From Acetobacter okinawensis JCM 25146 (GTDB lineage: Bacteria > Pseudomonadota > Alphaproteobacteria > Acetobacterales > Acetobacteraceae), in contig NZ_BAJU01000005.1 of NCBI RefSeq assembly GCF_000613865.1, positions 1 through 64,000 on the forward strand: a stretch of 64,000 nt of DNA, in the 5' to 3' direction. The notes beneath the pieces are model-generated. The model made no database searches and had not been told where the DNA came from. It saw only the letters and a program-made list of their open reading frames with translations. The translations under genes and the position numbers were made by a program. Each line of letters opens with the position of its first letter. The stretch's first letter is position 1. Positions 1-64,000 of the stretch are shown here, in pieces.

Positions 1-168
1 CTGGTCAGGGCTGCCCCAGCCCAGCGGCTTGCAGCCCTGCCTGCTGTACTGGCGCGGCGGGACCTGCTGCGTGGGAGCACACAGGCCGCCCAACCCAGAG
101 GGCTCGGCGACAGGGCAAGGGTCATGTGCCACGGGCTGATGGCCCTGCGCGCCTTTGAGCGGGGCTGA
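1..168 (+). CDS. C-terminal fragment of an unidentified protein
   Basis: The window opens inside an uninterrupted + frame that runs from base 1 to a TGA at 166-168, giving 55 residues rich in Ala, Leu and Arg. It ends in the sequence ALRAFERG. The Arg/Leu-rich tail resembles the ends of some bacterial glycosyltransferases, but I cannot assign a family. The start lies outside the window. It converges with the dehydrogenase on the other strand, and a hairpin lies between them. It could also be a chance open frame, because the stretch is short. Confidence 0.35.
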   Translation: MVRAAPAQRLAALPAVLARRDLLRGSTQAAQPRGLGDRARVMCHGLMALRAFERG

Positions 169-169
169 A

Positions 170-194
170 CCGTACGAAGGGCCAGCCCTTACGG
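170..194. terminator. Possible bidirectional hairpin between convergent genes
   Basis: A 6-bp stem (AAGGGC/GCCCTT, 2-base loop) is extended by an outer CCGT/ACGG stem with a 3-base bulge. It sits between two convergent stop codons. No strong T tract follows, so termination is only inferred. Confidence 0.3.
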
Positions 195-217
195 ATCATT
201 GGCGACAATGTTTTCCA

Positions 218-1063
218 TCACCCGATCAGGGCTGAATAATCGGCATCTGCTGCGGCGCGGCGGGTCAGGGAGAGCTGTTGTGTGACGGCCGCCATGGTGG
301 GGGTGGGGACTGCCAGACGCGCACAGGCATCCATAAGCAGGCGCATATCCTTTTGCATCAGCCGGGTGGGGAACTGGGGCGAAAAATCACCCGCTTTGGC
401 CATTTTGATTTTGCGCTTGTGGTGGGGGGAGATCACGGCCATTTCGTCCAGTGCGTCAAACAGCATGGAGCGGTCCAGCTCTGCGGCCAGCCCATAGGCA
501 ATGCCCTCGGCCACAGCAGCCAGCCCAGCCCCCATAATGCCGTTGATCACCAGCTTGAGCCGCGCGCCAGAGCCTGCGGGACCGGCATGGATGGTCAGGC
601 GGCCAATGGCGTCAAACACGGGTTTGGCGCGGGCCATCTCTTCCTCACTACCGCCTGCGAGCACAACCAGATTGGCGCTGTCTGCCTCGGGTGTGCTGCC
701 TGATACGGGACAGTCCACAACGCTGATCTTCTGCTTTTCACCCGCATCAAGCAGCGTTTGTGCGGCTTCGGGGGAGATGGAGCTTGTATTCAGCAGCAGT
801 CCACCTTCTGGCATGCCAGCAAGTGCGCCCTGTGGTCCATACATGCTGGCGGACAGGGCCGCGTCATCCGGAACGCAGACAAGAACAATATCTGCCGTTT
901 TGGCTACATCCGCAGGGCTGGGTAAAAAGGCGGTATGTTCGTCCCCTCCTTTGCCGGATGGTGTGTAGGCTACGGTCGCAAATCCGGCTTTTTTCAGGTT
1001 AATGGCCATGCGGCTGGCCATTGCACCAAAACCGATAAAACCGATTGTCTTTGCTGTGCTCAT
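218..1063 (-). CDS. NAD(P)-dependent beta-hydroxyacid dehydrogenase
   Basis: This 281-residue protein belongs to the 3-hydroxyisobutyrate/6-phosphogluconate-type dehydrogenase family, which oxidises or reduces small beta-hydroxyacids in the cytosol. The N-terminus carries the Rossmann signature GFIGFGAMASRMAINL (residues 7-22). The substrate region has the GSGARLKLVIN stretch, whose Lys is the usual catalytic base of the family. The length is typical (about 290). A GGAG ribosome site precedes the ATG at 1063. It is transcribed away from the sulP-like gene, with about 100 bases between them. The exact substrate (hydroxyisobutyrate, tartronate semialdehyde or succinic semialdehyde) cannot be told from sequence. 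Confidence 0.85.
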   Translation of the reverse strand: MSTAKTIGFIGFGAMASRMAINLKKAGFATVAYTPSGKGGDEHTAFLPSPADVAKTADIVLVCVPDDAALSASMYGPQGALAGMPEGGLLLNTSSISPEAAQTLLDAGEKQKISVVDCPVSGSTPEADSANLVVLAGGSEEEMARAKPVFDAIGRLTIHAGPAGSGARLKLVINGIMGAGLAAVAEGIAYGLAAELDRSMLFDALDEMAVISPHHKRKIKMAKAGDFSPQFPTRLMQKDMRLLMDACARLAVPTPTMAAVTQQLSLTRRAAADADYSALIG

Positions 1064-1161
1064 GGTTCCGGAATCTCCTAATCTGTTTTTGCAACGTAAT
1101 GAATAGAATGCCCGATGCTATGGCAAGGTTAAGACCGTTTTTTTTTGCAGGCCTTGCCCGC

Positions 1162-2667
1162 TCAGGCCAGCAGGCCGGGGTGGTCAAGCGTTGCCAGCAG
1201 TTTTGCCGCGCGGGCATCTGCATTGATGATGCTGACGGTTTTTCGGCGTTTTTCAAGCCGTGTCACGGTTTTTTCAAGAGTGCTGGCCGCGCTGATGTCC
1301 CACAGATGGGCGTCGGCCAGATCAATCACCACGTGTGTGGCCGGGGCCTGAAAATCCACGCTATCTGTCAGCACACTGGTTGAGGCAAAAAAGAGCTGGC
1401 CATGCACGCCATAGGTGCGGGTGGTGCCATCGGGTGCGTCCTGCGTGCTGACCTGCACCAGCGCCATGACCTGAAACGAGAAGAACAGCCCGTTGAGCAG
1501 CACGCCACAGGCCACACCTGCCGCCAGATCATGCGTGAGCACCACCACAACAACGGTTGCCAGCATGACCGTGGAGGCCAGCTTGGGGTGGCGCACGACC
1601 TCGCGCACGGAGGACCAAGAGAACGTGCTGATGGAAACCATAATCATAATAGCCACAAGGGCTGCCACAGGTACCTGTGCCACAAAGCGGTGCAGGACCA
1701 CCAAAAGCAACAGCAGAAAGGCCCCAGCCGTAAAGGTGGACAGCCGCCCACGCCCGCCATAGCGCAGGTTGCCAACGGTCTGGCCGATCATGCCGCAGCC
1801 TGCCATGCCGCCAAACAGGCCGACAAGAATGTTGGAAATGCCAAGCCCCGTGCACTCCATGCGCTTGTTGGAGTGGGTGTCTGTCAGCTCATCCACAACT
1901 GCTGCGGTCATGAGTGATTCCAGCAGGCCGACCATGGCCATGGCGAAAGCGTAAGGCAGTACAATCTGCAGGGTGTTCCATGTCAGGGGGAGGTGGGGCA
2001 GGCTCAGGCTTGGCAGGCCGGTGGGCAGTGCGCCAAGGTCAGCCACAACATGGATGGGCATGGGTATGGCCAAGCTGACCCCCGTCAGCACCACAATGCA
2101 GATCAGGGGGGAGGGAATGGCCGTGGTCAGGCGTGGCAGCAGGTAGACAATAGCCAGCCCAAGGGCGATCAGGGCGTAGGTGTGCCATGTGACGTGCAGC
2201 ATCTGTGGAATCTGGGCAGAAAAAATCAGGATAGCCAGCGCGTTGACAAACCCCGTCTCCACCTCGCGCGAGACAAAGCGCATCATGCTCTGGAGCCGCA
2301 GCAGGCCAAACAGGACCTGAAAAGCCCCCGCCAGCAGGGTAGCCAGCAGCAGGTATTGCAACCCGTGCCCATGCACCAGATCTGCCGCAACCAGTGCAAC
2401 CGAACCCGCCGCCCCCGAGATCATGCCCGGCCTGCCCCCGGTTATGGCAATGGCAATGCTGATGACAAACGAGGCAAAAAGCCCCACTTCTGGTGCGACT
2501 CCCGCAGCGTAGGAAAAAGCAATGACTTCGGGAATAAGGGCAAAGGTGCCGACCATGCCGGCCAGAACGTTGCGGACGGGCTGTTCCGTCCACTCACGCA
2601 TATACTGCTGAACACTCACGAGGCGGACAATATCCTGTATGATGGGGTTAAGGGTCTGGTGCTCCAC
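1162..2667 (-). CDS. SulP-family anion transporter with STAS domain
   Basis: This 501-residue inner-membrane protein carries the SulP fold: a long stretch of hydrophobic helices (residues about 30-390) including the family signature around [20 protein letters not shown] and [16 protein letters not shown] cytoplasmic STAS domain follows (about 405-501). SulP proteins move sulfate, bicarbonate or dicarboxylates with H+ or Na+; the substrate here is unknown. The chosen start is a GTG at 2667. No clear ribosome site is visible, and an in-frame ATG about 22 codons later (MREWTEQP) is a possible alternative. It is divergent from lpxB, with 113 bases between the starts. Confidence 0.9.
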
Positions 2668-2780
2668 GCATAAACCGGACTTTTTATGGGCGGAAAGGTT
2701 TTTCTTTTCGCATCACGGGTTGCGCATCCCTTCCTTGGCCGGAATGGTGGTGCGGGCGTTGTGTTCTAGGTGCACGGATT

Positions 2781-3971
2781 ATGGTTGGTCTTTCTCCCTC
2801 ATCCCCCCTGATATGGATACTGGCCGGAGAGGCGAGTGGAGACGTGCTGGGCGCGCGTCTTATGCTTGCCCTGCGTGCGCGTAACCCGCATATCCGCTTT
2901 GCGGGGGTGGGTGGCCCGCGCATGGTGGAGGTGGGGTTTGAGAGCCTCTTTCCCATGCGTGACCTTGCGGTCATGGGACTGGTGGAAATTCTACCGCGTG
3001 TGCGCCAGCTTGCACGCAGGCTCGATCAGGCGGTGGAGGATATTGCAGCCCACAAGCCCGATCTGGTCATAACCATAGACAGCCCCGGTTTTGCCCTGCG
3101 CCTGTTACGGCGGATTGCGGGCATGGGGGTTTTGCGGGTGCATTATGTGGCGCCGCAGGTCTGGGCATGGCGGCAGAAGCGTGTGCGCAAATTCCCCGGA
3201 CTGTGGGATGAACTGCTGTGCCTGCTGCCGTTTGAGGAAAAGTTTTTTGGCGCACATGGGCTAAAAACCCGCTTTGTGGGCCACCCGGTCCTGCAATCCG
3301 GTGCGCAGGAGGGGGATGCAGCCCGGTTCAGGGCGTGCCACGGGGTGGCGGAGGGTGCTCGTGTGCTGGTGCTTATGCCCGGCAGCCGCCGCTCGGAGGT
3401 GCCGCGACTGCTGCCGGTGTTCGGGCGTATGCTGGCCCTGCTGCGCGCCAGTATGCCCGATGTGGTGCCGGTTGTGCCTGTCTCCCCCGTGGTGGCGGCT
3501 ACTGTGGAGCGGGCGGTACAGGACTGGCCTGTTCGCCCGGTTATTGTGACCGATGTGCAGGACAAGCACGATGCGTTTGCCGCAGCGGGGGCTGCCTTGA
3601 CCAAGTCGGGCACCTCCACGCTGGAGCTGGCGCTGGCGGGCGTACCCATGGCCGTGACCTACAGGGTTAATCCGATTACGGCGTTTATGGCGCGCAGGCT
3701 TATCCGTGTGCCTTATGTGGCCATGGTCAACCTGCTGGCCGGGCGCAAGGTTGTTCCTGAATTATTGCAAGAAAACTGCGCACCAGACGTGCTGGCGCGT
3801 GAAGTGCGCAGACTGTTTGATAACCCCGCAGCAGCACAGGCCCAGCGCACGGCCTTTGCTTCGGTCCTGCATGGGCTGGAAGGGCCGGGGGGTGTTTTGC
3901 CAGCAGATGCTGCGGCCAGTGCCGTGCTGGACCTGCTGGCAGCGCAGGGGAGCGTTCGGCCCGCTCCCTAG
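2781..3971 (+). CDS. lpxB: Lipid-A-disaccharide synthase LpxB
   Basis: LpxB joins UDP-2,3-diacylglucosamine to lipid X, forming the disaccharide of lipid A at the cytoplasmic face of the inner membrane. The 396-residue protein shows the family's N-terminal motif WILAGEASGDVLGARL, then VGGPRM, LVITIDSPGFALRLLR, YVAPQVWAWRQKR and, near residue 270, TKSGTSTLELALAGVPM (nucleotide-sugar binding). Length and motif order match typical LpxB. In many Proteobacteria lpxB closes the lpxD-fabZ-lpxA operon. Here it stands alone, downstream of a divergent transporter. Its stop overlaps the stop of hisI on the other strand by 4 bases. Confidence 0.96.
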   Translation: MVGLSPSSPLIWILAGEASGDVLGARLMLALRARNPHIRFAGVGGPRMVEVGFESLFPMRDLAVMGLVEILPRVRQLARRLDQAVEDIAAHKPDLVITIDSPGFALRLLRRIAGMGVLRVHYVAPQVWAWRQKRVRKFPGLWDELLCLLPFEEKFFGAHGLKTRFVGHPVLQSGAQEGDAARFRACHGVAEGARVLVLMPGSRRSEVPRLLPVFGRMLALLRASMPDVVPVVPVSPVVAATVERAVQDWPVRPVIVTDVQDKHDAFAAAGAALTKSGTSTLELALAGVPMAVTYRVNPITAFMARRLIRVPYVAMVNLLAGRKVVPELLQENCAPDVLAREVRRLFDNPAAAQAQRTAFASVLHGLEGPGGVLPADAAASAVLDLLAAQGSVRPAP

Positions 3972-4387
3972 CCGCGGGTGTGATAGAGTTTGGCGGGGTC
4001 AATTTCGGGCTTTGTCAGTTCAACAAGGCCGGTGGGGGTAAAGGCGCGGTAAAAACAGCTCCTGCGACCGGTGTGGCAGGCAACGCCAATCTGCTCGACC
4101 AGCAGCAGAACGGCATCGGCATCGCAATCCAGCCGGGCTTCCTTCAGGTGCTGGATCTGGCCGGATGTTTCGCCCTTGCGCCAGAGTTTTTTGCGGCTGC
4201 GTGAATAGTAACAGACACGCCCGTTTTCCAGTGTTTCCCGCAGGGCCTCGGCGTTCATCCATGCAATCATCAGCACTTCGCCCGTGTCGTGCTGCTGGGC
4301 AATGGCGGCAATCAGGCCGGAGGCGTCGTATTTGACCGTGCTGAGCATGGCATCAAGCGTTGCGGCGTCGGGGGCGGTGTAGGTCAT
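3968..4387 (-). CDS. hisI: Phosphoribosyl-AMP cyclohydrolase HisI
   Basis: HisI opens the purine ring of phosphoribosyl-AMP in the third step of histidine synthesis. The 139-residue, single-domain form lacks the HisE pyrophosphohydrolase domain, as is usual in alphaproteobacteria. Visible signatures are LMIAWMN, the CYYSRSRKKLWRKGETSG block, and the metal-binding DCDAD followed by VACHTGRRSCFYR, which holds the conserved Cys and His zinc and magnesium ligands. The gene is 3 bases downstream of ygfZ and probably co-transcribed with it, away from the other his genes. Confidence 0.96.
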   Translation of the reverse strand: MTYTAPDAATLDAMLSTVKYDASGLIAAIAQQHDTGEVLMIAWMNAEALRETLENGRVCYYSRSRKKLWRKGETSGQIQHLKEARLDCDADAVLLLVEQIGVACHTGRRSCFYRAFTPTGLVELTKPEIDPAKLYHTRG

Positions 4388-4390
4388 TGT

Positions 4391-5263
4391 TCAGTCCGGT
4401 GTGGTGGTGGGTTCTGGTGGGGTGCCAAGGGCAGGTAGCAGCCACGCGGGTGGGCGGGCAACCACGTTATGGCCAAGGCATGTCAGGGTTTTGTCTGCCA
4501 TGTCCACCTTGAGCAGCGCCAGCCCGATATGATCGCGCGAGGAGCGCAGGAGGCCAACCTCCTGCGTGCCGTGCAGAATGGGCGTGCCGGGCGCGGGGAG
4601 TGGTGCCGTGCTGGCAATGGGCACAAGGCGGCGTTTGAGCAGGGTGCGGTAGTGCATGCGGGCCGTGACTTCCTGCCCCATGTAACATCCCTTTTTCCAT
4701 GCAATGCCACCGAGCAGGTCCATGTTGGCCTCTGCGGCCAGTGTGCGGCCGGGCTCGCAGTCCTGCACACCGTCGGGCAGGCCAAGGGCCAGCCTGTGCA
4801 GGTCATAGTCGAGTTCGGTTGCATTCTGCTCGGTGCCGGGGGGCGGGTCTATCAACCGCCATCCGGCATTGGGTAGTCTGGGGTCTGCAACGCATATGGC
4901 GTTTTCAAGCACTGCGGCGTCTGGCCTGTTGCCCCATGCGGCATAGGTGGAGAGCGCGGTCAGTTCCATCTGCACATCCGAACGCAGCCTGAAGCGCATG
5001 AGCTGCGTCCGCAGGGCTTCGGCCTGCTCGGTCGCGCAGTCCAGTAGCAGGCAGGTGTCATCGGGGTCGGGAATGGCAAAAAAATCTGCCTGCCAGCGGC
5101 CCTGTGGGGTCAGGCATGCAGCCCATACCGCCTGACCGGGCTGTACGCTGGCAATATCCGCCGTGACCAGTCCCTGAAGGAACTTTACGCGGTCCGCGCC
5201 GGAAAGTTTGATGATGGTCCGGCCGTCTAGCCGGGTGATATGGGATGGGGCTGGCATGGACAT
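4391..5263 (-). CDS. ygfZ: Folate-binding Fe-S cluster repair protein YgfZ
   Basis: YgfZ is a tetrahydrofolate-dependent protein that maintains certain iron-sulfur enzymes such as MiaB. The diagnostic motif KGCYMGQEVTARM, with the essential Cys, is present in the C-terminal half. The N-terminal part (RTIIKLSGADRVKFLQGLVT) matches the GcvT/YgfZ fold. I place the start at the ATG at 5263 (290 residues) because an AAGGA ribosome site lies upstream and homology begins there. The open frame continues 50 codons further without support. The GT9 gene lies 97 bases upstream on the same strand and hisI follows at once. Confidence 0.9.
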   Translation of the reverse strand: MSMPAPSHITRLDGRTIIKLSGADRVKFLQGLVTADIASVQPGQAVWAACLTPQGRWQADFFAIPDPDDTCLLLDCATEQAEALRTQLMRFRLRSDVQMELTALSTYAAWGNRPDAAVLENAICVADPRLPNAGWRLIDPPPGTEQNATELDYDLHRLALGLPDGVQDCEPGRTLAAEANMDLLGGIAWKKGCYMGQEVTARMHYRTLLKRRLVPIASTAPLPAPGTPILHGTQEVGLLRSSRDHIGLALLKVDMADKTLTCLGHNVVARPPAWLLPALGTPPEPTTTPD

Positions 5264-5360
5264 AGTATGGTTTTCCTTGTGAGCGCGGCGCTGGCTGCAC
5301 GAACAGGCCATAATGGCAAACCCTAGACCGGAGTGTGCATGGGGGCCAGAGGGTCCGTGT

Positions 5361-6275
5361 TCACGCCTGTGTCTGGCGCAGGAGTGCGAGCGCCGCATTG
5401 GCCACGCATTCAACGCTTAGTCCGGCAATGGGGGCCTGGCCTTCCGGCCCCGGTGCCTCTACCCAACGTGTCAGCGCCCCTGTGGGTGCATATTCCGATG
5501 CGCGGGACGGGCCAAACAGCCCCAGCGTGGGGGTGCCTGCTGCGGCAGCCAGATGCATCAGCCCGGAATCATTGCCAATATAGAGTGCGCAGCTTGCCAG
5601 CATGGCGGCGGTCTGGGTCAGGCTAAATCGGCCCCCGGCATCCACGGCATCGGGCAGAGCATGGAGCACGGGCTGGGCCAGTTCGGCCTCCTGCGTGCCA
5701 GGACCATAGAATATCGCTGCTCTGGCGTTGGGGTAGTCTGCGGTTATCCGTTGCCACAGCGGCAGGTAATTCTCTGTAGGCCAGACCTTGCCGTGCCAGT
5801 TGGCCGTAGGGCCAAGGGCTATGACCGGAGCGCCGGGGGAGGGGGCTGGAATGGTCTGTTCTGCGGTAAGCCTGTCCGCGTCATTCAGCCAGACCGTAGG
5901 GTGCGGAGCGGGGGACAGGCCAAGCAGTGCACCCAGATGGCCAACCCGGCGGCCGGGCCTGCGTCCGCCACGCATGACAAACCGCCGCCCCGAGCGCAGG
6001 ACAAAACTGATGACCGAGCCGCGCAGGTCCACGGTCATGTCCCATCGGGTGGGCACGCAGGCTTTCCACAGGTCCAGCCAGTGCAGGTCATAAGGGCGCT
6101 TGCGCATGACCAGAACACGCTCGAGTCCGGGCATATGGCTGAACAGCCCGGCGGCAACCGGCCCGCAGGCAACGGTTATGCGCGCATCGGGCCATTGCTG
6201 GATCAGGGTGTTGAGAATGCCGGTGGAGATTACCGCATCCCCCAGACGTGTAGCCGTAATGAAAAGAATGCGCAT
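5361..6275 (-). CDS. Glycosyltransferase family 9 (heptosyltransferase-like)
   Basis: The 304-residue protein has the two-domain GT-B layout of ADP-heptose:LPS heptosyltransferases. The N-terminus MRILFITATRLGDAVISTG resembles the acceptor site of the family. The C-terminal donor site shows IALGPTANWHGKVWP and the strongly conserved YIGNDSGLMHLAAAAGTPT. It probably adds a sugar to the lipopolysaccharide core on the cytoplasmic side of the inner membrane. I chose the ATG at 6275 because homology starts there; a GTG two codons upstream is equally possible. The precise donor (heptose or another sugar) is not clear, and lipopolysaccharide cores of acetic acid bacteria are unusual. Confidence 0.87.
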   Translation of the reverse strand: MRILFITATRLGDAVISTGILNTLIQQWPDARITVACGPVAAGLFSHMPGLERVLVMRKRPYDLHWLDLWKACVPTRWDMTVDLRGSVISFVLRSGRRFVMRGGRRPGRRVGHLGALLGLSPAPHPTVWLNDADRLTAEQTIPAPSPGAPVIALGPTANWHGKVWPTENYLPLWQRITADYPNARAAIFYGPGTQEAELAQPVLHALPDAVDAGGRFSLTQTAAMLASCALYIGNDSGLMHLAAAAGTPTLGLFGPSRASEYAPTGALTRWVEAPGPEGQAPIAGLSVECVANAALALLRQTQA

Positions 6276-6438
6276 GCCCACAGGCTATACTGTCTCTTTG
6301 TGTCTTTTCCAAGCGAGGCAGATATGGACTTTTGCGCCGCGTATGCCAGAAGATGAGCCGTTGCGGTGCAAGGCGCATGGACGCATGGAGCGGGGCGGCA
6401 CCTTGGTTCGCTGTTCAGGCAGTAAGGGTATTTTGGCA

Positions 6439-6828
6439 ATGGTGCGGAAAGGTTTTTTGCTGGCTTCCATCGGGGGGCTGTTAGCTGTGGTTGTGTGTGC
6501 GCCTGCCCACGCGGCGGAGCGGTCCTGGCTGCCGGCATCCTGCGGTACGGAGCCCACAGCCCCGGCAGTTGATGTGTCCAGCGTGGAAAAATATAATGCC
6601 AGCGTGGACAAGGTCAGCGCGTACGAAAAAGCGGCCCGCACCTACAATGCCTGCGTGTCCAAAACTGCCCTGAAGGATGAAACCGCGATCAGCAATGAAG
6701 CGCGGGAAAAAATTGCGTATATTCATGAAGGCAGCACAGCCGTGCAGCAGCGTATTGGTGCCAATTTTACGCAGTTGACAACCGCGCTTAAGGCCGGGGG
6801 GGCAAAGCTGCAAAAAGCAGCCCATTAA
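6439..6828 (+). CDS. Small secreted protein of unknown function
   Basis: I do not recognise this 129-residue protein. Residues 1-25 form a clear Sec signal peptide (basic start, hydrophobic core, cleavage after APAHA). The mature part is hydrophilic and mostly helical in character, with two Cys residues about 35 apart that could form a periplasmic disulfide, and a region rich in Lys, Glu and Ala. The start is the ATG nearest the signal peptide; the frame stays open further upstream. It precedes the yfgM-like/bamB/der operon and points the same way, 158 bases before it, so a link with envelope assembly is possible but unproven. Confidence 0.72.
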   Translation: MVRKGFLLASIGGLLAVVVCAPAHAAERSWLPASCGTEPTAPAVDVSSVEKYNASVDKVSAYEKAARTYNACVSKTALKDETAISNEAREKIAYIHEGSTAVQQRIGANFTQLTTALKAGGAKLQKAAH

Positions 6829-6934
6829 ATCGTATTTTGGGGCTTTGAGTGCTGCCTGTTGGCCCGCAAGGCGGTATAACAGGCACGCAACAGACACGCT
6901 GCGCCTTGTATGATGCGTCCGGCTGGGGCAGATA

Positions 6935-6943
6935 TGCCATAAT
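6935..6943 (+). promoter_or_regulatory. Possible extended -10 promoter for the yfgM-bamB-der operon
   Basis: The sequence TGCCATAAT has the TGn extension plus a -10 close to TATAAT, 44 bases before the chosen GTG start. No good -35 is visible. The position fits the operon that follows. Confidence 0.3.
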
Positions 6944-6986
6944 AACGGACAGGCATGCATTGGCAGGAACAGGAACGGGCCGGATC

Positions 6987-7682
6987 GTGGCAGAGGATAT
7001 TTACCGGGAAGTTGACGAAGAGCTCAAGGCTGAACGCATGCGTGCGGTGGCCCGGCGTTATGCCGGTGTGGCCGTTGCGGCTGTGGTGGTCGTTGTGGCT
7101 GGCGCGGGCCTGTGGTCATGGCAACTGGCGCGGCACAAGGCTCAGGATCAGGTAGCAACAGGCACATATTTGGCCGCGTTGCGCCAGACCGACCATCTGC
7201 CAGATCAGGTCGGGGGTGCCACGGTCCCCCTGACAGGCAAGGCGCTGAGTGGTCTGGATTCTTTACAGGCTCTGGTTGCCTCGGGTGATCGGGGTGTTGC
7301 CACACTGGCCCGTATGCAAGAAGCTGCGGTGCAGGCTGCGCGGGGCGATGCAAAAGCCGCTCTGGCAGCGTGGAATGCCGTGCAGGATGACCCCGCAGCA
7401 GACCCCGCCTTGCGGCACATTGCCACTTTGCTGTGGTGCCAGCACCAGCTTGATACGGGTGATATTCCCACCCTGCGTTCACGCCTGTCCCTGCTGAGCG
7501 GGCAGGGTGGAGCATGGAACGGCCTTGCGCAGGAGGCACTGGCTGTGCTGGACGTGCGTGAAGGGCATGCGGACGAAGCCCGCAAAAAACTGTCTGCTCT
7601 TGTGGACTCGGCCGAAACACCCGCAGGGGTACGCAACAGGGCGCAGGGCATGATGCAGGCGCTTGATCCGTCAGCAGGATAA
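6987..7682 (+). CDS. YfgM-like membrane-anchored TPR protein
   Basis: This 231-residue protein begins with a short acidic cytoplasmic segment (AEDIYREVDEELKAERM) and then one transmembrane helix at about residues 28-48 (a run of Ala and Val followed by GAGLWSW). The periplasmic part is helical and fits the TPR-like domain of YfgM, an ancillary chaperone of the SecYEG translocon. The GTG start at 6987 is chosen because homology begins there and an AGGA lies upstream. It is followed 4 bases later by bamB and then der, the standard proteobacterial order, which strengthens the assignment. Confidence 0.8.
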   Translation: MAEDIYREVDEELKAERMRAVARRYAGVAVAAVVVVVAGAGLWSWQLARHKAQDQVATGTYLAALRQTDHLPDQVGGATVPLTGKALSGLDSLQALVASGDRGVATLARMQEAAVQAARGDAKAALAAWNAVQDDPAADPALRHIATLLWCQHQLDTGDIPTLRSRLSLLSGQGGAWNGLAQEALAVLDVREGHADEARKKLSALVDSAETPAGVRNRAQGMMQALDPSAG

Positions 7683-7686
7683 AACC

Positions 7687-9079
7687 ATGAGCAGCAACAC
7701 ACATACTGGCGCCGCCCCCCTGTCCGGCATGACCCGCAGGAGCCTGCTGGCCGGTGCCGCTCTGGCCCCCACGCTGGCCGCCTGCGGTGATGACGACGAC
7801 AAAAAACCCCTTCTGGCCGGGCATCGTACCGATGTGCTGTCTTCGGGCGCGGGGCTTATGGTGGACAAGGAAGACCATACGCTCATAACCCTGCCTGCCC
7901 CGATTACGGTCTCCGAATGGCCGATCAGTGGCCGGGTGCCTGCCCATACAGGGAGCAACTACGCGTGGGGCGGGCTTAAACGGCGCTGGAAGCACAGCAT
8001 TGGCGCTGGTATTTCCGAGCCTGACCTTATGGCATGGGCGGCCCTTGGCTCGCTTGGGCGGGGTATGCTGGCCTGCGTGCCTGTCGTGCATAACGGGCGA
8101 CTGTTTGTGCTGGACGCACAGGGCGTGGTGCGGGCCTTTACGTGGCCTGCCATGCGGCATGTATGGACCTTTAACCCCCGGCCAAAAAAATCCCACTCCA
8201 GCAACACCGGCGGCGGCATCGGGGTGGATGGGGACGTGCTGTATATTGTGGATGGCATTTCGCAGGCCATTGCCGTTTATGCCGCAACAGGCAAGGTCAA
8301 ATGGCGGACCGATGTGGGCACCCCCGGCCGCTCCGCCCCGACCATTGCTGAAGGCCGCGTCTATTTTGGCACCATTGATGAGCGGTTCTTTGCGCTCGAT
8401 GCGGCGACTGGCCGCCAGATATGGACATATGCGGCCACTGCGGCTGAAACCACGGTGTTTGGTCAGGCGGCGCCCGCCTATGCCAACGGTGTTGTGGTGG
8501 CAGGCTTTGGTGGGGGGGACCTGATTGCCTTCCGTGCCGAAAGTGGTGAGGTCGTGTGGAGCGAAATGCTCGGCAATGTTGGCGCACAGGCCAGCACCCT
8601 TAACCTGAACTGCGTACGCGGCCTGCCAGTTATTGTGGGAAGCGTGGTCTATGCCATCAGCATGGCGCAGGTGCTGGCCGCGGTGGATATCCGTACCGGC
8701 CGCCGTGTGTGGGAGCGCTCCGTTGCCAGTCAGGACAGCATCCTGTGTGTGGGGGATTGGCTGTATATTGTCTCCCTCGACCAGCAGGTCGCCTGTATTG
8801 ACCGTCTTTCGGGCCATGTGCGCTGGATTACCCAGCTCCGCCGCTTCCGCAAGATCAAGGAAAGCAAGGACATTGTCACATGGTTCGGGCCCATTATGGC
8901 GGCTGGCCAGATTGTGTGCCTGAGCACCCTGCCAGAAAACGATGGTGCGTATCAACCCGCAGACCGGCGCAATTATTTCTATTGATGCCATGGAGGCGGT
9001 CTCCTTCGTGCCTCCCATTGTTGTGGACAACCAGATGCTTATCGTAACAAATGACGGAAACCTGATCTCCTATGGTTGA
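7687..9079 (+). CDS. bamB: Outer membrane assembly lipoprotein BamB (frameshifted near the 3' end)
   Basis: BamB is the beta-propeller lipoprotein of the BAM complex, which inserts outer-membrane proteins. The N-terminus has a signal peptide ending in the lipobox LAAC, with Arg-Arg before the hydrophobic core. Repeated PQQ-type blade motifs follow, for example ALDAATGRQIWTY, AFRAESGEVVW and AVDIRTGRRVWERS. The frame breaks at about 8941, after LSTLPEN. The matching continuation (MVRINPQTGAIISIDA... to a TGA at 9077-9079) is present in the next frame and supplies the missing last blade. The shift is +1 or -2. An AGGA ribosome site precedes the ATG. It overlaps der by 8 bases. Confidence 0.88.
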
Positions 9080-10508
9080 ACGTCGCAAGTCCATGCGCCC
9101 CCTCCCGCCCATACCAACGGGGGACCTTCCGGTTGTTGTTATTGCCGGTCGCCCGAATGTGGGTAAATCCACCCTGTTCAACCGTCTGGTCGGGCGTAGG
9201 CAGGCACTGGTGGCCGATACGCCCGGTGTAACCCGTGACCGCAAGGAGGGGGTTGCCCTTGTGCGTGGTCGCCACATCCGGCTGATTGACACGGCAGGGC
9301 TGGAAGAAGCCGCCCCCGACAGTCTGTTTGGCCGCATGCGCGCTTCCTCCGAAAGTGCGGTGCAGGAAGCCGACCTTATCCTGTTCTGTATTGATGCACG
9401 TGCCGGTGTGACCCCAACGGATGAGCATTTTGCCCAGTGGGTCCGCCGCCAGAACCGCCCTGTGCTGCTGATTGCCAACAAGGCGGAGGGGCGGCAGGGC
9501 ACTGCTGCTGCGCTGGAGGCTTACAGGCTTGGTCTGGGGGACCCGCTCGGCCTGTCCGCCGAGCATGGTGATGGCGTGACCGACCTGATGTGGGAAATTG
9601 CCGAGCGTCTGCCTGCCGACAAGCTCGGTCCCGAGGAAGAGGAGGACGAATGGGCCCCCGAACCGGAACTGACGGATGAGGAGGAAGTCCGCCCGACCGG
9701 TCCGCTCAAGGTTGCCATTGTCGGTCGCCCCAACGCGGGCAAGTCCACGCTGCTGAACACCCTTTTGGGTGAAGAACGTATGATTACCGGCCCCGAGCCC
9801 GGCCTTACGCGCGATTCCATTGCCGTAACGCTCCATGACGGGGACGATACGTTTGAAATTGTTGATACGGCTGGCCTGCGCAAAAAGGCTCGTATTGACG
9901 AAGCTCTGGAAAAAATGTCGGTCTCCGCTTCGATCGAGGCGCTCAAAATGGCGGAAGTCGCCGTGCTGGTGCTGGATGCAACACTGGGTGTGCATGAGCA
10001 GGACCTCCAGATTGCGCGCCTGATCGAGCGTGAAGGGCGTGCCTGCGTACTCGCGCTGAACAAGTGGGACGCGGTGGAAGACCGCACAGCCACGCGCAAG
10101 GCCATTCTGGACAGGTTGAGCATCTCGCTTGCCCAGATGCGGGGTGTGCCGGTTGTCACTTTCTCGGCTCTGACCGGCTCTGCCGTGCAAAAGCTGCTCC
10201 CCGCCGTGCGGGAAGCATGGACCGTGTGGAACGCCCGTGTCCCCACCGGCGCGCTGAACCGCTGGTTTGAGGAAATGCTTGAACGCCACCAGCCGCCTCT
10301 GGTCGATGGCAGGCGGCTCAAGCTGCGTTACATGACGCAGGTCAAGTCCCGCCCACCAACCTTTGTGGTGTTTGGCACACGTGCCGAGCAGATGCCTGAT
10401 GACTACAAGCGGTATCTGGTCAATGGCCTGCGTGAGGCGTTTGACCTGCCGGGCGTGCCCATTCGCCTGCAAACGCGTGGCACCAAAAACCCGTATGCGA
10501 ACACCTGA
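9072..10508 (+). CDS. der: Ribosome biogenesis GTPase Der (EngA)
   Basis: Der is an essential tandem GTPase needed for 50S subunit assembly. Both G domains are visible. The first has GRPNVGKST, DTPG and the NKAE switch to guanine (about residues 20-165). The second has GRPNAGKST, DTAG and NKWD (about 215-390). A linker rich in Glu separates them, and a KH-like C-terminal domain contains the stretch PPTFVVFGTRAEQMPDDYKR. The length of 478 is normal. The ATG at 9072 overlaps bamB; an ATG at 9093 is a possible alternative start. It ends the yfgM-bamB-der operon. Confidence 0.97.
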   Translation: MVERRKSMRPLPPIPTGDLPVVVIAGRPNVGKSTLFNRLVGRRQALVADTPGVTRDRKEGVALVRGRHIRLIDTAGLEEAAPDSLFGRMRASSESAVQEADLILFCIDARAGVTPTDEHFAQWVRRQNRPVLLIANKAEGRQGTAAALEAYRLGLGDPLGLSAEHGDGVTDLMWEIAERLPADKLGPEEEEDEWAPEPELTDEEEVRPTGPLKVAIVGRPNAGKSTLLNTLLGEERMITGPEPGLTRDSIAVTLHDGDDTFEIVDTAGLRKKARIDEALEKMSVSASIEALKMAEVAVLVLDATLGVHEQDLQIARLIEREGRACVLALNKWDAVEDRTATRKAILDRLSISLAQMRGVPVVTFSALTGSAVQKLLPAVREAWTVWNARVPTGALNRWFEEMLERHQPPLVDGRRLKLRYMTQVKSRPPTFVVFGTRAEQMPDDYKRYLVNGLREAFDLPGVPIRLQTRGTKNPYANT

Positions 10509-10523
10509 CCCCAACAGGTCAGG
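10504..10523 (+). terminator. Hairpin at the end of der
   Basis: A perfect 7-bp inverted repeat (CCTGACC/GGTCAGG, 6-base loop) overlaps the der stop codon. It is followed only by ATTTG, so it may be a weak or factor-dependent terminator. Confidence 0.4.
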
Positions 10524-10616
10524 ATTTGCACAAAAGGGCGTCTGCTGCGGCTTTGTCATGGGCTGGCAGGTCTGCCGCAGGCAGTATGGCGCCCCAACAA
10601 GGAGCCAGAGCCGAGC

Positions 10617-12011
10617 ATGACGCCCCCGCAGCCACAGCCCCCGACCCGCCAGCCAGCCCAGCCCAATGGTCTGCATGGCCCGGCCAGAAACTGGGCCATG
10701 CTGGCGGTATCGCTCTCGGTTTTTCTGGCGCTGCTGGACTACGCCATTGCCAATGTGGCCCTGCCCGACATTGCGCGTGACCTCAGGGCCTCGTCCTCCT
10801 CGTCCATATGGATTGTCAATGCGTATCAGATGGCCAGTCTGGTTTCGCTGCTGCCACTGGCGGCCCTTGGGAGCCGGGTAGGGTTTGCGCGGCTGTGCCG
10901 GGCGGGGATTCTGCTCTTTATGGTGGCATCACTCCTGTGTGCCACGGCTACCAGCCTGCCCGTGCTTGCTGGAGCGCGGGTGTTGCAGGGCATTGGTGGC
11001 GCCTGCATCATGAGTGTGAACATCGCTCTGGTGCGGTTTATCTACCCGCAGGCGGAAATCGGGCGCGGCATGGCGCTGAATGGTCTGGTCGTGGCGTTAG
11101 GCGTAGCACTTGGGCCAACGGCTGCTGCGGGTATTCTTACCTTTGCCTCATGGCCGTGGCTGTTCTGGATCAATCTGCCTTTGGGGGCGGTCGCACTTGG
11201 CATGGCGTTTTATGCCCTGCCTAACACGCCCCGTGCTGCCCATATGCCCGACATAACAGGCAGCGTGCTGTGCGTGGTGGCTTTTGGAGCCTGCGTTATG
11301 GGTGGGGATGGTCTGGCCCATGCCCAGAACTGGGTGAGCGCACTGCTCCTGCTGGCCTGTGGGCTTATGGCGGGCGCGTGGCTGGTGCGGCGTGAGGCGC
11401 ATCTGGCGCAGCCCATTATGCCGGTGGACCTTTTGCGGCGGCCCGATTTTGCGGTGGCGTTCCTGACCGGGTTCTGCGGTTTTGTTGCTTCCAATTTCTA
11501 CATCGTGTCCATGCCCTTTACCTTGCATGACGCATTGGGCCTTAGCTCGGCCCAGACCGGGCTGCTCATTACGCCGTGGCCTATTGGCATTATCCTTTCC
11601 GCCCCGGTTATCCGCCGGGTGGCGGACCGGATTTCGGCCGGGGTTCTGTCTTCCATTGGGCTGGGGCTGACGGCTTCGGGCTTTTTTCTGCTTTGGCAGC
11701 TGCCAGCCCACCCTGCATTGTGGGATATTGCATGGCGTACCGCTCTTGCTGGGTGGGGGTTTGGGTGTTTTCAGCCCCCCAACAACAGAGCGATGATGGT
11801 TGCCGCCCCCCTGCACAGGGCTGGTGGGGCCAGTGGCATGGTACAGGTGGCCCGTCAGGCCGGGCAGACGGTGGGGGCCATGGGTGTGGCCGCCTTTTTT
11901 ACCTTCTGGGCCAGTGGCGCTAACCGTGAGTGCCTGTTGGTGGCGGGGTGTGTTGCCCTGTTTGCAGCACTGCTGAGTGCCAGCCGCCTGCTGGTGGGGC
12001 GGGCGGCATAG
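10617..12011 (+). CDS. MFS multidrug efflux transporter (DHA2/EmrB type)
   Basis: This 464-residue inner-membrane protein belongs to the major facilitator drug:H+ antiporters. The first helix carries LALLDYAIANVALPDIARDL, the D-x-x-I-x-N-V-A-L-P motif typical of the EmrB/QacA group. WIVNAYQM and the motif B/C-like stretches RVLQGIGGACIMSVN and LGPTAAAGILTF follow. Hydrophobic segments run to the C-terminus, suggesting 13-14 helices. No membrane fusion partner (EmrA) lies beside it, so it probably acts alone. It starts 108 bases after der. The substrate is unknown. Confidence 0.88.
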   Translation: MTPPQPQPPTRQPAQPNGLHGPARNWAMLAVSLSVFLALLDYAIANVALPDIARDLRASSSSSIWIVNAYQMASLVSLLPLAALGSRVGFARLCRAGILLFMVASLLCATATSLPVLAGARVLQGIGGACIMSVNIALVRFIYPQAEIGRGMALNGLVVALGVALGPTAAAGILTFASWPWLFWINLPLGAVALGMAFYALPNTPRAAHMPDITGSVLCVVAFGACVMGGDGLAHAQNWVSALLLLACGLMAGAWLVRREAHLAQPIMPVDLLRRPDFAVAFLTGFCGFVASNFYIVSMPFTLHDALGLSSAQTGLLITPWPIGIILSAPVIRRVADRISAGVLSSIGLGLTASGFFLLWQLPAHPALWDIAWRTALAGWGFGCFQPPNNRAMMVAAPLHRAGGASGMVQVARQAGQTVGAMGVAAFFTFWASGANRECLLVAGCVALFAALLSASRLLVGRAA

Positions 12012-12030
12012 TGTGCTGGAGTAATCAAGG

Positions 12031-13121
12031 ATGAAAACATGCCTTGTTTACCGTGACAGGATTTTGCCTGCTTCCGAGCATGCGTTCATGCGCAGGCAGT
12101 ATATGGCCTTCAGCCGTCTCAAACCCTTCTGGGTTGGCTGTCACCGCGACAACCCTCCGGCTGATCTGACCAGCACCATGCGTATTATTGGTGAGGGGCA
12201 TGTGCTGGGTGGGTTGCAGCGGCTGGTGTTCCGGCAGATGGGGTGGGGCGCAGGGTCTGCCGTGGCTGATCTGGCACCTGTTGTGGTGCATGCCCAGTTT
12301 GGCCGGGGTGGCGCTTTGGCGCTCCCCATTGCCCAGCAACTGGGGTTGCCGCTGGTTGTAACGTTCCATGGTGGGGACGCTTTTAAGGAGCGGCATTACA
12401 CCAGTAGTTTTCCTCCCCCCATTTTTCAGCGCCGGTGGCAGGCGCTGGTGGCGTATAGCTCCGTGTTTATTTGTGTCTCTGATGGGGTGCGGGATAAGCT
12501 GGCTGAGCGTGGTGTGCCAGACCATAAGCTGGACGTGCTCAACATTGGTACGGAAGATGTGCCCCCAGCGCGTGGACCATTCGACCGGCTGGTGTTTGCC
12601 GGGCGGTTTGTGGAAAAAAAAGGTCTGCCCGTTCTGCTGGACGCCCTGCGTCTTCTGGCGGCACAGGGGCTGACCCCACAGGTGGTTCTGGCGGGGGATG
12701 GCCCATGCGTGCGGCCATGGAGCAGTCTGCGGAGGGTTTGGAGCATGTCCGTTTTACCGGCTGGCTGGCAGCCGCGCAGCTACGTCAGCAGCTTGAGCAT
12801 GCCATAGCCCTTGTTGTGCCGAGCGTGCGCGCAGCAGGGGGCGACCAGGAAGGGTTGCCCAGTGTGGCGGCGGAGGCTTTGATGTGCGGTGTGCCAGTTG
12901 TGGCTTCGGCGGAGGCCGGGCTGGATGACGCCATGCTGGATGGTGGGGGCATGGTGGTGCCTGCGGGGAATGCGCAGGCACTGGCCGATGCCCTTGCCCA
13001 TGTGCTGCACACGGGGGTGCGTGCAGGTATGGGGCAGGCGGCGCGCAGGGTTGCGCGCGAGCGGCTTAGGGCGTCTGTCCAGTCCGTAAGGCTGGAGCAG
13101 CGCCTTTTGTCCGTGCTGTAA
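12031..13121 (+). CDS. Glycosyltransferase family 4 (frameshifted)
   Basis: This GT-B glycosyltransferase has 363 residues once corrected. The N-terminal half reads through VVVHAQFGRGGALALP and VTFHGGDAFKERHY. The C-terminal half has VFAGRFVEKKGLPVLLDALR and, after the break, VPSVRAAGGDQEGLPSVAAE, the conserved E-x7-E-like donor motif with EALMCGVPVVAS. The frame changes at about 12703, between GDGP and MRAAMEQ; adding one C to the CCC run restores it. It probably transfers a sugar from a nucleotide donor to a polysaccharide or lipid. It starts 19 bases after the MFS gene and converges with gshA. Confidence 0.85.
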
Positions 13122-14552
13122 TCAGATTTCGCTTTCAAGGAAAATGCGCGAGGCATCGCCCATCCACGGGCCGTAATAGCGCTCCAGCCAGTGTTCGGCC
13201 TGTGTGGGCGCACCTGCGGCAAGGGCGGTCAGGGGGGCAAGGTATACCCATTCGCTCGTCTGACTCTGCTCGTCCACCATATCGCGGTTTTGCAGGCCGT
13301 CCATGGAGATGGAGAGCATATGGGCCGCCAGATCGCGCACCGTGCCTTCCCCCCATGGTGTGTCCAGCCCCATCATGGGGACAAGCTCGCGCAGTTTGAC
13401 GTAGTCTTCCCACGGGTGGGCGCGCACCAGTTCCCATGCGGCCTCAAGGGCTGCATCATCATACAGCAGGCCGGTCCACAGGGCGGGCAGGGCCATCATC
13501 ATTTCGGGTGATCCGGCATCGGCCCCGCGCATTTCCAGGAACTGCTTGAGCCGCACATCGGGGAAGGCGGTTGTCAGGTGGTCCTCAAAATCGCCCAGCG
13601 TGGGGGTTACGTCCTCCAGCCCGTCCTGACGTTCCCCGTTCATCCATGCGCGGAAGGAGCGGCCCGCTACATTACGCATCCGGCCTTCACGCATGATGAA
13701 GTACATGGGAACGTCCAGCGCCCACTCCACGTAGCGTTCAAAGCCAAAGTCCTTTTCAAACACGCAGGGCGGCATGCCGGAGCGGGCGTTGTCCGTATCG
13801 GTCCAGACCCGTGCGCGGTTGGAGAGGAAGTTATTGGGTTTGCCCTCCACAAAGGGGGAGTTGGCAAACAGGGCCGTGGCTACAGGTTGCAGCGCCATGG
13901 AGACCTGCATCTTGCGCACCATGTCCTGCTCGGAGCCGAAGTCCAGATTGACCTGCACGGTACAGGTGCGCTGCATCATGTCCAGCCCCATGGTGCCAAC
14001 TTTGGGCATGTAGTCACGCATAATGCCGTAGCGGGTTTTGGGCATCCATGGCTGTGCGGCACGGGTGGCGGTGGGGTGGAAGCCCAGAGGGGCAAAGCCT
14101 AGCCCGAGTTTGCGCGCCAGCGGGCGTACGGAATCAAAATGGTTGCTCAGCTCTTCCGCCGTGTCATGCAGGGTGCGCAGCGGTGCGCCCGAGAGTTCGA
14201 ACTGCCCTGCAGGTTCGAGCGATATGGCGGCCCCGGCTGCTTCCCCCTGACCTTTAAGCCCGATGATGTTCCCCTCATCCAGCACGGAGGTCCAGTCATC
14301 GGGTTCGGATTTATGGAGGTTACGGAGCAGGGTTTCAATGCCCTGTGGGGCATAGGGCGGGGTGGCGTAGGCCGCGCCACCTGCCTGCGGGGCGTTGTCG
14401 CCCGCTATGGCTTCGGGGCGGATAAAGCCGAATTTTTCGTGTTCTGTGCCTATGCGCCACGCATCACGCGGTTTGCAGCCCTGTGCCAGCACGTCGACAA
14501 GCTGTGCAATGGAATGGATGGGCGTTGTGTCTGAGGCGCCGGGGTTGGACAT
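13122..14552 (-). CDS. gshA: Glutamate-cysteine ligase GshA (plant/alphaproteobacterial type)
   Basis: GshA joins glutamate and cysteine to gamma-glutamylcysteine with ATP, the first step of glutathione synthesis. The 476-residue protein has the class 3 signature GTEHEKFGF near the N-terminus, then ISLEPAGQFELSGAP, MMQRTCTVQVNLDF and FSPFVEGKPN-like elements. The open frame extends 70 codons further upstream, but homology starts at MSNPGASD, so I use the ATG at 14552. It lies 61 bases after rsmE on the same strand and is probably co-transcribed. The partner gshB is at 50.7 kb. Confidence 0.93.
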   Translation of the reverse strand: MSNPGASDTTPIHSIAQLVDVLAQGCKPRDAWRIGTEHEKFGFIRPEAIAGDNAPQAGGAAYATPPYAPQGIETLLRNLHKSEPDDWTSVLDEGNIIGLKGQGEAAGAAISLEPAGQFELSGAPLRTLHDTAEELSNHFDSVRPLARKLGLGFAPLGFHPTATRAAQPWMPKTRYGIMRDYMPKVGTMGLDMMQRTCTVQVNLDFGSEQDMVRKMQVSMALQPVATALFANSPFVEGKPNNFLSNRARVWTDTDNARSGMPPCVFEKDFGFERYVEWALDVPMYFIMREGRMRNVAGRSFRAWMNGERQDGLEDVTPTLGDFEDHLTTAFPDVRLKQFLEMRGADAGSPEMMMALPALWTGLLYDDAALEAAWELVRAHPWEDYVKLRELVPMMGLDTPWGEGTVRDLAAHMLSISMDGLQNRDMVDEQSQTSEWVYLAPLTALAAGAPTQAEHWLERYYGPWMGDASRIFLESEI

Positions 14553-14613
14553 GAGGTTTTCTGTATCCCAAAAAACAGCCTTGCGGTCGTGGGGCAAGAC
14601 AGGAGCAATTGCC

Positions 14614-15387
14614 TTATTGTGATGAAACGGTGGCAGAGCGCAAGCCATTGCCCAGCAGGGCCAGCCCCGCCACCACGGCTGTATCGGCCCGCAACACCAG
14701 CGAACCAAGGGAAAACGGGGCAACAAAGGGGCGCTGGAGCAGGGTCTGGCATTCGGCCTCACTCAGCCCACCTTCCGGCCCGATCAGGAGTCCGTCGCCT
14801 GCGCGTACCTGCGGGGGCGTGTGGGTGGGTTCCGCCGTGCGCTCGCCCAGCCGCTCAATGGCGGCAAACAGGGTGCTGCTCTGCGGCCACTGCCCCAGCA
14901 GGGTGGGCAGGGTCTGCACCGGGGCTATGGTGGGTATGTCCAGCCGCTCGCATTGTTCGGCGGCTTCCACCGCTATGGCGTGCAGCCGTTCGGGGTTGAC
15001 GCGGTGCGTGTTGGTGCGCTCGCTCACAAGAGGGAGAAACGTGCTGACCCCCAGCTCCGTACCCATGCGGATGACCAGATCAGTAGCATCGCGCTTGAGC
15101 AGGGCAAAGGCCAGTTGCAGCGGCGGGCAGGGCTGGGGCGGGCGGATCTGGCGCTCAAGGGCCAGACTGCCCCGGTCTTTGCGAATGTCGGCAATGCTGG
15201 CCAGCCACTCGCCCATACCTGCGTGGAAGACGCGCACCTGATCGCCTGCTTTCCTGCGCAGGACGGTGCCAAGGTAGCGGGCCTGCTCGGGCGGGATCGG
15301 GCAGGTTGCACCTGCATTTGGCACCGGCACAAGGGCTGGGTCCACATACAGGCGGGGGAGGCGGGAGAGGCCATTCATGCCGGTCAT
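14614..15387 (-). CDS. rsmE: 16S rRNA m3U1498 methyltransferase RsmE
   Basis: RsmE methylates U1498 of 16S rRNA using S-adenosylmethionine. The 257-residue protein has an N-terminal PUA-like part (residues about 1-80) and a C-terminal SPOUT (trefoil-knot) domain. Knot signatures LLIGPEGGLSEAE and LGSLVLRADTA are both present, as are RSERT-like elements (LVSERTNTHRV) that contact RNA. The length is typical. It is divergent from ubiA and heads an apparent rsmE-gshA unit. Confidence 0.94.
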   Translation of the reverse strand: MTGMNGLSRLPRLYVDPALVPVPNAGATCPIPPEQARYLGTVLRRKAGDQVRVFHAGMGEWLASIADIRKDRGSLALERQIRPPQPCPPLQLAFALLKRDATDLVIRMGTELGVSTFLPLVSERTNTHRVNPERLHAIAVEAAEQCERLDIPTIAPVQTLPTLLGQWPQSSTLFAAIERLGERTAEPTHTPPQVRAGDGLLIGPEGGLSEAECQTLLQRPFVAPFSLGSLVLRADTAVVAGLALLGNGLRSATVSSQ

Positions 15388-15556
15388 TTATCCTGCATCT
15401 GCTCACGTAACGGAAGAACAGGCCCGGTTTACGCACGAAACACCCGGTTTTGCAAAGGCAGGCGTGGTGGGGAGGTTATGGCGCGCGCCGGTTTGTGGCA
15501 TAGGGGGCTGCGCACCATGGTGTGTGTTGTCCCTGACCAGAGGCTTTATCAGAATC

Positions 15557-16474
15557 GTGTCTGCTTCCCCCAGCCATACCGACATCCGGGTTACGGGATG
15601 GATCGCCCGCCTTCCTCCTTCCCTGCAAGGCTATGCATTGCTGGCGCGGCTGGACCGGCCTGTGGGGACGTGGCTTTTGTGGCTCCCCGGCATGTGGGGT
15701 ATTCTGTTGCCACAGGGGGTTGCTCCCATGGAGCGGCTGCGCCTGATTGCCCTGTTTGGCATTGGTAGTCTGGTCATGCGCTCTGCTGGCTGTGTTGTGA
15801 ATGACATGTGGGACCGTGATATTGACCGCCAGGTCGCGCGCACGGCGGGGCGGCCACTGGCCTCCGGGGCGTTGAGCATGGGGCAGGCTGCGGGCTTTTT
15901 GCTCCTGCTGTTGGCCATGGGGCTGGGCGTGCTGGTGCAGCTTAATGCCCTGTCGTGGGTGCTGGGTGTGTCTTCTCTGGTGCTTGTGGGTCTTTACCCG
16001 CTGGCCAAACGGTTTACGTGGTGGCCGCAGCTTGTCATGGGGTTTACCTTCGGTTTTGGTGCTCCCATGGGGTATGCGGCTGCGGCAGGGCAACTGGCAT
16101 GGGCGCAGGCTGCCCTTTATGCTGCCACGATTGTCTGGCAGCTTGGGTTTGATACGATCTACGGCTTTCAGGACATGGAAGATGACGCGCGGATAGGCGT
16201 TAAATCCACATCGCGCCTTATGGCAGGGCGGGCACGCTCCTTTATAGGAGTGTGTTACGGGCTGACGGTTGTGCTGCTGGCAGGTGCTGGCCTGCTGGTC
16301 GGGGCTGGTGTGCTGTTCTGGCCCGCTCTGTTGCTGCCCGCTATTTTGTTCTGGCGGCAGGTGGTGGCGGTTAACCCGGCCAAACCGGCTTTGTGTCTTG
16401 CGCAGTTCCGGGCCAACCGCGAAATCGGGCTGACTATTGCGCTGGCGCTTGCACTTGGGTTGCTGGCTGTTTGA
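15557..16474 (+). CDS. ubiA: 4-hydroxybenzoate polyprenyltransferase UbiA
   Basis: UbiA prenylates 4-hydroxybenzoate, the committed membrane step of ubiquinone synthesis. The protein has about nine hydrophobic helices. Its two Mg2+-diphosphate motifs are NDMWDRDID (residues about 82-90) and DTIYGFQDMEDD (about 195-206). I choose the GTG at 15557 (305 residues) because this gives the usual length and the hydrophilic lead-in before LARLDRPVGTWLLLWLP-like sequence. The frame stays open for a further 60 codons upstream without family similarity. COQ9 at 31.3 kb serves the same pathway. Confidence 0.92.
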   Translation: MSASPSHTDIRVTGWIARLPPSLQGYALLARLDRPVGTWLLWLPGMWGILLPQGVAPMERLRLIALFGIGSLVMRSAGCVVNDMWDRDIDRQVARTAGRPLASGALSMGQAAGFLLLLLAMGLGVLVQLNALSWVLGVSSLVLVGLYPLAKRFTWWPQLVMGFTFGFGAPMGYAAAAGQLAWAQAALYAATIVWQLGFDTIYGFQDMEDDARIGVKSTSRLMAGRARSFIGVCYGLTVVLLAGAGLLVGAGVLFWPALLLPAILFWRQVVAVNPAKPALCLAQFRANREIGLTIALALALGLLAV

Positions 16475-16532
16475 TGTTGTTGCGTTTTTTGCTGGCACCA
16501 AGGGCTGGCAGTCAAGGTGAGATGCCACGATC

Positions 16533-17201
16533 ATGAAGACTATTTTCCGCGCGGTTGCGCCGTTGTGCGCCAGTCTGGCCCTGTTTGCAGGGGTTGCCCA
16601 TGCACAGGATGCGGGTGGGGCAGAGGGGCAGGGCCTTGCGGCATCTGCTGTTGTACCTGCACGTCTTTCCACCTCCGATCGGGCATGGGTGGCCAAAATC
16701 GAGCAGGCACTCAACCGTTCGCTCACGTTTGAGGCGCATATTCAGCAGATAGATGCCGAGGGCAAACGCACAACCGGCACGGTCTGGATGAAGCGCCCCG
16801 GACAGATGCGCCTTGCTTATGACCCGCCATCGCCTCTGCTGTTGGTTGCCAGTCAGGGCAAGGTCGTGTTCCGCGATAATCAGCTGGACCAGACTTCGGT
16901 CATTCCCATGGACCGCACACCGCTTGGGCTGCTGCTGGCCCAGCATGTCAGCCTGTCCGATGGGGTGGTCGTGACTGCGTTCCGCCACGAAGGCGGGCTG
17001 GTTGCGGTCAAGCTGGTGCGGACCGCCCAGCCGGGGGATGGCAGCCTGACGCTGGTTTTTTATGAAAACCCGCTGGCCCTGCGGTCATGGAGCGTGGTGG
17101 ACGCACAGGGGCGCGAGACCCGCGTGACCCTGTCGGACGTGCATCCGGGAGCAGACATTCCCGCAAGCCTGTTTGACCTACCTGCTCAGCCGGAAGACTG
17201 A
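16533..17201 (+). CDS. lolA: LolA-family outer membrane lipoprotein carrier
   Basis: LolA ferries lipoproteins through the periplasm to LolB or the outer membrane. The 222-residue precursor has a Sec signal peptide (cleavage after AGVAHA). The mature part fits the LolA half-barrel: FEAHIQQIDAEGKRTTGTVW, MKRPGQMRLAYDPPSP and FRDNQLDQTSVIPMDRTPL. These correspond to the family's F-x-Q, RPG-x-hR and D-x-D-x-x-Q motifs. A purine-rich ribosome site precedes the ATG. It sits 58 bases after ubiA and may share its transcript. It provides the route for the BamB and BamE lipoproteins in this window. Confidence 0.87.
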   Translation: MKTIFRAVAPLCASLALFAGVAHAQDAGGAEGQGLAASAVVPARLSTSDRAWVAKIEQALNRSLTFEAHIQQIDAEGKRTTGTVWMKRPGQMRLAYDPPSPLLLVASQGKVVFRDNQLDQTSVIPMDRTPLGLLLAQHVSLSDGVVVTAFRHEGGLVAVKLVRTAQPGDGSLTLVFYENPLALRSWSVVDAQGRETRVTLSDVHPGADIPASLFDLPAQPED

Positions 17202-17341
17202 CGTTTGGGTGCAGGCGTGGCCGAGTCTGCTGCAAACAGACCCACTGGAAAAACAGGGGCCGCATGGCGATATAAAGGCCAGCATGATGGATTGGGGGAT
17301 AGTGGGGGGATGAACGCCATGACCACACGGCACAGAAGAGT

Positions 17342-18685
17342 ATGACGGGGGAGGACCTGTTTGGCGCTGCACCGCCACCGCAGGAGGATACTCCCGCGCG
17401 TGCCGGTGGCAGACCCACCCCGACCCAGCCGCTGGCGGACCGCCTGCGCCCGGCCTGTCTGGCTGATGTGGTGGGGCAGGGGCACCTGCTGGGGCCGGAG
17501 GGCACACTGACCCTTATGCTTGAGCGCGGCACTCTGCCCAGCCTGATCCTGTGGGGTGGGCCGGGGGTCGGCAAGACCACCATTGCCCGCCTGCTGGCAC
17601 AGGCGGCTGGGTTGCGGTTCATGCAGATTTCGGCCGTGTTTTCGGGTGTTGCGGACCTTAAAAAAGCGTTCGATGCGGCGCGCAAGCTCGCTCAGGGCGG
17701 GATTGGCACGCTTTTGTTTGTGGATGAGATCCACCGCTTCAACCGCGCGCAGCAGGACGGTTTTCTGCCCGTGGTGGAGGATGGCACCGTTGTGCTGGTG
17801 GGAGCCACGACAGAAAACCCCTCCTTTGCACTCAACTCGGCTTTGCTCTCACGCTGTCAGGTCATGGTGCTGAACCGGCTGGATGACCCAGCGCTTGAGG
17901 CCCTGCTTGTGCGCGCGGAGGAGGAGACAGGCCACCCCCTGCCCCTTACGGAGGACGGCCGCGCCACCCTGCGCGCCATGGCGGATGGGGATGGTCGCTA
18001 CCTGCTGAATATGGTGGAGCAGGTGCTGAGCCTGAAGAACACAAAACCGCTGGATGCGCAGGCGCTGGCCCGGTTGCTGGCCAAAAGGGCCATTCTGTAT
18101 GACCGGGACCGCGAGGAGCATTACAACCTTATTTCCGCCCTGCACAAATCACTCCGCGGGTCGGACCCTGATGCAGCCCTGTACTGGTTTGCCCGTATGC
18201 TCGAAGGTGGGGAGGACCCGCGTTATCTGGCCCGCAGGCTGACCCGGTTTGCAACCGAGGATGTGGGGATGGCCGACCCTAACGCGCTCCCGCTGGCCGT
18301 GGCTGCGTGGGAGACGTACGAGCGGCTGGGCTCCCCCGAGGGTGAACTGGCTCTGGCCCAGCTTGTGGTGCACCTTGCCACTGCCCCCAAATCCAATGCG
18401 GCTTATAAGGCGTATGGCGCAGCGCGGCGTGCGGCCAAGGCGACGGGCAGCCTTATTCCCCCCGCGCATATTCTCAACGCCCCCACCAGGCTGATGCAGG
18501 ATATTGGCTACGGCAAGGGGTATGAATACGACCACGATGCGGAGGAAGGCTTCTCGGGGCAGAATTATTTCCCCGATGGTATGCGCCGCCAGACCTTTTA
18601 TAATCCAACAGGTAGAGGCTACGAACGGGAGGTTAAACACAGGCTGGAAACATGGTCCCGCTTGCGGGAACGGCGCCAGTCGTGA
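17342..18685 (+). CDS. rarA: Replication-associated recombination protein RarA (MgsA)
   Basis: RarA is an AAA+ ATPase that acts at stalled replication forks with SSB. The 447-residue protein has Walker A GGPGVGKTT (residues 72-80), Walker B LLFVDEIHRF (about 123-132), sensor 1 around GATTENPSFALNSALLSRC, and the C-terminal MgsA tetramerisation region with HYNLISALHKSLRGSDPDA and YPDGMRR-like sequence near the end (YFPDGM). The length and all motifs match the family. It starts 140 bases after lolA, and 10 bases separate it from the pseudouridine synthase, so the two are likely one operon. Confidence 0.95.
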   Translation: MTGEDLFGAAPPPQEDTPARAGGRPTPTQPLADRLRPACLADVVGQGHLLGPEGTLTLMLERGTLPSLILWGGPGVGKTTIARLLAQAAGLRFMQISAVFSGVADLKKAFDAARKLAQGGIGTLLFVDEIHRFNRAQQDGFLPVVEDGTVVLVGATTENPSFALNSALLSRCQVMVLNRLDDPALEALLVRAEEETGHPLPLTEDGRATLRAMADGDGRYLLNMVEQVLSLKNTKPLDAQALARLLAKRAILYDRDREEHYNLISALHKSLRGSDPDAALYWFARMLEGGEDPRYLARRLTRFATEDVGMADPNALPLAVAAWETYERLGSPEGELALAQLVVHLATAPKSNAAYKAYGAARRAAKATGSLIPPAHILNAPTRLMQDIGYGKGYEYDHDAEEGFSGQNYFPDGMRRQTFYNPTGRGYEREVKHRLETWSRLRERRQS

Positions 18686-18695
18686 ATATCAGCGC

Positions 18696-19685
18696 ATGAG
18701 TGTTGTCAATCTTACCGTGAGCGAGGACGAGGCCGGTATCCGCCTCGACCGTTATTTCCGCCGTCATTACCCGCACCTGACCCAGGGCGCGCTGCAAAAA
18801 CTGTGCCGTACGGGCCAGATTCGCGTTGAGGGCAAGCGGGTGGATGCCTCCACCCGGCTGGAGCCGGGGCAGAGCGTGCGCGTTCCCCCCATTCCCATGG
18901 CTGCCAAGCCCGCGCGTGATGTGCCACGCCCGCTGGATGACAAGCTGGTGCGCGAAATCCAGCGCATGGTCGTCTATCAGGACAAGCACCTGATCGTGCT
19001 CAACAAACCCTCCGGCCTTGCCGTGCAGGGTGGTCCGGGCATTACCCGCCATGTGGATATGATGCTCGATGGCCTGCGTGAAAACCCCGAGGACCCGCGT
19101 CCAAGGCTTGTCCACCGGATCGACCGGGACACGTCCGGTCTGCTGCTGTTGGCCAGAACCCCCGGCGTTGCCGCCAAGCTGGCTGCGGCCTTCCGTGGGC
19201 GGGATGTTAAAAAAACATACTGGGCAGTTGTTGTAGGCCGGCCCGACCCCCTTTCGGGCGAGATTGACCAGCCTCTGGCCCGCCTTGGCGCAGGCCCGGG
19301 GGCCATTACGGTAGCTGCCGACCGTAAGGATGAGGACGCACAGTCCGCCCGCACGGTGTACGAGGTGCTGGATTCGGCAGCCCGCAAGTTCTCATGGCTC
19401 GGGCTTTCCCCGCTTACGGGGCGCACGCACCAGTTGCGCGTGCATTGCGAGTCTTTGGGAACCCCCATTCTGGGCGATCCCAAATATGGTGGCGCTACAG
19501 CGCATCCTTCGGGCTTTACCGACCAGTTGCACCTGCATGCGCGTGAGCTGGATATGCCACACCCTGCTGGAGGCAGGCTGGTTGTCAGCGCGGAACTCCC
19601 CCCCCATATGCGCGAGACCTTCCGCGCTCTGGCTTTACACCCGGCACAACGCCTCCCCCTGCGCGCAAGGGCGGCTGAGCGGTAA
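18696..19685 (+). CDS. rluC: RluA-family 23S rRNA pseudouridine synthase (RluC-like)
   Basis: This enzyme isomerises uridine to pseudouridine in 23S rRNA. The protein has 329 residues. An S4 RNA-binding domain occupies residues 1-80 (IRLDRYFRRHYPHLTQGAL, QIRVEGKRV). The catalytic domain follows, with HRIDRDTSGLLLLAR, whose Asp143 is the nucleophile, and the conserved LTGRTHQLRVHC and PILGDPKYGG. The ATG at 18696 begins the S4 homology. RluC (sites 955/2504/2580) is the best match by domain layout, but RluD-type specificity cannot be excluded. Confidence 0.92.
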   Translation: MSVVNLTVSEDEAGIRLDRYFRRHYPHLTQGALQKLCRTGQIRVEGKRVDASTRLEPGQSVRVPPIPMAAKPARDVPRPLDDKLVREIQRMVVYQDKHLIVLNKPSGLAVQGGPGITRHVDMMLDGLRENPEDPRPRLVHRIDRDTSGLLLLARTPGVAAKLAAAFRGRDVKKTYWAVVVGRPDPLSGEIDQPLARLGAGPGAITVAADRKDEDAQSARTVYEVLDSAARKFSWLGLSPLTGRTHQLRVHCESLGTPILGDPKYGGATAHPSGFTDQLHLHARELDMPHPAGGRLVVSAELPPHMRETFRALALHPAQRLPLRARAAER

Positions 19686-19712
19686 CACAACCTGCGCGGG
19701 AGAAAACCGGAC

Positions 19713-21869
19713 ATGCGTCTTAAATGGAAAATCGGCCTGCTCGCGGGTGCTGTGGCTATTGCTGTTGGGGGCGGGACAATTTTTTCCGCAACGCAGGACG
19801 CAACGTGGCTCAAAACCCGGCTGTGTGATGCTGTGGAGCAGGGTACGGGGCGGCACCTGAGCATTGGTGCGCTGCATGTCTGGGTTCTGCCTTTCCCTTG
19901 GGTGGAGGCGCAGGATGTGCGCCTGTCCGGGGTGGATAACGCGGGGCCGGATGCGCTGGTGGTCCGGCAGGTGCGGGCGCGGCTTGCTCTTATGCCGCTG
20001 TTCTCCCACCGTATTGCATTGCGTGATGTGAGCGTGGTTGGCCCACAGCTGACCCTGCGCCGTCTGGCCGATGGGCGGGCAGACTGGCTGCTTACGCCGC
20101 CATCTCCGCCGGAGCAGGTGGGCGCGAGCACTCCCTCCGGCCCGGTGCATATGCACTGGAATGTGGGCGTGACGGACTGAGCATCAGTCAGGCACAGGTG
20201 ACGTGGGACGACGCGCAGACCCACCACTCCGGCACGTTTGCCCTGAACCGTGCAACAATACGCGGGCTGGATGGCACCGCCCCCGATCTGGACATACAGG
20301 GGCAGAAGGGTGGCGCGAGCTTTACCCTTAGCGGGCAGACAGGCCCGCTCTGGCCGCTGGGCGCACAATTGCCCCTGCAACTCCGCCTGAGCTTGAACAA
20401 CGGTGGACACTCCATCGGACTTGCTCATCTGGACGGGGTGATCAACGCCCCCGGGGCCGAGCGGGTGTATGCCCTGCATCTGGGTGGCTCTGTGGGCCAG
20501 ATGCAGGATTTGAACGCTTTTTTCCCGCATGCCAGCCTGCCCGATGGGCAGAACCTTTCGGTTGATCTGAGTGTGGGTGGCAGTGGGGATGCACCGCAAC
20601 TGCAAAGCCTGCATCTGCGCGCGGGTCGGGTGGATGTGGGGCGTTGGCTCCCACAGGCTGCTCTGGCGCGCGTGGTCGTGGACGCACCAACCCCACAGAC
20701 CCGCTGAGCGTACATGTGGAGGGGCAACTGGGTGACCAGCCCATTGGCATAAACGGAACAGCAGGCACTCTGGCGCAGCTTGTGCCCATGCAGCCACAGG
20801 CCGAAGCTCCGGTAGATCTGGCGTTAACGCAGGGTGGCTCGTCTATGCAGGTCAAGGGGGTGCTGAGCACGACCCACTCCGCGCTGGATGTGCAGGGGCG
20901 GCTGGAGCACCTGAGTTTTGGCCAGCAGTGGCCAGACGCCACAGGGCTTGCCGTGACCGGTCACTTAGAAAGCGGAAAAACGCAGTTTCTTTACAAAAAC
21001 CATGGGTTGGCCGATGTGCTGAACGCCCTCGCCTGACGGGGGATGTGCAGGTGCAGGCCATGAACTGGCAGGGCGTTGCGTGGTCGCAGGTGCAGACCCA
21101 TGTGGTGCTCGGCAATGGCCGTCTGGCGCTGGACCCGATCCATGCCGTAGGGAACGGCCAGCAGCAGGTGGCCCGCCTTGTGTATGATATTTCTGGCCCG
21201 CAGCCTGTGGTGGAGGCATCTGCCCGCTCCATATTCCTGCCGCTGGCTGTGGTGCAGGCGTGGATGCATGTGGCACCCGACATGCACGGCACAGTGCAGC
21301 TTGTGGGAGCGGTTTCGGCTCAGGGCGAAAATGCGCAACAGCGCAGTAACACTCTGGCAGGCCACCTTGGCGCATCTGTGGTGGATGGCAGCGTGGGCAG
21401 CACATTACTGCGCCGGATGCTGGGGCCACAGGTGCCCGTCAAGGGGCAGATGCCCATCCGCTGCTTTGGTCTGCATACCCAGTTTGCCAATGGTGTTGCC
21501 CATATTGACCAACTGGGGCTGGAGAGTGATTTTCTGCACCTGCGGGGGCAGGGTACGGTGACGCTGGCCACGCATGAACTGAACATGCAACTGGCCCCAC
21601 AGGTGTTGCTGGGTGGGGCGTCTGCATCGTCCTCCCTGCATGTTACCGGGGCATGGAATAACCCGCAGGTCAGTATGGCAGCGGCAGGAGACGGGCGCTT
21701 CGGCATTACCATCGGCGGTGGTGGCGGGGATGATGCCACGTCCTGCACAGCACTTCTTGCGGCTGCGCGGGAAGGGGCGGATGGCCCGGCCCCGACCACG
21801 GTAGCCAAAAAAGCCAGCAGGGAGGAAAAAATCATGAATATGCTGCACGGTCTGGGGCTGTTCCGGTGA
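19713..21869 (+). CDS. AsmA-family inner-membrane/periplasmic protein (three frameshifts)
   Basis: AsmA-like proteins are anchored in the inner membrane and span the periplasm, with a proposed role in phospholipid or outer-membrane homeostasis. The product has about 719 residues once corrected. It starts with one transmembrane helix (residues 6-26), then the AsmA N-domain (HLSIGALHVWVLPFPWVEAQ, DVSVVGPQLTLRRLADGRADW), and ends with the AsmA C-domain (GSVGSTLLRRMLG and following). Frames change near 20176 (GG run), 20698 (CCCC run) and 21028 (CCC run). Each needs one added base, and homology is continuous across all three. The last codons overlap the ATP12 gene. Confidence 0.8.
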
Positions 21870-22611
21870 GCGGGGGCACGACCGGCATGCCTGCCCGTGC
21901 GCCAGCGGGGCGCAAACGATTCTGGAAGCAGGCCCAGCTTGTTCCGCAGGACGGGGCTTTTGCTGTGGAGTTGGATGGGCGTTGCGTACGCCTGCCCGGC
22001 AAAACGGCCCTGTGTGTTCCTTCCCGCGCGCTGGCGGAGGCTCTTGTGGCCGAATGGCAGGCCGCCGGGCAGGGAGCGGAAGGATATTTCACCCCAGAGG
22101 ACCTGCCTTTGACCGGTATTGCAGGGTCCATGCTCGAGCGTATTCCGCAGGCGCGGGATGGTGTGCTGGAGAGCCTGCTGCTTACGCCAATAGCGATCTG
22201 GTCTGCTACCGTGATGGTGCGCAGGGCAAACTGGCAGCCCAACAGGCAGCATTGTGGGACCCGTGGCTGGCATGGCTTGGCAAAACCTATGGTGTTGCCT
22301 TCCACACAACACATGGGGTTATGCCCATCCGCCAGTCCGGGCAGGATCTGCAGGCGCTTGGCGCGGTTATGCAGGGCATGACAGATGCCCAACTGGCTGT
22401 GTTGGGGGTGGCAGTGCCTGCGCTGGGCAGTCTGGTACTGGGGCTGGCCTTGATGGGTGGTGCTGCGGTGGAAGAACTGGTTGCCAGTGCCACGGTGGAT
22501 GAGCGCCACCAGATGGCCGTATGGGGGCAGGATACCGAGGTCACGGACCGCATTGCCAGTATGCAGATGGAGTTGGAAACAGCGGCACGGTTTAATGCGT
22601 TAACACGTTAA
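21866..22611 (+). CDS. ATP12-family F1-ATPase assembly chaperone (frameshifted)
   Basis: ATP12 proteins bind the F1 alpha subunit during ATP synthase assembly. They occur in mitochondria and alphaproteobacteria. The product has 248 residues once corrected. Family hallmarks are GRKRFWKQAQLVPQDGAFAV at the N-terminus, VELDGRCVRLPGKTAL, and, after the break, ANSDLVCYRDGA and WDPWLAWLGKTYGV. The frame breaks near 22185 (GG reduced to G; LLAYANSDL expected). The start used is the GTG at 21866, which overlaps the AsmA-like stop; the ATG at 21887 is an alternative. Confidence 0.85.
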
Positions 22612-22738
22612 GGCGTGAGCACTGGCCCACCAATGCCCATGTGCTGGGGGTGGGTCGTGTTGCGCGCACTTGGCGCATTGCGGTTTTTCTGGTCACATCA
22701 GGGAACGGCATCTGTTTTTGCAGGAGAGTAATCAGGTC

Positions 22739-23257
22739 ATGAAGATCAGCAATGGTGTACTGGCCGCGGCACTGGTCGCGGGGCTTTCTCTCTCTGGTCT
22801 GTCGGCTCATGCGGCAGGGCCGGGGGGTATGGGGGGCGGCATGGGTGTCGGCTCCACTTTTGGTGGTCCGGGTGGCAACGCGCTGGACGGGCTGGATTTG
22901 ACCCGCAAGCAGCGTAACCAGATCGCGACCATCCTCAAGGAAGCGCACGATCAGGATCAGGCGCAGGACACGCAGGAGCAGTTTGAAAACCTGCATGCCC
23001 AGATAGAGGACCTGCTGAGCGCGCCCGGCCCGCTGGATCAGGACAAAATTGCGCAGGTGCAGCAGCAGATGGCCGCCCTGCGGGCTGAGCGTGAGGCACG
23101 GCACCTCCAGACGGCAAGCCGGATTCATGATGTGCTGACCCCGGACCAGCTTGCCCAGATGCGCGACCGGCAGAAGCGCATCCATGCGCTGCTTGGGGAG
23201 CTGAATGCGTTGCAGCACCCCGCCCAGCAGATTTCTTCCGATACGCAGAAAAAGTAA
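22739..23257 (+). CDS. LTXXQ-motif periplasmic protein (Spy/CpxP-like)
   Basis: The 172-residue precursor has a Sec signal peptide (cleavage after LSAHA) and then a Gly/Met-rich spacer. A long helical domain follows with two LTXXQ-type elements: LDLTRKQRNQIATIL and VLTPDQLAQMRDRQKRIH. This layout is that of Spy and CpxP, periplasmic chaperones induced by envelope stress. The start is the ATG at 22739, preceded by AGGAGAG. Glu and Gln content is high and coiled-coil character is likely. It lies 127 bases after ATP12 and upstream of ffh. Function in this organism is inferred only from the fold. Confidence 0.68.
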   Translation: MKISNGVLAAALVAGLSLSGLSAHAAGPGGMGGGMGVGSTFGGPGGNALDGLDLTRKQRNQIATILKEAHDQDQAQDTQEQFENLHAQIEDLLSAPGPLDQDKIAQVQQQMAALRAEREARHLQTASRIHDVLTPDQLAQMRDRQKRIHALLGELNALQHPAQQISSDTQKK

Positions 23258-23373
23258 AAACCAGAAGTTCCTTGACTCAGGGCGCGGTTGTGCCGTAAGC
23301 CCTGCAACAAATCAGGCCCGCCACTCCGCGAGTGTTCGCGCAGTGGCGCGTCTTGTTATGGGGTGTGTTGCTC

Positions 23374-24773
23374 TTGTTCGAAGCTCTATCAGGCAAGCTT
23401 TCCGGGGTTTTTGATGGTCTCGCCAAACGTGGCGCGCTGTCTGAAGCCGATGTGATGGAGCCATGCGCGAAGTCCGTCTGGCCATGCTGGATGCGGACGT
23501 CGCGCTGCCTGTTGTCAAGGATTTCGTTAACAAGGTTAAAGAGCGCGCAGTCGGCCATGAGGTGCTCGAAAGCATTTCCCCCGGTCAGGCAGTCGCCAAG
23601 ATTGTTAACGATGCCCTGATCGATGCGCTCGGTGGTGCGGGTGTTGCCCCGCTTAACCTGAGCGCCATTCCGCCCGTGCCTGTGCTTATGGTCGGGCTTC
23701 AGGGTTCTGGTAAGACTACAACTTCGGGCAAGCTGGCCCTGCGCCTTTCTACGCGTGAGCGTAAAAAAGTGCTTCTGGCCTCGCTCGATACCCAGCGCCC
23801 CGCCGCCCAGTTGCAGCTTGCCCAGCTTGCGCAGCAGGCGGGTGTTACTTCCCTGTCCATTATCGCAGGGCAGGCGCCGGTGGAAATCGCCCTGCGCGCG
23901 CTCGATGTCGGGCGTAAGGAAGGGTATGACGTCGTTATCCTTGATACGGCGGGTCGTCTGTCCATTGACGAAGCGTTGATGGAGGAAGTCCGCCAGATCA
24001 GGGATGTAACACACCCGGCAGAAACACTGCTGGTTGTGGACGCCATGACCGGGCAGGACGCGGTGAACACCGCCAAAGCGTTTAACGAGGCCGTGGGCGT
24101 GACCGGTGTTGTCATGACCCGTATGGACGGTGATGCGCGCGGCGGCGCGGCCCTGTCCATGAAGGCTATTACCGGCGCGCCCATCAAGCTGACCGGTTCG
24201 GGCGAAAAGCTGGACGCGCTGGATGAATTCCATCCCGAGCGTGTGGCTGGCCGTATTCTGGGTCTGGGCGATATTGCCGGTCTTGTGGAAAAAGCGGCCG
24301 ATACGCTGGACCACGAGGAAGGCGAGCGTCTGGCCCAGCGCATGATGGCTGGCAAGTTTGATCTGGATGACTACGCATCCCAGATCCGCCAGATCAACAA
24401 GCTTGGTTCCATTTCCGGTATTCTGGGAATGTTGCCGGGTATGGGTAAGGTCAAGGAAGCGCTGGGGGACAAGGACCTTGATACGTCCGTCCTCAAGACG
24501 CATCTGGCCATTATCGGTTCCATGACCCGTGGTGAGCGCCGCGCGCCGGGGATCATCAAGGCATCGCGCAAAAAGCGTATTGCCGCAGGGTCGGGGACAA
24601 CAGTTCAGGACGTCAACAAGCTGCTCAAGCAGTTCGACATGATGTCCACCATGATGAAGCGTTTTAACAAACTGGGCGTGAAAGGTCTCATGCGCCAGGG
24701 AATGTCTGCGCTCATGCCTAAGGGAATGGGTGGAGGTCCTCCGGGTGGTCCCGGCGGTTCTCCCTTCCGCTGA
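23374..24773 (+). CDS. ffh: Signal recognition particle protein Ffh (frameshifted near the 5' end)
   Basis: Ffh binds signal sequences and 4.5S RNA and delivers ribosomes to FtsY. The product has 466 residues once corrected. The N domain begins [19 protein letters not shown]. The G domain has [32 protein letters not shown] and [14 protein letters not shown]. The Met-rich M domain ends in a Gly/Pro tail. The frame breaks near 23461, between VME and MREVRL; one extra G restores it. The start appears to be a TTG at 23374 because homology begins there and no in-frame ATG fits. It heads the ffh-rpsP-rimM-trmD-rplS block. Confidence 0.95.
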
Positions 24774-24831
24774 TGCGGCCTGTTTCTGCCTAAGTTTTCC
24801 GGGTTTTGTTTTTCGGTCTGGAGTATTCCGA

Positions 24832-25182
24832 ATGAGTGTTAAAATTCGTCTTGCCCGCGCTGGTGCCAAGAAGCGTCCTTACTACCACATTGTTGTGGCC
24901 GACAGCCACAGCCCGCGCGATGGCCGCTTTATTGAAAAAGTGGGTGCATACAACCCGATGCTGCCGTCTGACCATGCTGAACGCGTGCGTCTGGTCAGCG
25001 AGCGGATCACGCACTGGCTCTCCCAGGGTGCGCAGCCGACCGATCGTGTCGCACGCTTCCTTGGTAACGCTGGCCTGATCGCCAAGCCGAGCTACAACGA
25101 GCAGCCCAAGCAGTCTGCTCCGAAGAAGAAGGCACAGGAACGTGCAGCCGCTGCCGCTAAAGCAGCAGAAGCCGCAGCCTGA
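24832..25182 (+). CDS. rpsP: 30S ribosomal protein S16
   Basis: S16 is a primary assembly protein of the 30S subunit. The protein has 116 residues. The core (residues 1-80) has the family start [40 protein letters not shown] and [20 protein letters not shown]-terminal extension rich in Lys and Ala follows, common in alphaproteobacteria. A GGAG ribosome site lies about 10 bases before the ATG at 24832. It is followed by rimM, whose product processes pre-16S rRNA. Confidence 0.98.
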
Positions 25183-25199
25183 GCTGAACCGAATCAGCC

Positions 25200-25739
25200 A
25201 TGCAGCCTGACCTGATCCTGATTGGTGTTGTGGGTAAACCGCATGGAGTGCGCGGCCTTGTGCGCGTGCATTCCTACGCGGCAGACGCTGCGGCGCTGGA
25301 GGATTATGCGGTTCTGCAGGATACGCAGGGTCGTACATGGTCGCTGCGCTGGTGCGGCGCGGATGGCGTTGCCGAGATAAAAGACGCGGATGGTAAGCCG
25401 CTGGCGGACCGGACTGCGGCGCAGGCGTTGGTGAATACCCGCCTGTATGTGCCGCGCTCCAGCCTGCCTGAGCCAGAGGAAGAGGAATTCTACCACGCCG
25501 ATCTGATCGGTATGGAAGCGTTCGAAAAAGGTCTTTCTCTGGGGCGTGTCATCATGGTGCATGATTACGGTGCCGGTGCCAGCCTTGAACTGAGCGATGG
25601 TTCCCTTATCCCCTTCACCAAGGCCTGCGTGCCGGAAGTGCGGCTGGATGAGCGGAGCGTTGTGATTGTTCGTCCCGAGGAAATTGCGGGGGAAGAAGGG
25701 CGTGGCGTTGGCAAGCGGCAGACGGGGGTGCCAGCATGA
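25200..25739 (+). CDS. rimM: Ribosome maturation factor RimM
   Basis: RimM binds S19 and helps 30S head maturation. The 179-residue protein starts with the RimM barrel ([20 protein letters not shown]) and ends with the PRC-barrel domain ([47 protein letters not shown]). The length is typical. It starts 17 bases after rpsP and overlaps trmD by 4 bases (ATGA), a sign of translational coupling. Confidence 0.97.
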
Positions 25740-26485
25740 GCTGGCAGGCCACCGTTGTCACACTCTTCCCGGACATGTTTCCGGGGCCTTTGGGGCAGTC
25801 CCTTGCAGGGCGTGCGCTGGAGAACGGGGTGTGGTCATGCCGTACCGAAGACCTGCGTGAGCATGGTCTGGGCCGCCATCGCGCTGTGGATGATACGCCG
25901 TTTGGTGGTGGTGCAGGTATGGTAATCCGCCCGGATGTGGCGGATGCTGCTCTTGCGGCAACACAGGCCGGTGCCAACATTCCGCGTGTATATCTTACGC
26001 CACGGGGGCGCCCATTAGCGCAGGCCGACGTGCGGCGTTATGCGGCAGGGCCGGGTGTCATGCTGCTGTGCGGTCGGTTTGAAGGAGTGGACGAGCGCTT
26101 TTTGCAGGCGCGGGGTGTCGAGCAGGTTTCCATCGGGGATTATATCCTCTCGGGTGGGGAAACTGCGGCTCTGGTTCTGCTGGATGCGTGTGTGCGTCTG
26201 CTCCCCGGTGTAATGGGGAGTGAACAGAGCGGCGTTGAGGAAAGTTTTTCCGACGGGCTGCTTGAGTACCCACATTATACCCGTCCGGCCGTATGGGATG
26301 GGCATGAGGTGCCGGAAGTTCTGCTTTCGGGCAACCATGCCGCCATAGCACGGTGGCGGCAGGCGCAGGCTGAAGAGACAACGCGGGAAAGAAGGCCGGA
26401 TCTGTGGTCTGCCTGGCTGGCTCGCAAGAATGGAAACAGGACTGAAGCTGTGGGCGGGGCCACACAGGCAGACCTAGGGGTTTGA
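25736..26485 (+). CDS. trmD: tRNA (guanine37-N1)-methyltransferase TrmD
   Basis: TrmD makes m1G37 in tRNAs that read CNN codons, preventing +1 frameshifts. The 249-residue protein shows the deep-knot signature in order: [68 protein letters not shown] and [15 protein letters not shown], with the [20 protein letters not shown] region near residue 190. All catalytic positions seem intact. It lies between rimM and rplS. Confidence 0.98.
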
Positions 26486-26498
26486 GAAGGATACCGAT

Positions 26499-26885
26499 AT
26501 GAACATTATCCAGCAGTACGAAGCTGCAGAAATTGAACGTCTGACAGCCGCACGCGCAGTGCCCGTTTTTGATGCAGGTGACACCGTGCGTGTTTCCGTG
26601 CAGGTCAAGGAAGGCGAGCGCGTTCGTCTTCAGGCATTCGAAGGCGTTGTGATCGCCCGCTCCAACAAGGGCCTGAACAGCAACTTTACGGTGCGCAAGA
26701 TTTCCAACGGCGAAGGTGTGGAACGCGTGTTCCCGCTGTATGCCCCGACCGTGGCCGAAATCAAGGTTGTGCGTCGTGGTAAAGTGCGTCGCGCAAAGCT
26801 GTACTACCTGCGTGGCCGTAGCGGTAAGTCTGCCCGTATTGCAGAACGTCCGCGTGACGTTGTTGCTCCGGCAGCAGCAGGCTAA
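26499..26885 (+). CDS. rplS: 50S ribosomal protein L19
   Basis: L19 sits at the 30S-50S interface. The 128-residue protein has the family motifs [60 protein letters not shown] and [18 protein letters not shown]. The start ATG is preceded by GAGAAGGATA. It is the last gene of the translation block, and two hairpins follow it. Confidence 0.98.
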
Positions 26886-26901
26886 AAGCCACAAGGCTTT
26901 T
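26884..26901 (+). terminator. Short hairpin right after rplS
   Basis: A perfect 7-bp stem (AAAAGCC/GGCTTTT) with a 4-base loop (ACAA) begins within the rplS stop codon and ends in four T. It is a plausible intrinsic terminator, although the T tract is short. Confidence 0.45.
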
Positions 26902-26930
26902 GGGCACGATGCCAGACATGGCTTGTGTGA

Positions 26931-26962
26931 ACCCGACTGGTCTGTGGCCAGTCGGGTCTTTG
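26931..26962 (+). terminator. Second hairpin after rplS
   Basis: A perfect 10-bp stem (ACCCGACTGG/CCAGTCGGGT) with a 7-base loop is followed by CTTTG. Together with the hairpin 30 bases earlier it separates the translation operon from leuC. Confidence 0.5.
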
Positions 26963-27031
26963 TGATAAACAGGGTGTGTGCAGCAGCTATTCCGTGCTGT
27001 TGACACAGATATAAAGGTAAGGAGGATGCGC

Positions 27032-28433
27032 ATGGCTGCGCGTACGTTGTTCGACAAGATCTGGGACGATCATGTCGTGGAAACCCTTCCGGACGGCACC
27101 TCCATTCTTTATATCGACCGGCACCTTGTCCATGAGGTCACCAGCCCACAGGCGTTTGAGGGGCTGCGTCTGGCCGGGCGCAAACTGCGTCATCCGGAGC
27201 GGACCGTGGCCGTTGTGGACCATAACGTGCCCACATCCGACCGGAGCCAGCCGATTGAGGAAGCGGAAAGCCGCAACCAGATCGAAACGCTCGAACGCAA
27301 TGTGAAGGAATTTGGTGTTCCTTATTTTCCGCTCCTGTCTTCCAATCAGGGCATTGTGCATGTGGTTGGGCCGGAGCAGGGTATTTCCCTGCCGGGGATG
27401 ACCATTGTGTGCGGTGACTCGCATACCTCCACGCATGGCGCACTTGGTCTTTGGCATTTGGCATCGGCACGTCCGAGGTCGAGCATGTCATGGCAACGCA
27501 GACCATTCTGCAACGCCCGGCCAAGAACATGCGTGTAAACGTGGAAGGCACGCCCGGAGCAGGCGTTTCGGCCAAGGACATCATGCTGGCCATTATCGGC
27601 CACATTGGCACGGCTGGTGGCACGGGCCACGTTATAGAATTTGCCGGTTCGGCCATTCGTGGGCTGGACATGGCAGGCCGCATGACCATCTGCAACATGG
27701 CGATCGAGGCCGGAGCTCGCGCAGGTCTGGTGGCCCCGGATGAGACCACGTTTGAATACGTGCGCAACCGCCCCTTCGCCCCCAAGGGCGAGGCCTTTGA
27801 TCAGGCTGTGGCGTACTGGAAGACCCTTGCATCTGACGAGGGCGCGCATTTTGACCGTGAAGTGACCTTGCGGGCAGAAGACATTGGCCCAACCCTGACA
27901 TGGGGCACCAGCCCCGAGACGGTTCTGGCCATTACCGATACTGTGCCCGACCCTGCGCAGGAAACGGACGAGGCTGTAAAAGCCCAGATGCAGCGCATGC
28001 TTGACTACATGGGGCTCAAGGCCGGGCAGAAAATTGCTGGCACGCCTGTGGATGTAGTGTTTATCGGTTCCTGCACCAACAGCCGGATAGAAGACCTGCG
28101 CATGGCGGCCCAGATTGCCGCAGGGCGCAAGGTTGCTCCGGGTGTGCGCGCCATGATCGTTCCCGGTTCGGGCAACGTCAAACGTCAGGCCGAGGAAGAA
28201 GGACTGGACCGTATTTTTCTGGATGCGGGGTTTGAATGGCGGGAGGCCGGGTGCTCCATGTGCCTTGGCATGAACCTGACCGCCTGACCCCCGGCCAGCG
28301 TTGCGCATCCACCTCCAACCGTAATTTTGAAGGGCGGCAGGGGCCGGGTGGGCGCACGCATCTGCTCTCCCCCGCCATGGCTGCGGCTGCCGCAGTCACG
28401 GGTTGCCTGACCGATGTGAGGGAACTGGCATAA
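27032..28433 (+). CDS. leuC: 3-isopropylmalate dehydratase large subunit LeuC (two frameshifts)
   Basis: LeuC is the [4Fe-4S] subunit of isopropylmalate isomerase in leucine synthesis. Corrected length is 467 residues, exactly normal. It shows [48 protein letters not shown], the cluster motif [13 protein letters not shown], and [13 protein letters not shown]. Frames change near 27448 (after THGALG) and 28275 (in LGMN/PDRL). Each needs one base. A perfect AAGGAGG lies 6 bases before the ATG at 27032, which favours this start over the ATG at 27026. Its stop overlaps the leuD start. Confidence 0.95.
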
Positions 28434-29054
28434 TGGAAAAGTTTGTCACGCTGTCTGCTGTTGCTGCGGCTCTGCCGGAAGCCAATATTGATACGGACAA
28501 GATCATTCCGGCCCGGTTTTAAAACCACCCAGCGCACGGGTCTTGGCAAGCATGCGTTTGACGCCATGCGCTACCTGCCCGATGGCACGGAAAACCCGGA
28601 CTTTGTGCTCAACCAGCAGCCTTGGCGCAAAGCCGAGATTCTGGTCACGTACGACAACCTGGGTTGCGGCTCCTCGCGCGAGCATGCGCCATGGGCGTTG
28701 CTGGATTTTGGTATCCGCTGCGTGATTGCGCCGTCTTTTGCCGATATTTTCTTTAACAACTGCTTCAAGAACGGCATCCTGCCCATTCGTCTCCCGCGGG
28801 AGATCTGCGATGAGCTGATGGGCGATGCCCAGATGGGCAGCAATGCGCGTCTTACGGTGGACCTGCCGCGTCAGGTGGTTATTCGCCCGGATGGGGAGGA
28901 AGTCCCGTTTGAGATTGACGCCTTCCGCAAGCACCTGCTGCTCGAAGGGCTGGATGATATTGGCCAGACCCTGAACCATGAAGCCAGTATTGCGACGTTT
29001 GAAAAACGGCTCGATCAGGACAAGTCCTGGCTGCCGACCATTCATTTTGACTGA
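28433..29054 (+). CDS. leuD: 3-isopropylmalate dehydratase small subunit LeuD (frameshifted)
   Basis: LeuD is the swivelling small subunit that pairs with LeuC. It starts [20 protein letters not shown], reads IIPARF, then stops at a TAA at about 28519. Downstream, in another frame, the family sequence continues: [39 protein letters not shown] and [11 protein letters not shown]. The expected RFLKTT would need T5 and A5 where the read shows T4 and A4, so two single-base losses explain the two-step frame change. The corrected 207 residues match normal LeuD. Translation is coupled to leuC by a TAATG overlap. Confidence 0.94.
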
Positions 29055-29077
29055 ACAGACCCATACGGAGCACCGCT

Positions 29078-30202
29078 ATGACAGACCCCAAGCAGCCCGT
29101 TAAACTTCTTGTCCTGCCCGGAGATGGCATCGGCCCCGAGGTTGTGCGTGAAGTCGGCCGGATTATTGCATGGCTGGAAAAAAATCGTGGCCTGACGTTT
29201 GAACTGACCGAAGACTTGGTGGGCGGTGCGTCTCTGGCCGAATACGGCGTGCCTATCCGTGATGAAGTGATTGAGAAAGCATGGGCGGCAGACGCCGTGC
29301 TGTTTGGCTCGGTGGGGGACCCCAAATGGGGGCATGTCGGTTTTGACAAGCGCCCCGAGGTGGCCATCCTCAAGCTGCGTCAGGAGCTGGGGCTGTTTGC
29401 CAACCTGCGTCCCGCCAAGGTGTTTGACGCACTGGTGGACAGCAGCACGCTCAAGCCCGACGTTGTGCGCGGTCTGGACATTATGATCGTGCGTGAGACG
29501 GTAGGGGGCATCTACTTTGGCAACCCGCGCGGGATTGAAACCCTGCCCGATGGTTCCAAGCGTGGCATCAATACCGAAGTGTACACCACATCGGAAATCC
29601 AGCGCGTTGCCCGCGTTGCATTCGATCTGGCCCGCAAGCGTGACAACCGCGTGTGCTCGGTAGAAAAATGCAACGTGATGGAAAGCGGGCTGCTGTGGAA
29701 AGAGGTCGTGACCGATGTGCACGCCCGCGAGTTCCCTGATGTGGAACTCTCCCACATGCTGGCCGATAACTGCGCCATGCAGCTGGTGCGCAACCCGCGC
29801 CAGTTTGACGTGCTGGTAACGGGCAACCTGTTTGGGGACATCCTGTCCGACCTTGCCTCCATGCTCACAGGTAGCCTTGGCATGCTGCCTTCCGCCACAC
29901 TGGGGGCAGAGCAGGCCGATGGTCGCCGCCCGGCGCTGTATGAGCCAATTCATGGCAGTGCGCCAGATATTGCAGGCCAAGGTATTGCCAACCCGATTGC
30001 GCAGATTCTCTCCTTTGCCATGCTGCTGCGTTATTCGCTGAACATGCAGGCCGAGGCGGATATGATTGAGCAGGCCGTCTCCAACGTGCTGGCCAGTGGC
30101 CTGCGTACGGCGGACATTATGGCCGAAGGGATGGCCCGTGTTGGCACGTCCGTTATGGGCGAAGCCATTGTGCGTGAGCTGGACAAGCTTCAGGCCAGCT
30201 AA
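29078..30202 (+). CDS. leuB: 3-isopropylmalate dehydrogenase LeuB
   Basis: LeuB oxidatively decarboxylates 3-isopropylmalate with NAD+. The 374-residue protein is intact. It shows [45 protein letters not shown], the catalytic region [17 protein letters not shown], and [20 protein letters not shown] with the metal-binding Asp residues. [20 protein letters not shown] provides NAD+ selectivity. It closes leuC-leuD-leuB, 23 bases after leuD, and is followed by a strong terminator. Confidence 0.98.
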
Positions 30203-30222
30203 AACTGGTTAAAATACTGTTC

Positions 30223-30259
30223 AAAAAAAGCCGCCCACACATTGCGTGGCGGCTTTTTT
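30223..30259 (+). terminator. Rho-independent terminator of leuCDB
   Basis: An A-run, a GC-rich stem (GCCGCC/GGCGGC plus AC/GT with one bulged C) and a run of six T follow leuB by 20 bases. The A-run makes it potentially bidirectional. Confidence 0.85.
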
Positions 30260-30306
30260 AATGCCTGCTAGAACAAAAGCTGTGGGGCAGGGGAGGTATG
30301 GGCAAA

Positions 30307-30342
30307 CAAAAAGGCCGGTACCCAGCGGGTAACCGACCTTTT
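30307..30342 (-). terminator. Rho-independent terminator of rpsU
   Basis: Read on the minus strand, a stem of about 12 bp with one G-T pair and one bulge (AAGGTCGGTTACCC against GGGTACCGGCCTT) ends in five T. It lies 27 bases after the rpsU stop. Confidence 0.7.
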
Positions 30343-30369
30343 ATGCCTGCAAAACAGGAGGAGGCTGAA

Positions 30370-30573
30370 TTAGAAGCCTTCGCGTTCCAGACGCTTCCGT
30401 TCCATTTTGCGTGCGCGGCGTACGGCTTCAGCCGCTTCACGCGCTTTGCGTTCGGACGGCTTTTCAAAGTGCCGACGCAGTTTCATTTCACGGAAGATGC
30501 CTTCGCGCTGCATTTTTTTCTTGAGCGCTTTAAGAGCCTGATCGACATTGTTGTCACGGACTAGAACGTGCAC
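30370..30573 (-). CDS. rpsU: 30S ribosomal protein S21
   Basis: S21 aids initiation on the 30S platform. The 67-residue protein is highly basic: [20 protein letters not shown], then [20 protein letters not shown] and a C-terminal Arg/Lys tail, all standard for alphaproteobacterial S21. The start must be the GTG at 30573 because homology begins there. The open frame continues upstream without similarity. It is divergent from def with a 216-base intergenic region, and has its own terminator. Confidence 0.94.
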
Positions 30574-30684
30574 TTGGTCACTAACCCCTGTTTCAAAAAA
30601 ATCCGGTAACCCGGTTTTTGGGAAGCCATTATGGAAGGAGATCCGCGTTACCCTTCCGGGCTGCCGATTCCACTGTTGGCGGTC

Positions 30685-30714
30685 TCTATAACACGGCCTT
30701 AAGACAAGATACAA
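30685..30714 (-). promoter_or_regulatory. Possible sigma-70 promoter of rpsU
   Basis: On the minus strand, TTGTAT and TATAGA are spaced by 18 bases, about 110 bases before the rpsU start. Both hexamers are imperfect, so this is a weak call. Confidence 0.3.
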
Positions 30715-30789
30715 TTCGTTCTTGCGTATCAGAACCGCACTTCCGTGTGTTTTATTGTGGTTGTGCATAAAAACAGGACAACAAACAGC

Positions 30790-31320
30790 ATGTCGGTTCT
30801 TGCTATTGCCCGTATGGGCCACCCGGTTCTGTTGCAGCGCGCGGCTGAGGTGGAGGATATGAATGCGCCGCAGATCAGGGATTTGTTGCAGAACATGCGC
30901 GAAACCCTGACCCAGAGCGGGGGGGTAGGGCTTGCCGCCCCGCAGGTATATGTGCCTTTGCGGATATTCCTCTATTCTGTTCCACCAGCACGCAGTGAAG
31001 GGGAGGATGACCCGCCCCGCCCCGTGCAGGTGCTGATAAACCCCACGATCGCGCCCGATGGCACGGAGATGATGCCACGGCTGGAGGGATGCCTGTCCAT
31101 TCCCGGCTTTAGGGGGGAGGTCCCGCGTTACCGCCGTGTGCGCTATAGCGGGTGGGATGAGCATGGCACACGGGTGGAGGGTGTGGCTTCAGGCTTTTGC
31201 GCCAATGTCATGCAGCATGAAATGGATCATCTGGACGGAATCCTCTATCCCATGCGTATGACGGATATGGCCCGCTTTGGTTTTGAGGCGGAAATCACAC
31301 GGTATGGGGTAAAAGCATGA
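30790..31320 (+). CDS. def: Peptide deformylase
   Basis: Def removes the formyl group from new proteins. The 176-residue metalloenzyme has all three motifs: GVGLAAPQ (residues 45-52), EGCLSIPG with the metal-binding Cys101, and QHEMDHLDG with His143 and His147. In the first two it follows the standard class 1 order. The ATG at 30790 gives normal length. It is divergent from rpsU and overlaps the COQ9 gene by 4 bases. No fmt gene is adjacent, unlike the usual def-fmt pair, so this may be a second or unlinked copy. Confidence 0.95.
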
Positions 31321-31983
31321 GCGTACTGCCGGGAAAACTGGAACAGGCACTTTCTCTGGCGGTGGCCACGCTGGCTGCGGGCGTTATGCCAGCCCCCATG
31401 GAGCGGGATGTGGAGCGCGACGCGGCCTTGCGCAAGCTTGCGGCTGTTGCGGGGGAGTGCGGGTGGAGCATGCACACGCTCCCGGTCCGTAGCCGGGCCG
31501 GATGCAGACCTTCTGTTCCCCGCAGGGGTGGTGGAAATGGTGGAGGCATGGTCCGACCTGTGTGACCGCACCATGCTTGAAGCCATGCAGGACACATTTG
31601 AGCCCAGACTGAGCCAGAGGGTCCGACAGGCCATTCTGCTGCGCCTTCCTCCCGACGAGCAGCGGCGTCTTGCCGCGCAGCGGGGGATGGCGGTGTTCAT
31701 GTCCATACGGGGGCAAAAGGCTTTTCGCCGGTCATGGGTGCGTACGGTCAACGCCATATGGCAGGCCGCTCAGGATGATTCGACGGGCCTGACGTATGTG
31801 AGCAAAAGGCTGACACTGGGCGGGCTGTATGCGTCGGTTTTTCTGTACTGGCTGAGCCGGGGGAGCGATTCTGCCGGTTTTGAGGCATTTGTGGACAGGC
31901 GACTGGCCGATGTGCTGCGCATCGGGCGGCTCAAGGCCCGCTTTGGCGTGGCGACGGCGAAACCAGAAACCGTGGCAGGGTAG
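31317..31983 (+). CDS. COQ9-family ubiquinone biosynthesis protein (frameshifted)
   Basis: COQ9 proteins bind isoprenoid lipids and support the Coq7-type hydroxylation step of ubiquinone synthesis. The corrected protein has 221 residues. The N-terminal part (VERDAALRKLAAVAGECGWS) and the C-terminal part (DLLFPAGVVEMVEAWSDL, GLTYVSKRLTLGGLYASVFL, the last being the amphipathic lipid-binding helix region) are in different frames. The shift falls near 31480 in a CCC run and is +1 or -2; the expected length favours one extra base. The start overlaps def (ATGA). Confidence 0.85.
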
Positions 31984-31991
31984 GCACAGCC

Positions 31992-32510
31992 ATGGCCATG
32001 CCCTCATCTCATGAACGGGCAGGCTCTGACCTGCTTTTTCTGCGCGAGGAAAGCCTGAGGCTGGCGCAAACGCTTATGTTTCTGGCTGCGCGGGATATGG
32101 CGGAAGCTGTAGCACCGGTGCTGGAGGAGGATGGTCTGGGCCGTGCGCATTACCGTGTGTTGCAGGTGCTGGCTTTTAGTCCGGGCATTCCGGTCAGCCG
32201 TTTGCAGGATATTCTGGGTGTGACCAAGCAGAGTCTGGGGCGCACATTGCAGGAGCTGGACGCGCGAGCCTACCTCCAGAGCAGCGTAGGGCGGCAGGAC
32301 AGACGGCAGAAGCTGCTCTGTTTAAGCCCCGAGGGCAAGGCGGCCGAAGCCCGACTGTTTGCCGTTATCCGCCAGAGGCTGGTCGCTGCCTACCGGGAGG
32401 CAGGAGGTGCTGCGGTGGAAGGTTTTCGGCGTGTTATAGGGGGTATGTTGTCCGAGCATAGCAGGGAGCTGCTGAGCGAAGAGGGCGCAGGACGAAGGGA
32501 AGGGCGTTGA
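31992..32510 (+). CDS. MarR-family transcriptional regulator
   Basis: This 172-residue DNA-binding protein has the winged helix-turn-helix of MarR. The helices around HYRVLQVLAFSPGIPVSRLQ and LGVTKQSLGRTLQELDARAY form the HTH. The wing contains GRQDRRQKLLCLSPEGKAAEA, matching the D-x-R-x-x-x-L-x-L-T pattern. It lies 8 bases after COQ9 and 1 base before the response regulator, so it is probably co-transcribed with the two-component genes. Its ligand and targets are unknown. Confidence 0.88.
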   Translation: MAMPSSHERAGSDLLFLREESLRLAQTLMFLAARDMAEAVAPVLEEDGLGRAHYRVLQVLAFSPGIPVSRLQDILGVTKQSLGRTLQELDARAYLQSSVGRQDRRQKLLCLSPEGKAAEARLFAVIRQRLVAAYREAGGAAVEGFRRVIGGMLSEHSRELLSEEGAGRREGR

Positions 32511-32511
32511 T

Positions 32512-33234
32512 ATGTCTGAGCATGTAACAGGCACCGAGGCTGAGGTCGCATCCCACGTCATGGTGGTGGATGATGACCCGCGCCTGCGTCGCCTGCTCCA
32601 GCGCTATCTGTTCGAGCATGGGTTTAGGGTCAGTGTTGCAGCCAATGCGACCGAGGCACGGCATACGCTGGAGGGTATTCAGCCCGATGCCCTTGTACTG
32701 GATGTGACCATGCCGGGAGAGAACGGGCTGGAACTGACCCGTGCCCTGCGCGAGTCCGGGCAGGACCTGCCCATTTTGCTCCTGACCGCCAGGGGGGAGC
32801 CAGAGGACCGCATTACCGGGCTGGAGGCGGGCGCGGATGATTATCTGGGCAAACCGTTTGAGCCACGGGAGCTTTTGTTGCGGCTCAAGGCGCACCTTAG
32901 GCGGCACCAGCCCCCGCCGCCCACGGATAACCTGCGTATTGTCCGGTTGGGTGACAAGGAGTTTGATCCTGTAAGGCTGCTGCTCAGCGGCCCTGAGGGC
33001 AATGTCCACCTGACCGGTGGAGAGGCGGCCCTGCTGTGCGTCCTGGCGCGTAAACCGAACGAAACCTTCACGCGTGAAGACATAGCCAAAGCTCTGGACA
33101 TGACCGAAATTGGCGAGCGCGCGGTGGATGTGCAGGTTACGCGCCTGCGCCGCTGCATAGAACCCGACCCGCGTGAGCCGCGCTTTTTGCATACGGTGCG
33201 TGGGCGGGGCTACGTGCTCAAGCCGGGTTTGTAA
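32512..33234 (+). CDS. OmpR-family response regulator
   Basis: The 240-residue regulator has a receiver domain (residues about 16-130) with the acidic pair VVDDDPRLRR, the phospho-acceptor Asp64 in LVLDVTMPGENG, a Thr in LLLTARGE, and Lys in YLGKPFEPRELL. A winged-helix DNA-binding domain follows (about 140-240), ending in RGRGYVLKPG, typical of OmpR. It is followed 6 bases later by its histidine kinase. The OmpR/EnvZ layout suggests an envelope or osmotic signal, but the stimulus is not shown by the sequence. Confidence 0.93.
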   Translation: MSEHVTGTEAEVASHVMVVDDDPRLRRLLQRYLFEHGFRVSVAANATEARHTLEGIQPDALVLDVTMPGENGLELTRALRESGQDLPILLLTARGEPEDRITGLEAGADDYLGKPFEPRELLLRLKAHLRRHQPPPPTDNLRIVRLGDKEFDPVRLLLSGPEGNVHLTGGEAALLCVLARKPNETFTREDIAKALDMTEIGERAVDVQVTRLRRCIEPDPREPRFLHTVRGRGYVLKPGL

Positions 33235-33240
33235 GCCAGT

Positions 33241-34626
33241 ATGGGCGCGCGCAAGGGGTTCCGCCTTTTTCCGCGGGAGCGGTGGCGCGCGCTCCGGGTG
33301 GAAAAATCGGTCAGGCGCGTGCTGCCGCGCTCCCTGCTGGGGCGGTCGCTGCTGATTGTTCTTTTTCCGCTGCTGATTACGCAGGGCATAGCGCTTGAGC
33401 TGTATTACGGTAATTTTCTCGGAGTTGTGTCCCGGCGGCTGACCAGTTCTGTTACGGCGGAAATCGTTCTCTCTCTCAACGCGCTGGAACGCCTGAAGAA
33501 CCCGGCGGACAAGGAATGGTTTGTCGCGCAGGCGCGTGAGCAGTTGCAGCTCATAGAAATCTGGCGACCGGGGGCAAAACTCTCCCGCGTCGGGTCCACG
33601 CATGTTCTGGGCCCGATGGATGATGACCTTGTGCGCTCCCTTCGTCAGGCAATCAGCTACCCGTTTTTTATCAGCTGGCGGCATTTTCACCACACGGTGC
33701 GTATTTACATTCAGCTACCCGATGGGGTGCTGGAGATTGATACACCGCGTAAACGGCTGGATATGGGGCAGATATGGCTATTTGTCGCATGGACCGTGGG
33801 CAGCACCCTGCTGCTGTTTACAATTGCCGGGCTGTTCATGCGCAATCAGGTGCGCGCCATCCGGCAGTTGGCTCTGGCGGCGGAGCAGTTTGGCATGGGG
33901 CGCGACATTGGCCCCATACGCCCCGCAGGCGCGCAGGAGGTGCGTAAGGCTGCTGTGGCCTTTAACCGCATGCAGGACAGGATTACCCGCTTTGTGGCGC
34001 AACGTACGGGCGTTCTGGCGGGTGTCTCGCACGATCTGCGCACCCCGTTGACCCGCTTGAGGCTCTCTCTGGCCATGATGCCGCGGGAAGGGGCGGTATG
34101 TGCCGAAGTCATGACCGAGGACCTGAACGAGATGATCGGTGATATTGCCGAAATGGAACATATGATCGACAGCTACCTCGCTTTTGCCCGTGGAGAGGGG
34201 TCGGAGAGTGTGCAGCGCGTTGAGGTGCAGCCTTTTTTGGAGGATGTGGTGGCCGCCGCGCGTCGTGCCAATGTGCATGTGCGCGCCGTAGTGGTGGAGC
34301 CGGGGCTTTTTGCGCACATGCGCCCGGATGCCATGCGCCGCGCGCTGGGGAACCTGTTTGATAATGCCCGCAGACACGGTGCCAGTGTTGTGCTGAGTGC
34401 TCGCGCAGTGGCGGGTGGGGTGAGCATTGTGGTGGATGATAACGGGCCCGGCATTCCGCCAGAGCGGCGTGCAAAGGTGCTGCGTGCGTTTGAAAGCGGG
34501 CACGGTGGTGGCACGGGGCTGGGCCTGACCATTGCACGCGATATCGTGCGTGCACATGGCGGGGAAATGGAGCTGGAAAGTGCGCCCGAAGGTGGGTTGC
34601 GCGTCAGGCTGTACCTGCCGGACTAG
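33241..34626 (+). CDS. Membrane sensor histidine kinase (EnvZ-like)
   Basis: The 461-residue kinase has two transmembrane helices (about residues 38-60 and 178-200) flanking a periplasmic region. A HAMP domain (about 200-255), the H-box GVSHDLRTPLTRLRL with phospho-accepting His264, the N-box LFDNARRHG, the G1 box DDNGPGIPPERR and the G2 box GTGLGLTIARD follow. All catalytic elements are present. It pairs with the response regulator immediately upstream. The frame starts with ATG at 33241, six bases after the regulator stop. Confidence 0.93.
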   Translation: MGARKGFRLFPRERWRALRVEKSVRRVLPRSLLGRSLLIVLFPLLITQGIALELYYGNFLGVVSRRLTSSVTAEIVLSLNALERLKNPADKEWFVAQAREQLQLIEIWRPGAKLSRVGSTHVLGPMDDDLVRSLRQAISYPFFISWRHFHHTVRIYIQLPDGVLEIDTPRKRLDMGQIWLFVAWTVGSTLLLFTIAGLFMRNQVRAIRQLALAAEQFGMGRDIGPIRPAGAQEVRKAAVAFNRMQDRITRFVAQRTGVLAGVSHDLRTPLTRLRLSLAMMPREGAVCAEVMTEDLNEMIGDIAEMEHMIDSYLAFARGEGSESVQRVEVQPFLEDVVAAARRANVHVRAVVVEPGLFAHMRPDAMRRALGNLFDNARRHGASVVLSARAVAGGVSIVVDDNGPGIPPERRAKVLRAFESGHGGGTGLGLTIARDIVRAHGGEMELESAPEGGLRVRLYLPD

Positions 34627-34653
34627 CCGGTCATGCCAGCCTGCGGCTGTATG

Positions 34654-35214
34654 TTACAGCGAGTTGCCCGAACCAAAGTGACCGGGGCCGGAGTTGCTGT
34701 TGAACATGCCGCCCTGCCCACCAGCAGCACCTGAGCCCATCATGTTCTGCATCGGGTTATAGCGCCCGACATTACCCAGAATCTGCTGGAGTGCGTTAAT
34801 TTTGGTGCCCGGCGTGGGGGTAATCTGCTGGATCATGGCAACATGCTTGGCGTCCTTGCGGCTGAGCGTGCGCATGCTTTCCAGCGTTCCAGCATTGTTG
34901 AACTTGAGAACAACAAGATCCTGTTTGATAACGCCGGGAAAATCCATGGGCACCAGATGGGTGGTCATGGAAATGTAAATCCACGTGTTATCGTCAAAAG
35001 CGCCTTTGGTCGTGGGGGAGCCCATAACGTCCAGCGCGTCAGCGCGGGTGCTGGTGCCGGGTTCAAGCTGGCCGTATTCTTCCGGCTCAAGAATGGAACC
35101 ACGCGGCGTTGGGGTGGGGCCAAAAACCTGACAGCCAGAAAGCACAAGAACGGTGGCGAGCGCCCCACAGGCACTTTTAAGGCGCGTCATCTTGTTCGTG
35201 CGTGGCGGCGTCAT
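34654..35214 (-). CDS. BamE/SmpA-like outer membrane lipoprotein
   Basis: BamE is a small lipoprotein of the outer-membrane assembly complex. The signal peptide (TRLKSACGALATVLVLSGC) ends in the lipobox LSGC. The mature part has the SmpA/OmlA pattern: EPGTSTRADALDVMGSPTTKG, then TWIYISM, close to the G-x-x-x-x-x-V-x-x-x-x-G-x-P and W-x-Y motifs. A Gly/Asn/Ser-rich C-terminal tail of about 45 residues is longer than in E. coli BamE. I use the ATG at 35214; the ATG at 35190 is equally plausible. It converges with the histidine kinase. Confidence 0.8.
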   Translation of the reverse strand: MTPPRTNKMTRLKSACGALATVLVLSGCQVFGPTPTPRGSILEPEEYGQLEPGTSTRADALDVMGSPTTKGAFDDNTWIYISMTTHLVPMDFPGVIKQDLVVLKFNNAGTLESMRTLSRKDAKHVAMIQQITPTPGTKINALQQILGNVGRYNPMQNMMGSGAAGGQGGMFNSNSGPGHFGSGNSL

Positions 35215-35469
35215 CTGGTCAGGGTGTCCCAAGCGTAAGATTGTGATCCATGATCGTCATCCAACTGGCAACGGCCATTTCTGTCCGATGCCCCAACGCT
35301 TGCGAGGCGTCAATTGCTGAATGGCAAAAATACGGGCTTTGTTGGCTCCATCTATCAGTCCTTACTCCATAAAGTCACGCTTGTGTGGTAGATTGTGTGC
35401 ACGGTGAGCAGGCACTTTGTCCCGAGTGTGCCCCGTCTGCGTGTTTCAGCGTTACATCAGGAGACTTCC

Positions 35470-36024
35470 ATGACCGAAAAACCAGAATTTTTTCGCCCTC
35501 TGGCCGTGCGCCGAATCGGAATGCTGGGTACGGATATGACTGTGGAAGCCACGCCGGATGAATGCAGCAAAGTGGCCCGGCGGCTGGGGTTGCAGGATGT
35601 GGCCATGCTCCGCTGCCGCTACCGGCTTAAAGATGATGGTCGGGGCGTTGTTACGGCCGAAGGGGCAATGGCCGTCCATTTTACGCAGACCTGCGTTGTC
35701 AGCATGGAAGCGTTTGAGGACATGATGGCCGGATCGTTTGTTGTTCGCTTTGTGCCCGCAGCACAGTTTGTGGAGCCCGACGTGCCCGATATGGACGCGA
35801 TTGATGAAATTCCGTATGACGGGCAGGACATTGATCTGGGGGAAGCTGTTGTTGAGCAGTTTGCCCTTGATCTGGAGCCTTATCCTCATGCGCCGGATGT
35901 TGCTCTCCCTCCCGGTCTGATCATGGATGAGGAGGAGGCAGATCGTCTTGGCCTTGAGGAAGAGGCCGAGAAAAAGGCCAGTCCGTTTGCCGGTCTGGCG
36001 CGCTGGCGGGGCGGAAACGCATAA
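35470..36024 (+). CDS. YceD/DUF177 family protein
   Basis: DUF177 proteins precede rpmF in most bacteria and are needed for normal 23S rRNA accumulation. The 184-residue acidic protein has the family stretch CRYRLKDDGRGVVTAEGAM, then the C-terminal DIDLGEAVVEQFALDLEPYP with the conserved E-Q-x-x-L-x-L-P-x-x-P-like element, and an acidic tail. An AGGAGA ribosome site precedes the ATG at 35470. Its position directly before rpmF supports the call. Confidence 0.9.
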   Translation: MTEKPEFFRPLAVRRIGMLGTDMTVEATPDECSKVARRLGLQDVAMLRCRYRLKDDGRGVVTAEGAMAVHFTQTCVVSMEAFEDMMAGSFVVRFVPAAQFVEPDVPDMDAIDEIPYDGQDIDLGEAVVEQFALDLEPYPHAPDVALPPGLIMDEEEADRLGLEEEAEKKASPFAGLARWRGGNA

Positions 36025-36194
36025 CCGCTCATGCGCGTCTGTGGGGTTTTCTTTTAGGATTGCTTGCGAAAACGCTTGCTGTCTGCTAGAGGCCGCGGCT
36101 CAGTGCTGGTGTTAAACCTGTTATGTCGTCTGGGTGCGTGAATGCGTGGTCAGGCGTGTTGTTCAAACCATTTTTATGAGAAGGGGCTGGGCTT

Positions 36195-36397
36195 ATGGCT
36201 GTACCCAAAAAGAAAACCTCGCCTTCACGTCGTGGCATGCGTCGCAGCATGAAGCTCTGCGCGCAGAAGCTCATGCTGAATGTTCCAACTGTGGCGAACT
36301 GAAGCGCCCCCACAATGTTTGCAGTCACTGCGGTCATTATGACGGGCGTGAAGTGATTGCAGCAGGCAAGGCACTCAAGGTCGCCGTTCGCGCCTGA
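36195..36397 (+). CDS. rpmF: 50S ribosomal protein L32 (frameshifted)
   Basis: L32 is a small ribosomal protein. It begins [18 protein letters not shown] in the frame of the ATG at 36195, then runs to an early stop. The remaining family sequence, [20 protein letters not shown] and [15 protein letters not shown] with its two CxxC zinc-binding pairs, is in the next frame. Adding one C at about 36249 (AGC-CAT) joins them to a normal 67-residue L32. Because L32 is almost always present and needed, the break is best read as a sequence error. Confidence 0.94.
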
Positions 36398-36486
36398 TTT
36401 TTTCAGGCGTGAGTTAACGCGTGCTGCATCCGTAGCACGCGGGGTAATGGGGGGTAAGGCATCTGCGGCATGGCAGAGAAGCAGGC

Positions 36487-37593
36487 ATGAGCAAGACCGA
36501 GATTCCAGAAAGTTTTCCTTCCGATCCGGACGAGGTGTTCAACCTTGCCGTGGATGGGATGGGAGGTGATGGGGCTCCAGAAGTGGTTGTTGCCGGGCTT
36601 GCCGTTGCCGCCGAACGGCACCGCAATATCAAGGTGCTTCTGATCGGGGATGAAGCGCGCCTGCTGCCTTTGCTGGCGAAGTATCCCAAGGCTGCGTCCA
36701 TATGCACGGTGTGGCATACGGATGTGTCCGTCTCCATGGACATGAAGCCAACATCCGCATTGCGGATGCGTCAGTCCTCCATGCGACTTGCCATGGATGC
36801 CGTGGCCAGTGGGCGCGCCCAGGGGGTTGTGTCCGCAGGCAACAGTGGCGCCATGCTGGCTTTGGCCAAAATTGTTATCAAAACATTGCCCGGCATATCC
36901 CGCCCGGCCATGGCCGCCATCAGCCCGACCATCAAGGGCGATGTTGTCATGCTCGACCTCGGGGCCAATGTGGCCTGCGACTGGCGCAATCTGGTGGAAT
37001 TCGCGGTTATGGGCGAGGCGTTTGCCAAGTCCGTGCTGGGGCTGCCTGCGCCAACCATAGGCCTGCTCAATATTGGCGCGGAAGAACTCAAGGGTGATGA
37101 AAGACTGCGCGTGGCGGCTGAAATCCTGCGCGAAAGTCCTCTTGCCTCACAGTACCACGGTTTTGTGGAGGGGCATGATATTACCGCTGGTACCACAGAC
37201 GTTGTGGTTACTGACGGATTTACAGGCAATGTTGCGCTGAAAACCGGCGAGGGTGTGCTTAAAATGGCCACAACCCTTTTGCGCCGGGTGTTCCAGCACG
37301 GGATTATTTCCCGCCTTGGTTATCTGCTCGTCCGCCCCGGACTGGAGCGGATGAAGGAATGGCTGGACCCACGCCGTTATAACGGTGCCGTTTTTGTGGG
37401 CCTGAATGGTGTGGTGGTCAAATCTCATGGCGGCACGGATGCCGAGGGCTTTGCCGCTGCGGTCGATGTGGCCATGGATATGGTCACGCATGGTTTTAAC
37501 GAAAGCATTCGTGAGCGCCTTGCCCATATGGGGGCGTTGTTGATGCGTCCTCAGGTGGAGGAAGACTGCGCACCAGCCCTCCCGGTTTCCTGA
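36487..37593 (+). CDS. plsX: Phosphate acyltransferase PlsX
   Basis: PlsX makes acyl-phosphate from acyl-ACP, feeding PlsY in phospholipid synthesis. The 368-residue protein has LAVDGMGGDGAPEVVVAG at the N-terminus, SAGNSGAMLALAKIVIKTLP, MLDLGANVACDWRNL, LLNIGAEELKGDE and VVVTDGFTGNVALKTGEGV, all family signatures in order. The length is normal. It follows rpmF by 89 bases and precedes fabH, the standard alphaproteobacterial order. Confidence 0.97.
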   Translation: MSKTEIPESFPSDPDEVFNLAVDGMGGDGAPEVVVAGLAVAAERHRNIKVLLIGDEARLLPLLAKYPKAASICTVWHTDVSVSMDMKPTSALRMRQSSMRLAMDAVASGRAQGVVSAGNSGAMLALAKIVIKTLPGISRPAMAAISPTIKGDVVMLDLGANVACDWRNLVEFAVMGEAFAKSVLGLPAPTIGLLNIGAEELKGDERLRVAAEILRESPLASQYHGFVEGHDITAGTTDVVVTDGFTGNVALKTGEGVLKMATTLLRRVFQHGIISRLGYLLVRPGLERMKEWLDPRRYNGAVFVGLNGVVVKSHGGTDAEGFAAAVDVAMDMVTHGFNESIRERLAHMGALLMRPQVEEDCAPALPVS

Positions 37594-37665
37594 ATAGACG
37601 GAACGAATGTATTGCGTGTGCAGGCCGCAGAGCGGTTTGTACTGGCGGATAATGAAAGAACGGTC

Positions 37666-38634
37666 ATGGCGAAACGTTCGCTTCTGGTGGGTTTTGGTGG
37701 ATTTCTGCCAGAAAGAGTTGTCACGAACGAAGAGCTGGCGACCAGGCTGGCCACATCGGATGAGTGGATAAAAACCCGCACCGGCATTACCCGCCGCCAT
37801 CTGGCTGGCCCGGATGACAGCGCGACAAGCATGGGGGCCGAGGCCGCGCGTCGCGCGCTCGACTACGCCGGGCTGAGTGCTGATGATATTGATGTGGTGC
37901 TGGTGGCTACATCCACCCCCGATCAGGCTTTTCCCGCAACAGCAGTGCGTATTCAAGCTGCTCTGGGCATGACCCACGGGTTTGGGTTTGATATTGCCGC
38001 CGCCTGTTCCGGGTTTATTTTTGCACTGGCAACAGCGGATTCCTTTATTCGCTCCGGGCAGGTACGCAACGCGCTGGTTATTGGCAGCGAGGTGTATTCG
38101 CGCATTGTGGACTGGCAGGACAGGGGCACCTGCGTCCTGTTCGGTGATGGGGCAGGGGCCGTTGTCGTCTCCGCCTCTGATGACGAATCCGGTGCGCGGG
38201 GGATTCTGTCCACCCATCTGCACTCCGATGGTACAACGGGTGACCTGTTGTACGTGGACGGCGCAGTCGGCCAGCCAGATAAAAGTGGACACCTGAAAAT
38301 GAGCGGGCGCGATGTGTTCCGCCATGCCGTTGCCAAACTGTCCTCCTCCGTGGACGAAGCTCTTCAGGCAGAAGGGCTGAGCTACGCGGATGTGGACTGG
38401 CTTGTGCCGCATCAGGCCAATATCCGTATTATTGAAGGTGTGGGCAAAAAGCTGGGCCTGCCTGCCGAGCGTGTAGTTGTGACTGTTGACCGGCACGCCA
38501 ATACCTCAGCCGCTTCCATTCCTCTTGCGCTGGATGAAGCCGTGCGTGATGGCCGGATTCAGAAAGGCGAACTGGTGCTGATGGAGGCTCTGGGGGGCGG
38601 TTTGACCTGGGGTTCTGTGCTGGTACGCCTGTAA
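37666..38634 (+). CDS. fabH: Beta-ketoacyl-ACP synthase III FabH
   Basis: FabH condenses acetyl-CoA with malonyl-ACP to start fatty acid synthesis. The 322-residue protein has the Cys-His-Asn triad: Cys114 in AAACSGF, His249 in WLVPHQANIRI, and Asn279 in RHANTSAASIP. It also has LGGGLTWGSVLVRL at the end. The ATG at 37666 gives the usual start (MAKRSLLVGFGGFLPE). It is followed by ihfA. Confidence 0.98.
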   Translation: MAKRSLLVGFGGFLPERVVTNEELATRLATSDEWIKTRTGITRRHLAGPDDSATSMGAEAARRALDYAGLSADDIDVVLVATSTPDQAFPATAVRIQAALGMTHGFGFDIAAACSGFIFALATADSFIRSGQVRNALVIGSEVYSRIVDWQDRGTCVLFGDGAGAVVVSASDDESGARGILSTHLHSDGTTGDLLYVDGAVGQPDKSGHLKMSGRDVFRHAVAKLSSSVDEALQAEGLSYADVDWLVPHQANIRIIEGVGKKLGLPAERVVVTVDRHANTSAASIPLALDEAVRDGRIQKGELVLMEALGGGLTWGSVLVRL

Positions 38635-38707
38635 CCGGCTGATAACAGACAGGTGACATCATTGTGAATGAATTGACGCGCCGCACAGGCGTGTTACCTT
38701 TCTTCAC

Positions 38708-39025
38708 ATGGAAACTGTCACACGTGCATCTTTGATAGAGCAGATCTATCAGCAGGTAGGGTTGTCTCGTAAAGAGTCGTCTGTGCTCCTAGAAGATGTT
38801 CTGGAGACAGTCATGCAGGCGCTCGAACGGGGCGAAAGTGTCAAAATCAGCGGTTTTGGCACGTTCTCAGTCCGTAAAAAGGGGCAGCGCTGCGGGCGCA
38901 ACCCCAAAACAGGGGAGGAAGTGCCTATTCTTCCCCGCTCCGTTCTGGTGTTTCGCTCCAGCCAGTTGCTAAGAGGCGAAGTCAACCATGAGGAGACAGA
39001 GCCGGGAGTCGAGTATGACGATTGA
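38708..39025 (+). CDS. ihfA: Integration host factor subunit alpha
   Basis: IHF alpha pairs with IHF beta to bend DNA sharply. The 105-residue protein has VTRASLIEQIYQQVGLSRKE, VKISGFGTFSVRKKGQRCGR and [20 protein letters not shown], which contains the DNA-intercalating Pro arm (NPKTG). The C-terminal extension is acidic. Its position between fabH and a MerR regulator is conserved in alphaproteobacteria. The beta subunit gene is at 44.0-44.3 kb. Confidence 0.97.
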   Translation: METVTRASLIEQIYQQVGLSRKESSVLLEDVLETVMQALERGESVKISGFGTFSVRKKGQRCGRNPKTGEEVPILPRSVLVFRSSQLLRGEVNHEETEPGVEYDD

Positions 39026-39614
39026 TGGCACATCCATTCCCCATGACGACGAGTATGACGTGCCAGATTCTGGCCTGGAGGCTCTGGAGTCGGGCAGTAT
39101 GGAAAAAGGCCCCCACGCATTCCGGACAATTAGTGAAGTTGCGGATGAACTGCATGTTCCCCAACATACCCTGCGTTTGTGGGAGACGCAGTTTCAGCAG
39201 GTACGTCCCCTGAAGAGAGGGGGCGGGCGGCGGTATTACAGGCCTGATGATGTCGTGCTGCTCGGTCGCATTGCTGACCTGCTCTATAATCAGGGTTACA
39301 CCGTTAAAGGTGTACAGCGCCTGCTGCGTGACGGAACTCTGGCCAGTGTTCCGTCATCCGGGGCTTTGGGCGGTGTGGAGGAAGAGGATGCCACTGTGCT
39401 GGTGGACGCCCCGGTAGCACACCCCGCTATCGAAGACTCGATAACTGGGGATTACCAGCAGATTGAGGCTGTAGCCGCCGAACTGCCAGCTGCTATTGAG
39501 GCTGGTCTGGAAGAAGCGCTGGTTGCAGTTATGGGACAGAATATCCGTTTGCGCGCCGACCTGGCCGATGTGCTGGTTGAGCTGGAGGCCATGCGCCGCA
39601 AGATTTTGGCCTGA
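39015..39614 (+). CDS. MerR-family transcriptional regulator
   Basis: The 199-residue protein has a MerR-type HTH at residues about 37-105: FRTISEVADELHVPQHTLRL, WETQFQQVRPLKRGGGRRYY and DVVLLGRIADLLYNQGYTVK. The acidic N-terminal 35 residues and C-terminal helix fit the MerR proteins that follow ihfA in alphaproteobacteria. No metal-binding Cys pattern is visible, so it is not a metal-sensing MerR. The ATG at 39015 overlaps the ihfA end; the two are likely co-transcribed. tRNA-Pro follows 78 bases later. Confidence 0.9.
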   Translation: MTIDGTSIPHDDEYDVPDSGLEALESGSMEKGPHAFRTISEVADELHVPQHTLRLWETQFQQVRPLKRGGGRRYYRPDDVVLLGRIADLLYNQGYTVKGVQRLLRDGTLASVPSSGALGGVEEEDATVLVDAPVAHPAIEDSITGDYQQIEAVAAELPAAIEAGLEEALVAVMGQNIRLRADLADVLVELEAMRRKILA

Positions 39615-39692
39615 TTGATAAAAAAGGCAAAAAAAACAGTTTGAGTGGGTTGCTCCCTGCCTAAGGGGCTGCTACATACCCCTCACACTTAA

Positions 39693-39766
39693 CGGGCAGT
39701 AGCGCAGTCTGGTAGCGCATCAGTCTGGGGGACTGGGGGTCGTGGGTTCGAATCCCGCCTGCCCGA
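39693..39766 (+). tRNA. tRNA-Pro (anticodon GGG)
   Basis: A full cloverleaf can be drawn. The acceptor stem is CGGGCAG/CTGCCCG, the D stem GCGC/GCGC, the anticodon stem TCAGT/ACTGG with loop CTGGGGG (anticodon GGG), and the T arm GTGGG-TTCGAAT-CCCGC, with discriminator A. The CCA end is not encoded. A possible but weak promoter lies about 15-43 bases upstream (TTGCTC, 17 bases, TACATA). The same position after ihfA-merR is seen in other alphaproteobacteria. Confidence 0.97.
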
Positions 39767-39813
39767 TATTCTTTCTGAAAATGTGAATGCTAAGTAACCC
39801 CTCTTGGGGGAGG

Positions 39814-39844
39814 AAATGCAAAAGTCTTTTCAGACTTCTGCATT
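39814..39844. terminator. Inverted repeat at the end of the AI-2E gene
   Basis: An imperfect 13-bp stem (TGCA-AAGTCT against AGACTT-TGCA with one A-C mismatch, 4-base loop) overlaps the stop of the permease gene and lies 48 bases after tRNA-Pro. It could stop both transcripts. The T tract is weak on either strand. Confidence 0.4.
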
Positions 39845-40948
39845 ATTTCCGTATGTCCAGCGCCGCCAGATCAGGTTGAGGGCGGCCATGGCAGCAGGGC
39901 CAATAAACAGGCCAATCAACCCCCACATTTCTGCCCCCCCTAAAATACCAAGCAGCACCCACAGGAATGGTAGCTTGGTGGTGCCTCCGATCAGGGTGGG
40001 GCGGACAAAGTGATCAGCGACAAAAATAACCGTTGCACCAATGCAGAACGTCACAATGGCCGCAACAGATGCGCCTGAGACCAGAATAAGCAGGGACACA
40101 AGGCTAATGGCGATCATGGCGCAAAAAGGGATCATGGCGGCAACGGCAGTCATGACGCCAAACAGGGCAGGGTGTGGCGCATGGGCAAAAAGGTAGACAA
40201 GGCCCATCAGCACGCCTTCGCCAATGCCGACCAGAACCAGCCCCTGCACGGAACCATGGATGGAAGCCACAATCTGGCGGGCTATACTTTCCCCCCTGCG
40301 GCCAAATGCCCGGCTTGAAGCAACGCGGCACTGACGAATGACCGAGACACCATCCTTGTAGAGAAAAAACAGGGTCAGAATAGAAAAGCAGAACAGCGTA
40401 CCCCGGTGCGCGATCTGGCTCCCGAGTGCGCGCGTAACCATAACACCCTTGTTGTCCAGCGCTCCCAGCAGGCCCGAGACATCACGCGGGTTGGACAGAT
40501 GCGTCTCCCACAGATGCGTAACGGTTGTGGCCCCCAGAGGTAACTGTTGAAGAACCTCTGGGACCGGGACGCCAAATTTACGGGCATGGTCCAGCCATTC
40601 CAGAGCACTCTGTGCCTCTCCAATCGCTTCAAGCGTGAACAGGGTCAGGGGAATGACAAATAGAAGTGCCATAACCGCCGTAAACAGGAGTGGCAGCAAG
40701 GTGCCCCGCGCCGCATTGGGCCACATGCGGCACGCGCCGCTGTAAAGGGGCCATGTGGCAATGGCAAAAACGCCGCCCCACGCCAGAGCGGGTAAAAAGC
40801 CCTGTATGGTGTATAGCGCCATACCCACAATAAAGAGAGCCAGAAGACTGCGCGCCATTTCCTGCCCCCGCTTGGAGCGCTGGCTGGCCTTTATAAGGCC
40901 ACAACGCTGGTGAGCAGGCACTAATGAAGATGGGGGCGTATTGGGCAT
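39830..40948 (-). CDS. AI-2E family transporter (TqsA/PerM-like permease)
   Basis: This 372-residue inner-membrane protein has the AI-2E layout: three N-terminal helices, a soluble middle stretch, then a cluster of helices with the conserved GVMTAVAAMIPFCAMIAISL and IGGTTKLPFLWVLLGILGG (the P-x-h-x-G motif region). The family includes the autoinducer-2 exporter TqsA and Na+/H+ antiporters; the substrate here cannot be told. It is divergent from murJ with about 200 bases between the starts. The true start may be internal, because the first 30 residues lack similarity. Confidence 0.87.
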   Translation of the reverse strand: MPNTPPSSLVPAHQRCGLIKASQRSKRGQEMARSLLALFIVGMALYTIQGFLPALAWGGVFAIATWPLYSGACRMWPNAARGTLLPLLFTAVMALLFVIPLTLFTLEAIGEAQSALEWLDHARKFGVPVPEVLQQLPLGATTVTHLWETHLSNPRDVSGLLGALDNKGVMVTRALGSQIAHRGTLFCFSILTLFFLYKDGVSVIRQCRVASSRAFGRRGESIARQIVASIHGSVQGLVLVGIGEGVLMGLVYLFAHAPHPALFGVMTAVAAMIPFCAMIAISLVSLLILVSGASVAAIVTFCIGATVIFVADHFVRPTLIGGTTKLPFLWVLLGILGGAEMWGLIGLFIGPAAMAALNLIWRRWTYGNNAEV

Positions 40949-41084
40949 GCGCGATGTGTCTTTCCAATGGTTCTGTTTTGTGCAGACCGCTCTTTATGTT
41001 CTGTAGGCAGCATACTGTGTTGTGGGTGAATAATATAGCGTATCCGGCGCCCACCCATATGCGGGACAAGGAGTTGGTGGGTAA

Positions 41085-41113
41085 TTGGCAGTATCTTTTT
41101 CCAGATTTATCTC
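41085..41113 (+). promoter_or_regulatory. Possible promoter of murJ
   Basis: TTGGCA (5 of 6 matches to the -35 consensus), a 17-base spacer and TATCTC lie 43-71 bases before murJ in the divergent intergenic region. The -10 is weak. Confidence 0.3.
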
Positions 41114-41155
41114 TAGTGTTCCGCTGCTTGCCTGCACATTCAAAGCGGATATCCC

Positions 41156-42706
41156 ATGCTCAGAAATTTTCTGACAGTTGGCGGCTGGACCATGCTCAGC
41201 CGCATTCTTGGACTGGTACGAGACCAGCTTCTGGCGGCCTTCATGGGGGCTGGCCCCCTGCAGGACGCGTATCAGGTCGCCTTCCGCCTGCCGAACATGT
41301 TTCGCCGTCTGTTCGGCGAGGGAGCATTTAACGCAGCCTTTGTTCCCATGTTCTCCACCGTTATGGTGCAGGAGGGGCGCGATGAGGCCCGGCTGTTCGC
41401 GCGCCGGACACTTGGGGTCATGCTGGCATGGCTGGTGTTTTTGTGTGTGCTGGGTGAGGTGTTCATGCCGCAGGTTCTGCGGGTGATTGCCCCGGGGTTT
41501 TTACAGCATGGTGACCGCTATGCCATGGCGGTCAGCCTGAGCCGTATTACCTTCCCTTATCTGGTTATGATCTGTGCGGCGGCTCTGCTGGCAGGCGTCT
41601 TGAATGGCCTGCACAGGTTTGGCATGGCATCCGCTGCCTATTTGGCCTTCAATGTGGTGGGTATTCTTGCCATTGTTGGTGCGTCTCCGTTTTTGCCAAC
41701 CGTGGCTTATGCCGCAGCATGGGGGGTTACGGTTTCGGGCGTTGTGCAACTAGGCCTGCTGGCTTGGGCGTGCGAGAAGGCGGAGTTTGGCCTTATGCCT
41801 TATGGCCCCGCCTGACGCCACGCATCCGCCAGTTGTTGCGGCGTATGGTGCCCGGCCTCATCGGGAGTGGCGTTGGCCAGATCAATCTGACCGTGGACAC
41901 CATTATTGGCACCTTGCTGCCTGCGGGCAGTGTTTCGCTCATGTATTTTGCTGACCGGATCAACCAGTTGCCGCTGGGTGTGCTTGGTGCGGCGGCGGGT
42001 ACAACACTCCTGCCGGTGCTAACTCGGCACCTGAGTGCTGGTGATATACAAGCTGCGCATAGGGCCCAGAACCGCTCGGTGGAATATGTTATTCTGCTGA
42101 CCCTGCCAGCCGTTGCCGGGTTGCTGGTTCTCGCTGGCCCGATCATGATCGTACTTTTCGGGCACGGGTCTTTTACCGAGCATGACGCGCTTTTGTCTGC
42201 CCAGTCCCTGCGTGCTTATGCCGTAGGTTTGCCAGCGTTCATTCTGGTCAAGGTGCTCTCCCCCGCATTTTTTGCGCGTGGGGATACACGGACTCCGGTT
42301 TACGTGGGCATAGGCGTGCTTGTGTTGAACTTTGTGCTTAATCTGCTGTTCATGGTGCCTCTGACGCATGTCGGGCCCCCCCTTGGCCAGCAGCATTACG
42401 GCGTGCGTCAACGTAGCGTTTCTGGTTGTGCTGCTGCTGCGTAAAAACGCACTGGTCGTGTATGGGACAACTCTGTTGCACATGGGGCGGGTGTGTCTTG
42501 CGGCTCTTTTTATGGGGCTTGGTCTCTGGGGCGTGGGGAGTATTGTAACGCTCCCGGCCATTTTTGTGACCAGAGCCGTCTGGCTGACTGGCATGGTCAT
42601 GGGTGGGGCAGCCCTTTATGCGGTTCTTTTACATGCTTTTGGCGTAGCGGACTTGCCCGATATGCTTGCGCGCATTCGTGGGCGGCTGCGCCGTAGGGCG
42701 GGATAA
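41156..42706 (+). CDS. murJ: Lipid II flippase MurJ (two frameshifts)
   Basis: MurJ moves lipid II across the inner membrane for peptidoglycan synthesis and is normally essential. The corrected length is 516 residues with about 14 helices. Hallmarks are MLSRILGLVRDQLLAAFMGA, FRLPNMFRRLFGEGAFNAAF, and, after the first break, SLMYFADRINQLPLGVLGAA and SPAFFARGDTRTPVYVG. The frame changes near 41808 (CCCC, one C missing) and 42375-42381 (seven C where six would fit). Both breaks leave homology continuous. It is followed 14 bases later by the UdgX gene. Confidence 0.93.
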
Positions 42707-42720
42707 AGTAGGGAGAACGC

Positions 42721-44000
42721 ATGCCTGAGGTTGTTCTTGCGCATCAGGTTGATTTTGCCACGTGGCGCAGCGCAAGCCGGTATTTTGTTCACTTGGGTAC
42801 TGAGCCCGAGGCACTGCATTGGACGGTCGCGTCCATAGGGGCGGCGCAACAATACGGCGCGGGCACAGCCCAGTACCCGGCACCTGCTCCGGTCATGAAT
42901 CTGTCTCGCCGGTTTGCATTGGCGCTGGGGCAGGCTTTGCAACTGCACGATCCTGAACGGTTTGCGCGCCTTTATCGCATTATGTACCGTCTGGCGCATG
43001 ATGGTCTGGAACTGACCGATCTGCATGACCCCGATCTGGTATGGTTGAGGCAGTCCATGGCGGCTGTGCGGGCGACTACATTGCGGTTCAGAGAGGCTTT
43101 TTCAGCCTTCAGCGCGCAACAGCAGGCTTCTGGAATTTTACAGAGTGCTCCCGAGCATTATATTCTGGAGGCGAATGCCCGCTATTGCACACAGCGTAAT
43201 GTGCGGCCGTGGCAGGTTGTGACCCCCTACCGACGTATGGAGTGGACAGGCGATACGCTGCGTTTTGCCGCTGGGACAGACGTTGTGCGGGATGAGGCTG
43301 CCGTGCAGTGGCAGGTGGATGGCACTGGCATCTGGCGTGGCTACGCCCTGAGTGTAGTACCACCCCAACGCAAGGATGTGGACATGGCTCCCAATCTGGC
43401 ATTGCTGGGTGCCGAGCTATGGATTGCCGGGCCTGTGCCTTGTGGGAGCCTGCATCGCGCACGGTTTTTGGTGAGGGGCCACAAAACGCTGCGCTCATGC
43501 TGGTGGGTGAACAGCCGGGCGATCAGGAAGACCTACAGGGGCGGCCTTTTGTTGGGCCTGCCGGGCAAGTGCTGGATAAGGCCCTGCAGGATGCCGGGTT
43601 GCAGCGCCATCAGGTTTACGTCACCAATGCGGTCAAGCATTTCCATTTTGTATGGAAAGGGAGTCGCCGTCTGCACCAGAAGCCACAGGCAGAGCATGTA
43701 GCCGCCTGCCGTGTATGGCTGGATGCGGAGCGCCGTCTGGTCCGGCCCGCATTGCTGGTTATGCTGGGGGTAACCGCTGCCCAAAGCGTTCTAAAAAAGC
43801 CGGTTACAATTTCTGCCACCCGCTCGCGCCTGTTCCATCTGGAAGGGGAGACACAAGGGCTGGTGACTGTGCATCCGTCTTACTTGCTGCGATTGCCAGA
43901 TGAGGCAAGTCGACAGAGAGAATATGCACGATTTGTGGAGGATTTACGTCTGGCTGCCAATTACATTGGTCAGGCAGAGCAGTGCGCTACGGAAGAATAA
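42721..44000 (+). CDS. UdgX-type uracil-DNA protein fused to a DUF4130 domain (frameshifted)
   Basis: The corrected protein has 426 residues. Residues 1 to about 220 match DUF4130, a DNA-repair-associated domain (RFARLYRIMYRLAHDG, APEHYILEANARYCTQRNVR). The rest is a family 4-like uracil-DNA glycosylase: CRACALWEPASRTVFGEGP, LVGEQPGDQEDLQGRPFVGP, VYVTNAVKHFHF, SRRLHQKP and VTVHPSYLLR. The SRRLH matches the KRRIH loop of UdgX, whose His binds uracil-DNA covalently; here that is about His319. The first frame ends and the second begins near 43423 (ELW/DCRAC, one G missing). It ends at the terminator shared with ihfB. Confidence 0.87.
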
Positions 44001-44025
44001 AGGCGGGCTAGGCCAAGCCCGCCTT
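44000..44025. terminator. Bidirectional terminator between udgX and ihfB
   Basis: A perfect 10-bp stem (AAGGCGGGCT/AGCCCGCCTT, 6-base loop) overlaps the last base of the UdgX stop and the ihfB 3' end. It would serve both convergent genes. Confidence 0.65.
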
Positions 44026-44298
44026 GTTCAGGCGTTGGTGAAGCTCTTTTCCGGTTTTGAAAAATGGAACGAGTTTTTTGCTGACCTGAACCTGTTCCCC
44101 TGTTTTGGGGTTCCTGCCCAGGCGTGGCTCCCGTTCCTTAACAGAAAAAGCACCAAACCCTCGCAACTCAACGCGGTTCCCTGCTGCCAGGCTGCTTGTT
44201 ATGCCGCCAAAAACCGTATTCACCAGCAGCGTAGCCTCTCTAAGCTGAAGGTGCGGGTTTTTTTCAATCAGAATGGCAATAAGTTCAGACCGCGTCAT
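44008..44298 (-). CDS. ihfB: Integration host factor subunit beta
   Basis: The 96-residue DNA-bending protein has [40 protein letters not shown] and [20 protein letters not shown], then [12 protein letters not shown]. The last element is diagnostic for IHF beta rather than HU. It forms a heterodimer with IHF alpha (38.7 kb). It is usually found after rpsA; here it stands alone, converging with udgX. Its upstream region carries repeated GTCTGG/CCAGAC inverted repeats. Confidence 0.94.
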
Positions 44299-44331
44299 GG
44301 AGCCCCCTGCCGATTAGGGTAGAGATAGGAG

Positions 44332-44428
44332 GTCTGGCTGAATCTGTACCAGACAGATACAAGCATTCCGCGCTCCACGGCAGGGCGTCAAGATAAAAAT
44401 GCCTGACAGTCTGGTAAGAATACCAGAC
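44332..44428. repeat. Two GTCTGG/CCAGAC inverted repeats between ihfB and mucR
   Basis: The first pair is at 44332-44337 and 44349-44354, with an 11-base loop. The second, at 44409-44428, is perfect over 8 bp (GTCTGGTA, loop AGAA, TACCAGAC). They lie in the 153-base gap upstream of ihfB and downstream of mucR. They may be operators for ihfB or a mucR terminator; the second hairpin is followed by TTTTT only after ten bases on the minus strand. Confidence 0.5.
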
Positions 44429-44451
44429 ACGTCAGAGCATAGGATGTTATC

Positions 44452-44915
44452 TTAGACTGCAGCTGCCTTTTTACCACGCTTTGCGCGACCGGACGTATCG
44501 TCTTCATCGCCTGCGGCATGGATTTTGCGGCCAAGGCCGATTTCACGCGCAAGGGTGGAACGACGTTCCGCATAGTTGGGGGCAACCATGGGGTAGTCCG
44601 CAGGCAGGTTCCAGCGTTCGCGGTACTGCTCGGGGGACATGCCGTAAGCGCTCTGGAGGTGCCGCTTGAGCATCTTCAGCTTTTTACCATCTTCAAGGCA
44701 GACGATATAGTCCGGGAAAACCGAACGCTTGACGGGCACAGCCGGCTGGAGCTTTTCAGGCTCGCTCTGCGGCTGGTCAGCCGTTTTAAGAGCTTGGAAA
44801 CGTCCTTGATCAGAGCCGGAATGGTAGCAGGGTCCGTCTGGTTGTTGGAGACGTGCGCGGACACGATCTCGGATACAAGATCTAGGAGAGGCGAATAGTT
44901 CTGGATCTCACTCAT
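44452..44915 (-). CDS. mucR: MucR/Ros-family transcriptional regulator (frameshifted)
   Basis: MucR proteins are zinc-finger regulators, often H-NS-like, that silence AT-rich promoters in alphaproteobacteria. The corrected length is 154 residues. The N-terminal oligomerisation part is [20 protein letters not shown]. The C-terminal finger is [20 protein letters not shown] followed by [20 protein letters not shown] and a basic tail. The frame breaks near 44797, where [11 protein letters not shown] would need one more A. The start is the ATG at 44915. A long AT-rich leader lies upstream, which fits autoregulation. Confidence 0.92.
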
Positions 44916-45338
44916 GGCAGGCCTAATTAAAAATTCAGTGTGAATAATAAGAACCATACTCAATTATTTAATCGTTGTGAACTGCCAATATACAAAAAAG
45001 CAAAAATAAGACCGGAGTGGTATAAAGTGCCGTAATGGCCTGCCGATTTTTTCAATATTGAGATAAAATTGTATAAATTATTCGTAATATTTGGTTAATA
45101 ATATACGATCATTGTTCAAACGAGTATCTGCATCTGTAAAAGGGGGCGTATTCTGAAGTGATGTCTTCTCTGGTTATAACAATTTGTTGATAATATTGTG
45201 ATCTTTGCAATCCAGACTTGAGAAAAGTTCAAAGCCATATTGCAATAGAGTGCTGATTTTTCAGGATATTTCGTTATTTGCAAGAACTGTATTCTGGGAA
45301 TATCAGGTTTGCTTTTACAGTATAGTACGTATCAAAAG
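44916..45338. other. AT-rich non-coding region upstream of mucR
   Basis: This stretch of about 420 bases is far richer in A and T than the rest of the window, with runs such as ATTATTTAA, TATAAATTATTCGTAATATT and TTAATAATATAC. I find no credible gene in it on either strand; the short open frames have no ribosome site or similarity. It must contain the mucR promoter (minus strand). MucR-type proteins bind AT-rich DNA, so a role in mucR autoregulation is reasonable. A small RNA cannot be excluded. Confidence 0.7.
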
Positions 45339-45381
45339 AAAAACCCCGGCCTGTTCCTGTATGGAAAAAGCCGGGGTTTTT
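45339..45381 (-). terminator. Strong terminator of lysR, probably bidirectional
   Basis: A 12-bp stem (AAAAACCCCGGC/GCCGGGGTTTTT) with a loop of about 19 bases ends in five T on either strand. It lies 20 bases after the lysR stop and insulates the AT-rich region. Confidence 0.85.
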
Positions 45382-45401
45382 CAAATACCGTTAGAGTAAA
45401 C

Positions 45402-46283
45402 TCAACGGATGCCGAGTTCACTCATCAGGAAGTCACGGAAGACGGCTACCCGTTTGGAACTGCGCAGTTCCTCGGGGTAGACAAAATAGGCATCGACCGT
45501 CGGGGTCGTAATTTCAGGCAGAACCTGTACCAGGTCCGGAAATTTGCTGGCAGCATAAGAAGGAATGGAGCCAATGCCCAGACCGGCAGCTATGGCGGAG
45601 GCCATGGCTGCCATGCTGTTGACCTCCAGCCGTGCCGGGCGGCTATGGTTGTTGGTCTGCCCTGCTTCGGCCAGCCAGTTGATATGGGCTACCGGCGGGT
45701 GGTGCTCACCAAACAGAACCAACTGGTGGTTTTTAATGTCTTCCAGGCTGGATGGCATGCCATGGCGCTCAATATACTGAGGCGCTGCAAAAATTGGCAG
45801 ATTGAAGTCCGCCAGATGGCGCTGGATCAGGTCCGGCTGGCGCGGAGCATGCATGCGCACGGCCACATCGGCCTCACGCATACCCAGATCCAGATCATTG
45901 TCTTCCAGAATAAGGCAGATATCAATCTCGGGGTTGGCCTCCATAAACTTATGGAGTCGTGGCATAAGCCAGCAGTTACCAAATCCGGTTGTGGTTGTAA
46001 CCCGTAGGCGGCCTGCGGCTTTTTCCTTGCTTTCCGTCAGCAAGGTCTGTGTCATCTCCAGTTTGGAGAACACTTCCCGAACCGTTTTGTGCAAGGTTTC
46101 CCCTTGCTCAGTCAGGATCAATCCACGCGCATGGCGGTGGAATAGGGGCACCTGAAGAACATCTTCCAGCGCAGAAATCTGTCTGGATACGGCAGACTGG
46201 CTTAGGTTAAGCACATCCCCCGCGTGGGTAAAGGAACCGGCTTCCGCTACGGCATGGAAAACCCGGAGTTTGTCCCAGTCCAC
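45402..46283 (-). CDS. LysR-family transcriptional regulator
   Basis: The 293-residue regulator has the LysR HTH at residues 1-60 (FHAVAEAGSFTHAGDVLNLS, SQSAVSRQISALEDVLQV) and a substrate-binding domain from about residue 90 to the end (LRVTTTTGFGNCWLMPRLHK, AIAAGLGIGSIPSYAA). The start is a GTG with an ideal AGGAGG five bases upstream. It lies 103 bases downstream of trxB on the same strand, a pairing seen in other Rhodospirillales. The ligand is unknown. A long perfect palindrome 63 bases upstream may be its operator. Confidence 0.92.
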   Translation of the reverse strand: MDWDKLRVFHAVAEAGSFTHAGDVLNLSQSAVSRQISALEDVLQVPLFHRHARGLILTEQGETLHKTVREVFSKLEMTQTLLTESKEKAAGRLRVTTTTGFGNCWLMPRLHKFMEANPEIDICLILEDNDLDLGMREADVAVRMHAPRQPDLIQRHLADFNLPIFAAPQYIERHGMPSSLEDIKNHQLVLFGEHHPPVAHINWLAEAGQTNNHSRPARLEVNSMAAMASAIAAGLGIGSIPSYAASKFPDLVQVLPEITTPTVDAYFVYPEELRSSKRVAVFRDFLMSELGIR

Positions 46284-46345
46284 GCACGCCTCCTGCTAAA
46301 TTGACTGAAATTACAAAAGCACAATACCATGCTTTCGAAGCTACT

Positions 46346-46367
46346 ACGTGCAGTAATTACTGCACGT
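46346..46367. promoter_or_regulatory. 22-bp perfect palindrome between trxB and lysR
   Basis: A loop-free perfect palindrome, with half-site ACGTGCAGTAA and its exact complement, lies 63-84 bases upstream of the lysR start and 20 bases after the trxB stop. No T tract follows, so an operator (perhaps for LysR autoregulation) is more likely than a terminator. Confidence 0.55.
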
Positions 46368-46386
46368 GGTCAAGGTATGGGCAGCG

Positions 46387-47340
46387 TTACGTTTTGGGCA
46401 GTTCTGCCAGATACCGCTCCGCGTCCAGGGCTGCCATGCACCCGCTGCCCGCAGCCGTTACCGCCTGACGGTATATTTTGTCCTGTACATCGCCTGCAGC
46501 AAAAACACCGGGTACGGATGTGCGGGTCGTTCCGGGGGTGGTTTGAATGTAACCTTCGGCGTCGAGGGTGATCTGCCCATGGAAAATACCAGTGGTCGGG
46601 GCATGGCCAATAGCAATGAACAGGCCGTCAATATCAATGGTGGTTTCGCTTTGGTCCACAAGGTTGTGCAGGCGCACGCCGCAGACCACTTCTGGCGTGC
46701 CGGTGGCCAGAATATCGGCAACCTCACTGTTCCATATGACCGAAATTTTGGGGTGGTTGAACAGGCGGTCCTGCAGGATTTTTTCCGCACGCAGGGAGTC
46801 GCGGCGGTGGATCAGGGTCACGTGGGCTGCGTGGTGGGTCAGGTACAGGGCTTCTTCCACGGCCGTATTGCCGCCGCCAACCACGGCAACTTTTTTGCCA
46901 CGATAGAAAAAACCATCGCATGTTGCGCAGGCGGATACGCCACCACCCTGTAGGCGCTTTTCACTCGGCAGGCCAAGCCAGCGGGCCTGTGCGCCCGTGG
47001 CAATAATGACGGCACGCGCGATGTAGGTCGTGCCGGAATCCCCTATCAGACGGAAGGGTGAGCCGGAGCTGAAATCCACCTCGGTAATAATGTCGTATTC
47101 AATGCGGGTGCCAACATTCTGCGCCTGTTCGGCCATCTGCTCCATCAGCCAGGGGCCTTGCACGGCCTTGGCAAAACCGGGGTAGTTTTCCACGTCGGTT
47201 GTAATGGTCAGTTGCCCGCCCGGTTGCAGCCCCGCCACCAGAACGGGGGAGAGGTTGGCACGGGCCGCGTAAATGGCGGCGGTATAGCCTGCGGGGCCTG
47301 CGCCAATGACAAGCAGGTCGGTTGTGATGGTTTCAGTCAT
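46387..47340 (-). CDS. trxB: Thioredoxin reductase
   Basis: TrxB passes electrons from NADPH via FAD to thioredoxin. The 317-residue protein has the FAD motif LLVIGAGPAGYTAAIYAARA (residues 9-28), the redox-active CATC (Cys138, Cys141), the NADPH motif VAVVGGGNTAVEEALYL, and the C-terminal FAD motif VPGVFAAGDVQDKIYRQAVT. The ATG at 47340 starts the homology. It is divergent from the Lrp-type regulator with 204 bases between starts. Confidence 0.97.
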   Translation of the reverse strand: MTETITTDLLVIGAGPAGYTAAIYAARANLSPVLVAGLQPGGQLTITTDVENYPGFAKAVQGPWLMEQMAEQAQNVGTRIEYDIITEVDFSSGSPFRLIGDSGTTYIARAVIIATGAQARWLGLPSEKRLQGGGVSACATCDGFFYRGKKVAVVGGGNTAVEEALYLTHHAAHVTLIHRRDSLRAEKILQDRLFNHPKISVIWNSEVADILATGTPEVVCGVRLHNLVDQSETTIDIDGLFIAIGHAPTTGIFHGQITLDAEGYIQTTPGTTRTSVPGVFAAGDVQDKIYRQAVTAAGSGCMAALDAERYLAELPKT

Positions 47341-47544
47341 GCCAGAAGAGTTCCCCAAAGCAAGAAGTGCGGGTGCAGTTATGCCGCGCAGGCGTGGTTC
47401 CGATTACGTTGGAGAAAAGGATATGACGGGTGCGTTTGCGTTGAGCAAGTGTTGAGAGAGGAGTTTGCGGCATGGCGGGGAGCGTGGCATATACTCGCCA
47501 CTCTTTTCTGGGAGTTGCATCTTGCACAGGATGGGTCGGATAAG

Positions 47545-48030
47545 GTGACGGATCTGGACGCTGTTGATCTTCGTATCGTAGCCGAGCTGCAGGATGATGG
47601 TCGTATGACCAATGTCGAACTGGCCCGGCGTGTTGGCATTTCGGCCCCGCCCTGTCTCCGGCGCGTACGGCGGCTGGAGGAGGAGGGTATTATTCGTGGC
47701 TACCATGCCCAGCCGGATGCCACGGCCCTTGGCTGGCCGATTATATTTTTTGCCCTGATCGGGCTGGATAGCCAGAAAGAGACAGTGCTTTCGGCTTTTG
47801 AGCGCCAGCTTGCCGAATGGCCGGAGGTGCGTGAGTGCCACATGATCCGGGGTGGTGGGGATTTTCTTGTCCGCCTGATTGCGCGTGACGCAGCGCATGA
47901 AAACGCCCTGACGCGGCAGTTGACGGAGGCCTCCCACGTTATTCGGGTGCAGACCCTGCAAACCATCCGCACCAGTCTGGAACGTGAGGGTGTGCCGTTG
48001 CCGCTCATCAGGGAGGGGGCACCGGAGTAA
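47545..48030 (+). CDS. Lrp/AsnC-family transcriptional regulator
   Basis: The 161-residue regulator starts with an AsnC-type HTH (LDAVDLRIVAELQDDGRMTN, VELARRVGISAPPCLRRVRR) and ends with the RAM ligand-binding domain (RECHMIRGGGDFLVRLIARD). I use the GTG at 47545 because homology begins there and the length is normal. The open frame continues upstream. Its stop overlaps the start of the next gene (TAATG), so it is probably co-transcribed with the glycosyltransferase. The effector (an amino acid) is not known. Confidence 0.9.
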   Translation: MTDLDAVDLRIVAELQDDGRMTNVELARRVGISAPPCLRRVRRLEEEGIIRGYHAQPDATALGWPIIFFALIGLDSQKETVLSAFERQLAEWPEVRECHMIRGGGDFLVRLIARDAAHENALTRQLTEASHVIRVQTLQTIRTSLEREGVPLPLIREGAPE

Positions 48031-49154
48031 TGCCCGGTTCAGATGTTTTGGAGAGTCATGTGCCAGCAGGCAGCCCTGATATCAGTATTATTGTACCGTG
48101 TTACAACGAAGTTGCCAATGTAGCCCCACTTGTTGCTATGCTGGAAAAAGCACTGGAAGGCAGGCGGTGGGAGGTTATTTTTGTTGATGATAATTCGCCC
48201 GACAAAACAACGGACGCAGTCCGTGCGCTGGCACGGCAGAAGGCGTATGTGCGTGGCATCTGCCGGATTGGCCGCAGAGGGCTGTCCACAGCGGTTATTG
48301 AAGGGGCGTTGTCCTCCTCCGCGCAGATTGTGGCGGTCATGGATGGTGACCTCCAGCATGATGAAAGCCGCCTGATTGCGCTGATAGATGCCGTTGGTGG
48401 CGGCGCGTGCGACATTGCCGTGGGCAGCCGCCATGTTGAGGGTGGTAGTAACGAAGGGCTGGCCAATGCATGGCGGCATGCTCTCTCTGATGGGGGCATA
48501 TGGCTGGCACAGCGTTTTCTGCCGGTCAGGCTGAGTGACCCCATGAGCGGCTTTTTTGCCTTGCGGCAACAGACGTTCGAGGCCATAGCGCCGCGCCTGT
48601 CCGGGGCGGGGTTCAAGATTTTGCTGGACCTGCTACTGTCCTCAAAACAGCCCCTCAAAGTGCAGGAAATCGCCTGTGGCTTCCGCCCCCGCGTGGCGGG
48701 TGAGAGCAAGCTGGACACGTTGGTGATGATCCAGTTTGCGGCCCTGCTTTTAGAAAAATTCTCCCGTGGTCTGGTGCCGTTACGCTTTGTGGCATTCTGC
48801 CTTGTTGGGCTTGCCGGGGTAGGGGCCAATCTGGGGGTCATGCATCTGGTGCGGCTGTTCTGGGGCAGTTTTTCCACAGCGCAGGCCATAGGCACCATAG
48901 CGGCAATGGGTGTGAACTTTTATCTGGACAATAATTTTACCTACAGGGACCGTCGCCTGCATGGTCGGCGCTGCGTGTGGGGGCTGCTGGTGTTCATGCT
49001 GGTCTGCTCAGTTGGAGCGCTGGCGGATGTGGGTGTGGCGCATATGATGTATGCGCAGAGTTACCGGATTAACGAGGCCAGTCTGGCGGGCGCTGTGCTG
49101 GCTGTGGTTTGGAATTACACCATGTCTTCCACCATTATCTGGCGGTCCCGCTAA
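48030..49154 (+). CDS. Polyprenyl-phosphate glycosyltransferase fused to GtrA membrane domain
   Basis: The 374-residue protein joins two modules. Residues about 15-245 are a GT2 enzyme of the dolichol-phosphate mannosyltransferase (DPM1) type: ISIIVPCYNEVANVAPLVAM, VIFVDDNSPDKTTDAVRALA, VAVMDGDLQHDES (DxD-like) and LSDPMSGFFALRQQTFE. Residues about 255-374 have four helices of the GtrA type (LVPLRFVAFCLVGLAGVGAN, NFYLDNNFTYRDRRL). It should charge undecaprenyl phosphate with a sugar and may help flip it. It overlaps the Lrp gene and is followed 2 bases later by a GT39 enzyme, which would use the product. Confidence 0.92.
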   Translation: MPGSDVLESHVPAGSPDISIIVPCYNEVANVAPLVAMLEKALEGRRWEVIFVDDNSPDKTTDAVRALARQKAYVRGICRIGRRGLSTAVIEGALSSSAQIVAVMDGDLQHDESRLIALIDAVGGGACDIAVGSRHVEGGSNEGLANAWRHALSDGGIWLAQRFLPVRLSDPMSGFFALRQQTFEAIAPRLSGAGFKILLDLLLSSKQPLKVQEIACGFRPRVAGESKLDTLVMIQFAALLLEKFSRGLVPLRFVAFCLVGLAGVGANLGVMHLVRLFWGSFSTAQAIGTIAAMGVNFYLDNNFTYRDRRLHGRRCVWGLLVFMLVCSVGALADVGVAHMMYAQSYRINEASLAGAVLAVVWNYTMSSTIIWRSR

Positions 49155-49156
49155 CA

Positions 49157-50625
49157 TTGCGGGCCGCTCTGGCACCCTGCACGTACTGGTGGTGGGGGCT
49201 TGCTTGCCTTACCCTTGTACGCCTTGTGCTGGCTGCCAGTATTCCACTCTCACCGGACGAGGCTTATTACCGGATATGGGCGCTGGCTCCGGCTGGCGGA
49301 TACCTTGATCACCCACCATGGTGGCGCTGTGGGCGCGTATGGGTATGCTCCTTGCTGGGGATACCGCTCTGGGGGTGCGCCTTCTGGGGCCTGTTTCCAC
49401 CTGTCTGGCCTCGGTGCTGGTTGTTCAGTCCGCGTGGTGCTGGTTACAGGGGCAGGTAACGCCGGAACAGGTGCGTGCAGGGGGGCTGCGCGCAGGTCTG
49501 CTGTTTAATGGCACGCTGAGTGTTGGCCTGGGCACGCTGGTCATGACCCCGGATACGCCGTTGCTGTTTTTTGTGGCGCTTTTGCTGTGGGGGCTGGTGC
49601 GTGCCTGCATCGGGGGGCAGCGGCGCATGTGGCTGCTTGCCGGTCTGGCTGCCGGGTTGGGGTTTGACAGCAAATATACCATGCTCTTGCCGCTGGCCGG
49701 TCTGGGCTTATGGCTGCTTGCTACCAAAGAAGGGCGGTCGTGGTTGCGCACGCCGTGGCCGTACTACGCCGCTGGTCTTGCGCTCGTGTGCACCGTACCC
49801 GTGATCTGGTGGAACGCCGAGCATGCGTGGGCCAGTTTTGCCAAGCAGGGTAGCCGGGTAGGGGACTGGAACCCCGCACATGCTCTGGCTTTTATGGGGG
49901 AGTTGCTGGGCGGGCAGGTGGGGCTTGCGTCCCCTTTAGTGTTTGTTTTTTTTGTCGGTGCGGTCTGGTTGTTGTGGCAGCGGCGGAGCAGTTTTGCCAT
50001 CCTGCTGCTGTGCATGGTTGCGCTGCCCGCAGTCGTGTTTGCGCAGCATGCGCTGGGCGCGCGGGTGCAGGCCAACTGGCCGGTGGTGCTGTACCCTGTT
50101 CTGTCGCTGGCCGCAGCACAGGTGGCATGGCCATGGTGGCGGAGTGCAGGTTTTGTCGGCATTGGGCTGGCAGGTGTGGTTGGCGTGCAGGCGGCGTTCA
50201 TGCCCTTACGCCTCTCCCCGCATCTGGACATGACCTTACGGCAGATGGGGGGCTGGCCGGATTTCGCCCGTTCTGTTTCTGCCCGTGTGCCTGAAGGCGC
50301 GCCTTTGGTTGCGGATGAATACGGCCTTGCGTCCGAACTGGCGTTTTACGCACCTGAGCGTGTGGTGCTGGGGGCCGAACCCCGCTGGCGGCTGTTCAGT
50401 CTGCCGCATCCAGCTTGTGGCACACAGGCCTATCTTGTGCTGAGCCATAAGCGTGCAGGCCCGCCAGATGACCATCTGTTTGAGGTGCTTGAGACACTGC
50501 CGGAGCAGGCGCGTACGCGCGGCGGTATTGTGGCCGACACCTACGCACTCTTCCATGTACGCCTGCGCTGCCCGGCTCCGGGGCAGGTCTATGGTGCGGC
50601 ATTTCTGCCCGGTCGGGGGCGTTAA
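49157..50625 (+). CDS. GT39 (ArnT/PMT-like) lipid-linked sugar transferase (frameshifted)
   Basis: The corrected protein has 489 residues with about 11-12 helices and the GT-C fold. The first periplasmic loop has LSPDEAYYRIWALAPAGGYL, in which the D-E-A-Y-Y motif is the typical catalytic element. After the break, DHPPMVALWARMG and the long hydrophobic region follow, with GFDSKYTMLLPLAGL. The frame changes near 49317 (CC where CCC is expected). A TTG at 49157 is the likeliest start. It probably moves the sugar from undecaprenyl phosphate, made by the preceding gene, to lipid A or another periplasmic acceptor. Confidence 0.85.
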
Positions 50626-50707
50626 GGTCTGGGTGTTTGCGTGTTGACCTGAAAAAAGGCAGGATAGCCCAACAATCGCTCCAGCAGCAGAACAGGAACC
50701 CGAGTTT

Positions 50708-51702
50708 ATGGCCTCTCCACGGCTTGTGGCGGTCCAGATGGACCCACTTGAGCATGTCAATATTGATGGGGATTCAACCTTTGCCCTGATGCTGGAGGCA
50801 CAGGCACGCGGGCACAGCCTGTTTGTGTACGAAGTAAACTCCATGGCCCTTGATGAAGGCACGGTAGAAGCCGGAGGCCCCACGCGCACGGACGTTACCG
50901 CGCTGATGCGCCCGGTAACCGTCCGGCGGGAAAAAGGGCGGCACGCTACATTTGGCGTACCCGTACGGCATTCCCTGCGGTCCATGGATGTGGTGCTCAT
51001 GCGCCAGGACCCACCATTTGACATGGCTTATATTACCGCCACGCATATGCTCGACCATATTCATGGCACAGGCCCTGATCAGGCTCTGGTGGTCAATGAC
51101 CCGCAGTGGGTGCGTGACTGCCCGGAAAAATTGCTGGTCACGCATTTTCCCCAGCTTATGCCCCCGACACTGGTGACATGGGATGTCGACCAGATTCGGG
51201 CGTTCCGGGCCAAATGGAAAGACATCATTGTCAAACCGCTGTTTGGTAATGGCGGCAGCGGCGTTTTCCGGATCAAGGCGGATGACCAGAACCTGAATGC
51301 CCTGCTGGAAATGCATTTTGCCCGCTCCCGCGAGCCTCTTATGATTCAGCGGTATGAACCCGCCGTGACTGCGGGGGACAAGCGCGTTATTTTAGTGGAT
51401 GGCGAGCCGATTGGTGCGATCAACCGCGTACCCTCGGGGGAGGACCACCGCTCCAACATGCATGTGGGCGGTGTTGCGTGCAAAGTGGAGCTGAGCGCGC
51501 GTGATCGTGAGATTTGTGATGCAATTGGGCCGTTTCTTAAAGAACATGGCTGATTTTTGTGGGCATTGATGTTATTGGTCAGTATCTGACGGAAATCAAC
51601 GTGACGTCACCTACCGGTTTGCAGGAACTGGAGCGGTTTGACGGCATCAATGGTGCCGCCAGCATATGGGATTGTATTGAACGCAAGCTGTCTGTCCGAT
51701 AA
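50708..51702 (+). CDS. gshB: Glutathione synthetase GshB (frameshifted near the 3' end)
   Basis: GshB adds glycine to gamma-glutamylcysteine. The corrected length is 331 residues. It has [55 protein letters not shown] and [17 protein letters not shown], the ATP-grasp motifs of the family. A stop interrupts the sequence at about 51552, after KEHG. The C-terminal part ([20 protein letters not shown], the Mg2+-binding segment) continues in the next frame to a TAA at 51700-51702. One C (GGC-CTG) restores it. It is the partner of gshA at 13.1-14.6 kb. Confidence 0.94.
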
Positions 51703-51846
51703 GAGCCGTCTGGCCCTGTTGGGTGGTGCCATGCCGGTAAAACGATGCTGCCACACAAAGGCGCTTTGGTGGTGTGTGCTGCAAGCAGGAAGGAAGAGAG
51801 TATAGTGGCTCTTGAAGAAATGTCCGTCAGCGGGCAGAGAGACAAC

Positions 51847-52545
51847 ATGAGTGACGTTCTCCAAGAATACCCCTCCGGCGGAGGGGAAAGCCCCGTACCT
51901 CCTCCCTCGCGTTCCGCGCTTGATGCAGAGGCGGTCAAACAGGCCTATCGACGTTGGGCTAATGTTTACGACGTGGCCTTTGGTGGTATTTCCCGCTTTG
52001 GCCGCCTGCGGGCGGTGGATGCGGTCAATGGCCTACCCGGCACAAATGTGCTCGAAGTCGGGGTGGGTACAGGTCTGGCGTTGCCCCATTATACCAAGGC
52101 CAAGGCCATTACCGGCATTGACCTCTCGACCGATATGCTGGCCAAAGCCCGTGAGCGCGCACAGCATGACAACCTGACAAACGTAAACGCTCTGCTCGAA
52201 ATGGACGCGGAAGAAACCTCGTTCGAGGACAACTCCTTCGACATTGCGGTTGCCATGTTTGTTGCATCTGTGGTGCCACACCCGCGCAAGCTGCTGCGTG
52301 AGCTCAAGCGGGTTGTCCGTCCGGGCGGGTATATTCTGTTCGTCAACCACTTTCTGGCCCCCGGTGGCATCCGTGGTGCAGTGGAACACGCCATGGCGCG
52401 TGCCTCCCACTCTCTTGGCTGGCACCCGGATTTTGCAATGGAATCGCTGCTCCCGCAGGAGGATATTGCACGGGCCTACATCCAGCCTGTGCGACCGTTT
52501 GGCCTGTTTACGCTGGTAACGCTGGAAAACCTGCCGAAAACGTAA
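51847..52545 (+). CDS. SAM-dependent methyltransferase, probable phosphatidylethanolamine N-methyltransferase
   Basis: The 232-residue class I methyltransferase has motif I VLEVGVGTGLALPHY, motif II-III around ITGIDLSTDMLAKARERA, and FDIAVAMFVASVVPHPRKL. Upstream is the YRRWANVYDVAFGGISRFGR segment characteristic of the Rhodobacter/Sinorhizobium PmtA type, which methylates phosphatidylethanolamine to phosphatidylcholine. Lipids of acetic acid bacteria contain phosphatidylcholine, so this fits. I use the ATG at 51847; ATGs upstream are possible. It lies 144 bases after gshB. A ubiquinone methyltransferase (UbiE-like) is less likely. Confidence 0.8.
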   Translation: MSDVLQEYPSGGGESPVPPPSRSALDAEAVKQAYRRWANVYDVAFGGISRFGRLRAVDAVNGLPGTNVLEVGVGTGLALPHYTKAKAITGIDLSTDMLAKARERAQHDNLTNVNALLEMDAEETSFEDNSFDIAVAMFVASVVPHPRKLLRELKRVVRPGGYILFVNHFLAPGGIRGAVEHAMARASHSLGWHPDFAMESLLPQEDIARAYIQPVRPFGLFTLVTLENLPKT

Positions 52546-52696
52546 ACATGTGCGCTCCTGTTTTGGCAGGGGCGCTAGACATGCGTGGCTTGGTAGGGCG
52601 TTTTTATGCCATAAAACGCTAAAATATGGTCGTTTTTTGTCTAGCAGGATTCACAGTTCTCCATCATCAGCCTGCACAGAATATGGAACATGGAGC

Positions 52697-53965
52697 ATGA
52701 TCTCCGCGCATAGCCAGCCTATCCCGCAATCTGCCACGGTGGGTAAAACCCCCAGCCAGCGGCAGGATTCCGCCGTCGGAACAGCCTACCTGCTGCTTGC
52801 AGCCCTTGCGGCGCTTGTTGGGGGTGGGGTGTCCGTTCTGGCAGGTCTGGGCATGTTGCCCGCCACAGACCTGTGCGGCAGGCTGACGCAGGCACACCCG
52901 GCACTGATGCTGCTTTATGTGGTGGTGCCTGCTCTGGTCAGCGGTTTTGGCACGCTCTGGCTACCTCGGGCTCTTGGGCGCGAGCACATGGTGCTGGGGC
53001 GGCTGAATCTGGCGGGTGTTGCTGTTCTTGCATTGTCTTTTCTGCTGACCTGCGCACTGGCCGATGCGCGCTTTGCGCATGTATTATGGTCGGTGGGTGC
53101 GCTCATGTCAGCCATGGTGCTGCTGGCCACAATTTTTGATAGCTGTGCGGATAGTCGGACGCAGGCATCCTTCTCCCCCTTTGTCTGGGGGGAAATGCTC
53201 TCCGCCACGGTTGTGCTGTTGTGCGCTCCTGTTTTTGCGGCTGCTGTGCTGCGTACGTGGCTGTGGCCTGCGATCAGCCCGGTTGTCGGGGCTGAGTATT
53301 TTGCAGGGCCTGTTGGCCTGATTGTGCTGCTCGCCGGGTTTGGCATTGTGTTTGAGATGGCAGCGCGGATCGGGCAGGTGCAGACACGGCCTGTTGCTTA
53401 TATTATGGCGACAACCGCCGCCATTGGTGTGGTGGCATGGGCCAAGAGCAGCCTTGCACATGGGAGCGATAGCCAGAACGCACTGCTTATCGGCAATGCT
53501 GGTCTGGCGCTGTGTTCCCTGTCGGCTGTGTGTCTTGCTGGGCTGTGGCTTTCCGGTACGTGGCGGGCGCGTGTTTCTCTCCACACACCGCTGTTGTGGG
53601 GGATGGGATTTTTAGCGGTCGTGGCTGGTGGCTGGGTGGTGCAGCTTGTGCAGGGTACAGGCCTGCACCCCGCTTTGCAGCTTGGCGCTCTCTATGCGGT
53701 TTGTGGTGGTTTTTACCTGTGGCGGGGCGAGGCCTGTGGTTTTTGGTACCCGCAGTCTCTGGCCAAACTCCATTTTGCGCTGACTGCGGCCGCAACACTC
53801 TGCGTGTTTGGCTCTGGCATGCAGGTGCTGGGGTGTGCCCTGTTTGGCGTGGCGGCAGTGGTGTTTGTTCTGGCGGCGGCCATTAGCTTCCAGCGCGCTA
53901 TTCCCATGCCGGATAGCCGTGTGGGCGTGGCTGAGGCCAGTACGGCAGGGAGTGCTGTTGTATGA
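52697..53965 (+). CDS. Degenerate cytochrome c oxidase subunit I homologue (CtaD-like)
   Basis: This intact 422-residue membrane protein aligns along its length with subunit I of aa3-type oxidases. Residues 66-90 (AHPALMLLYVVVPALVSGFG...) match helix II, keeping His67, the first low-spin heme ligand. PFVWGEMLSATVVLLCAPVF, TPLLWGMGFL and YPQSLAKLHF match other conserved blocks. But GHPEVY (CuB His and cross-link Tyr) is AGPVGL, WAHH is WAKS (248-251), and the HFHY segment with the heme-a3 and second low-spin His is deleted near residue 325. It cannot be a normal oxidase. Its stop overlaps ctaB by 4 bases. The ATG at 52697 follows GGAG. Confidence 0.83.
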   Translation: MISAHSQPIPQSATVGKTPSQRQDSAVGTAYLLLAALAALVGGGVSVLAGLGMLPATDLCGRLTQAHPALMLLYVVVPALVSGFGTLWLPRALGREHMVLGRLNLAGVAVLALSFLLTCALADARFAHVLWSVGALMSAMVLLATIFDSCADSRTQASFSPFVWGEMLSATVVLLCAPVFAAAVLRTWLWPAISPVVGAEYFAGPVGLIVLLAGFGIVFEMAARIGQVQTRPVAYIMATTAAIGVVAWAKSSLAHGSDSQNALLIGNAGLALCSLSAVCLAGLWLSGTWRARVSLHTPLLWGMGFLAVVAGGWVVQLVQGTGLHPALQLGALYAVCGGFYLWRGEACGFWYPQSLAKLHFALTAAATLCVFGSGMQVLGCALFGVAAVVFVLAAAISFQRAIPMPDSRVGVAEASTAGSAVV

Positions 53966-54921
53966 GCGAAGCCAGTCTTTCTGCCCCGCAGCCCAGACGC
54001 CCCCGTTTTCAAACAGAACAGGTTGGTACGCAGGCGCGTGACTGGCTGGCGTTGCTCAAGCCCCGCGTGATTTCGCTCGTTGTTTTTACGGGTGCTGCGG
54101 GAATGTTCATGGCGCCGGGGCATCTGAACCCGTTTATCGGGCTGGTGACCATCTTCTGCATCTGTCTGGCATCTGGTGCGGCCGGGGCCATTAACATGTG
54201 GTATGACCGCGATATTGACGCGATCATGCAGCGGACCATTACCCGCCCGGTTCCCTCGGGCCGCATTCCGCAAAACGAGGCACTGGCTTACGGCGTTGGG
54301 CTCTCCTGCCTGTCTGTCTGCCTGATGTGGATTGCAACCAACACGCTGGCTGCTGCTATTCTGGCTTTTTCCATTTTCTTTTATTCTGTCATCTACACAA
54401 TGTGGCTCAAGCGCTCCACGCCGCAGAATATTGTCATCGGCGGTGCCGCGGGGGCTTTCCCCCCCATGATCGGCTGGGCCGCAGCCACAGGCCATATGGC
54501 GGTCATGCCGGTTGTCATGTTTGGTATTGTGTTCTTCTGGACACCACCTCACTTCTGGTCCCTGGCGCTGTATGCCTGCAAGGATTATGGGCGTGCGGGT
54601 ATTCCCATGCTGCCGGTTGTGCGCGGCGTGCGGCATACGCGCTGGCAGATATTTTTCTACACTTTGGTGCTGCTTGCTGTGTCGCTTATTCCGTCTTTTG
54701 TCGGTGCCAGTGGCTGGCTTTATACAGTGACTGCGGTGGTGCTGGGGCTTGGCTTTGTTGCCTGCGCCGTACGCATATTGCTTGAACCGCAGGCCCAGAA
54801 TGGTGCAAGCCAGAAGGGGGATAAGGCCGCGCGTATATCCTTCCGTTTTTCGCTGGCGTATCTCTTTTTTCTGTTCTGTGGTTTGTTGGGCGACCACTTT
54901 TTACAAATATGGATGCACTGA
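53962..54921 (+). CDS. ctaB: Heme O synthase (protoheme IX farnesyltransferase)
   Basis: CtaB farnesylates protoheme to heme O, needed by bo3- and aa3-type oxidases. The 319-residue protein has about nine helices. The diphosphate-binding motif NMWYDRDIDAIM and the second Asp-rich region are present, as are WLALLKPRVISLVVFTGAAG and RTITRPVPSGRIP. It is translationally coupled to the CtaD-like gene (ATGA overlap). No ctaC, ctaE or ctaA gene is in the window, so the enzyme more likely serves a ubiquinol bo3 oxidase encoded elsewhere. Confidence 0.96.
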   Translation: MSEASLSAPQPRRPRFQTEQVGTQARDWLALLKPRVISLVVFTGAAGMFMAPGHLNPFIGLVTIFCICLASGAAGAINMWYDRDIDAIMQRTITRPVPSGRIPQNEALAYGVGLSCLSVCLMWIATNTLAAAILAFSIFFYSVIYTMWLKRSTPQNIVIGGAAGAFPPMIGWAAATGHMAVMPVVMFGIVFFWTPPHFWSLALYACKDYGRAGIPMLPVVRGVRHTRWQIFFYTLVLLAVSLIPSFVGASGWLYTVTAVVLGLGFVACAVRILLEPQAQNGASQKGDKAARISFRFSLAYLFFLFCGLLGDHFLQIWMH

Positions 54922-54923
54922 GC

Positions 54924-55061
54924 ATGACGACAGTTTCCATGCCCCACACCCCGGAGCAGCTTGAGCGGCAAAAGCGCCAGGCCTTGCGGGTACGTAGTAT
55001 GGTTGTGTTTATGATTGTTCTGGCAGGCATTATGTTTGGTCTGGCGCTGTTGCACCCGTAA
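54924..55061 (+). CDS. Small single-pass membrane protein after ctaB (CoxF-like position)
   Basis: This 45-residue open frame starts 2 bases after ctaB. It has a hydrophilic basic N-terminus (PHTPEQLERQKRQALRVRS) and one transmembrane helix (residues 26-43). Many alphaproteobacteria have such a small protein (CoxF type) after ctaB in the aa3 operon, with the same order of charged and hydrophobic parts. Function is unknown. A strong terminator follows 67 bases later. The call rests on position and topology, not on strong sequence identity. Confidence 0.6.
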   Translation: MTTVSMPHTPEQLERQKRQALRVRSMVVFMIVLAGIMFGLALLHP

Positions 55062-55128
55062 GACAGCGTTTTCGCCATGCTGTCGTGATATTTGTTACGG
55101 GTTTGCCCGTGGTATGACTGACCATAAT

Positions 55129-55165
55129 AAAAAGCCCGCCGTCCTATGGGATGGCGGGCTTTTTT
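55129..55165. terminator. Terminator between the ctaB operon and the Tim44-like gene
   Basis: A long GC-rich stem (AAAAAGCCCGCC/GGCGGGCTTTTT, with an internal partial stem in the loop) has five A before and six T after, so it can serve both converging transcripts. Confidence 0.85.
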
Positions 55166-55198
55166 GTGGGCAGCAGAGAGGCGCTGCCCGGTTGGTGT

Positions 55199-56156
55199 TC
55201 AGCGGGCCTGCTGGATGGCGGAGAGCAGCCAGCGCCCACCGCGAGAAGGTCGGACAAATGTCCACACTTCTGTAATGGTGACAGGGGTAGTGGAACTGCC
55301 ATCCACAACCTGCCCGGTTGCGTTGGTTGTCAGGTCGATCAGGCTGTAACGCATGGCCACACTGGCGTAGTCCATGCCATTTTCACGCCATGCCTCGGCC
55401 AGATCACCCTGAAGGAAGCGTACATCGGAGACAACATTGCGTGCCCCCTGACTAGCCAGCGTAGCAAGCTGCTCGTTGAAGTAAGAGACCATTTCCGGTG
55501 TTGCCATTTGCTGCATGGCCGGAATGTTCTGCTGGTTCCACGCAGTCTGAATATCCACCAGGGTCTGCTGGAAGGACTGGTAATCCGCCGTGGTAATCTG
55601 GACTGGCGTACCACCACCCGCAGGAGCAGTGGGGGAAGGGGCTGCTCCGGGCATGCTACCACGCGGAGCACCACCCATGCCAAAGCCGTTGCTTCCGGTT
55701 GTTCCCCGGCCAAAGCGCCGTACCAGCCACATGACAAACATGACCACCAGCCGATCTGGAGCAGCAGACCCAGCAGGCTGAAGAAGCTATGCATCCCGCC
55801 CATAAAACCGTGCCCACTCAGCATGCCAAACAGCCCGGCGCCCAAAAAGCCCCCGGCAAGACCAGTCAGGAACGGGTGGCGGTTGGGGTAGCCCATGGGG
55901 CGGGCAAAGGGGGCCGCCATCTGCGGTGCGCCAAAACCCGGTGTGGGTGCTGTGCGCGGTGTTATGGAGCGGTCCATGGGGGCGGTGCTGTAGGGGGTTG
56001 TGCGCGTAACAGGTGGCGCACTCCATGTGTGGCTGCCCCGGCTTCCCATGGAGCCTCCCTGACCTGGGCGGGCATCGGCCTGCATGGCCATAGGCCCGAC
56101 CAGCAGACTTGCGCCGACAAACGCACTCAGGCAGATCGCAGCAGACGTGGTTTCAC
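55199..56156 (-). CDS. Tim44-domain protein with signal peptide and membrane helix (two frameshifts)
   Basis: The corrected length is 319 residues. The N-terminus (MKPRLLRSA then LSAFVGASLLVG) is a signal peptide. A Gly/Pro/Arg-rich stretch (about 28-85), a hydrophobic Gly-rich membrane segment (FLTGLAGGFLGAGLFGMLSG and a second helix) and a C-terminal Tim44-like domain (QQTLVDIQTAWNQQNIPAMQ, VRFLQGDLAEAWRENG) follow. Breaks are near 56129 (one C missing after RSA) and 55757 (IG/LVV, one G missing). The GTG at 56156 is the proposed start. Bacterial homologues are membrane or periplasmic proteins of unclear role. It follows pmbA by 24 bases. Confidence 0.75.
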
Positions 56157-56180
56157 TGTATTTTGGTCTCCGGCTAACAG

Positions 56181-57521
56181 TTACGCCCCGGCGGTGTTCA
56201 GGGCATCTGTCCGTAATGTGGGGGCATCGGTGCCAAAACGGAATACCAGATCGTCCGCTAATGTGATGGAAGCAAAAATTTCCAGCAGATTCCCTGCAAG
56301 GGTAAAGCCAGCAACGGGTTCGGCAATCTGTCCGTCACGGATCATAAAGCCCGAGGCGCCGCGGCTGTAATCCCCCGTCAAACCATTGATGGAGGACCCC
56401 ATCATTTCCGTAATATACAACCCTTCTTTGATGTCAGCCATCAACGCGGTGGGGGAGAGGGTTCCGGGTTCAAAAAACAGGTTGCTCGCGGACGGGCCGG
56501 GAGGGCTCGCAGTACCACGGGCTGCGCGGGCATTGCTTTGCAGGCCAAGCTGGCGTGCGCTGCGGCTGTCGAGCACCCATGATTGCAAAACCCCGTCCCG
56601 CACGAGGGAGAGGGGGGCCACAGCCATGCCCTCCCCGTCAAACGGGCGGGAGCGTAGGCCTTTTATGCGGGTTGGGTCATCGGTAATGCCAACGGTGCTG
56701 GCAAAAATGGCCTGCCCCATTTTGTCCTTGAGGAAGGATGTGCCACGGGCAATGGAGGTGCCCGTGATAGCCCCTACAAAATGGCCCAGAAAGCTCCCCG
56801 CAACCCTTGGGTCGAACACAACAGGGTAGCGCCCCGTTGCCGGGCGGCCGGGGTTAAGGCGGGCCACGGCTTTTTGCCCGGCGCTATGGCCAAGTTCTGC
56901 CGCGTTCTTGAGGTCATGGAGCCAGACTGTGCCGTGGTAGTCATAATCACGCTGCATGGCATCACCCGTGCCAGCAAGAACGCAAACCGAGTTGGAATGG
57001 CTGGTGCGGCTGTAAGTGCCAGCAAATCCGGCGGAGGTTGCCAGAGTAATATCTGTCCGCCCCCATGATGCGCTGCTGCCGGCGCTGTTGGTAACACCTT
57101 TTATGGCCAGAGCAGCCTCTTCCCCCGCTCTGGCGCGTGCGAGCAGGGCCGTGGTATCAGGCTCAGCGGGGTCTGCCAGTTCCAGCGTGTTGGTGCTGAA
57201 CGTGCCCTGCATGGCCTCCGGGGCAAGGCCTGCGTACTGGTCATCGGGCAGAACGCGGGCCATGGCCAGTGCCTGCTCCACCAGTGCGCCAAGCTTGGCC
57301 CGGTCAGGGGTGGTGGTGGAGACAATGGCGTTTTTGCGGCCAACAAAAACCCTCAACCCCAGATCTGTCGTTTCCGAGCGTTCAAGCTCTTCGGTTACGC
57401 CATTGCGCACGCCCGCACCTACGGCGGTGCTGCTGACAAAAACGGCGTCTGCTGCATCCGCTCCGCTGGCACGGGCTTGGGCAACCAGATCGGCAATAAG
57501 GTCGAGGGGCTGTTGCGTCAT
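56181..57521 (-). CDS. pmbA: PmbA/TldE metallopeptidase family protein
   Basis: TldD and TldE (PmbA) form a heterodimer that degrades unfolded peptides and matures microcins and CcdA. The 446-residue protein has the family blocks ETTDLGLRVFVGRKNAIVST, VVFDPRVAGSFLGHFVGAIT, RPFDGEGMAVAPLSLVRDGV and ITEMMGSSINGLTGDYSRGA. It lacks the HEXXXH metal motif of TldD, which identifies it as the TldE/PmbA type. It overlaps the M16 protease gene by 4 bases (ATGA). No tldD is in the window. Confidence 0.93.
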   Translation of the reverse strand: MTQQPLDLIADLVAQARASGADAADAVFVSSTAVGAGVRNGVTEELERSETTDLGLRVFVGRKNAIVSTTTPDRAKLGALVEQALAMARVLPDDQYAGLAPEAMQGTFSTNTLELADPAEPDTTALLARARAGEEAALAIKGVTNSAGSSASWGRTDITLATSAGFAGTYSRTSHSNSVCVLAGTGDAMQRDYDYHGTVWLHDLKNAAELGHSAGQKAVARLNPGRPATGRYPVVFDPRVAGSFLGHFVGAITGTSIARGTSFLKDKMGQAIFASTVGITDDPTRIKGLRSRPFDGEGMAVAPLSLVRDGVLQSWVLDSRSARQLGLQSNARAARGTASPPGPSASNLFFEPGTLSPTALMADIKEGLYITEMMGSSINGLTGDYSRGASGFMIRDGQIAEPVAGFTLAGNLLEIFASITLADDLVFRFGTDAPTLRTDALNTAGA

Positions 57522-58783
57522 GCTGCCAGTGTCTCCTTGATGCTTTGCAGGGACGGAATGTGGCCTATGGGGCCAAGGGCTGCAAGCGTGGGAGCGCCTG
57601 CAAAAATGCGGGCCGCTGCACGGCAGATATCTTCACGCGTGACGGCTTCTATCTTGTCGACCGTTTCCTGTGTGGGAATGACGCGGCCAAAAATCTGGAG
57701 CTGCCGGGCAATCTGCTCGCACCGGCTGCCCGTGCTTTCAAGCGACATGAGCAGGGAGGATTTAAGCTGCGCACGCGCACGGACCAGCTCGTCCGATGTA
57801 ACGCCAAGTTGGACCTTGCGCAGTTCTTCCAGAGTTACGGGAATAAGCTCTGCACATTCCTTTTCCCCCGTGCCAGCATAAATGCCGAACACGCCGCCGC
57901 CTTCATACGGAGCATTGAAGGAGTAAACCGAATAGACCAGCCCGCGTTTTTCCCGGATTTCCTGAAACAGACGTGAGGACATACCGCCACCCAGCAAGGT
58001 GGAAAGCAGGAGTGCTGCGTAATAGTCGGGGTCATGGTAGCCGGTGGAGGGGAAGCCAAGCACAATATGCGCCTGATCCAGCTCCTTGACCTGACGGAAC
58101 TCACCCCCTGTGTAAAGGGCGTTGTCCATTGCAGGGGCTGTTGTGGTGGGCAGGTCGGCAAAATGGCGTTCTACCTGCGCGACGACCGCCGCATGCTCCA
58201 GATTGCCAGCGGCTGCGACAATCATGTTCGACGGGTTATAGTGCGTTCCCATGTAGGACATGAGCGTCTCACGCTGCATGGTCTGGATCAGGCTTTCCGT
58301 ACCCAGAATGGGGCGGCCCATGGGCTGGTTGGGGAATGCGGTTTCCTGGAAATGGTCAAACACCACGTCATCGGGTGTGTCGTTCGCCTGACCGATTTCT
58401 TGCAAAATCACGCCACGTTCGCGTTCCAGCTCGGCGGCGTCAAACGTGGAATGGGTCAGGATATCGCCAATAATGTCGATCCCAAGATCAAGGTTTTCCT
58501 TGAGAAGCTTGACGTAGAACACCGTCTGCTCGCGGGCGGTGTAGGCATTGATGTGCCCGCCCACGTTCTCAATTTCTTCGGCAATACGCAGGGCGGAGCG
58601 GCTGGTGGTGCCCTTGAAGGCCATGTGCTCAAGAAAATGGGATACGCCATTTTCCGCCGCAGTTTCATTGCGGGTCCCAGCGGAAATATAGGCCCCGAAG
58701 GAAACGGTTTCCACCCGGTCCATGCGTTCGGTCACAACGGTCAGGCCGGAGGGCAGGCGGGTCAGCTGGATGGGGTCTGTCAT
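57518..58783 (-). CDS. M16-family zinc protease (processing-peptidase-like)
   Basis: The 421-residue protein has the inverted zinc motif HFLEH (His49, Glu52, His53) and, about 75 residues later, the third ligand in the stretch AELERERGVILQEI. The N-terminal LTRLPSGLTVVTERMDRVET and the Gly-rich C-terminal GGGMSSRLFQEIREKRGLVY are typical of the mitochondrial-processing-peptidase-like clan found in alphaproteobacteria. It probably degrades peptides in the cytosol or periplasm. The ATG at 58783 starts the homology. It is between thrC (63 bases upstream) and pmbA. Confidence 0.93.
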   Translation of the reverse strand: MTDPIQLTRLPSGLTVVTERMDRVETVSFGAYISAGTRNETAAENGVSHFLEHMAFKGTTSRSALRIAEEIENVGGHINAYTAREQTVFYVKLLKENLDLGIDIIGDILTHSTFDAAELERERGVILQEIGQANDTPDDVVFDHFQETAFPNQPMGRPILGTESLIQTMQRETLMSYMGTHYNPSNMIVAAAGNLEHAAVVAQVERHFADLPTTTAPAMDNALYTGGEFRQVKELDQAHIVLGFPSTGYHDPDYYAALLLSTLLGGGMSSRLFQEIREKRGLVYSVYSFNAPYEGGGVFGIYAGTGEKECAELIPVTLEELRKVQLGVTSDELVRARAQLKSSLLMSLESTGSRCEQIARQLQIFGRVIPTQETVDKIEAVTREDICRAAARIFAGAPTLAALGPIGHIPSLQSIKETLAA

Positions 58784-58846
58784 TCTTGTCCTGAGGAACA
58801 GCAGGGCCGCCACATGGGCAGCCCTGCGCTTGGGGGAGTGGGCTGG

Positions 58847-60247
58847 TTAGCCAGCGTTGGAGAGGACTGCTGCGCGCACCGCGTCTTTGATAGCGTTTTC
58901 GGTCGCGGGGACTGCGCGGTAACGCTCCTCACGCTCGAACAGGTCGGCCAGATGTACGGGGAGTGCCGGATGAATACCCGTGGCGGCCACCATGGCGTCG
59001 GGGAATTTGGCCGGGTGAGCCGTGGCCTCGGCCACCATGGGTATGCCCGGCTGGCGGAAGCGGCGGCCAGCGGCAATACCAATGGCGGAGTGCGGGTCGG
59101 CCATATAGTCCGAGCGCTGGTGCAGGGCGCGGATCTCGGCCTCGGTCTGGCTGTCATCCAGCGCCAGACCGGAGAAGAGGGTGCGCGCGTTCTCCCACAC
59201 TTCTGGCGGCACATCCATGTGCCCCGTGCTGCGGAAGCCGGTCATGATGCGTGCACAGGCGGTGGCGTCGCGCCCGAGCAGTTCAAACAAAAGCCGCTCG
59301 AAGTTGGAGGAGACCTGAATGTCCATGGAGGGGGAGAGGCTGGGCACCACCCCTTTGATGGTCATGTCATTGGCATTGAGGAAGCGGGTCAGAATATCGT
59401 TGCGGTTGGAACCCACGCAAAGCTGGCGGATGGGCAGGCCCATCTTGCGTGCAGCCCATGCTGCCAGAATATTGCCGAAGTTGCCCGTAGGCACGGCAAA
59501 GGAGACCTCACGCTCGGGCGCACCCAGTGCAAGGGCTGCATGTACATAATAGGGAATTTGCGCAGCAATACGCGCCCAGTTGATGGAGTTGACAGCGGAG
59601 AGGTGCATCTCGCGCCGGAAGGGCAGGTCCGCAAACAGGCTTTTGACCAGGTCCTGACAGTCATCAAACGTGCCTTCAACCGCAAGGTTGGTCACGTTGG
59701 GCTCGCGCACGGTGGTCATCTGCCTGCGCTGCACTTCGGATGTACGGCCCTTGGGGTGCAGAATAATAACGGACAGGCGCTTGCGGCCACGGCAGGCCTC
59801 AATAGCGGCGGAACCCGTATCGCCCGAGGTGGCCCCTACAATGGTCACATGGTCGTCACGCTGGGTCAGCACATGCTCAAAAAGCTGGCCAAGCACCTGC
59901 ATGGCCATGTCCTTGAAGGCAAGGGTCGGGCCGTGGAACAGTTCCTGCACAAACAGCCCGTCTTCAACCTGCGTCAGCGGCACAATGGCCGGGTGGTCAA
60001 AGCCTGCATAGGCTTTTGCACACAGGGTTTTGAGCGTGTCTTCATCAATGTCGGAGCCGGTAAAGCGGGCCAGAATGCGTGCCGCCAGCTCCGGGTAGGG
60101 CAGGGCGCGCATGGCCTGCCAGTCCGCCAGCGAGAACTCGGGCCATGTTTGCGGCAGGTATAGCCCGCCATCTTCGGCAAGGCCGGTCAGCAGAACATCG
60201 GAAAACGAGAGAACGGGAGCATTCCCGCGTGTGGAAATGTAGCGCAT
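58847..60247 (-). CDS. thrC: Threonine synthase
   Basis: ThrC converts O-phosphohomoserine to threonine with pyridoxal phosphate. The 466-residue protein shows MRYISTRGNAPVLSFSDVLL, the cofactor lysine Lys112 in LAFKDMAMQ, GATSGDTGSAAIEACRGRK and VPTGNFGNILAAWAARKMGL (phosphate-binding). The open frame extends 40 codons further, but homology starts at 60247. It is 65 bases after the royal-jelly-type gene and followed by the M16 protease; thrC next to an M16 protease is common in alphaproteobacteria. Confidence 0.97.
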   Translation of the reverse strand: MRYISTRGNAPVLSFSDVLLTGLAEDGGLYLPQTWPEFSLADWQAMRALPYPELAARILARFTGSDIDEDTLKTLCAKAYAGFDHPAIVPLTQVEDGLFVQELFHGPTLAFKDMAMQVLGQLFEHVLTQRDDHVTIVGATSGDTGSAAIEACRGRKRLSVIILHPKGRTSEVQRRQMTTVREPNVTNLAVEGTFDDCQDLVKSLFADLPFRREMHLSAVNSINWARIAAQIPYYVHAALALGAPEREVSFAVPTGNFGNILAAWAARKMGLPIRQLCVGSNRNDILTRFLNANDMTIKGVVPSLSPSMDIQVSSNFERLLFELLGRDATACARIMTGFRSTGHMDVPPEVWENARTLFSGLALDDSQTEAEIRALHQRSDYMADPHSAIGIAAGRRFRQPGIPMVAEATAHPAKFPDAMVAATGIHPALPVHLADLFEREERYRAVPATENAIKDAVRAAVLSNAG

Positions 60248-60312
60248 GAGGGCGATTATATCCTGAATGACGGATGCCGCGAAGTGGTCTTGTACGATAT
60301 ATTCGGGTGTGC

Positions 60313-61463
60313 CTAGCCCGGCGGGGGCGTTGTGGGCAAGGTCAGCCTGTAAATGGTGATCGGCCATGAGATGGAGGCCGAGGGCGCGCCAAAGGCCGTG
60401 CTGTGGTCAAGCTGGCTGGCTGAGACATACAGGTGGCCGTGCCCGTCCAGCCCCGGCGTTGTGGGCCATTGCAGGCGTGGGTCGGTGACCAGCCTGCGCG
60501 GCACCCGCCCGGTGGTGTAGCTGAGGATGCTCGATGTTGTGATGTCGGACCAGTAGAGCGTTCCGTCATCATCAATGGTCAGCCCGCCGAGCGAGGGGGT
60601 CTTGAACACTGTGTCACACTTTCCTCAAACGCTGCGGGCGTTATGTCCGGGTCGGTAAAAATGGCGGTGGACACGCGGGAGAGGTATTGCCCGGGTGCTT
60701 GCAGCACAAGCCAGGACCCGTCCGGGCTGACCGCGATCATGCTGGCGTCCACAGCTGCGTAGTGGCCCGTGCTGTCCCGCACCGGGCCGTTGGGTGTGAC
60801 AATTGGGCGGCTGGCGACCAGGTCCGGGTGGTGGTCTAAAAAGCGTTTTGTTGTGGCGGAGGCTGTGTCGATCACCAGTAGACCGGCAACGCCTGAATCC
60901 GGCACATAGGCCGTGCTGCCATGGACTGCAATGCCGGACAGAATGCTGCCGGGCCGCAGGGCATTGGGGTCCACATGCACAGTACGGAGCACCGCGTTGG
61001 CTGCGGGGTCAATTTCTATCAGTTTGGGGGGGGCGTGCGGCGGGGTTTTTGCGGTTGGGCACACCGCTGTCGAGCACCCATATATGCCCATCAGCCGTTC
61101 GGGTCAGCCCGCCAAGGGCAACAAAGCGCTGGTCTGGTGCGCCCTGTGTTGCGTTCCACGCGGCATTGGGCCACGCCGCCAGTTGTCCGTCTGTATTGCG
61201 CACAAAAAGCTGGGGGCCAGTATTGCCAACCCATGCCGGGGCTTCCAGCAGCATGCGGCCGTCCGGCAGGGGGACAATGGCGTCCCATATCTGGCTGCTG
61301 GACTGCATGAAAGGCTGGAGCGCGCTGGCAGGCAGTTCCGCCACCTTGGCATATGCAACGCCCATGCGGGTGAGCCGCCCAGGGGTAGGGCCAGCATGGC
61401 TGTCAGCAGGCCAAAAACTGCGCGGCGGGAGCGGGGAGTAAGGCGGGGGGAGGAAGTGGTCAT
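60313..61463 (-). CDS. Secreted major-royal-jelly/yellow-family protein (three frameshifts)
   Basis: The corrected length is 383 residues. It starts with a twin-Arg-containing signal peptide (SRRAVFGLLTAMLALPLGGS, cleavage near AWA). The mature part is a six-bladed propeller of the MRJP/yellow type: GLTRTADGHIWVLDSG, KLIEIDPAANAVLRTVHV, SGIAVHGSTAYVPDSGVAGL, and GGLTIDDDGTLYWSDI. Frames change near 61373 (GG to G), 61022-61029 (eight C where seven fit) and 60613 (GG to G). Homology is continuous through all. Bacterial members are mostly uncharacterised; no enzyme activity can be given. It lies upstream of thrC. Confidence 0.8.
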
Positions 61464-61622
61464 GCGCGCGGGCATCCGGTCAGTAAAACGTCAGGCATAC
61501 AAACATGGGCATGAGTGTCCGCTCCATGCGCCTGCCATGCAAACGCCTTATGCGCAGGGCGGATGCGCCCGAATGCCGGCAGTAGGCGGGGACTACGCTG
61601 GCAGGGCGCAGGAGCGGGTCGA

Positions 61623-63127
61623 TTATGCATCCGGCGCGCGGTCCACGTAGCGGCGGCGGATGTGGTTCAGATATGCCGAGGCATCCAGTGGTTTGCCGGT
61701 GGCATCGTTCACAATCTGGGCCATGCTAGCGCTGCGTGCGCGGCCATGCACGTTCTGGCGCAGCCATGCCAGCAGTGGTGCAAAATCGCCCTGACCAATG
61801 GCAGGCAGAATGGCGGGGTTGGCGGTGCAGGCCGCATTGCGCAACTGGGCTGCAGTCATGGCGCCAAGGGCGTAGCAGGGGAAGTAACCAAACAGCCCTG
61901 CAGGCCAGTGGATGTCCTGCAGGCAGCCGCGTCGGTCATCTGCACGTGCAGGCCCAGCAGGGCGTGCAGGCGGGTATTAAAGGCCGCAGGCAGGTCAGCC
62001 AGCGCCAGATCGCCCGAGATCAGGGCTTTTTCCAGCTCATAGCGCACAAGAATATGGGCAGGATATGTAACCTCATCCGCATCAACACGGATAAAGCCGG
62101 GTTCAACATGCGTTAAGTGGCGGTGCAGGCTGGTAGCGTCCCATCCTGCGGCATCATCCGCAACACCAAAGCCTGCACGGACCTGTGGAGCCAGCCAGCC
62201 TGCAAAGGCGGCAGAGCGGCAGAACTGCATTTCCATCAGCAGGGACTGGCTTTCATGCAGGGTCATGCCGCCGGACTGGCCTACGGGCTGGCTGGCCCAT
62301 TGGGCGGGCAGCCCCAGCTCGTACAGGGCGTGCCCGGTTTCGTGCAGCACACCCATCAGTGCGGGAATAAAGTCCGATTCCACGTAGCGGGTGGTCAGGC
62401 GGACATCATGCGTGGCCCCGCCACAAAAGGGGTGAGCACTAACGTCCAGCCTGCCGCGTGTTGCATCAAACCCCATGCGCTGCATCAGGCGGCGGCCGAG
62501 TGCCTCCTGTTGCGCAACGGGGAAGGGGCCGGTGGGGGATAAAACCGCAGGCAGGCTTTTCTGCCGCTCCAGCACGGCGCCAATCAGCTCGGGCAGGCTG
62601 GCGGCCAGAGAGGTGAAGATGGGGTCTATATCCGTCTGCCGTGTGCCGGGGTCAAAGCTGTCCAGCAGGGCATCATACATGTTCAGGCCCATGGCCTCAC
62701 CCGTGGCGCGGGCGCTCTCCCTTGTCAGGCGCAGCACTTCGGCCAGATGGGGCTCAAGGCTTTTGAAGTCACTTTCCTCCCGCGCGGTGCGCCATGCCAT
62801 TTCACAGCGAGCGGTTGCCTGTGCGCTGGCTTCCACCAGATCCCCCGGCAGGGCGGTTGCCTGCGCATGCTGCCTGCGCATCTGCTCCAGATTGGCGGCG
62901 CGCCAGACGTCATCCCCCGCGTCGGCTTCCCCCAGCAGGTCGGCCATAATGGGTGCGGTCAGGATTTCGTGGCGCAGGCCTTCGAGCATGGCCAGATTTT
63001 CCGCCCGTCTCTCGGCAGCGCCCGAGGGCATCATGACCTCCTTGTCCCACCCCAGAATGCCCAGAGCATCATTGAGGGAGGAAAGGCGCGCAAAGTGGCG
63101 TTCGAGGGAAAGATAGGCTTTATTCAT
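61623..63127 (-). CDS. M32 metallocarboxypeptidase (Taq-type, frameshifted)
   Basis: The corrected length is 501 residues, normal for this family. The zinc motif HETGH is at residues 262-266, inside VLHETGHALYELGLP. Other family blocks are WDKEVMMPSGAAERRAENLA, HPFCGGATHDVRLTTRY, ESQSLLMEMQFCRS and TYPAHILVRYELEKALI. The frame breaks near 61922 (CC where CCC is expected); the C-terminal part (DIHWPAGLFGYFPCYALGAM) continues in another frame to the stop at 61623. The enzyme trims C-terminal residues from peptides in the cytosol. It is divergent from the TPR gene. Confidence 0.93.
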
Positions 63128-63221
63128 GCAGCCCATGGTACAGCATCATGCAGGTGAGCGAAACCATGCGTCAGCACCTCTTGTGCGTGACCGGGGCGCA
63201 AGGCGTGGAGGTGGGGCCAGC

Positions 63222-64000
63222 ATGGGTGGTAAAAAAGCGCAGGCTTTGCCCCCGCAGTCGGTAGCAGACAGGCGCTGGCCTGTCTGGCACGGGGGGATGC
63301 GGAGCAGGCCGAATCCCTCCTGCGCGAGCATTTGCGCTCTTACCCGGCAGATGCGCAGGGCTGGCACGCCATGGCCTGTGTTGCGCGGGCGGGGGGTAAT
63401 GCCGCCGCCGCCATAGCCCTTGCAGGCAAGGCTGTGGAGCTTGCTGCTGAACCGTTTTTTTATATCACGCTTGGGCTGGCCCTGCTGGAGCAGGGGCACG
63501 TGGAACCGGCGCGTGCGGCAGTCAATGTGGCGGTTATGTCCACACCGGCGGACCCCCGTGCGCATGATGCCATGGCCCGGGTTATGGAGGCTGCCGGGCG
63601 TTTGCCCGATGCCGAGCGGGCGCTGCAAAAAGCGCTCTCCCTCCGCCCTCTGGAGCAGGAGCGGCACATGGCACTTGCCGCTTTTCTGGCCCGTTGCGGG
63701 CGGGGGGCGGAGGCTGTAGCCGTATCGGCCCGCGCCCTTGCACTGGAGGGGGAGGAGGTGCTCGCCCATAACCTGCACGCCATGGCGCTTGAGCGCGATG
63801 GGCGTATGGCGCAGGCCGAGCCCCATTTTGCCGCCGTTGCCCATGCCATGCCGGATAACCCGCAGGCGCTGGCCAACCACGGTGCGGCACTGTTTGCCCG
63901 GCACAGATACGAGGAGGCGGAGCAGACACTGCAACGCGCGGCAGCTTTAGCCCCCAATGTGGCGGAAACCCGCACCAATCTCGGGCTTGTCCATATGGCG
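63222..64000 (+). CDS. TPR-repeat protein, 5' part (frameshifted, runs off the window)
   Basis: An ATG at 63222, with GGAGG upstream, starts MGGKKAQALPPQSVA. About 16 codons in (near 63270), similarity continues in another frame (RQALACLARGDAEQAESLLR...) without a stop to base 64000. One missing base explains it. The product is a string of tetratricopeptide repeats: GWHAMACVARAGGNAAAAIA, DAERALQKALSLRPLEQERH, NHGAALFARHRYEEAEQTLQ and APNVAETRTNLGLVHMA at the edge. The last repeats often precede a glycosyltransferase or sulfotransferase domain, which cannot be seen here. It is divergent from the M32 gene. Confidence 0.75.

What the first reader, a model, noticed from the sequence alone, without database searches (positions are those of the whole stretch)
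52697..53965. Intact subunit-I-like oxidase protein without a catalytic centre
Seen: a 422-residue open frame, with no break, aligns block by block with aa3-oxidase subunit I (helix II with His67, TPLLWGMGFL, YPQSLAKLHF). The CuB/Tyr motif GHPEVY reads AGPVGL, WAHH reads WAKS, and the HFHY segment is deleted. Established: these residues bind CuB, heme a3 and the second low-spin heme axial position in heme-copper oxidases. Inference: the protein cannot reduce oxygen, but it is kept as an intact, ctaB-coupled gene in a window where 18 other genes are broken by indels, so it may have a new role (heme O handling, assembly or a structural function).
Basis: partly seen in the sequence, partly recalled or inferred. 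Interest (0 to 1): 0.78.

Follow-up and report, generated by a model that had tools for sequence, protein, structure and literature searches.

The report
Oxidase relic keeping one heme site
Vinegar bacteria keep an old relative of the oxygen-reducing enzyme of respiration that has lost its oxygen site but still has both histidines that would hold one heme, next to the gene that makes that heme, so it is probably a working helper protein and not a dead gene.

Summary
The 422-residue frame at 52697-53965 is real: a subunit I (CtaD/COX1) homologue without an oxygen-reducing centre, in Acetobacter. The gene is known; a 2023 paper calls it 'deranged COX1-like', lacking all metal ligands, kept with ctaB.

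All 91 distinct homologues counted (17 genus labels, down to 17% identity) keep both axial histidines of the low-spin heme: His67 and the second His of HFHY (His324). The oxygen-site residues are lost. Of 216 columns invariant in 14 canonical CtaD, four stay invariant: H67, W164, W248, H324. Cytoplasmic segments keep their median length; five of six periplasmic ones (side recalled) are shorter. dN/dS is 0.05-0.24. AlphaFold gives the 12-helix fold (pLDDT 88).

ctaB follows in 88 of 88 loci. In five genomes with no heme-copper oxygen reductase found, gene and ctaB are missing together; in two others ctaB stays alone. Apart from the two histidines, the heme pocket is no better kept than background.

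Best reading: a one-heme membrane protein working with CtaB, perhaps receiving or carrying heme O for the quinol oxidase. Heme binding and role are untested.

The parts
52697..53965 (+). COX1/CtaD-derived gene, 422 aa, 12 predicted transmembrane-length helices, no O2-reducing centre
   Evidence: Open frame; Pfam COX1; AlphaFold model pLDDT 88.3, pTM 0.88; VIA-align Z 34.5 to R. sphaeroides subunit I
52895..52897 (+). His67 codon, position of the helix II axial ligand of the low-spin heme (Rs His102 / bovine His61, numbering recalled)
   Evidence: 91 of 91 homologues and 14 of 14 canonical CtaD
53666..53668 (+). His324 codon, second His of HFHY, position of the helix X axial ligand of the low-spin heme (Rs His421 / bovine His378, numbering recalled)
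   Evidence: 91 of 91 homologues and 14 of 14 canonical CtaD; HMMER alignment
53303..53320 (+). AGPVGL in place of GHPEVY: CuB His and the cross-linked Tyr lost
   Evidence: 0 of 88 homologues keep the His, 0 of 88 the Tyr
53438..53449 (+). WAKS in place of WAHH: both other CuB His lost here; the Trp (W248) is invariant
   Evidence: First His kept in 24 of 88, second in 3 of 88; W248 91 of 91
53962..53965 (+). ATGA overlap of this gene's stop with the ctaB start
   Evidence: 4-base ATGA or GTGA overlap in 70 of 87 homologues
53962..54921 (+). ctaB, heme O synthase; one match in its genome
   Evidence: NCBIfam heme o synthase over cut-off (329.2 against 210.3 bits); one hit in G000; downstream of the homologue in 88 of 88 loci
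51745..52545 (+). Methyltransferase gene directly upstream, a conserved neighbour used to show the pair missing in relatives
   Evidence: Present in 21 of 21 wide loci; neighbour comparison

Best explanation
The gene is most simply the CtaD (subunit I) of a lost cytochrome c oxidase, remodelled in place next to ctaB. Shown by sequence: the O2 site (CuB ligands, Tyr, heme a3 His, proton-channel Lys, propionate Arg pair) is gone, while the two axial histidines of the low-spin heme, the predicted 12-helix fold and the median cytoplasmic segment lengths are kept under purifying selection. Inferred: the protein holds one bis-His low-spin heme in the membrane. The shortened periplasmic loops, where subunit II would dock and the propionates would be capped, leave that heme more open. 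It works with CtaB, most likely as an acceptor or carrier that takes newly made heme O (or presents heme B) and passes it to CtaA and/or apo-CyoB, a job in which subunit I itself and Surf1 take part in other bacteria. Chance that it is a selected protein with a real one-heme site: about 0.75. Chance that the role is heme O handling with CtaB: about 0.43.
For: Both axial His in 91 of 91 homologues; 4 of 216 canonical-invariant columns stay invariant, two of them these His; of 12 canonical-invariant His only these two are fully kept. H67, W164, W248 and H324 are also the only invariant columns of a 63-sequence alignment made without canonical CtaD. a3/CuB contacts (lists recalled) are kept far less than background, 0.08 against 0.28, p 0.003 without the ligand His. 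Median cytoplasmic segment lengths unchanged in 5 of 5, periplasmic shorter in 5 of 6. dN/dS 0.05-0.24 over 86 pairs. AlphaFold, Foldseek and VIA-align: subunit I fold. ctaB downstream in 88 of 88, 4-base overlap in 70 of 87. In the set all 20 carriers had one strong ctaB hit (six of the 20 are carriers by profile hit only). In five genomes the gene and ctaB are both missing beside conserved neighbours; three have no COX1-family match and two only a nitric oxide reductase. Cytochrome c1 does not track the gene: absent in 4 of 21 carriers, present in 3 of these 5 genomes. SURF1 in 0 of 21 carriers.
Against: No heme binding, expression or phenotype is shown. Without the two axial His, low-spin pocket contacts (list recalled) are kept at 0.34 against a background of 0.28, p 0.18. 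The Arg that contacts the heme a formyl is kept in 7% and the propionate Arg pair in 0 of 91, so heme A is unlikely and affinity may be low. In two genomes (G227, G317) ctaB and a bo3-length subunit I are kept without this gene, so it is not strictly needed. SURF1 is also missing from those two, from G218 (canonical-type CtaD) and from the five pair-less genomes, so its absence is not specific to carriers. Joint absence with ctaB could simply follow from adjacency. ctaB and ctaA of A. pasteurianus were, as I recall from the abstract of Matsutani 2014 (not read here), active in E. coli, so CtaB need not have this partner there. No model coordinates were available, so the His-His distance was not measured.
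Confidence: 0.45

Rival explanations
1. A heme-free structural partner that stabilises CtaB in the membrane, as suggested in PMC10715153.
For: Adjacency in 88 of 88 and overlap in 70 of 87 with ctaB; joint absence in five genomes; the heme pocket beyond the two His is not kept above background; the paper's own suggestion.
Against: Does not explain why two His, at the axial-ligand positions, are the only His conserved in 91 of 91 sequences. The paper's premise that all ligands are lost is not met.
Confidence: 0.25
2. A b- or o-type electron-transfer cytochrome, for example taking electrons from quinol or a dehydrogenase.
For: Both low-spin heme ligands kept in a respiratory fold.
Against: No subunit II (CuA) partner: the only COX2 match in its genome is in the cyo locus. 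It does not track cytochrome c1. The periplasmic docking side is cut back. No other invariant ligand residues.
Confidence: 0.12
3. A heme- or oxygen-responsive regulator of CtaB activity, loaded by heme O as feedback.
For: Gene overlap with ctaB and the kept heme ligands.
Against: No extra domain in the model; no direct evidence.
Confidence: 0.08
4. A decaying pseudogene left from a lost oxidase.
For: Loss of catalytic residues; as I recall, Matsutani 2014 ascribed the absence of ctaD function to accumulated mutations. One relative (G029, 86% complete) has a broken frame.
Against: dN/dS 0.05-0.24 over 86 pairs, 0.096 against the nearest relative; open frames in 17 genus labels. Two rows flagged with a stop inside the match (G145, G148) give open frames of 391 and 435 aa.
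Confidence: 0.03

Closest known systems
'Deranged COX1-like protein' of Acetobacter (PMC10715153, citing Matsutani 2014 BBA 1837:1810)
   Same: The same gene: with ctaB, no binuclear centre, in organisms without cytochrome c oxidase; a structural role with CtaB was suggested (passages read).
   Different: The paper says all cofactor-binding residues are lost. Here both low-spin heme His are found in all 91 homologues counted, with purifying selection and side-specific loop loss.
CtaD, subunit I of A1-type aa3 cytochrome c oxidase (R. sphaeroides, P. denitrificans)
   Same: 12-helix fold, low-spin heme axial His, ctaD-ctaB gene order, best match by profile and structure.
   Different: No CuB, no heme a3 His, no proton-channel Lys, five shorter periplasmic segments, no subunit II partner seen in its genome.
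Surf1 (Surf1c/Surf1q) heme chaperones
   Same: Possible role only: heme delivery to subunit I (passages of PMC5249081); P. denitrificans has a Surf1q for its ba3 oxidase (passages of PMC9145763).
   Different: [quoted passage not shown] SURF1 was not found in 21 of 21 carriers.

Membership tests
A-type heme-copper O2 reductase, subunit I (CtaD) | COX1 12-helix fold | tested here: met
   Pfam 46.9 bits over the 34.8 cut-off; AlphaFold model and VIA-align Z 34.5, rmsd 3.4, 388 residues
A-type heme-copper O2 reductase, subunit I (CtaD) | Curated CtaD equivalog score | tested here: not met
   54.6 bits against 670.75
A-type heme-copper O2 reductase, subunit I (CtaD) | Three CuB His and the cross-linked Tyr | tested here: not met
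   GHPEVY His 0 of 88, Tyr 0 of 88; WAHH first His 24 of 88, second 3 of 88; all four absent in the window protein
A-type heme-copper O2 reductase, subunit I (CtaD) | Heme a3 proximal His | tested here: not met
   1 of 88; absent in the window protein
A-type heme-copper O2 reductase, subunit I (CtaD) | Low-spin heme bis-His ligands | tested here: met
   91 of 91 at both positions
A-type heme-copper O2 reductase, subunit I (CtaD) | Subunit II with CuA domain | tested here: not met
   One COX2 match in the genome (92% complete), in the cyo locus
Nitric oxide reductase NorB | FeB ligands: three His at the CuB positions | tested here: not met
   All three absent in the window protein
'Deranged COX1-like' gene of Acetobacter (PMC10715153) | Located with ctaB, no binuclear centre | tested here: met
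'Deranged COX1-like' gene of Acetobacter (PMC10715153) | Lacks all residues that bind the metal cofactors | tested here: not met
   H67 and H324 in 91 of 91
Heme-binding protein | Binds heme | not testable with these tools
   Needs protein; no model coordinates were available to measure the His-His distance

The most novel reading that the evidence does not exclude
A heme-copper oxidase subunit I has been turned into a non-catalytic, single-heme membrane carrier: the O2 site and the periplasmic cap are removed, the low-spin heme site is kept open, and the protein passes heme O between its synthase CtaB and the quinol oxidase, standing in for Surf1 in acetic acid bacteria. It would be a member of the oxidase fold whose function is heme trafficking and not redox catalysis.
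Probability: 0.33. Interest if true: 0.82.

Novelty: new variant of a known kind. Interest (0 to 1): 0.62.

Why it matters
How heme reaches terminal oxidases after its synthesis is unresolved (stated for cofactor insertion into subunit I in PMC5249081, passages read). A conserved one-heme relative of subunit I, coupled to the heme O synthase in cultivable acetic acid bacteria, would make that step directly testable. It also corrects a published statement that this protein has lost all its cofactor ligands, and shows an oxidase active site dismantled with the low-spin heme ligands kept.

Tried and rejected
Pseudogene: made unlikely by dN/dS and conservation. Link to the bc1 complex: not supported by the distribution of cytochrome c1. 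Reading error or contamination: the gene is also in 22 loci of records labelled Acetobacter, two of them MAGs (that search used Acetobacter-like patterns, so it could name only close relatives). Recent copy of cyoB: the profile prefers CtaD (54.6 against 16.6 bits for CyoB) and the place matches canonical ctaD-ctaB in six of seven class outgroup loci.

A tree of 60 rows: one branch (100/100) separates canonical CtaD plus CyoB from all COX1-derived rows including L112. The tree is unrooted with very long branches (P_L137 3.2, P_L116 2.36); L112 falls among the derived rows, so the derived group alone needs two changes, and CyoB falls inside the canonical rows. A single origin is compatible but not proved.

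Rows dropped before the counts: L023 (fragmented), L125 (cut by a contig end, derived or canonical not settled), L056 and L130 (duplicates), L126-L129 and L131-L133 (other COX1 proteins). L112 is in the 88, and out of the 91 and the 87. The place list (299 genomes) was capped, so I give no family-wide count of carriers.

My errors: the 'K362' column and the helix VIII contacts used a wrong anchor; one search has the corrected one. Pocket-contact lists, residue numberings and loop sidedness are recalled. The segments contain helix residues as well as loops. dN/dS is by a counting method (NG86); dS is above 1 in some pairs.

Literature: Matsutani 2014 is not held. Two searches, for a COX1-like low-spin heme protein and for an acetic-acid-bacterial COX1 pseudogene, returned 0 papers. 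That the kept ligands are unreported rests on these and on the listings, in an open-access library only. Seen as passages: PMC10715153 (also abstract and first part of its reference list), PMC4013037, PMC5158111, PMC5112900, PMC9171043, PMC4596401, PMC5249081, PMC6431628, PMC9145763; PMC8239418 gave no passage for my terms; PMC10588857 abstract and outline only (E. coli bo3 oxidase needs three MFS-type transporter genes).

Full report
What is there. The frame at 52697-53965 (+) encodes 422 residues without a break. It matches Pfam COX1 over the curated cut-off (46.9 against 34.8 bits), and among NCBIfam models it is nearest to CtaD but far below the cut-off (54.6 against 670.75; CyoB 16.6). 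Solved relatives are subunit I of aa3-type oxidases (best E 6e-18). The 22 named loci found with a narrow Acetobacter-like alignment are all labelled Acetobacter, the nearest A. okinawensis at 98%, so I take the window to be Acetobacter. The genome also holds a second COX1-family gene in the cyo locus (in two frames in this assembly), one COX2 match in that locus, and heme A synthase (also in two frames).

What is lost and what is kept. I aligned the protein with 14 canonical CtaD sequences and with homologues from relatives. In 88 distinct homologues (including the intermediate L112) the GHPEVY His and Tyr are kept in 0 of 88, the two WAHH His in 24 and 3 of 88, the heme a3 His in 1 of 88, and the propionate Arg pair in 0 of 88. 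The proton-channel Lys (corrected column) is kept in 0 of 91. In contrast, the helix II His and the second His of HFHY are kept in 88 of 88. In the set without L112 and with four more rows they are kept in 91 of 91, although median pairwise identity is 26% and the minimum 17%. Of 216 columns invariant in the 14 canonical sequences, four are invariant in the 91: H67, W164, W248 and H324. Of 12 canonical-invariant His only H67 and H324 are fully kept; the next best is kept at 0.70. The same four columns are the only invariant ones in a 63-row alignment made without canonical CtaD, so the result does not depend on forcing the alignment. In heme-copper oxidases these two His are the axial ligands of the low-spin heme (established knowledge; numbering recalled).

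A result that cuts both ways. With contact lists recalled for the two heme pockets, low-spin contacts are kept at 0.39 and a3/CuB contacts at 0.08 (p 0.0002). Part of the first figure is the two His themselves. Without them the low-spin pocket is kept at 0.34, not significantly above the background of 0.28 (p 0.18), while the a3/CuB pocket without its ligand His stays at 0.08, below background (p 0.003). So the O2 site has been dismantled or is free to change, and the low-spin heme site is marked by its ligands more than by its walls.

Where the protein shrank. Measured between conserved columns, all five cytoplasmic segments have the canonical median length. Periplasmic segments are shorter by 7 (I-II), 28 (III-IV), 14 (V-VI), 15 (IX-X) and 22 (XI-XII), and unchanged for VII-VIII (sidedness recalled from oxidase topology). 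That is the side where subunit II docks and the heme propionates are capped. My inference is that the remaining heme site is more open than in an oxidase. One relative (G115, L112, 520 aa) has lost the catalytic motifs but keeps the long IX-X and XI-XII segments, and scores alike with both profiles (232.7 and 227.3 bits): an apparent intermediate.

Selection. Over 86 pairs of similar homologues dN/dS is 0.05 to 0.24, and 0.096 against the nearest relative. In seven pairs where neighbours were also measured, ctaB gives 0.02-0.04, the methyltransferase 0.03-0.08 and the mannosyltransferase-like gene 0.12-0.25, against 0.10-0.17 for this gene. The gene evolves faster than ctaB but is clearly constrained.

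Structure. AlphaFold2 on 63 family sequences gives mean pLDDT 88.3 and pTM 0.88 with 12 transmembrane-length helices and a poorly predicted C-terminal stretch. Foldseek's best matches are subunit I structures (E 6e-11); VIA-align gives Z 34.5, rmsd 3.4 over 388 residues to R. sphaeroides.

Place and partners. Regulator - glycosyltransferase - mannosyltransferase - glutathione synthetase - methyltransferase - this gene - ctaB is a conserved order: five of these clusters are in 21 of 21 loci, the glycosyltransferase in 19, and this gene in 20, with the last (L051) found by a separate look. In class outgroups canonical ctaD is followed by ctaB in six of seven fetched loci (all but L061), with threonine synthase in the same region of those six. 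So the gene is most simply the old ctaD, changed in place. The ctaB product is a heme O synthase over NCBIfam's cut-off. ctaB lies downstream in 88 of 88 loci, with a 4-base overlap in 70 of 87. In one search each of 20 carriers had one strong ctaB match (14 carriers seen as sequence, six by profile hit only), so CtaB appears to be their only heme O synthase.

Presence and absence. Five genomes (G011, G015, G063, G096, G191) have no strong ctaB match. Three of them have no COX1-family match and two only one, which is a quinol-type nitric oxide reductase; such enzymes use heme b only (established knowledge). In all five the methyltransferase is followed by a Tim44-like gene (four) or an M16 gene (one) with neither this gene nor ctaB detected between them; in G063 about 0.9 kb between them was not assigned. 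G011 and G015 share a genus label, so this is at most four to five losses. G314, whose only COX1-family protein is cbb3-type, also lacks both. Against a strict dependence, G227 and G317 keep ctaB and a bo3-length subunit I but have no such gene between the methyltransferase and ctaB. Three small genomes (G075, G093, G293) and G064 at first looked like exceptions but carry the gene. Cytochrome c1 is missing in 4 of 21 carriers and present in 3 of the 5 pair-less genomes, so the gene does not follow bc1. SURF1 is found in 0 of 21 carriers and in 7 of 16 others; the nine others without it are the five pair-less genomes, G227, G317, G218 and G115. Absence of SURF1 is therefore compatible with a vacancy filled by this protein but does not show it.

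Mechanism. Shown: constrained subunit I homologue, no O2 site, both low-spin heme His, steady partnership with ctaB. Inferred: it binds one heme, probably heme O or B because the formyl-contacting Arg is kept in only 7% of homologues, and hands it between CtaB and CtaA or CyoB. In P. denitrificans the heme chaperone Surf1c works on subunit I (PMC5249081) and a Surf1q serves the ba3 oxidase; [quoted passage not shown] Rivals are a heme-free stabiliser of CtaB, an electron-transfer cytochrome and a regulator.

Known or new. [quoted passage not shown] PMC5158111 lists ctaD beside ctaB in A. pasteurianus. The gene is thus known. The kept low-spin heme ligands, side-specific trimming, purifying selection across the family and joint absence with ctaB were not met in the searches made here.

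Noticed in passing
L112 / L141 (genome G115): A 520-aa CtaD-like protein next to ctaB that has lost GHPEVY, WAHH and HFHY (except the second His) but keeps two of the long periplasmic segments; it scores alike with both profiles and looks like an evolutionary intermediate.
   Followed up: partly
window 43824-62000: Against the A. okinawensis contig the window shows 14 indels, 11 single-base, many in short homopolymers; the cyo subunit I and ctaA genes elsewhere in the assembly are also in two frames. Suggests assembly errors behind the 'broken genes'.
   Followed up: partly
window 53087-53089 (Trp131): A Trp in helix IV conserved in 88 of 91 homologues where canonical CtaD has Ala, Ser or Val; may fill space or pack on the heme.
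   Followed up: no
genomes G011, G015, G096: Small genomes with no COX1-family match and no strong ctaB match; G011 and G015 also have no cytochrome c1 match.
   Followed up: partly
genomes G227, G317 (L138, L139, L171, L174): ctaB kept after the methyltransferase with this gene missing, although a bo3-length subunit I is present.
   Followed up: partly
L047-L055: In deeper relatives three extra genes (clusters 17, 15, 18; two look like MotB and MotA by eye) lie between the mannosyltransferase and glutathione synthetase genes.
   Followed up: no
G024 (L180), G063 (L178), G191 (L179); similar long frames in G005, G008, G014, G021, G027: Quinol-type nitric oxide reductases (NorB cytochrome c-like domain plus COX1) in the three that were scanned; the other five were not scanned.
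   Followed up: partly
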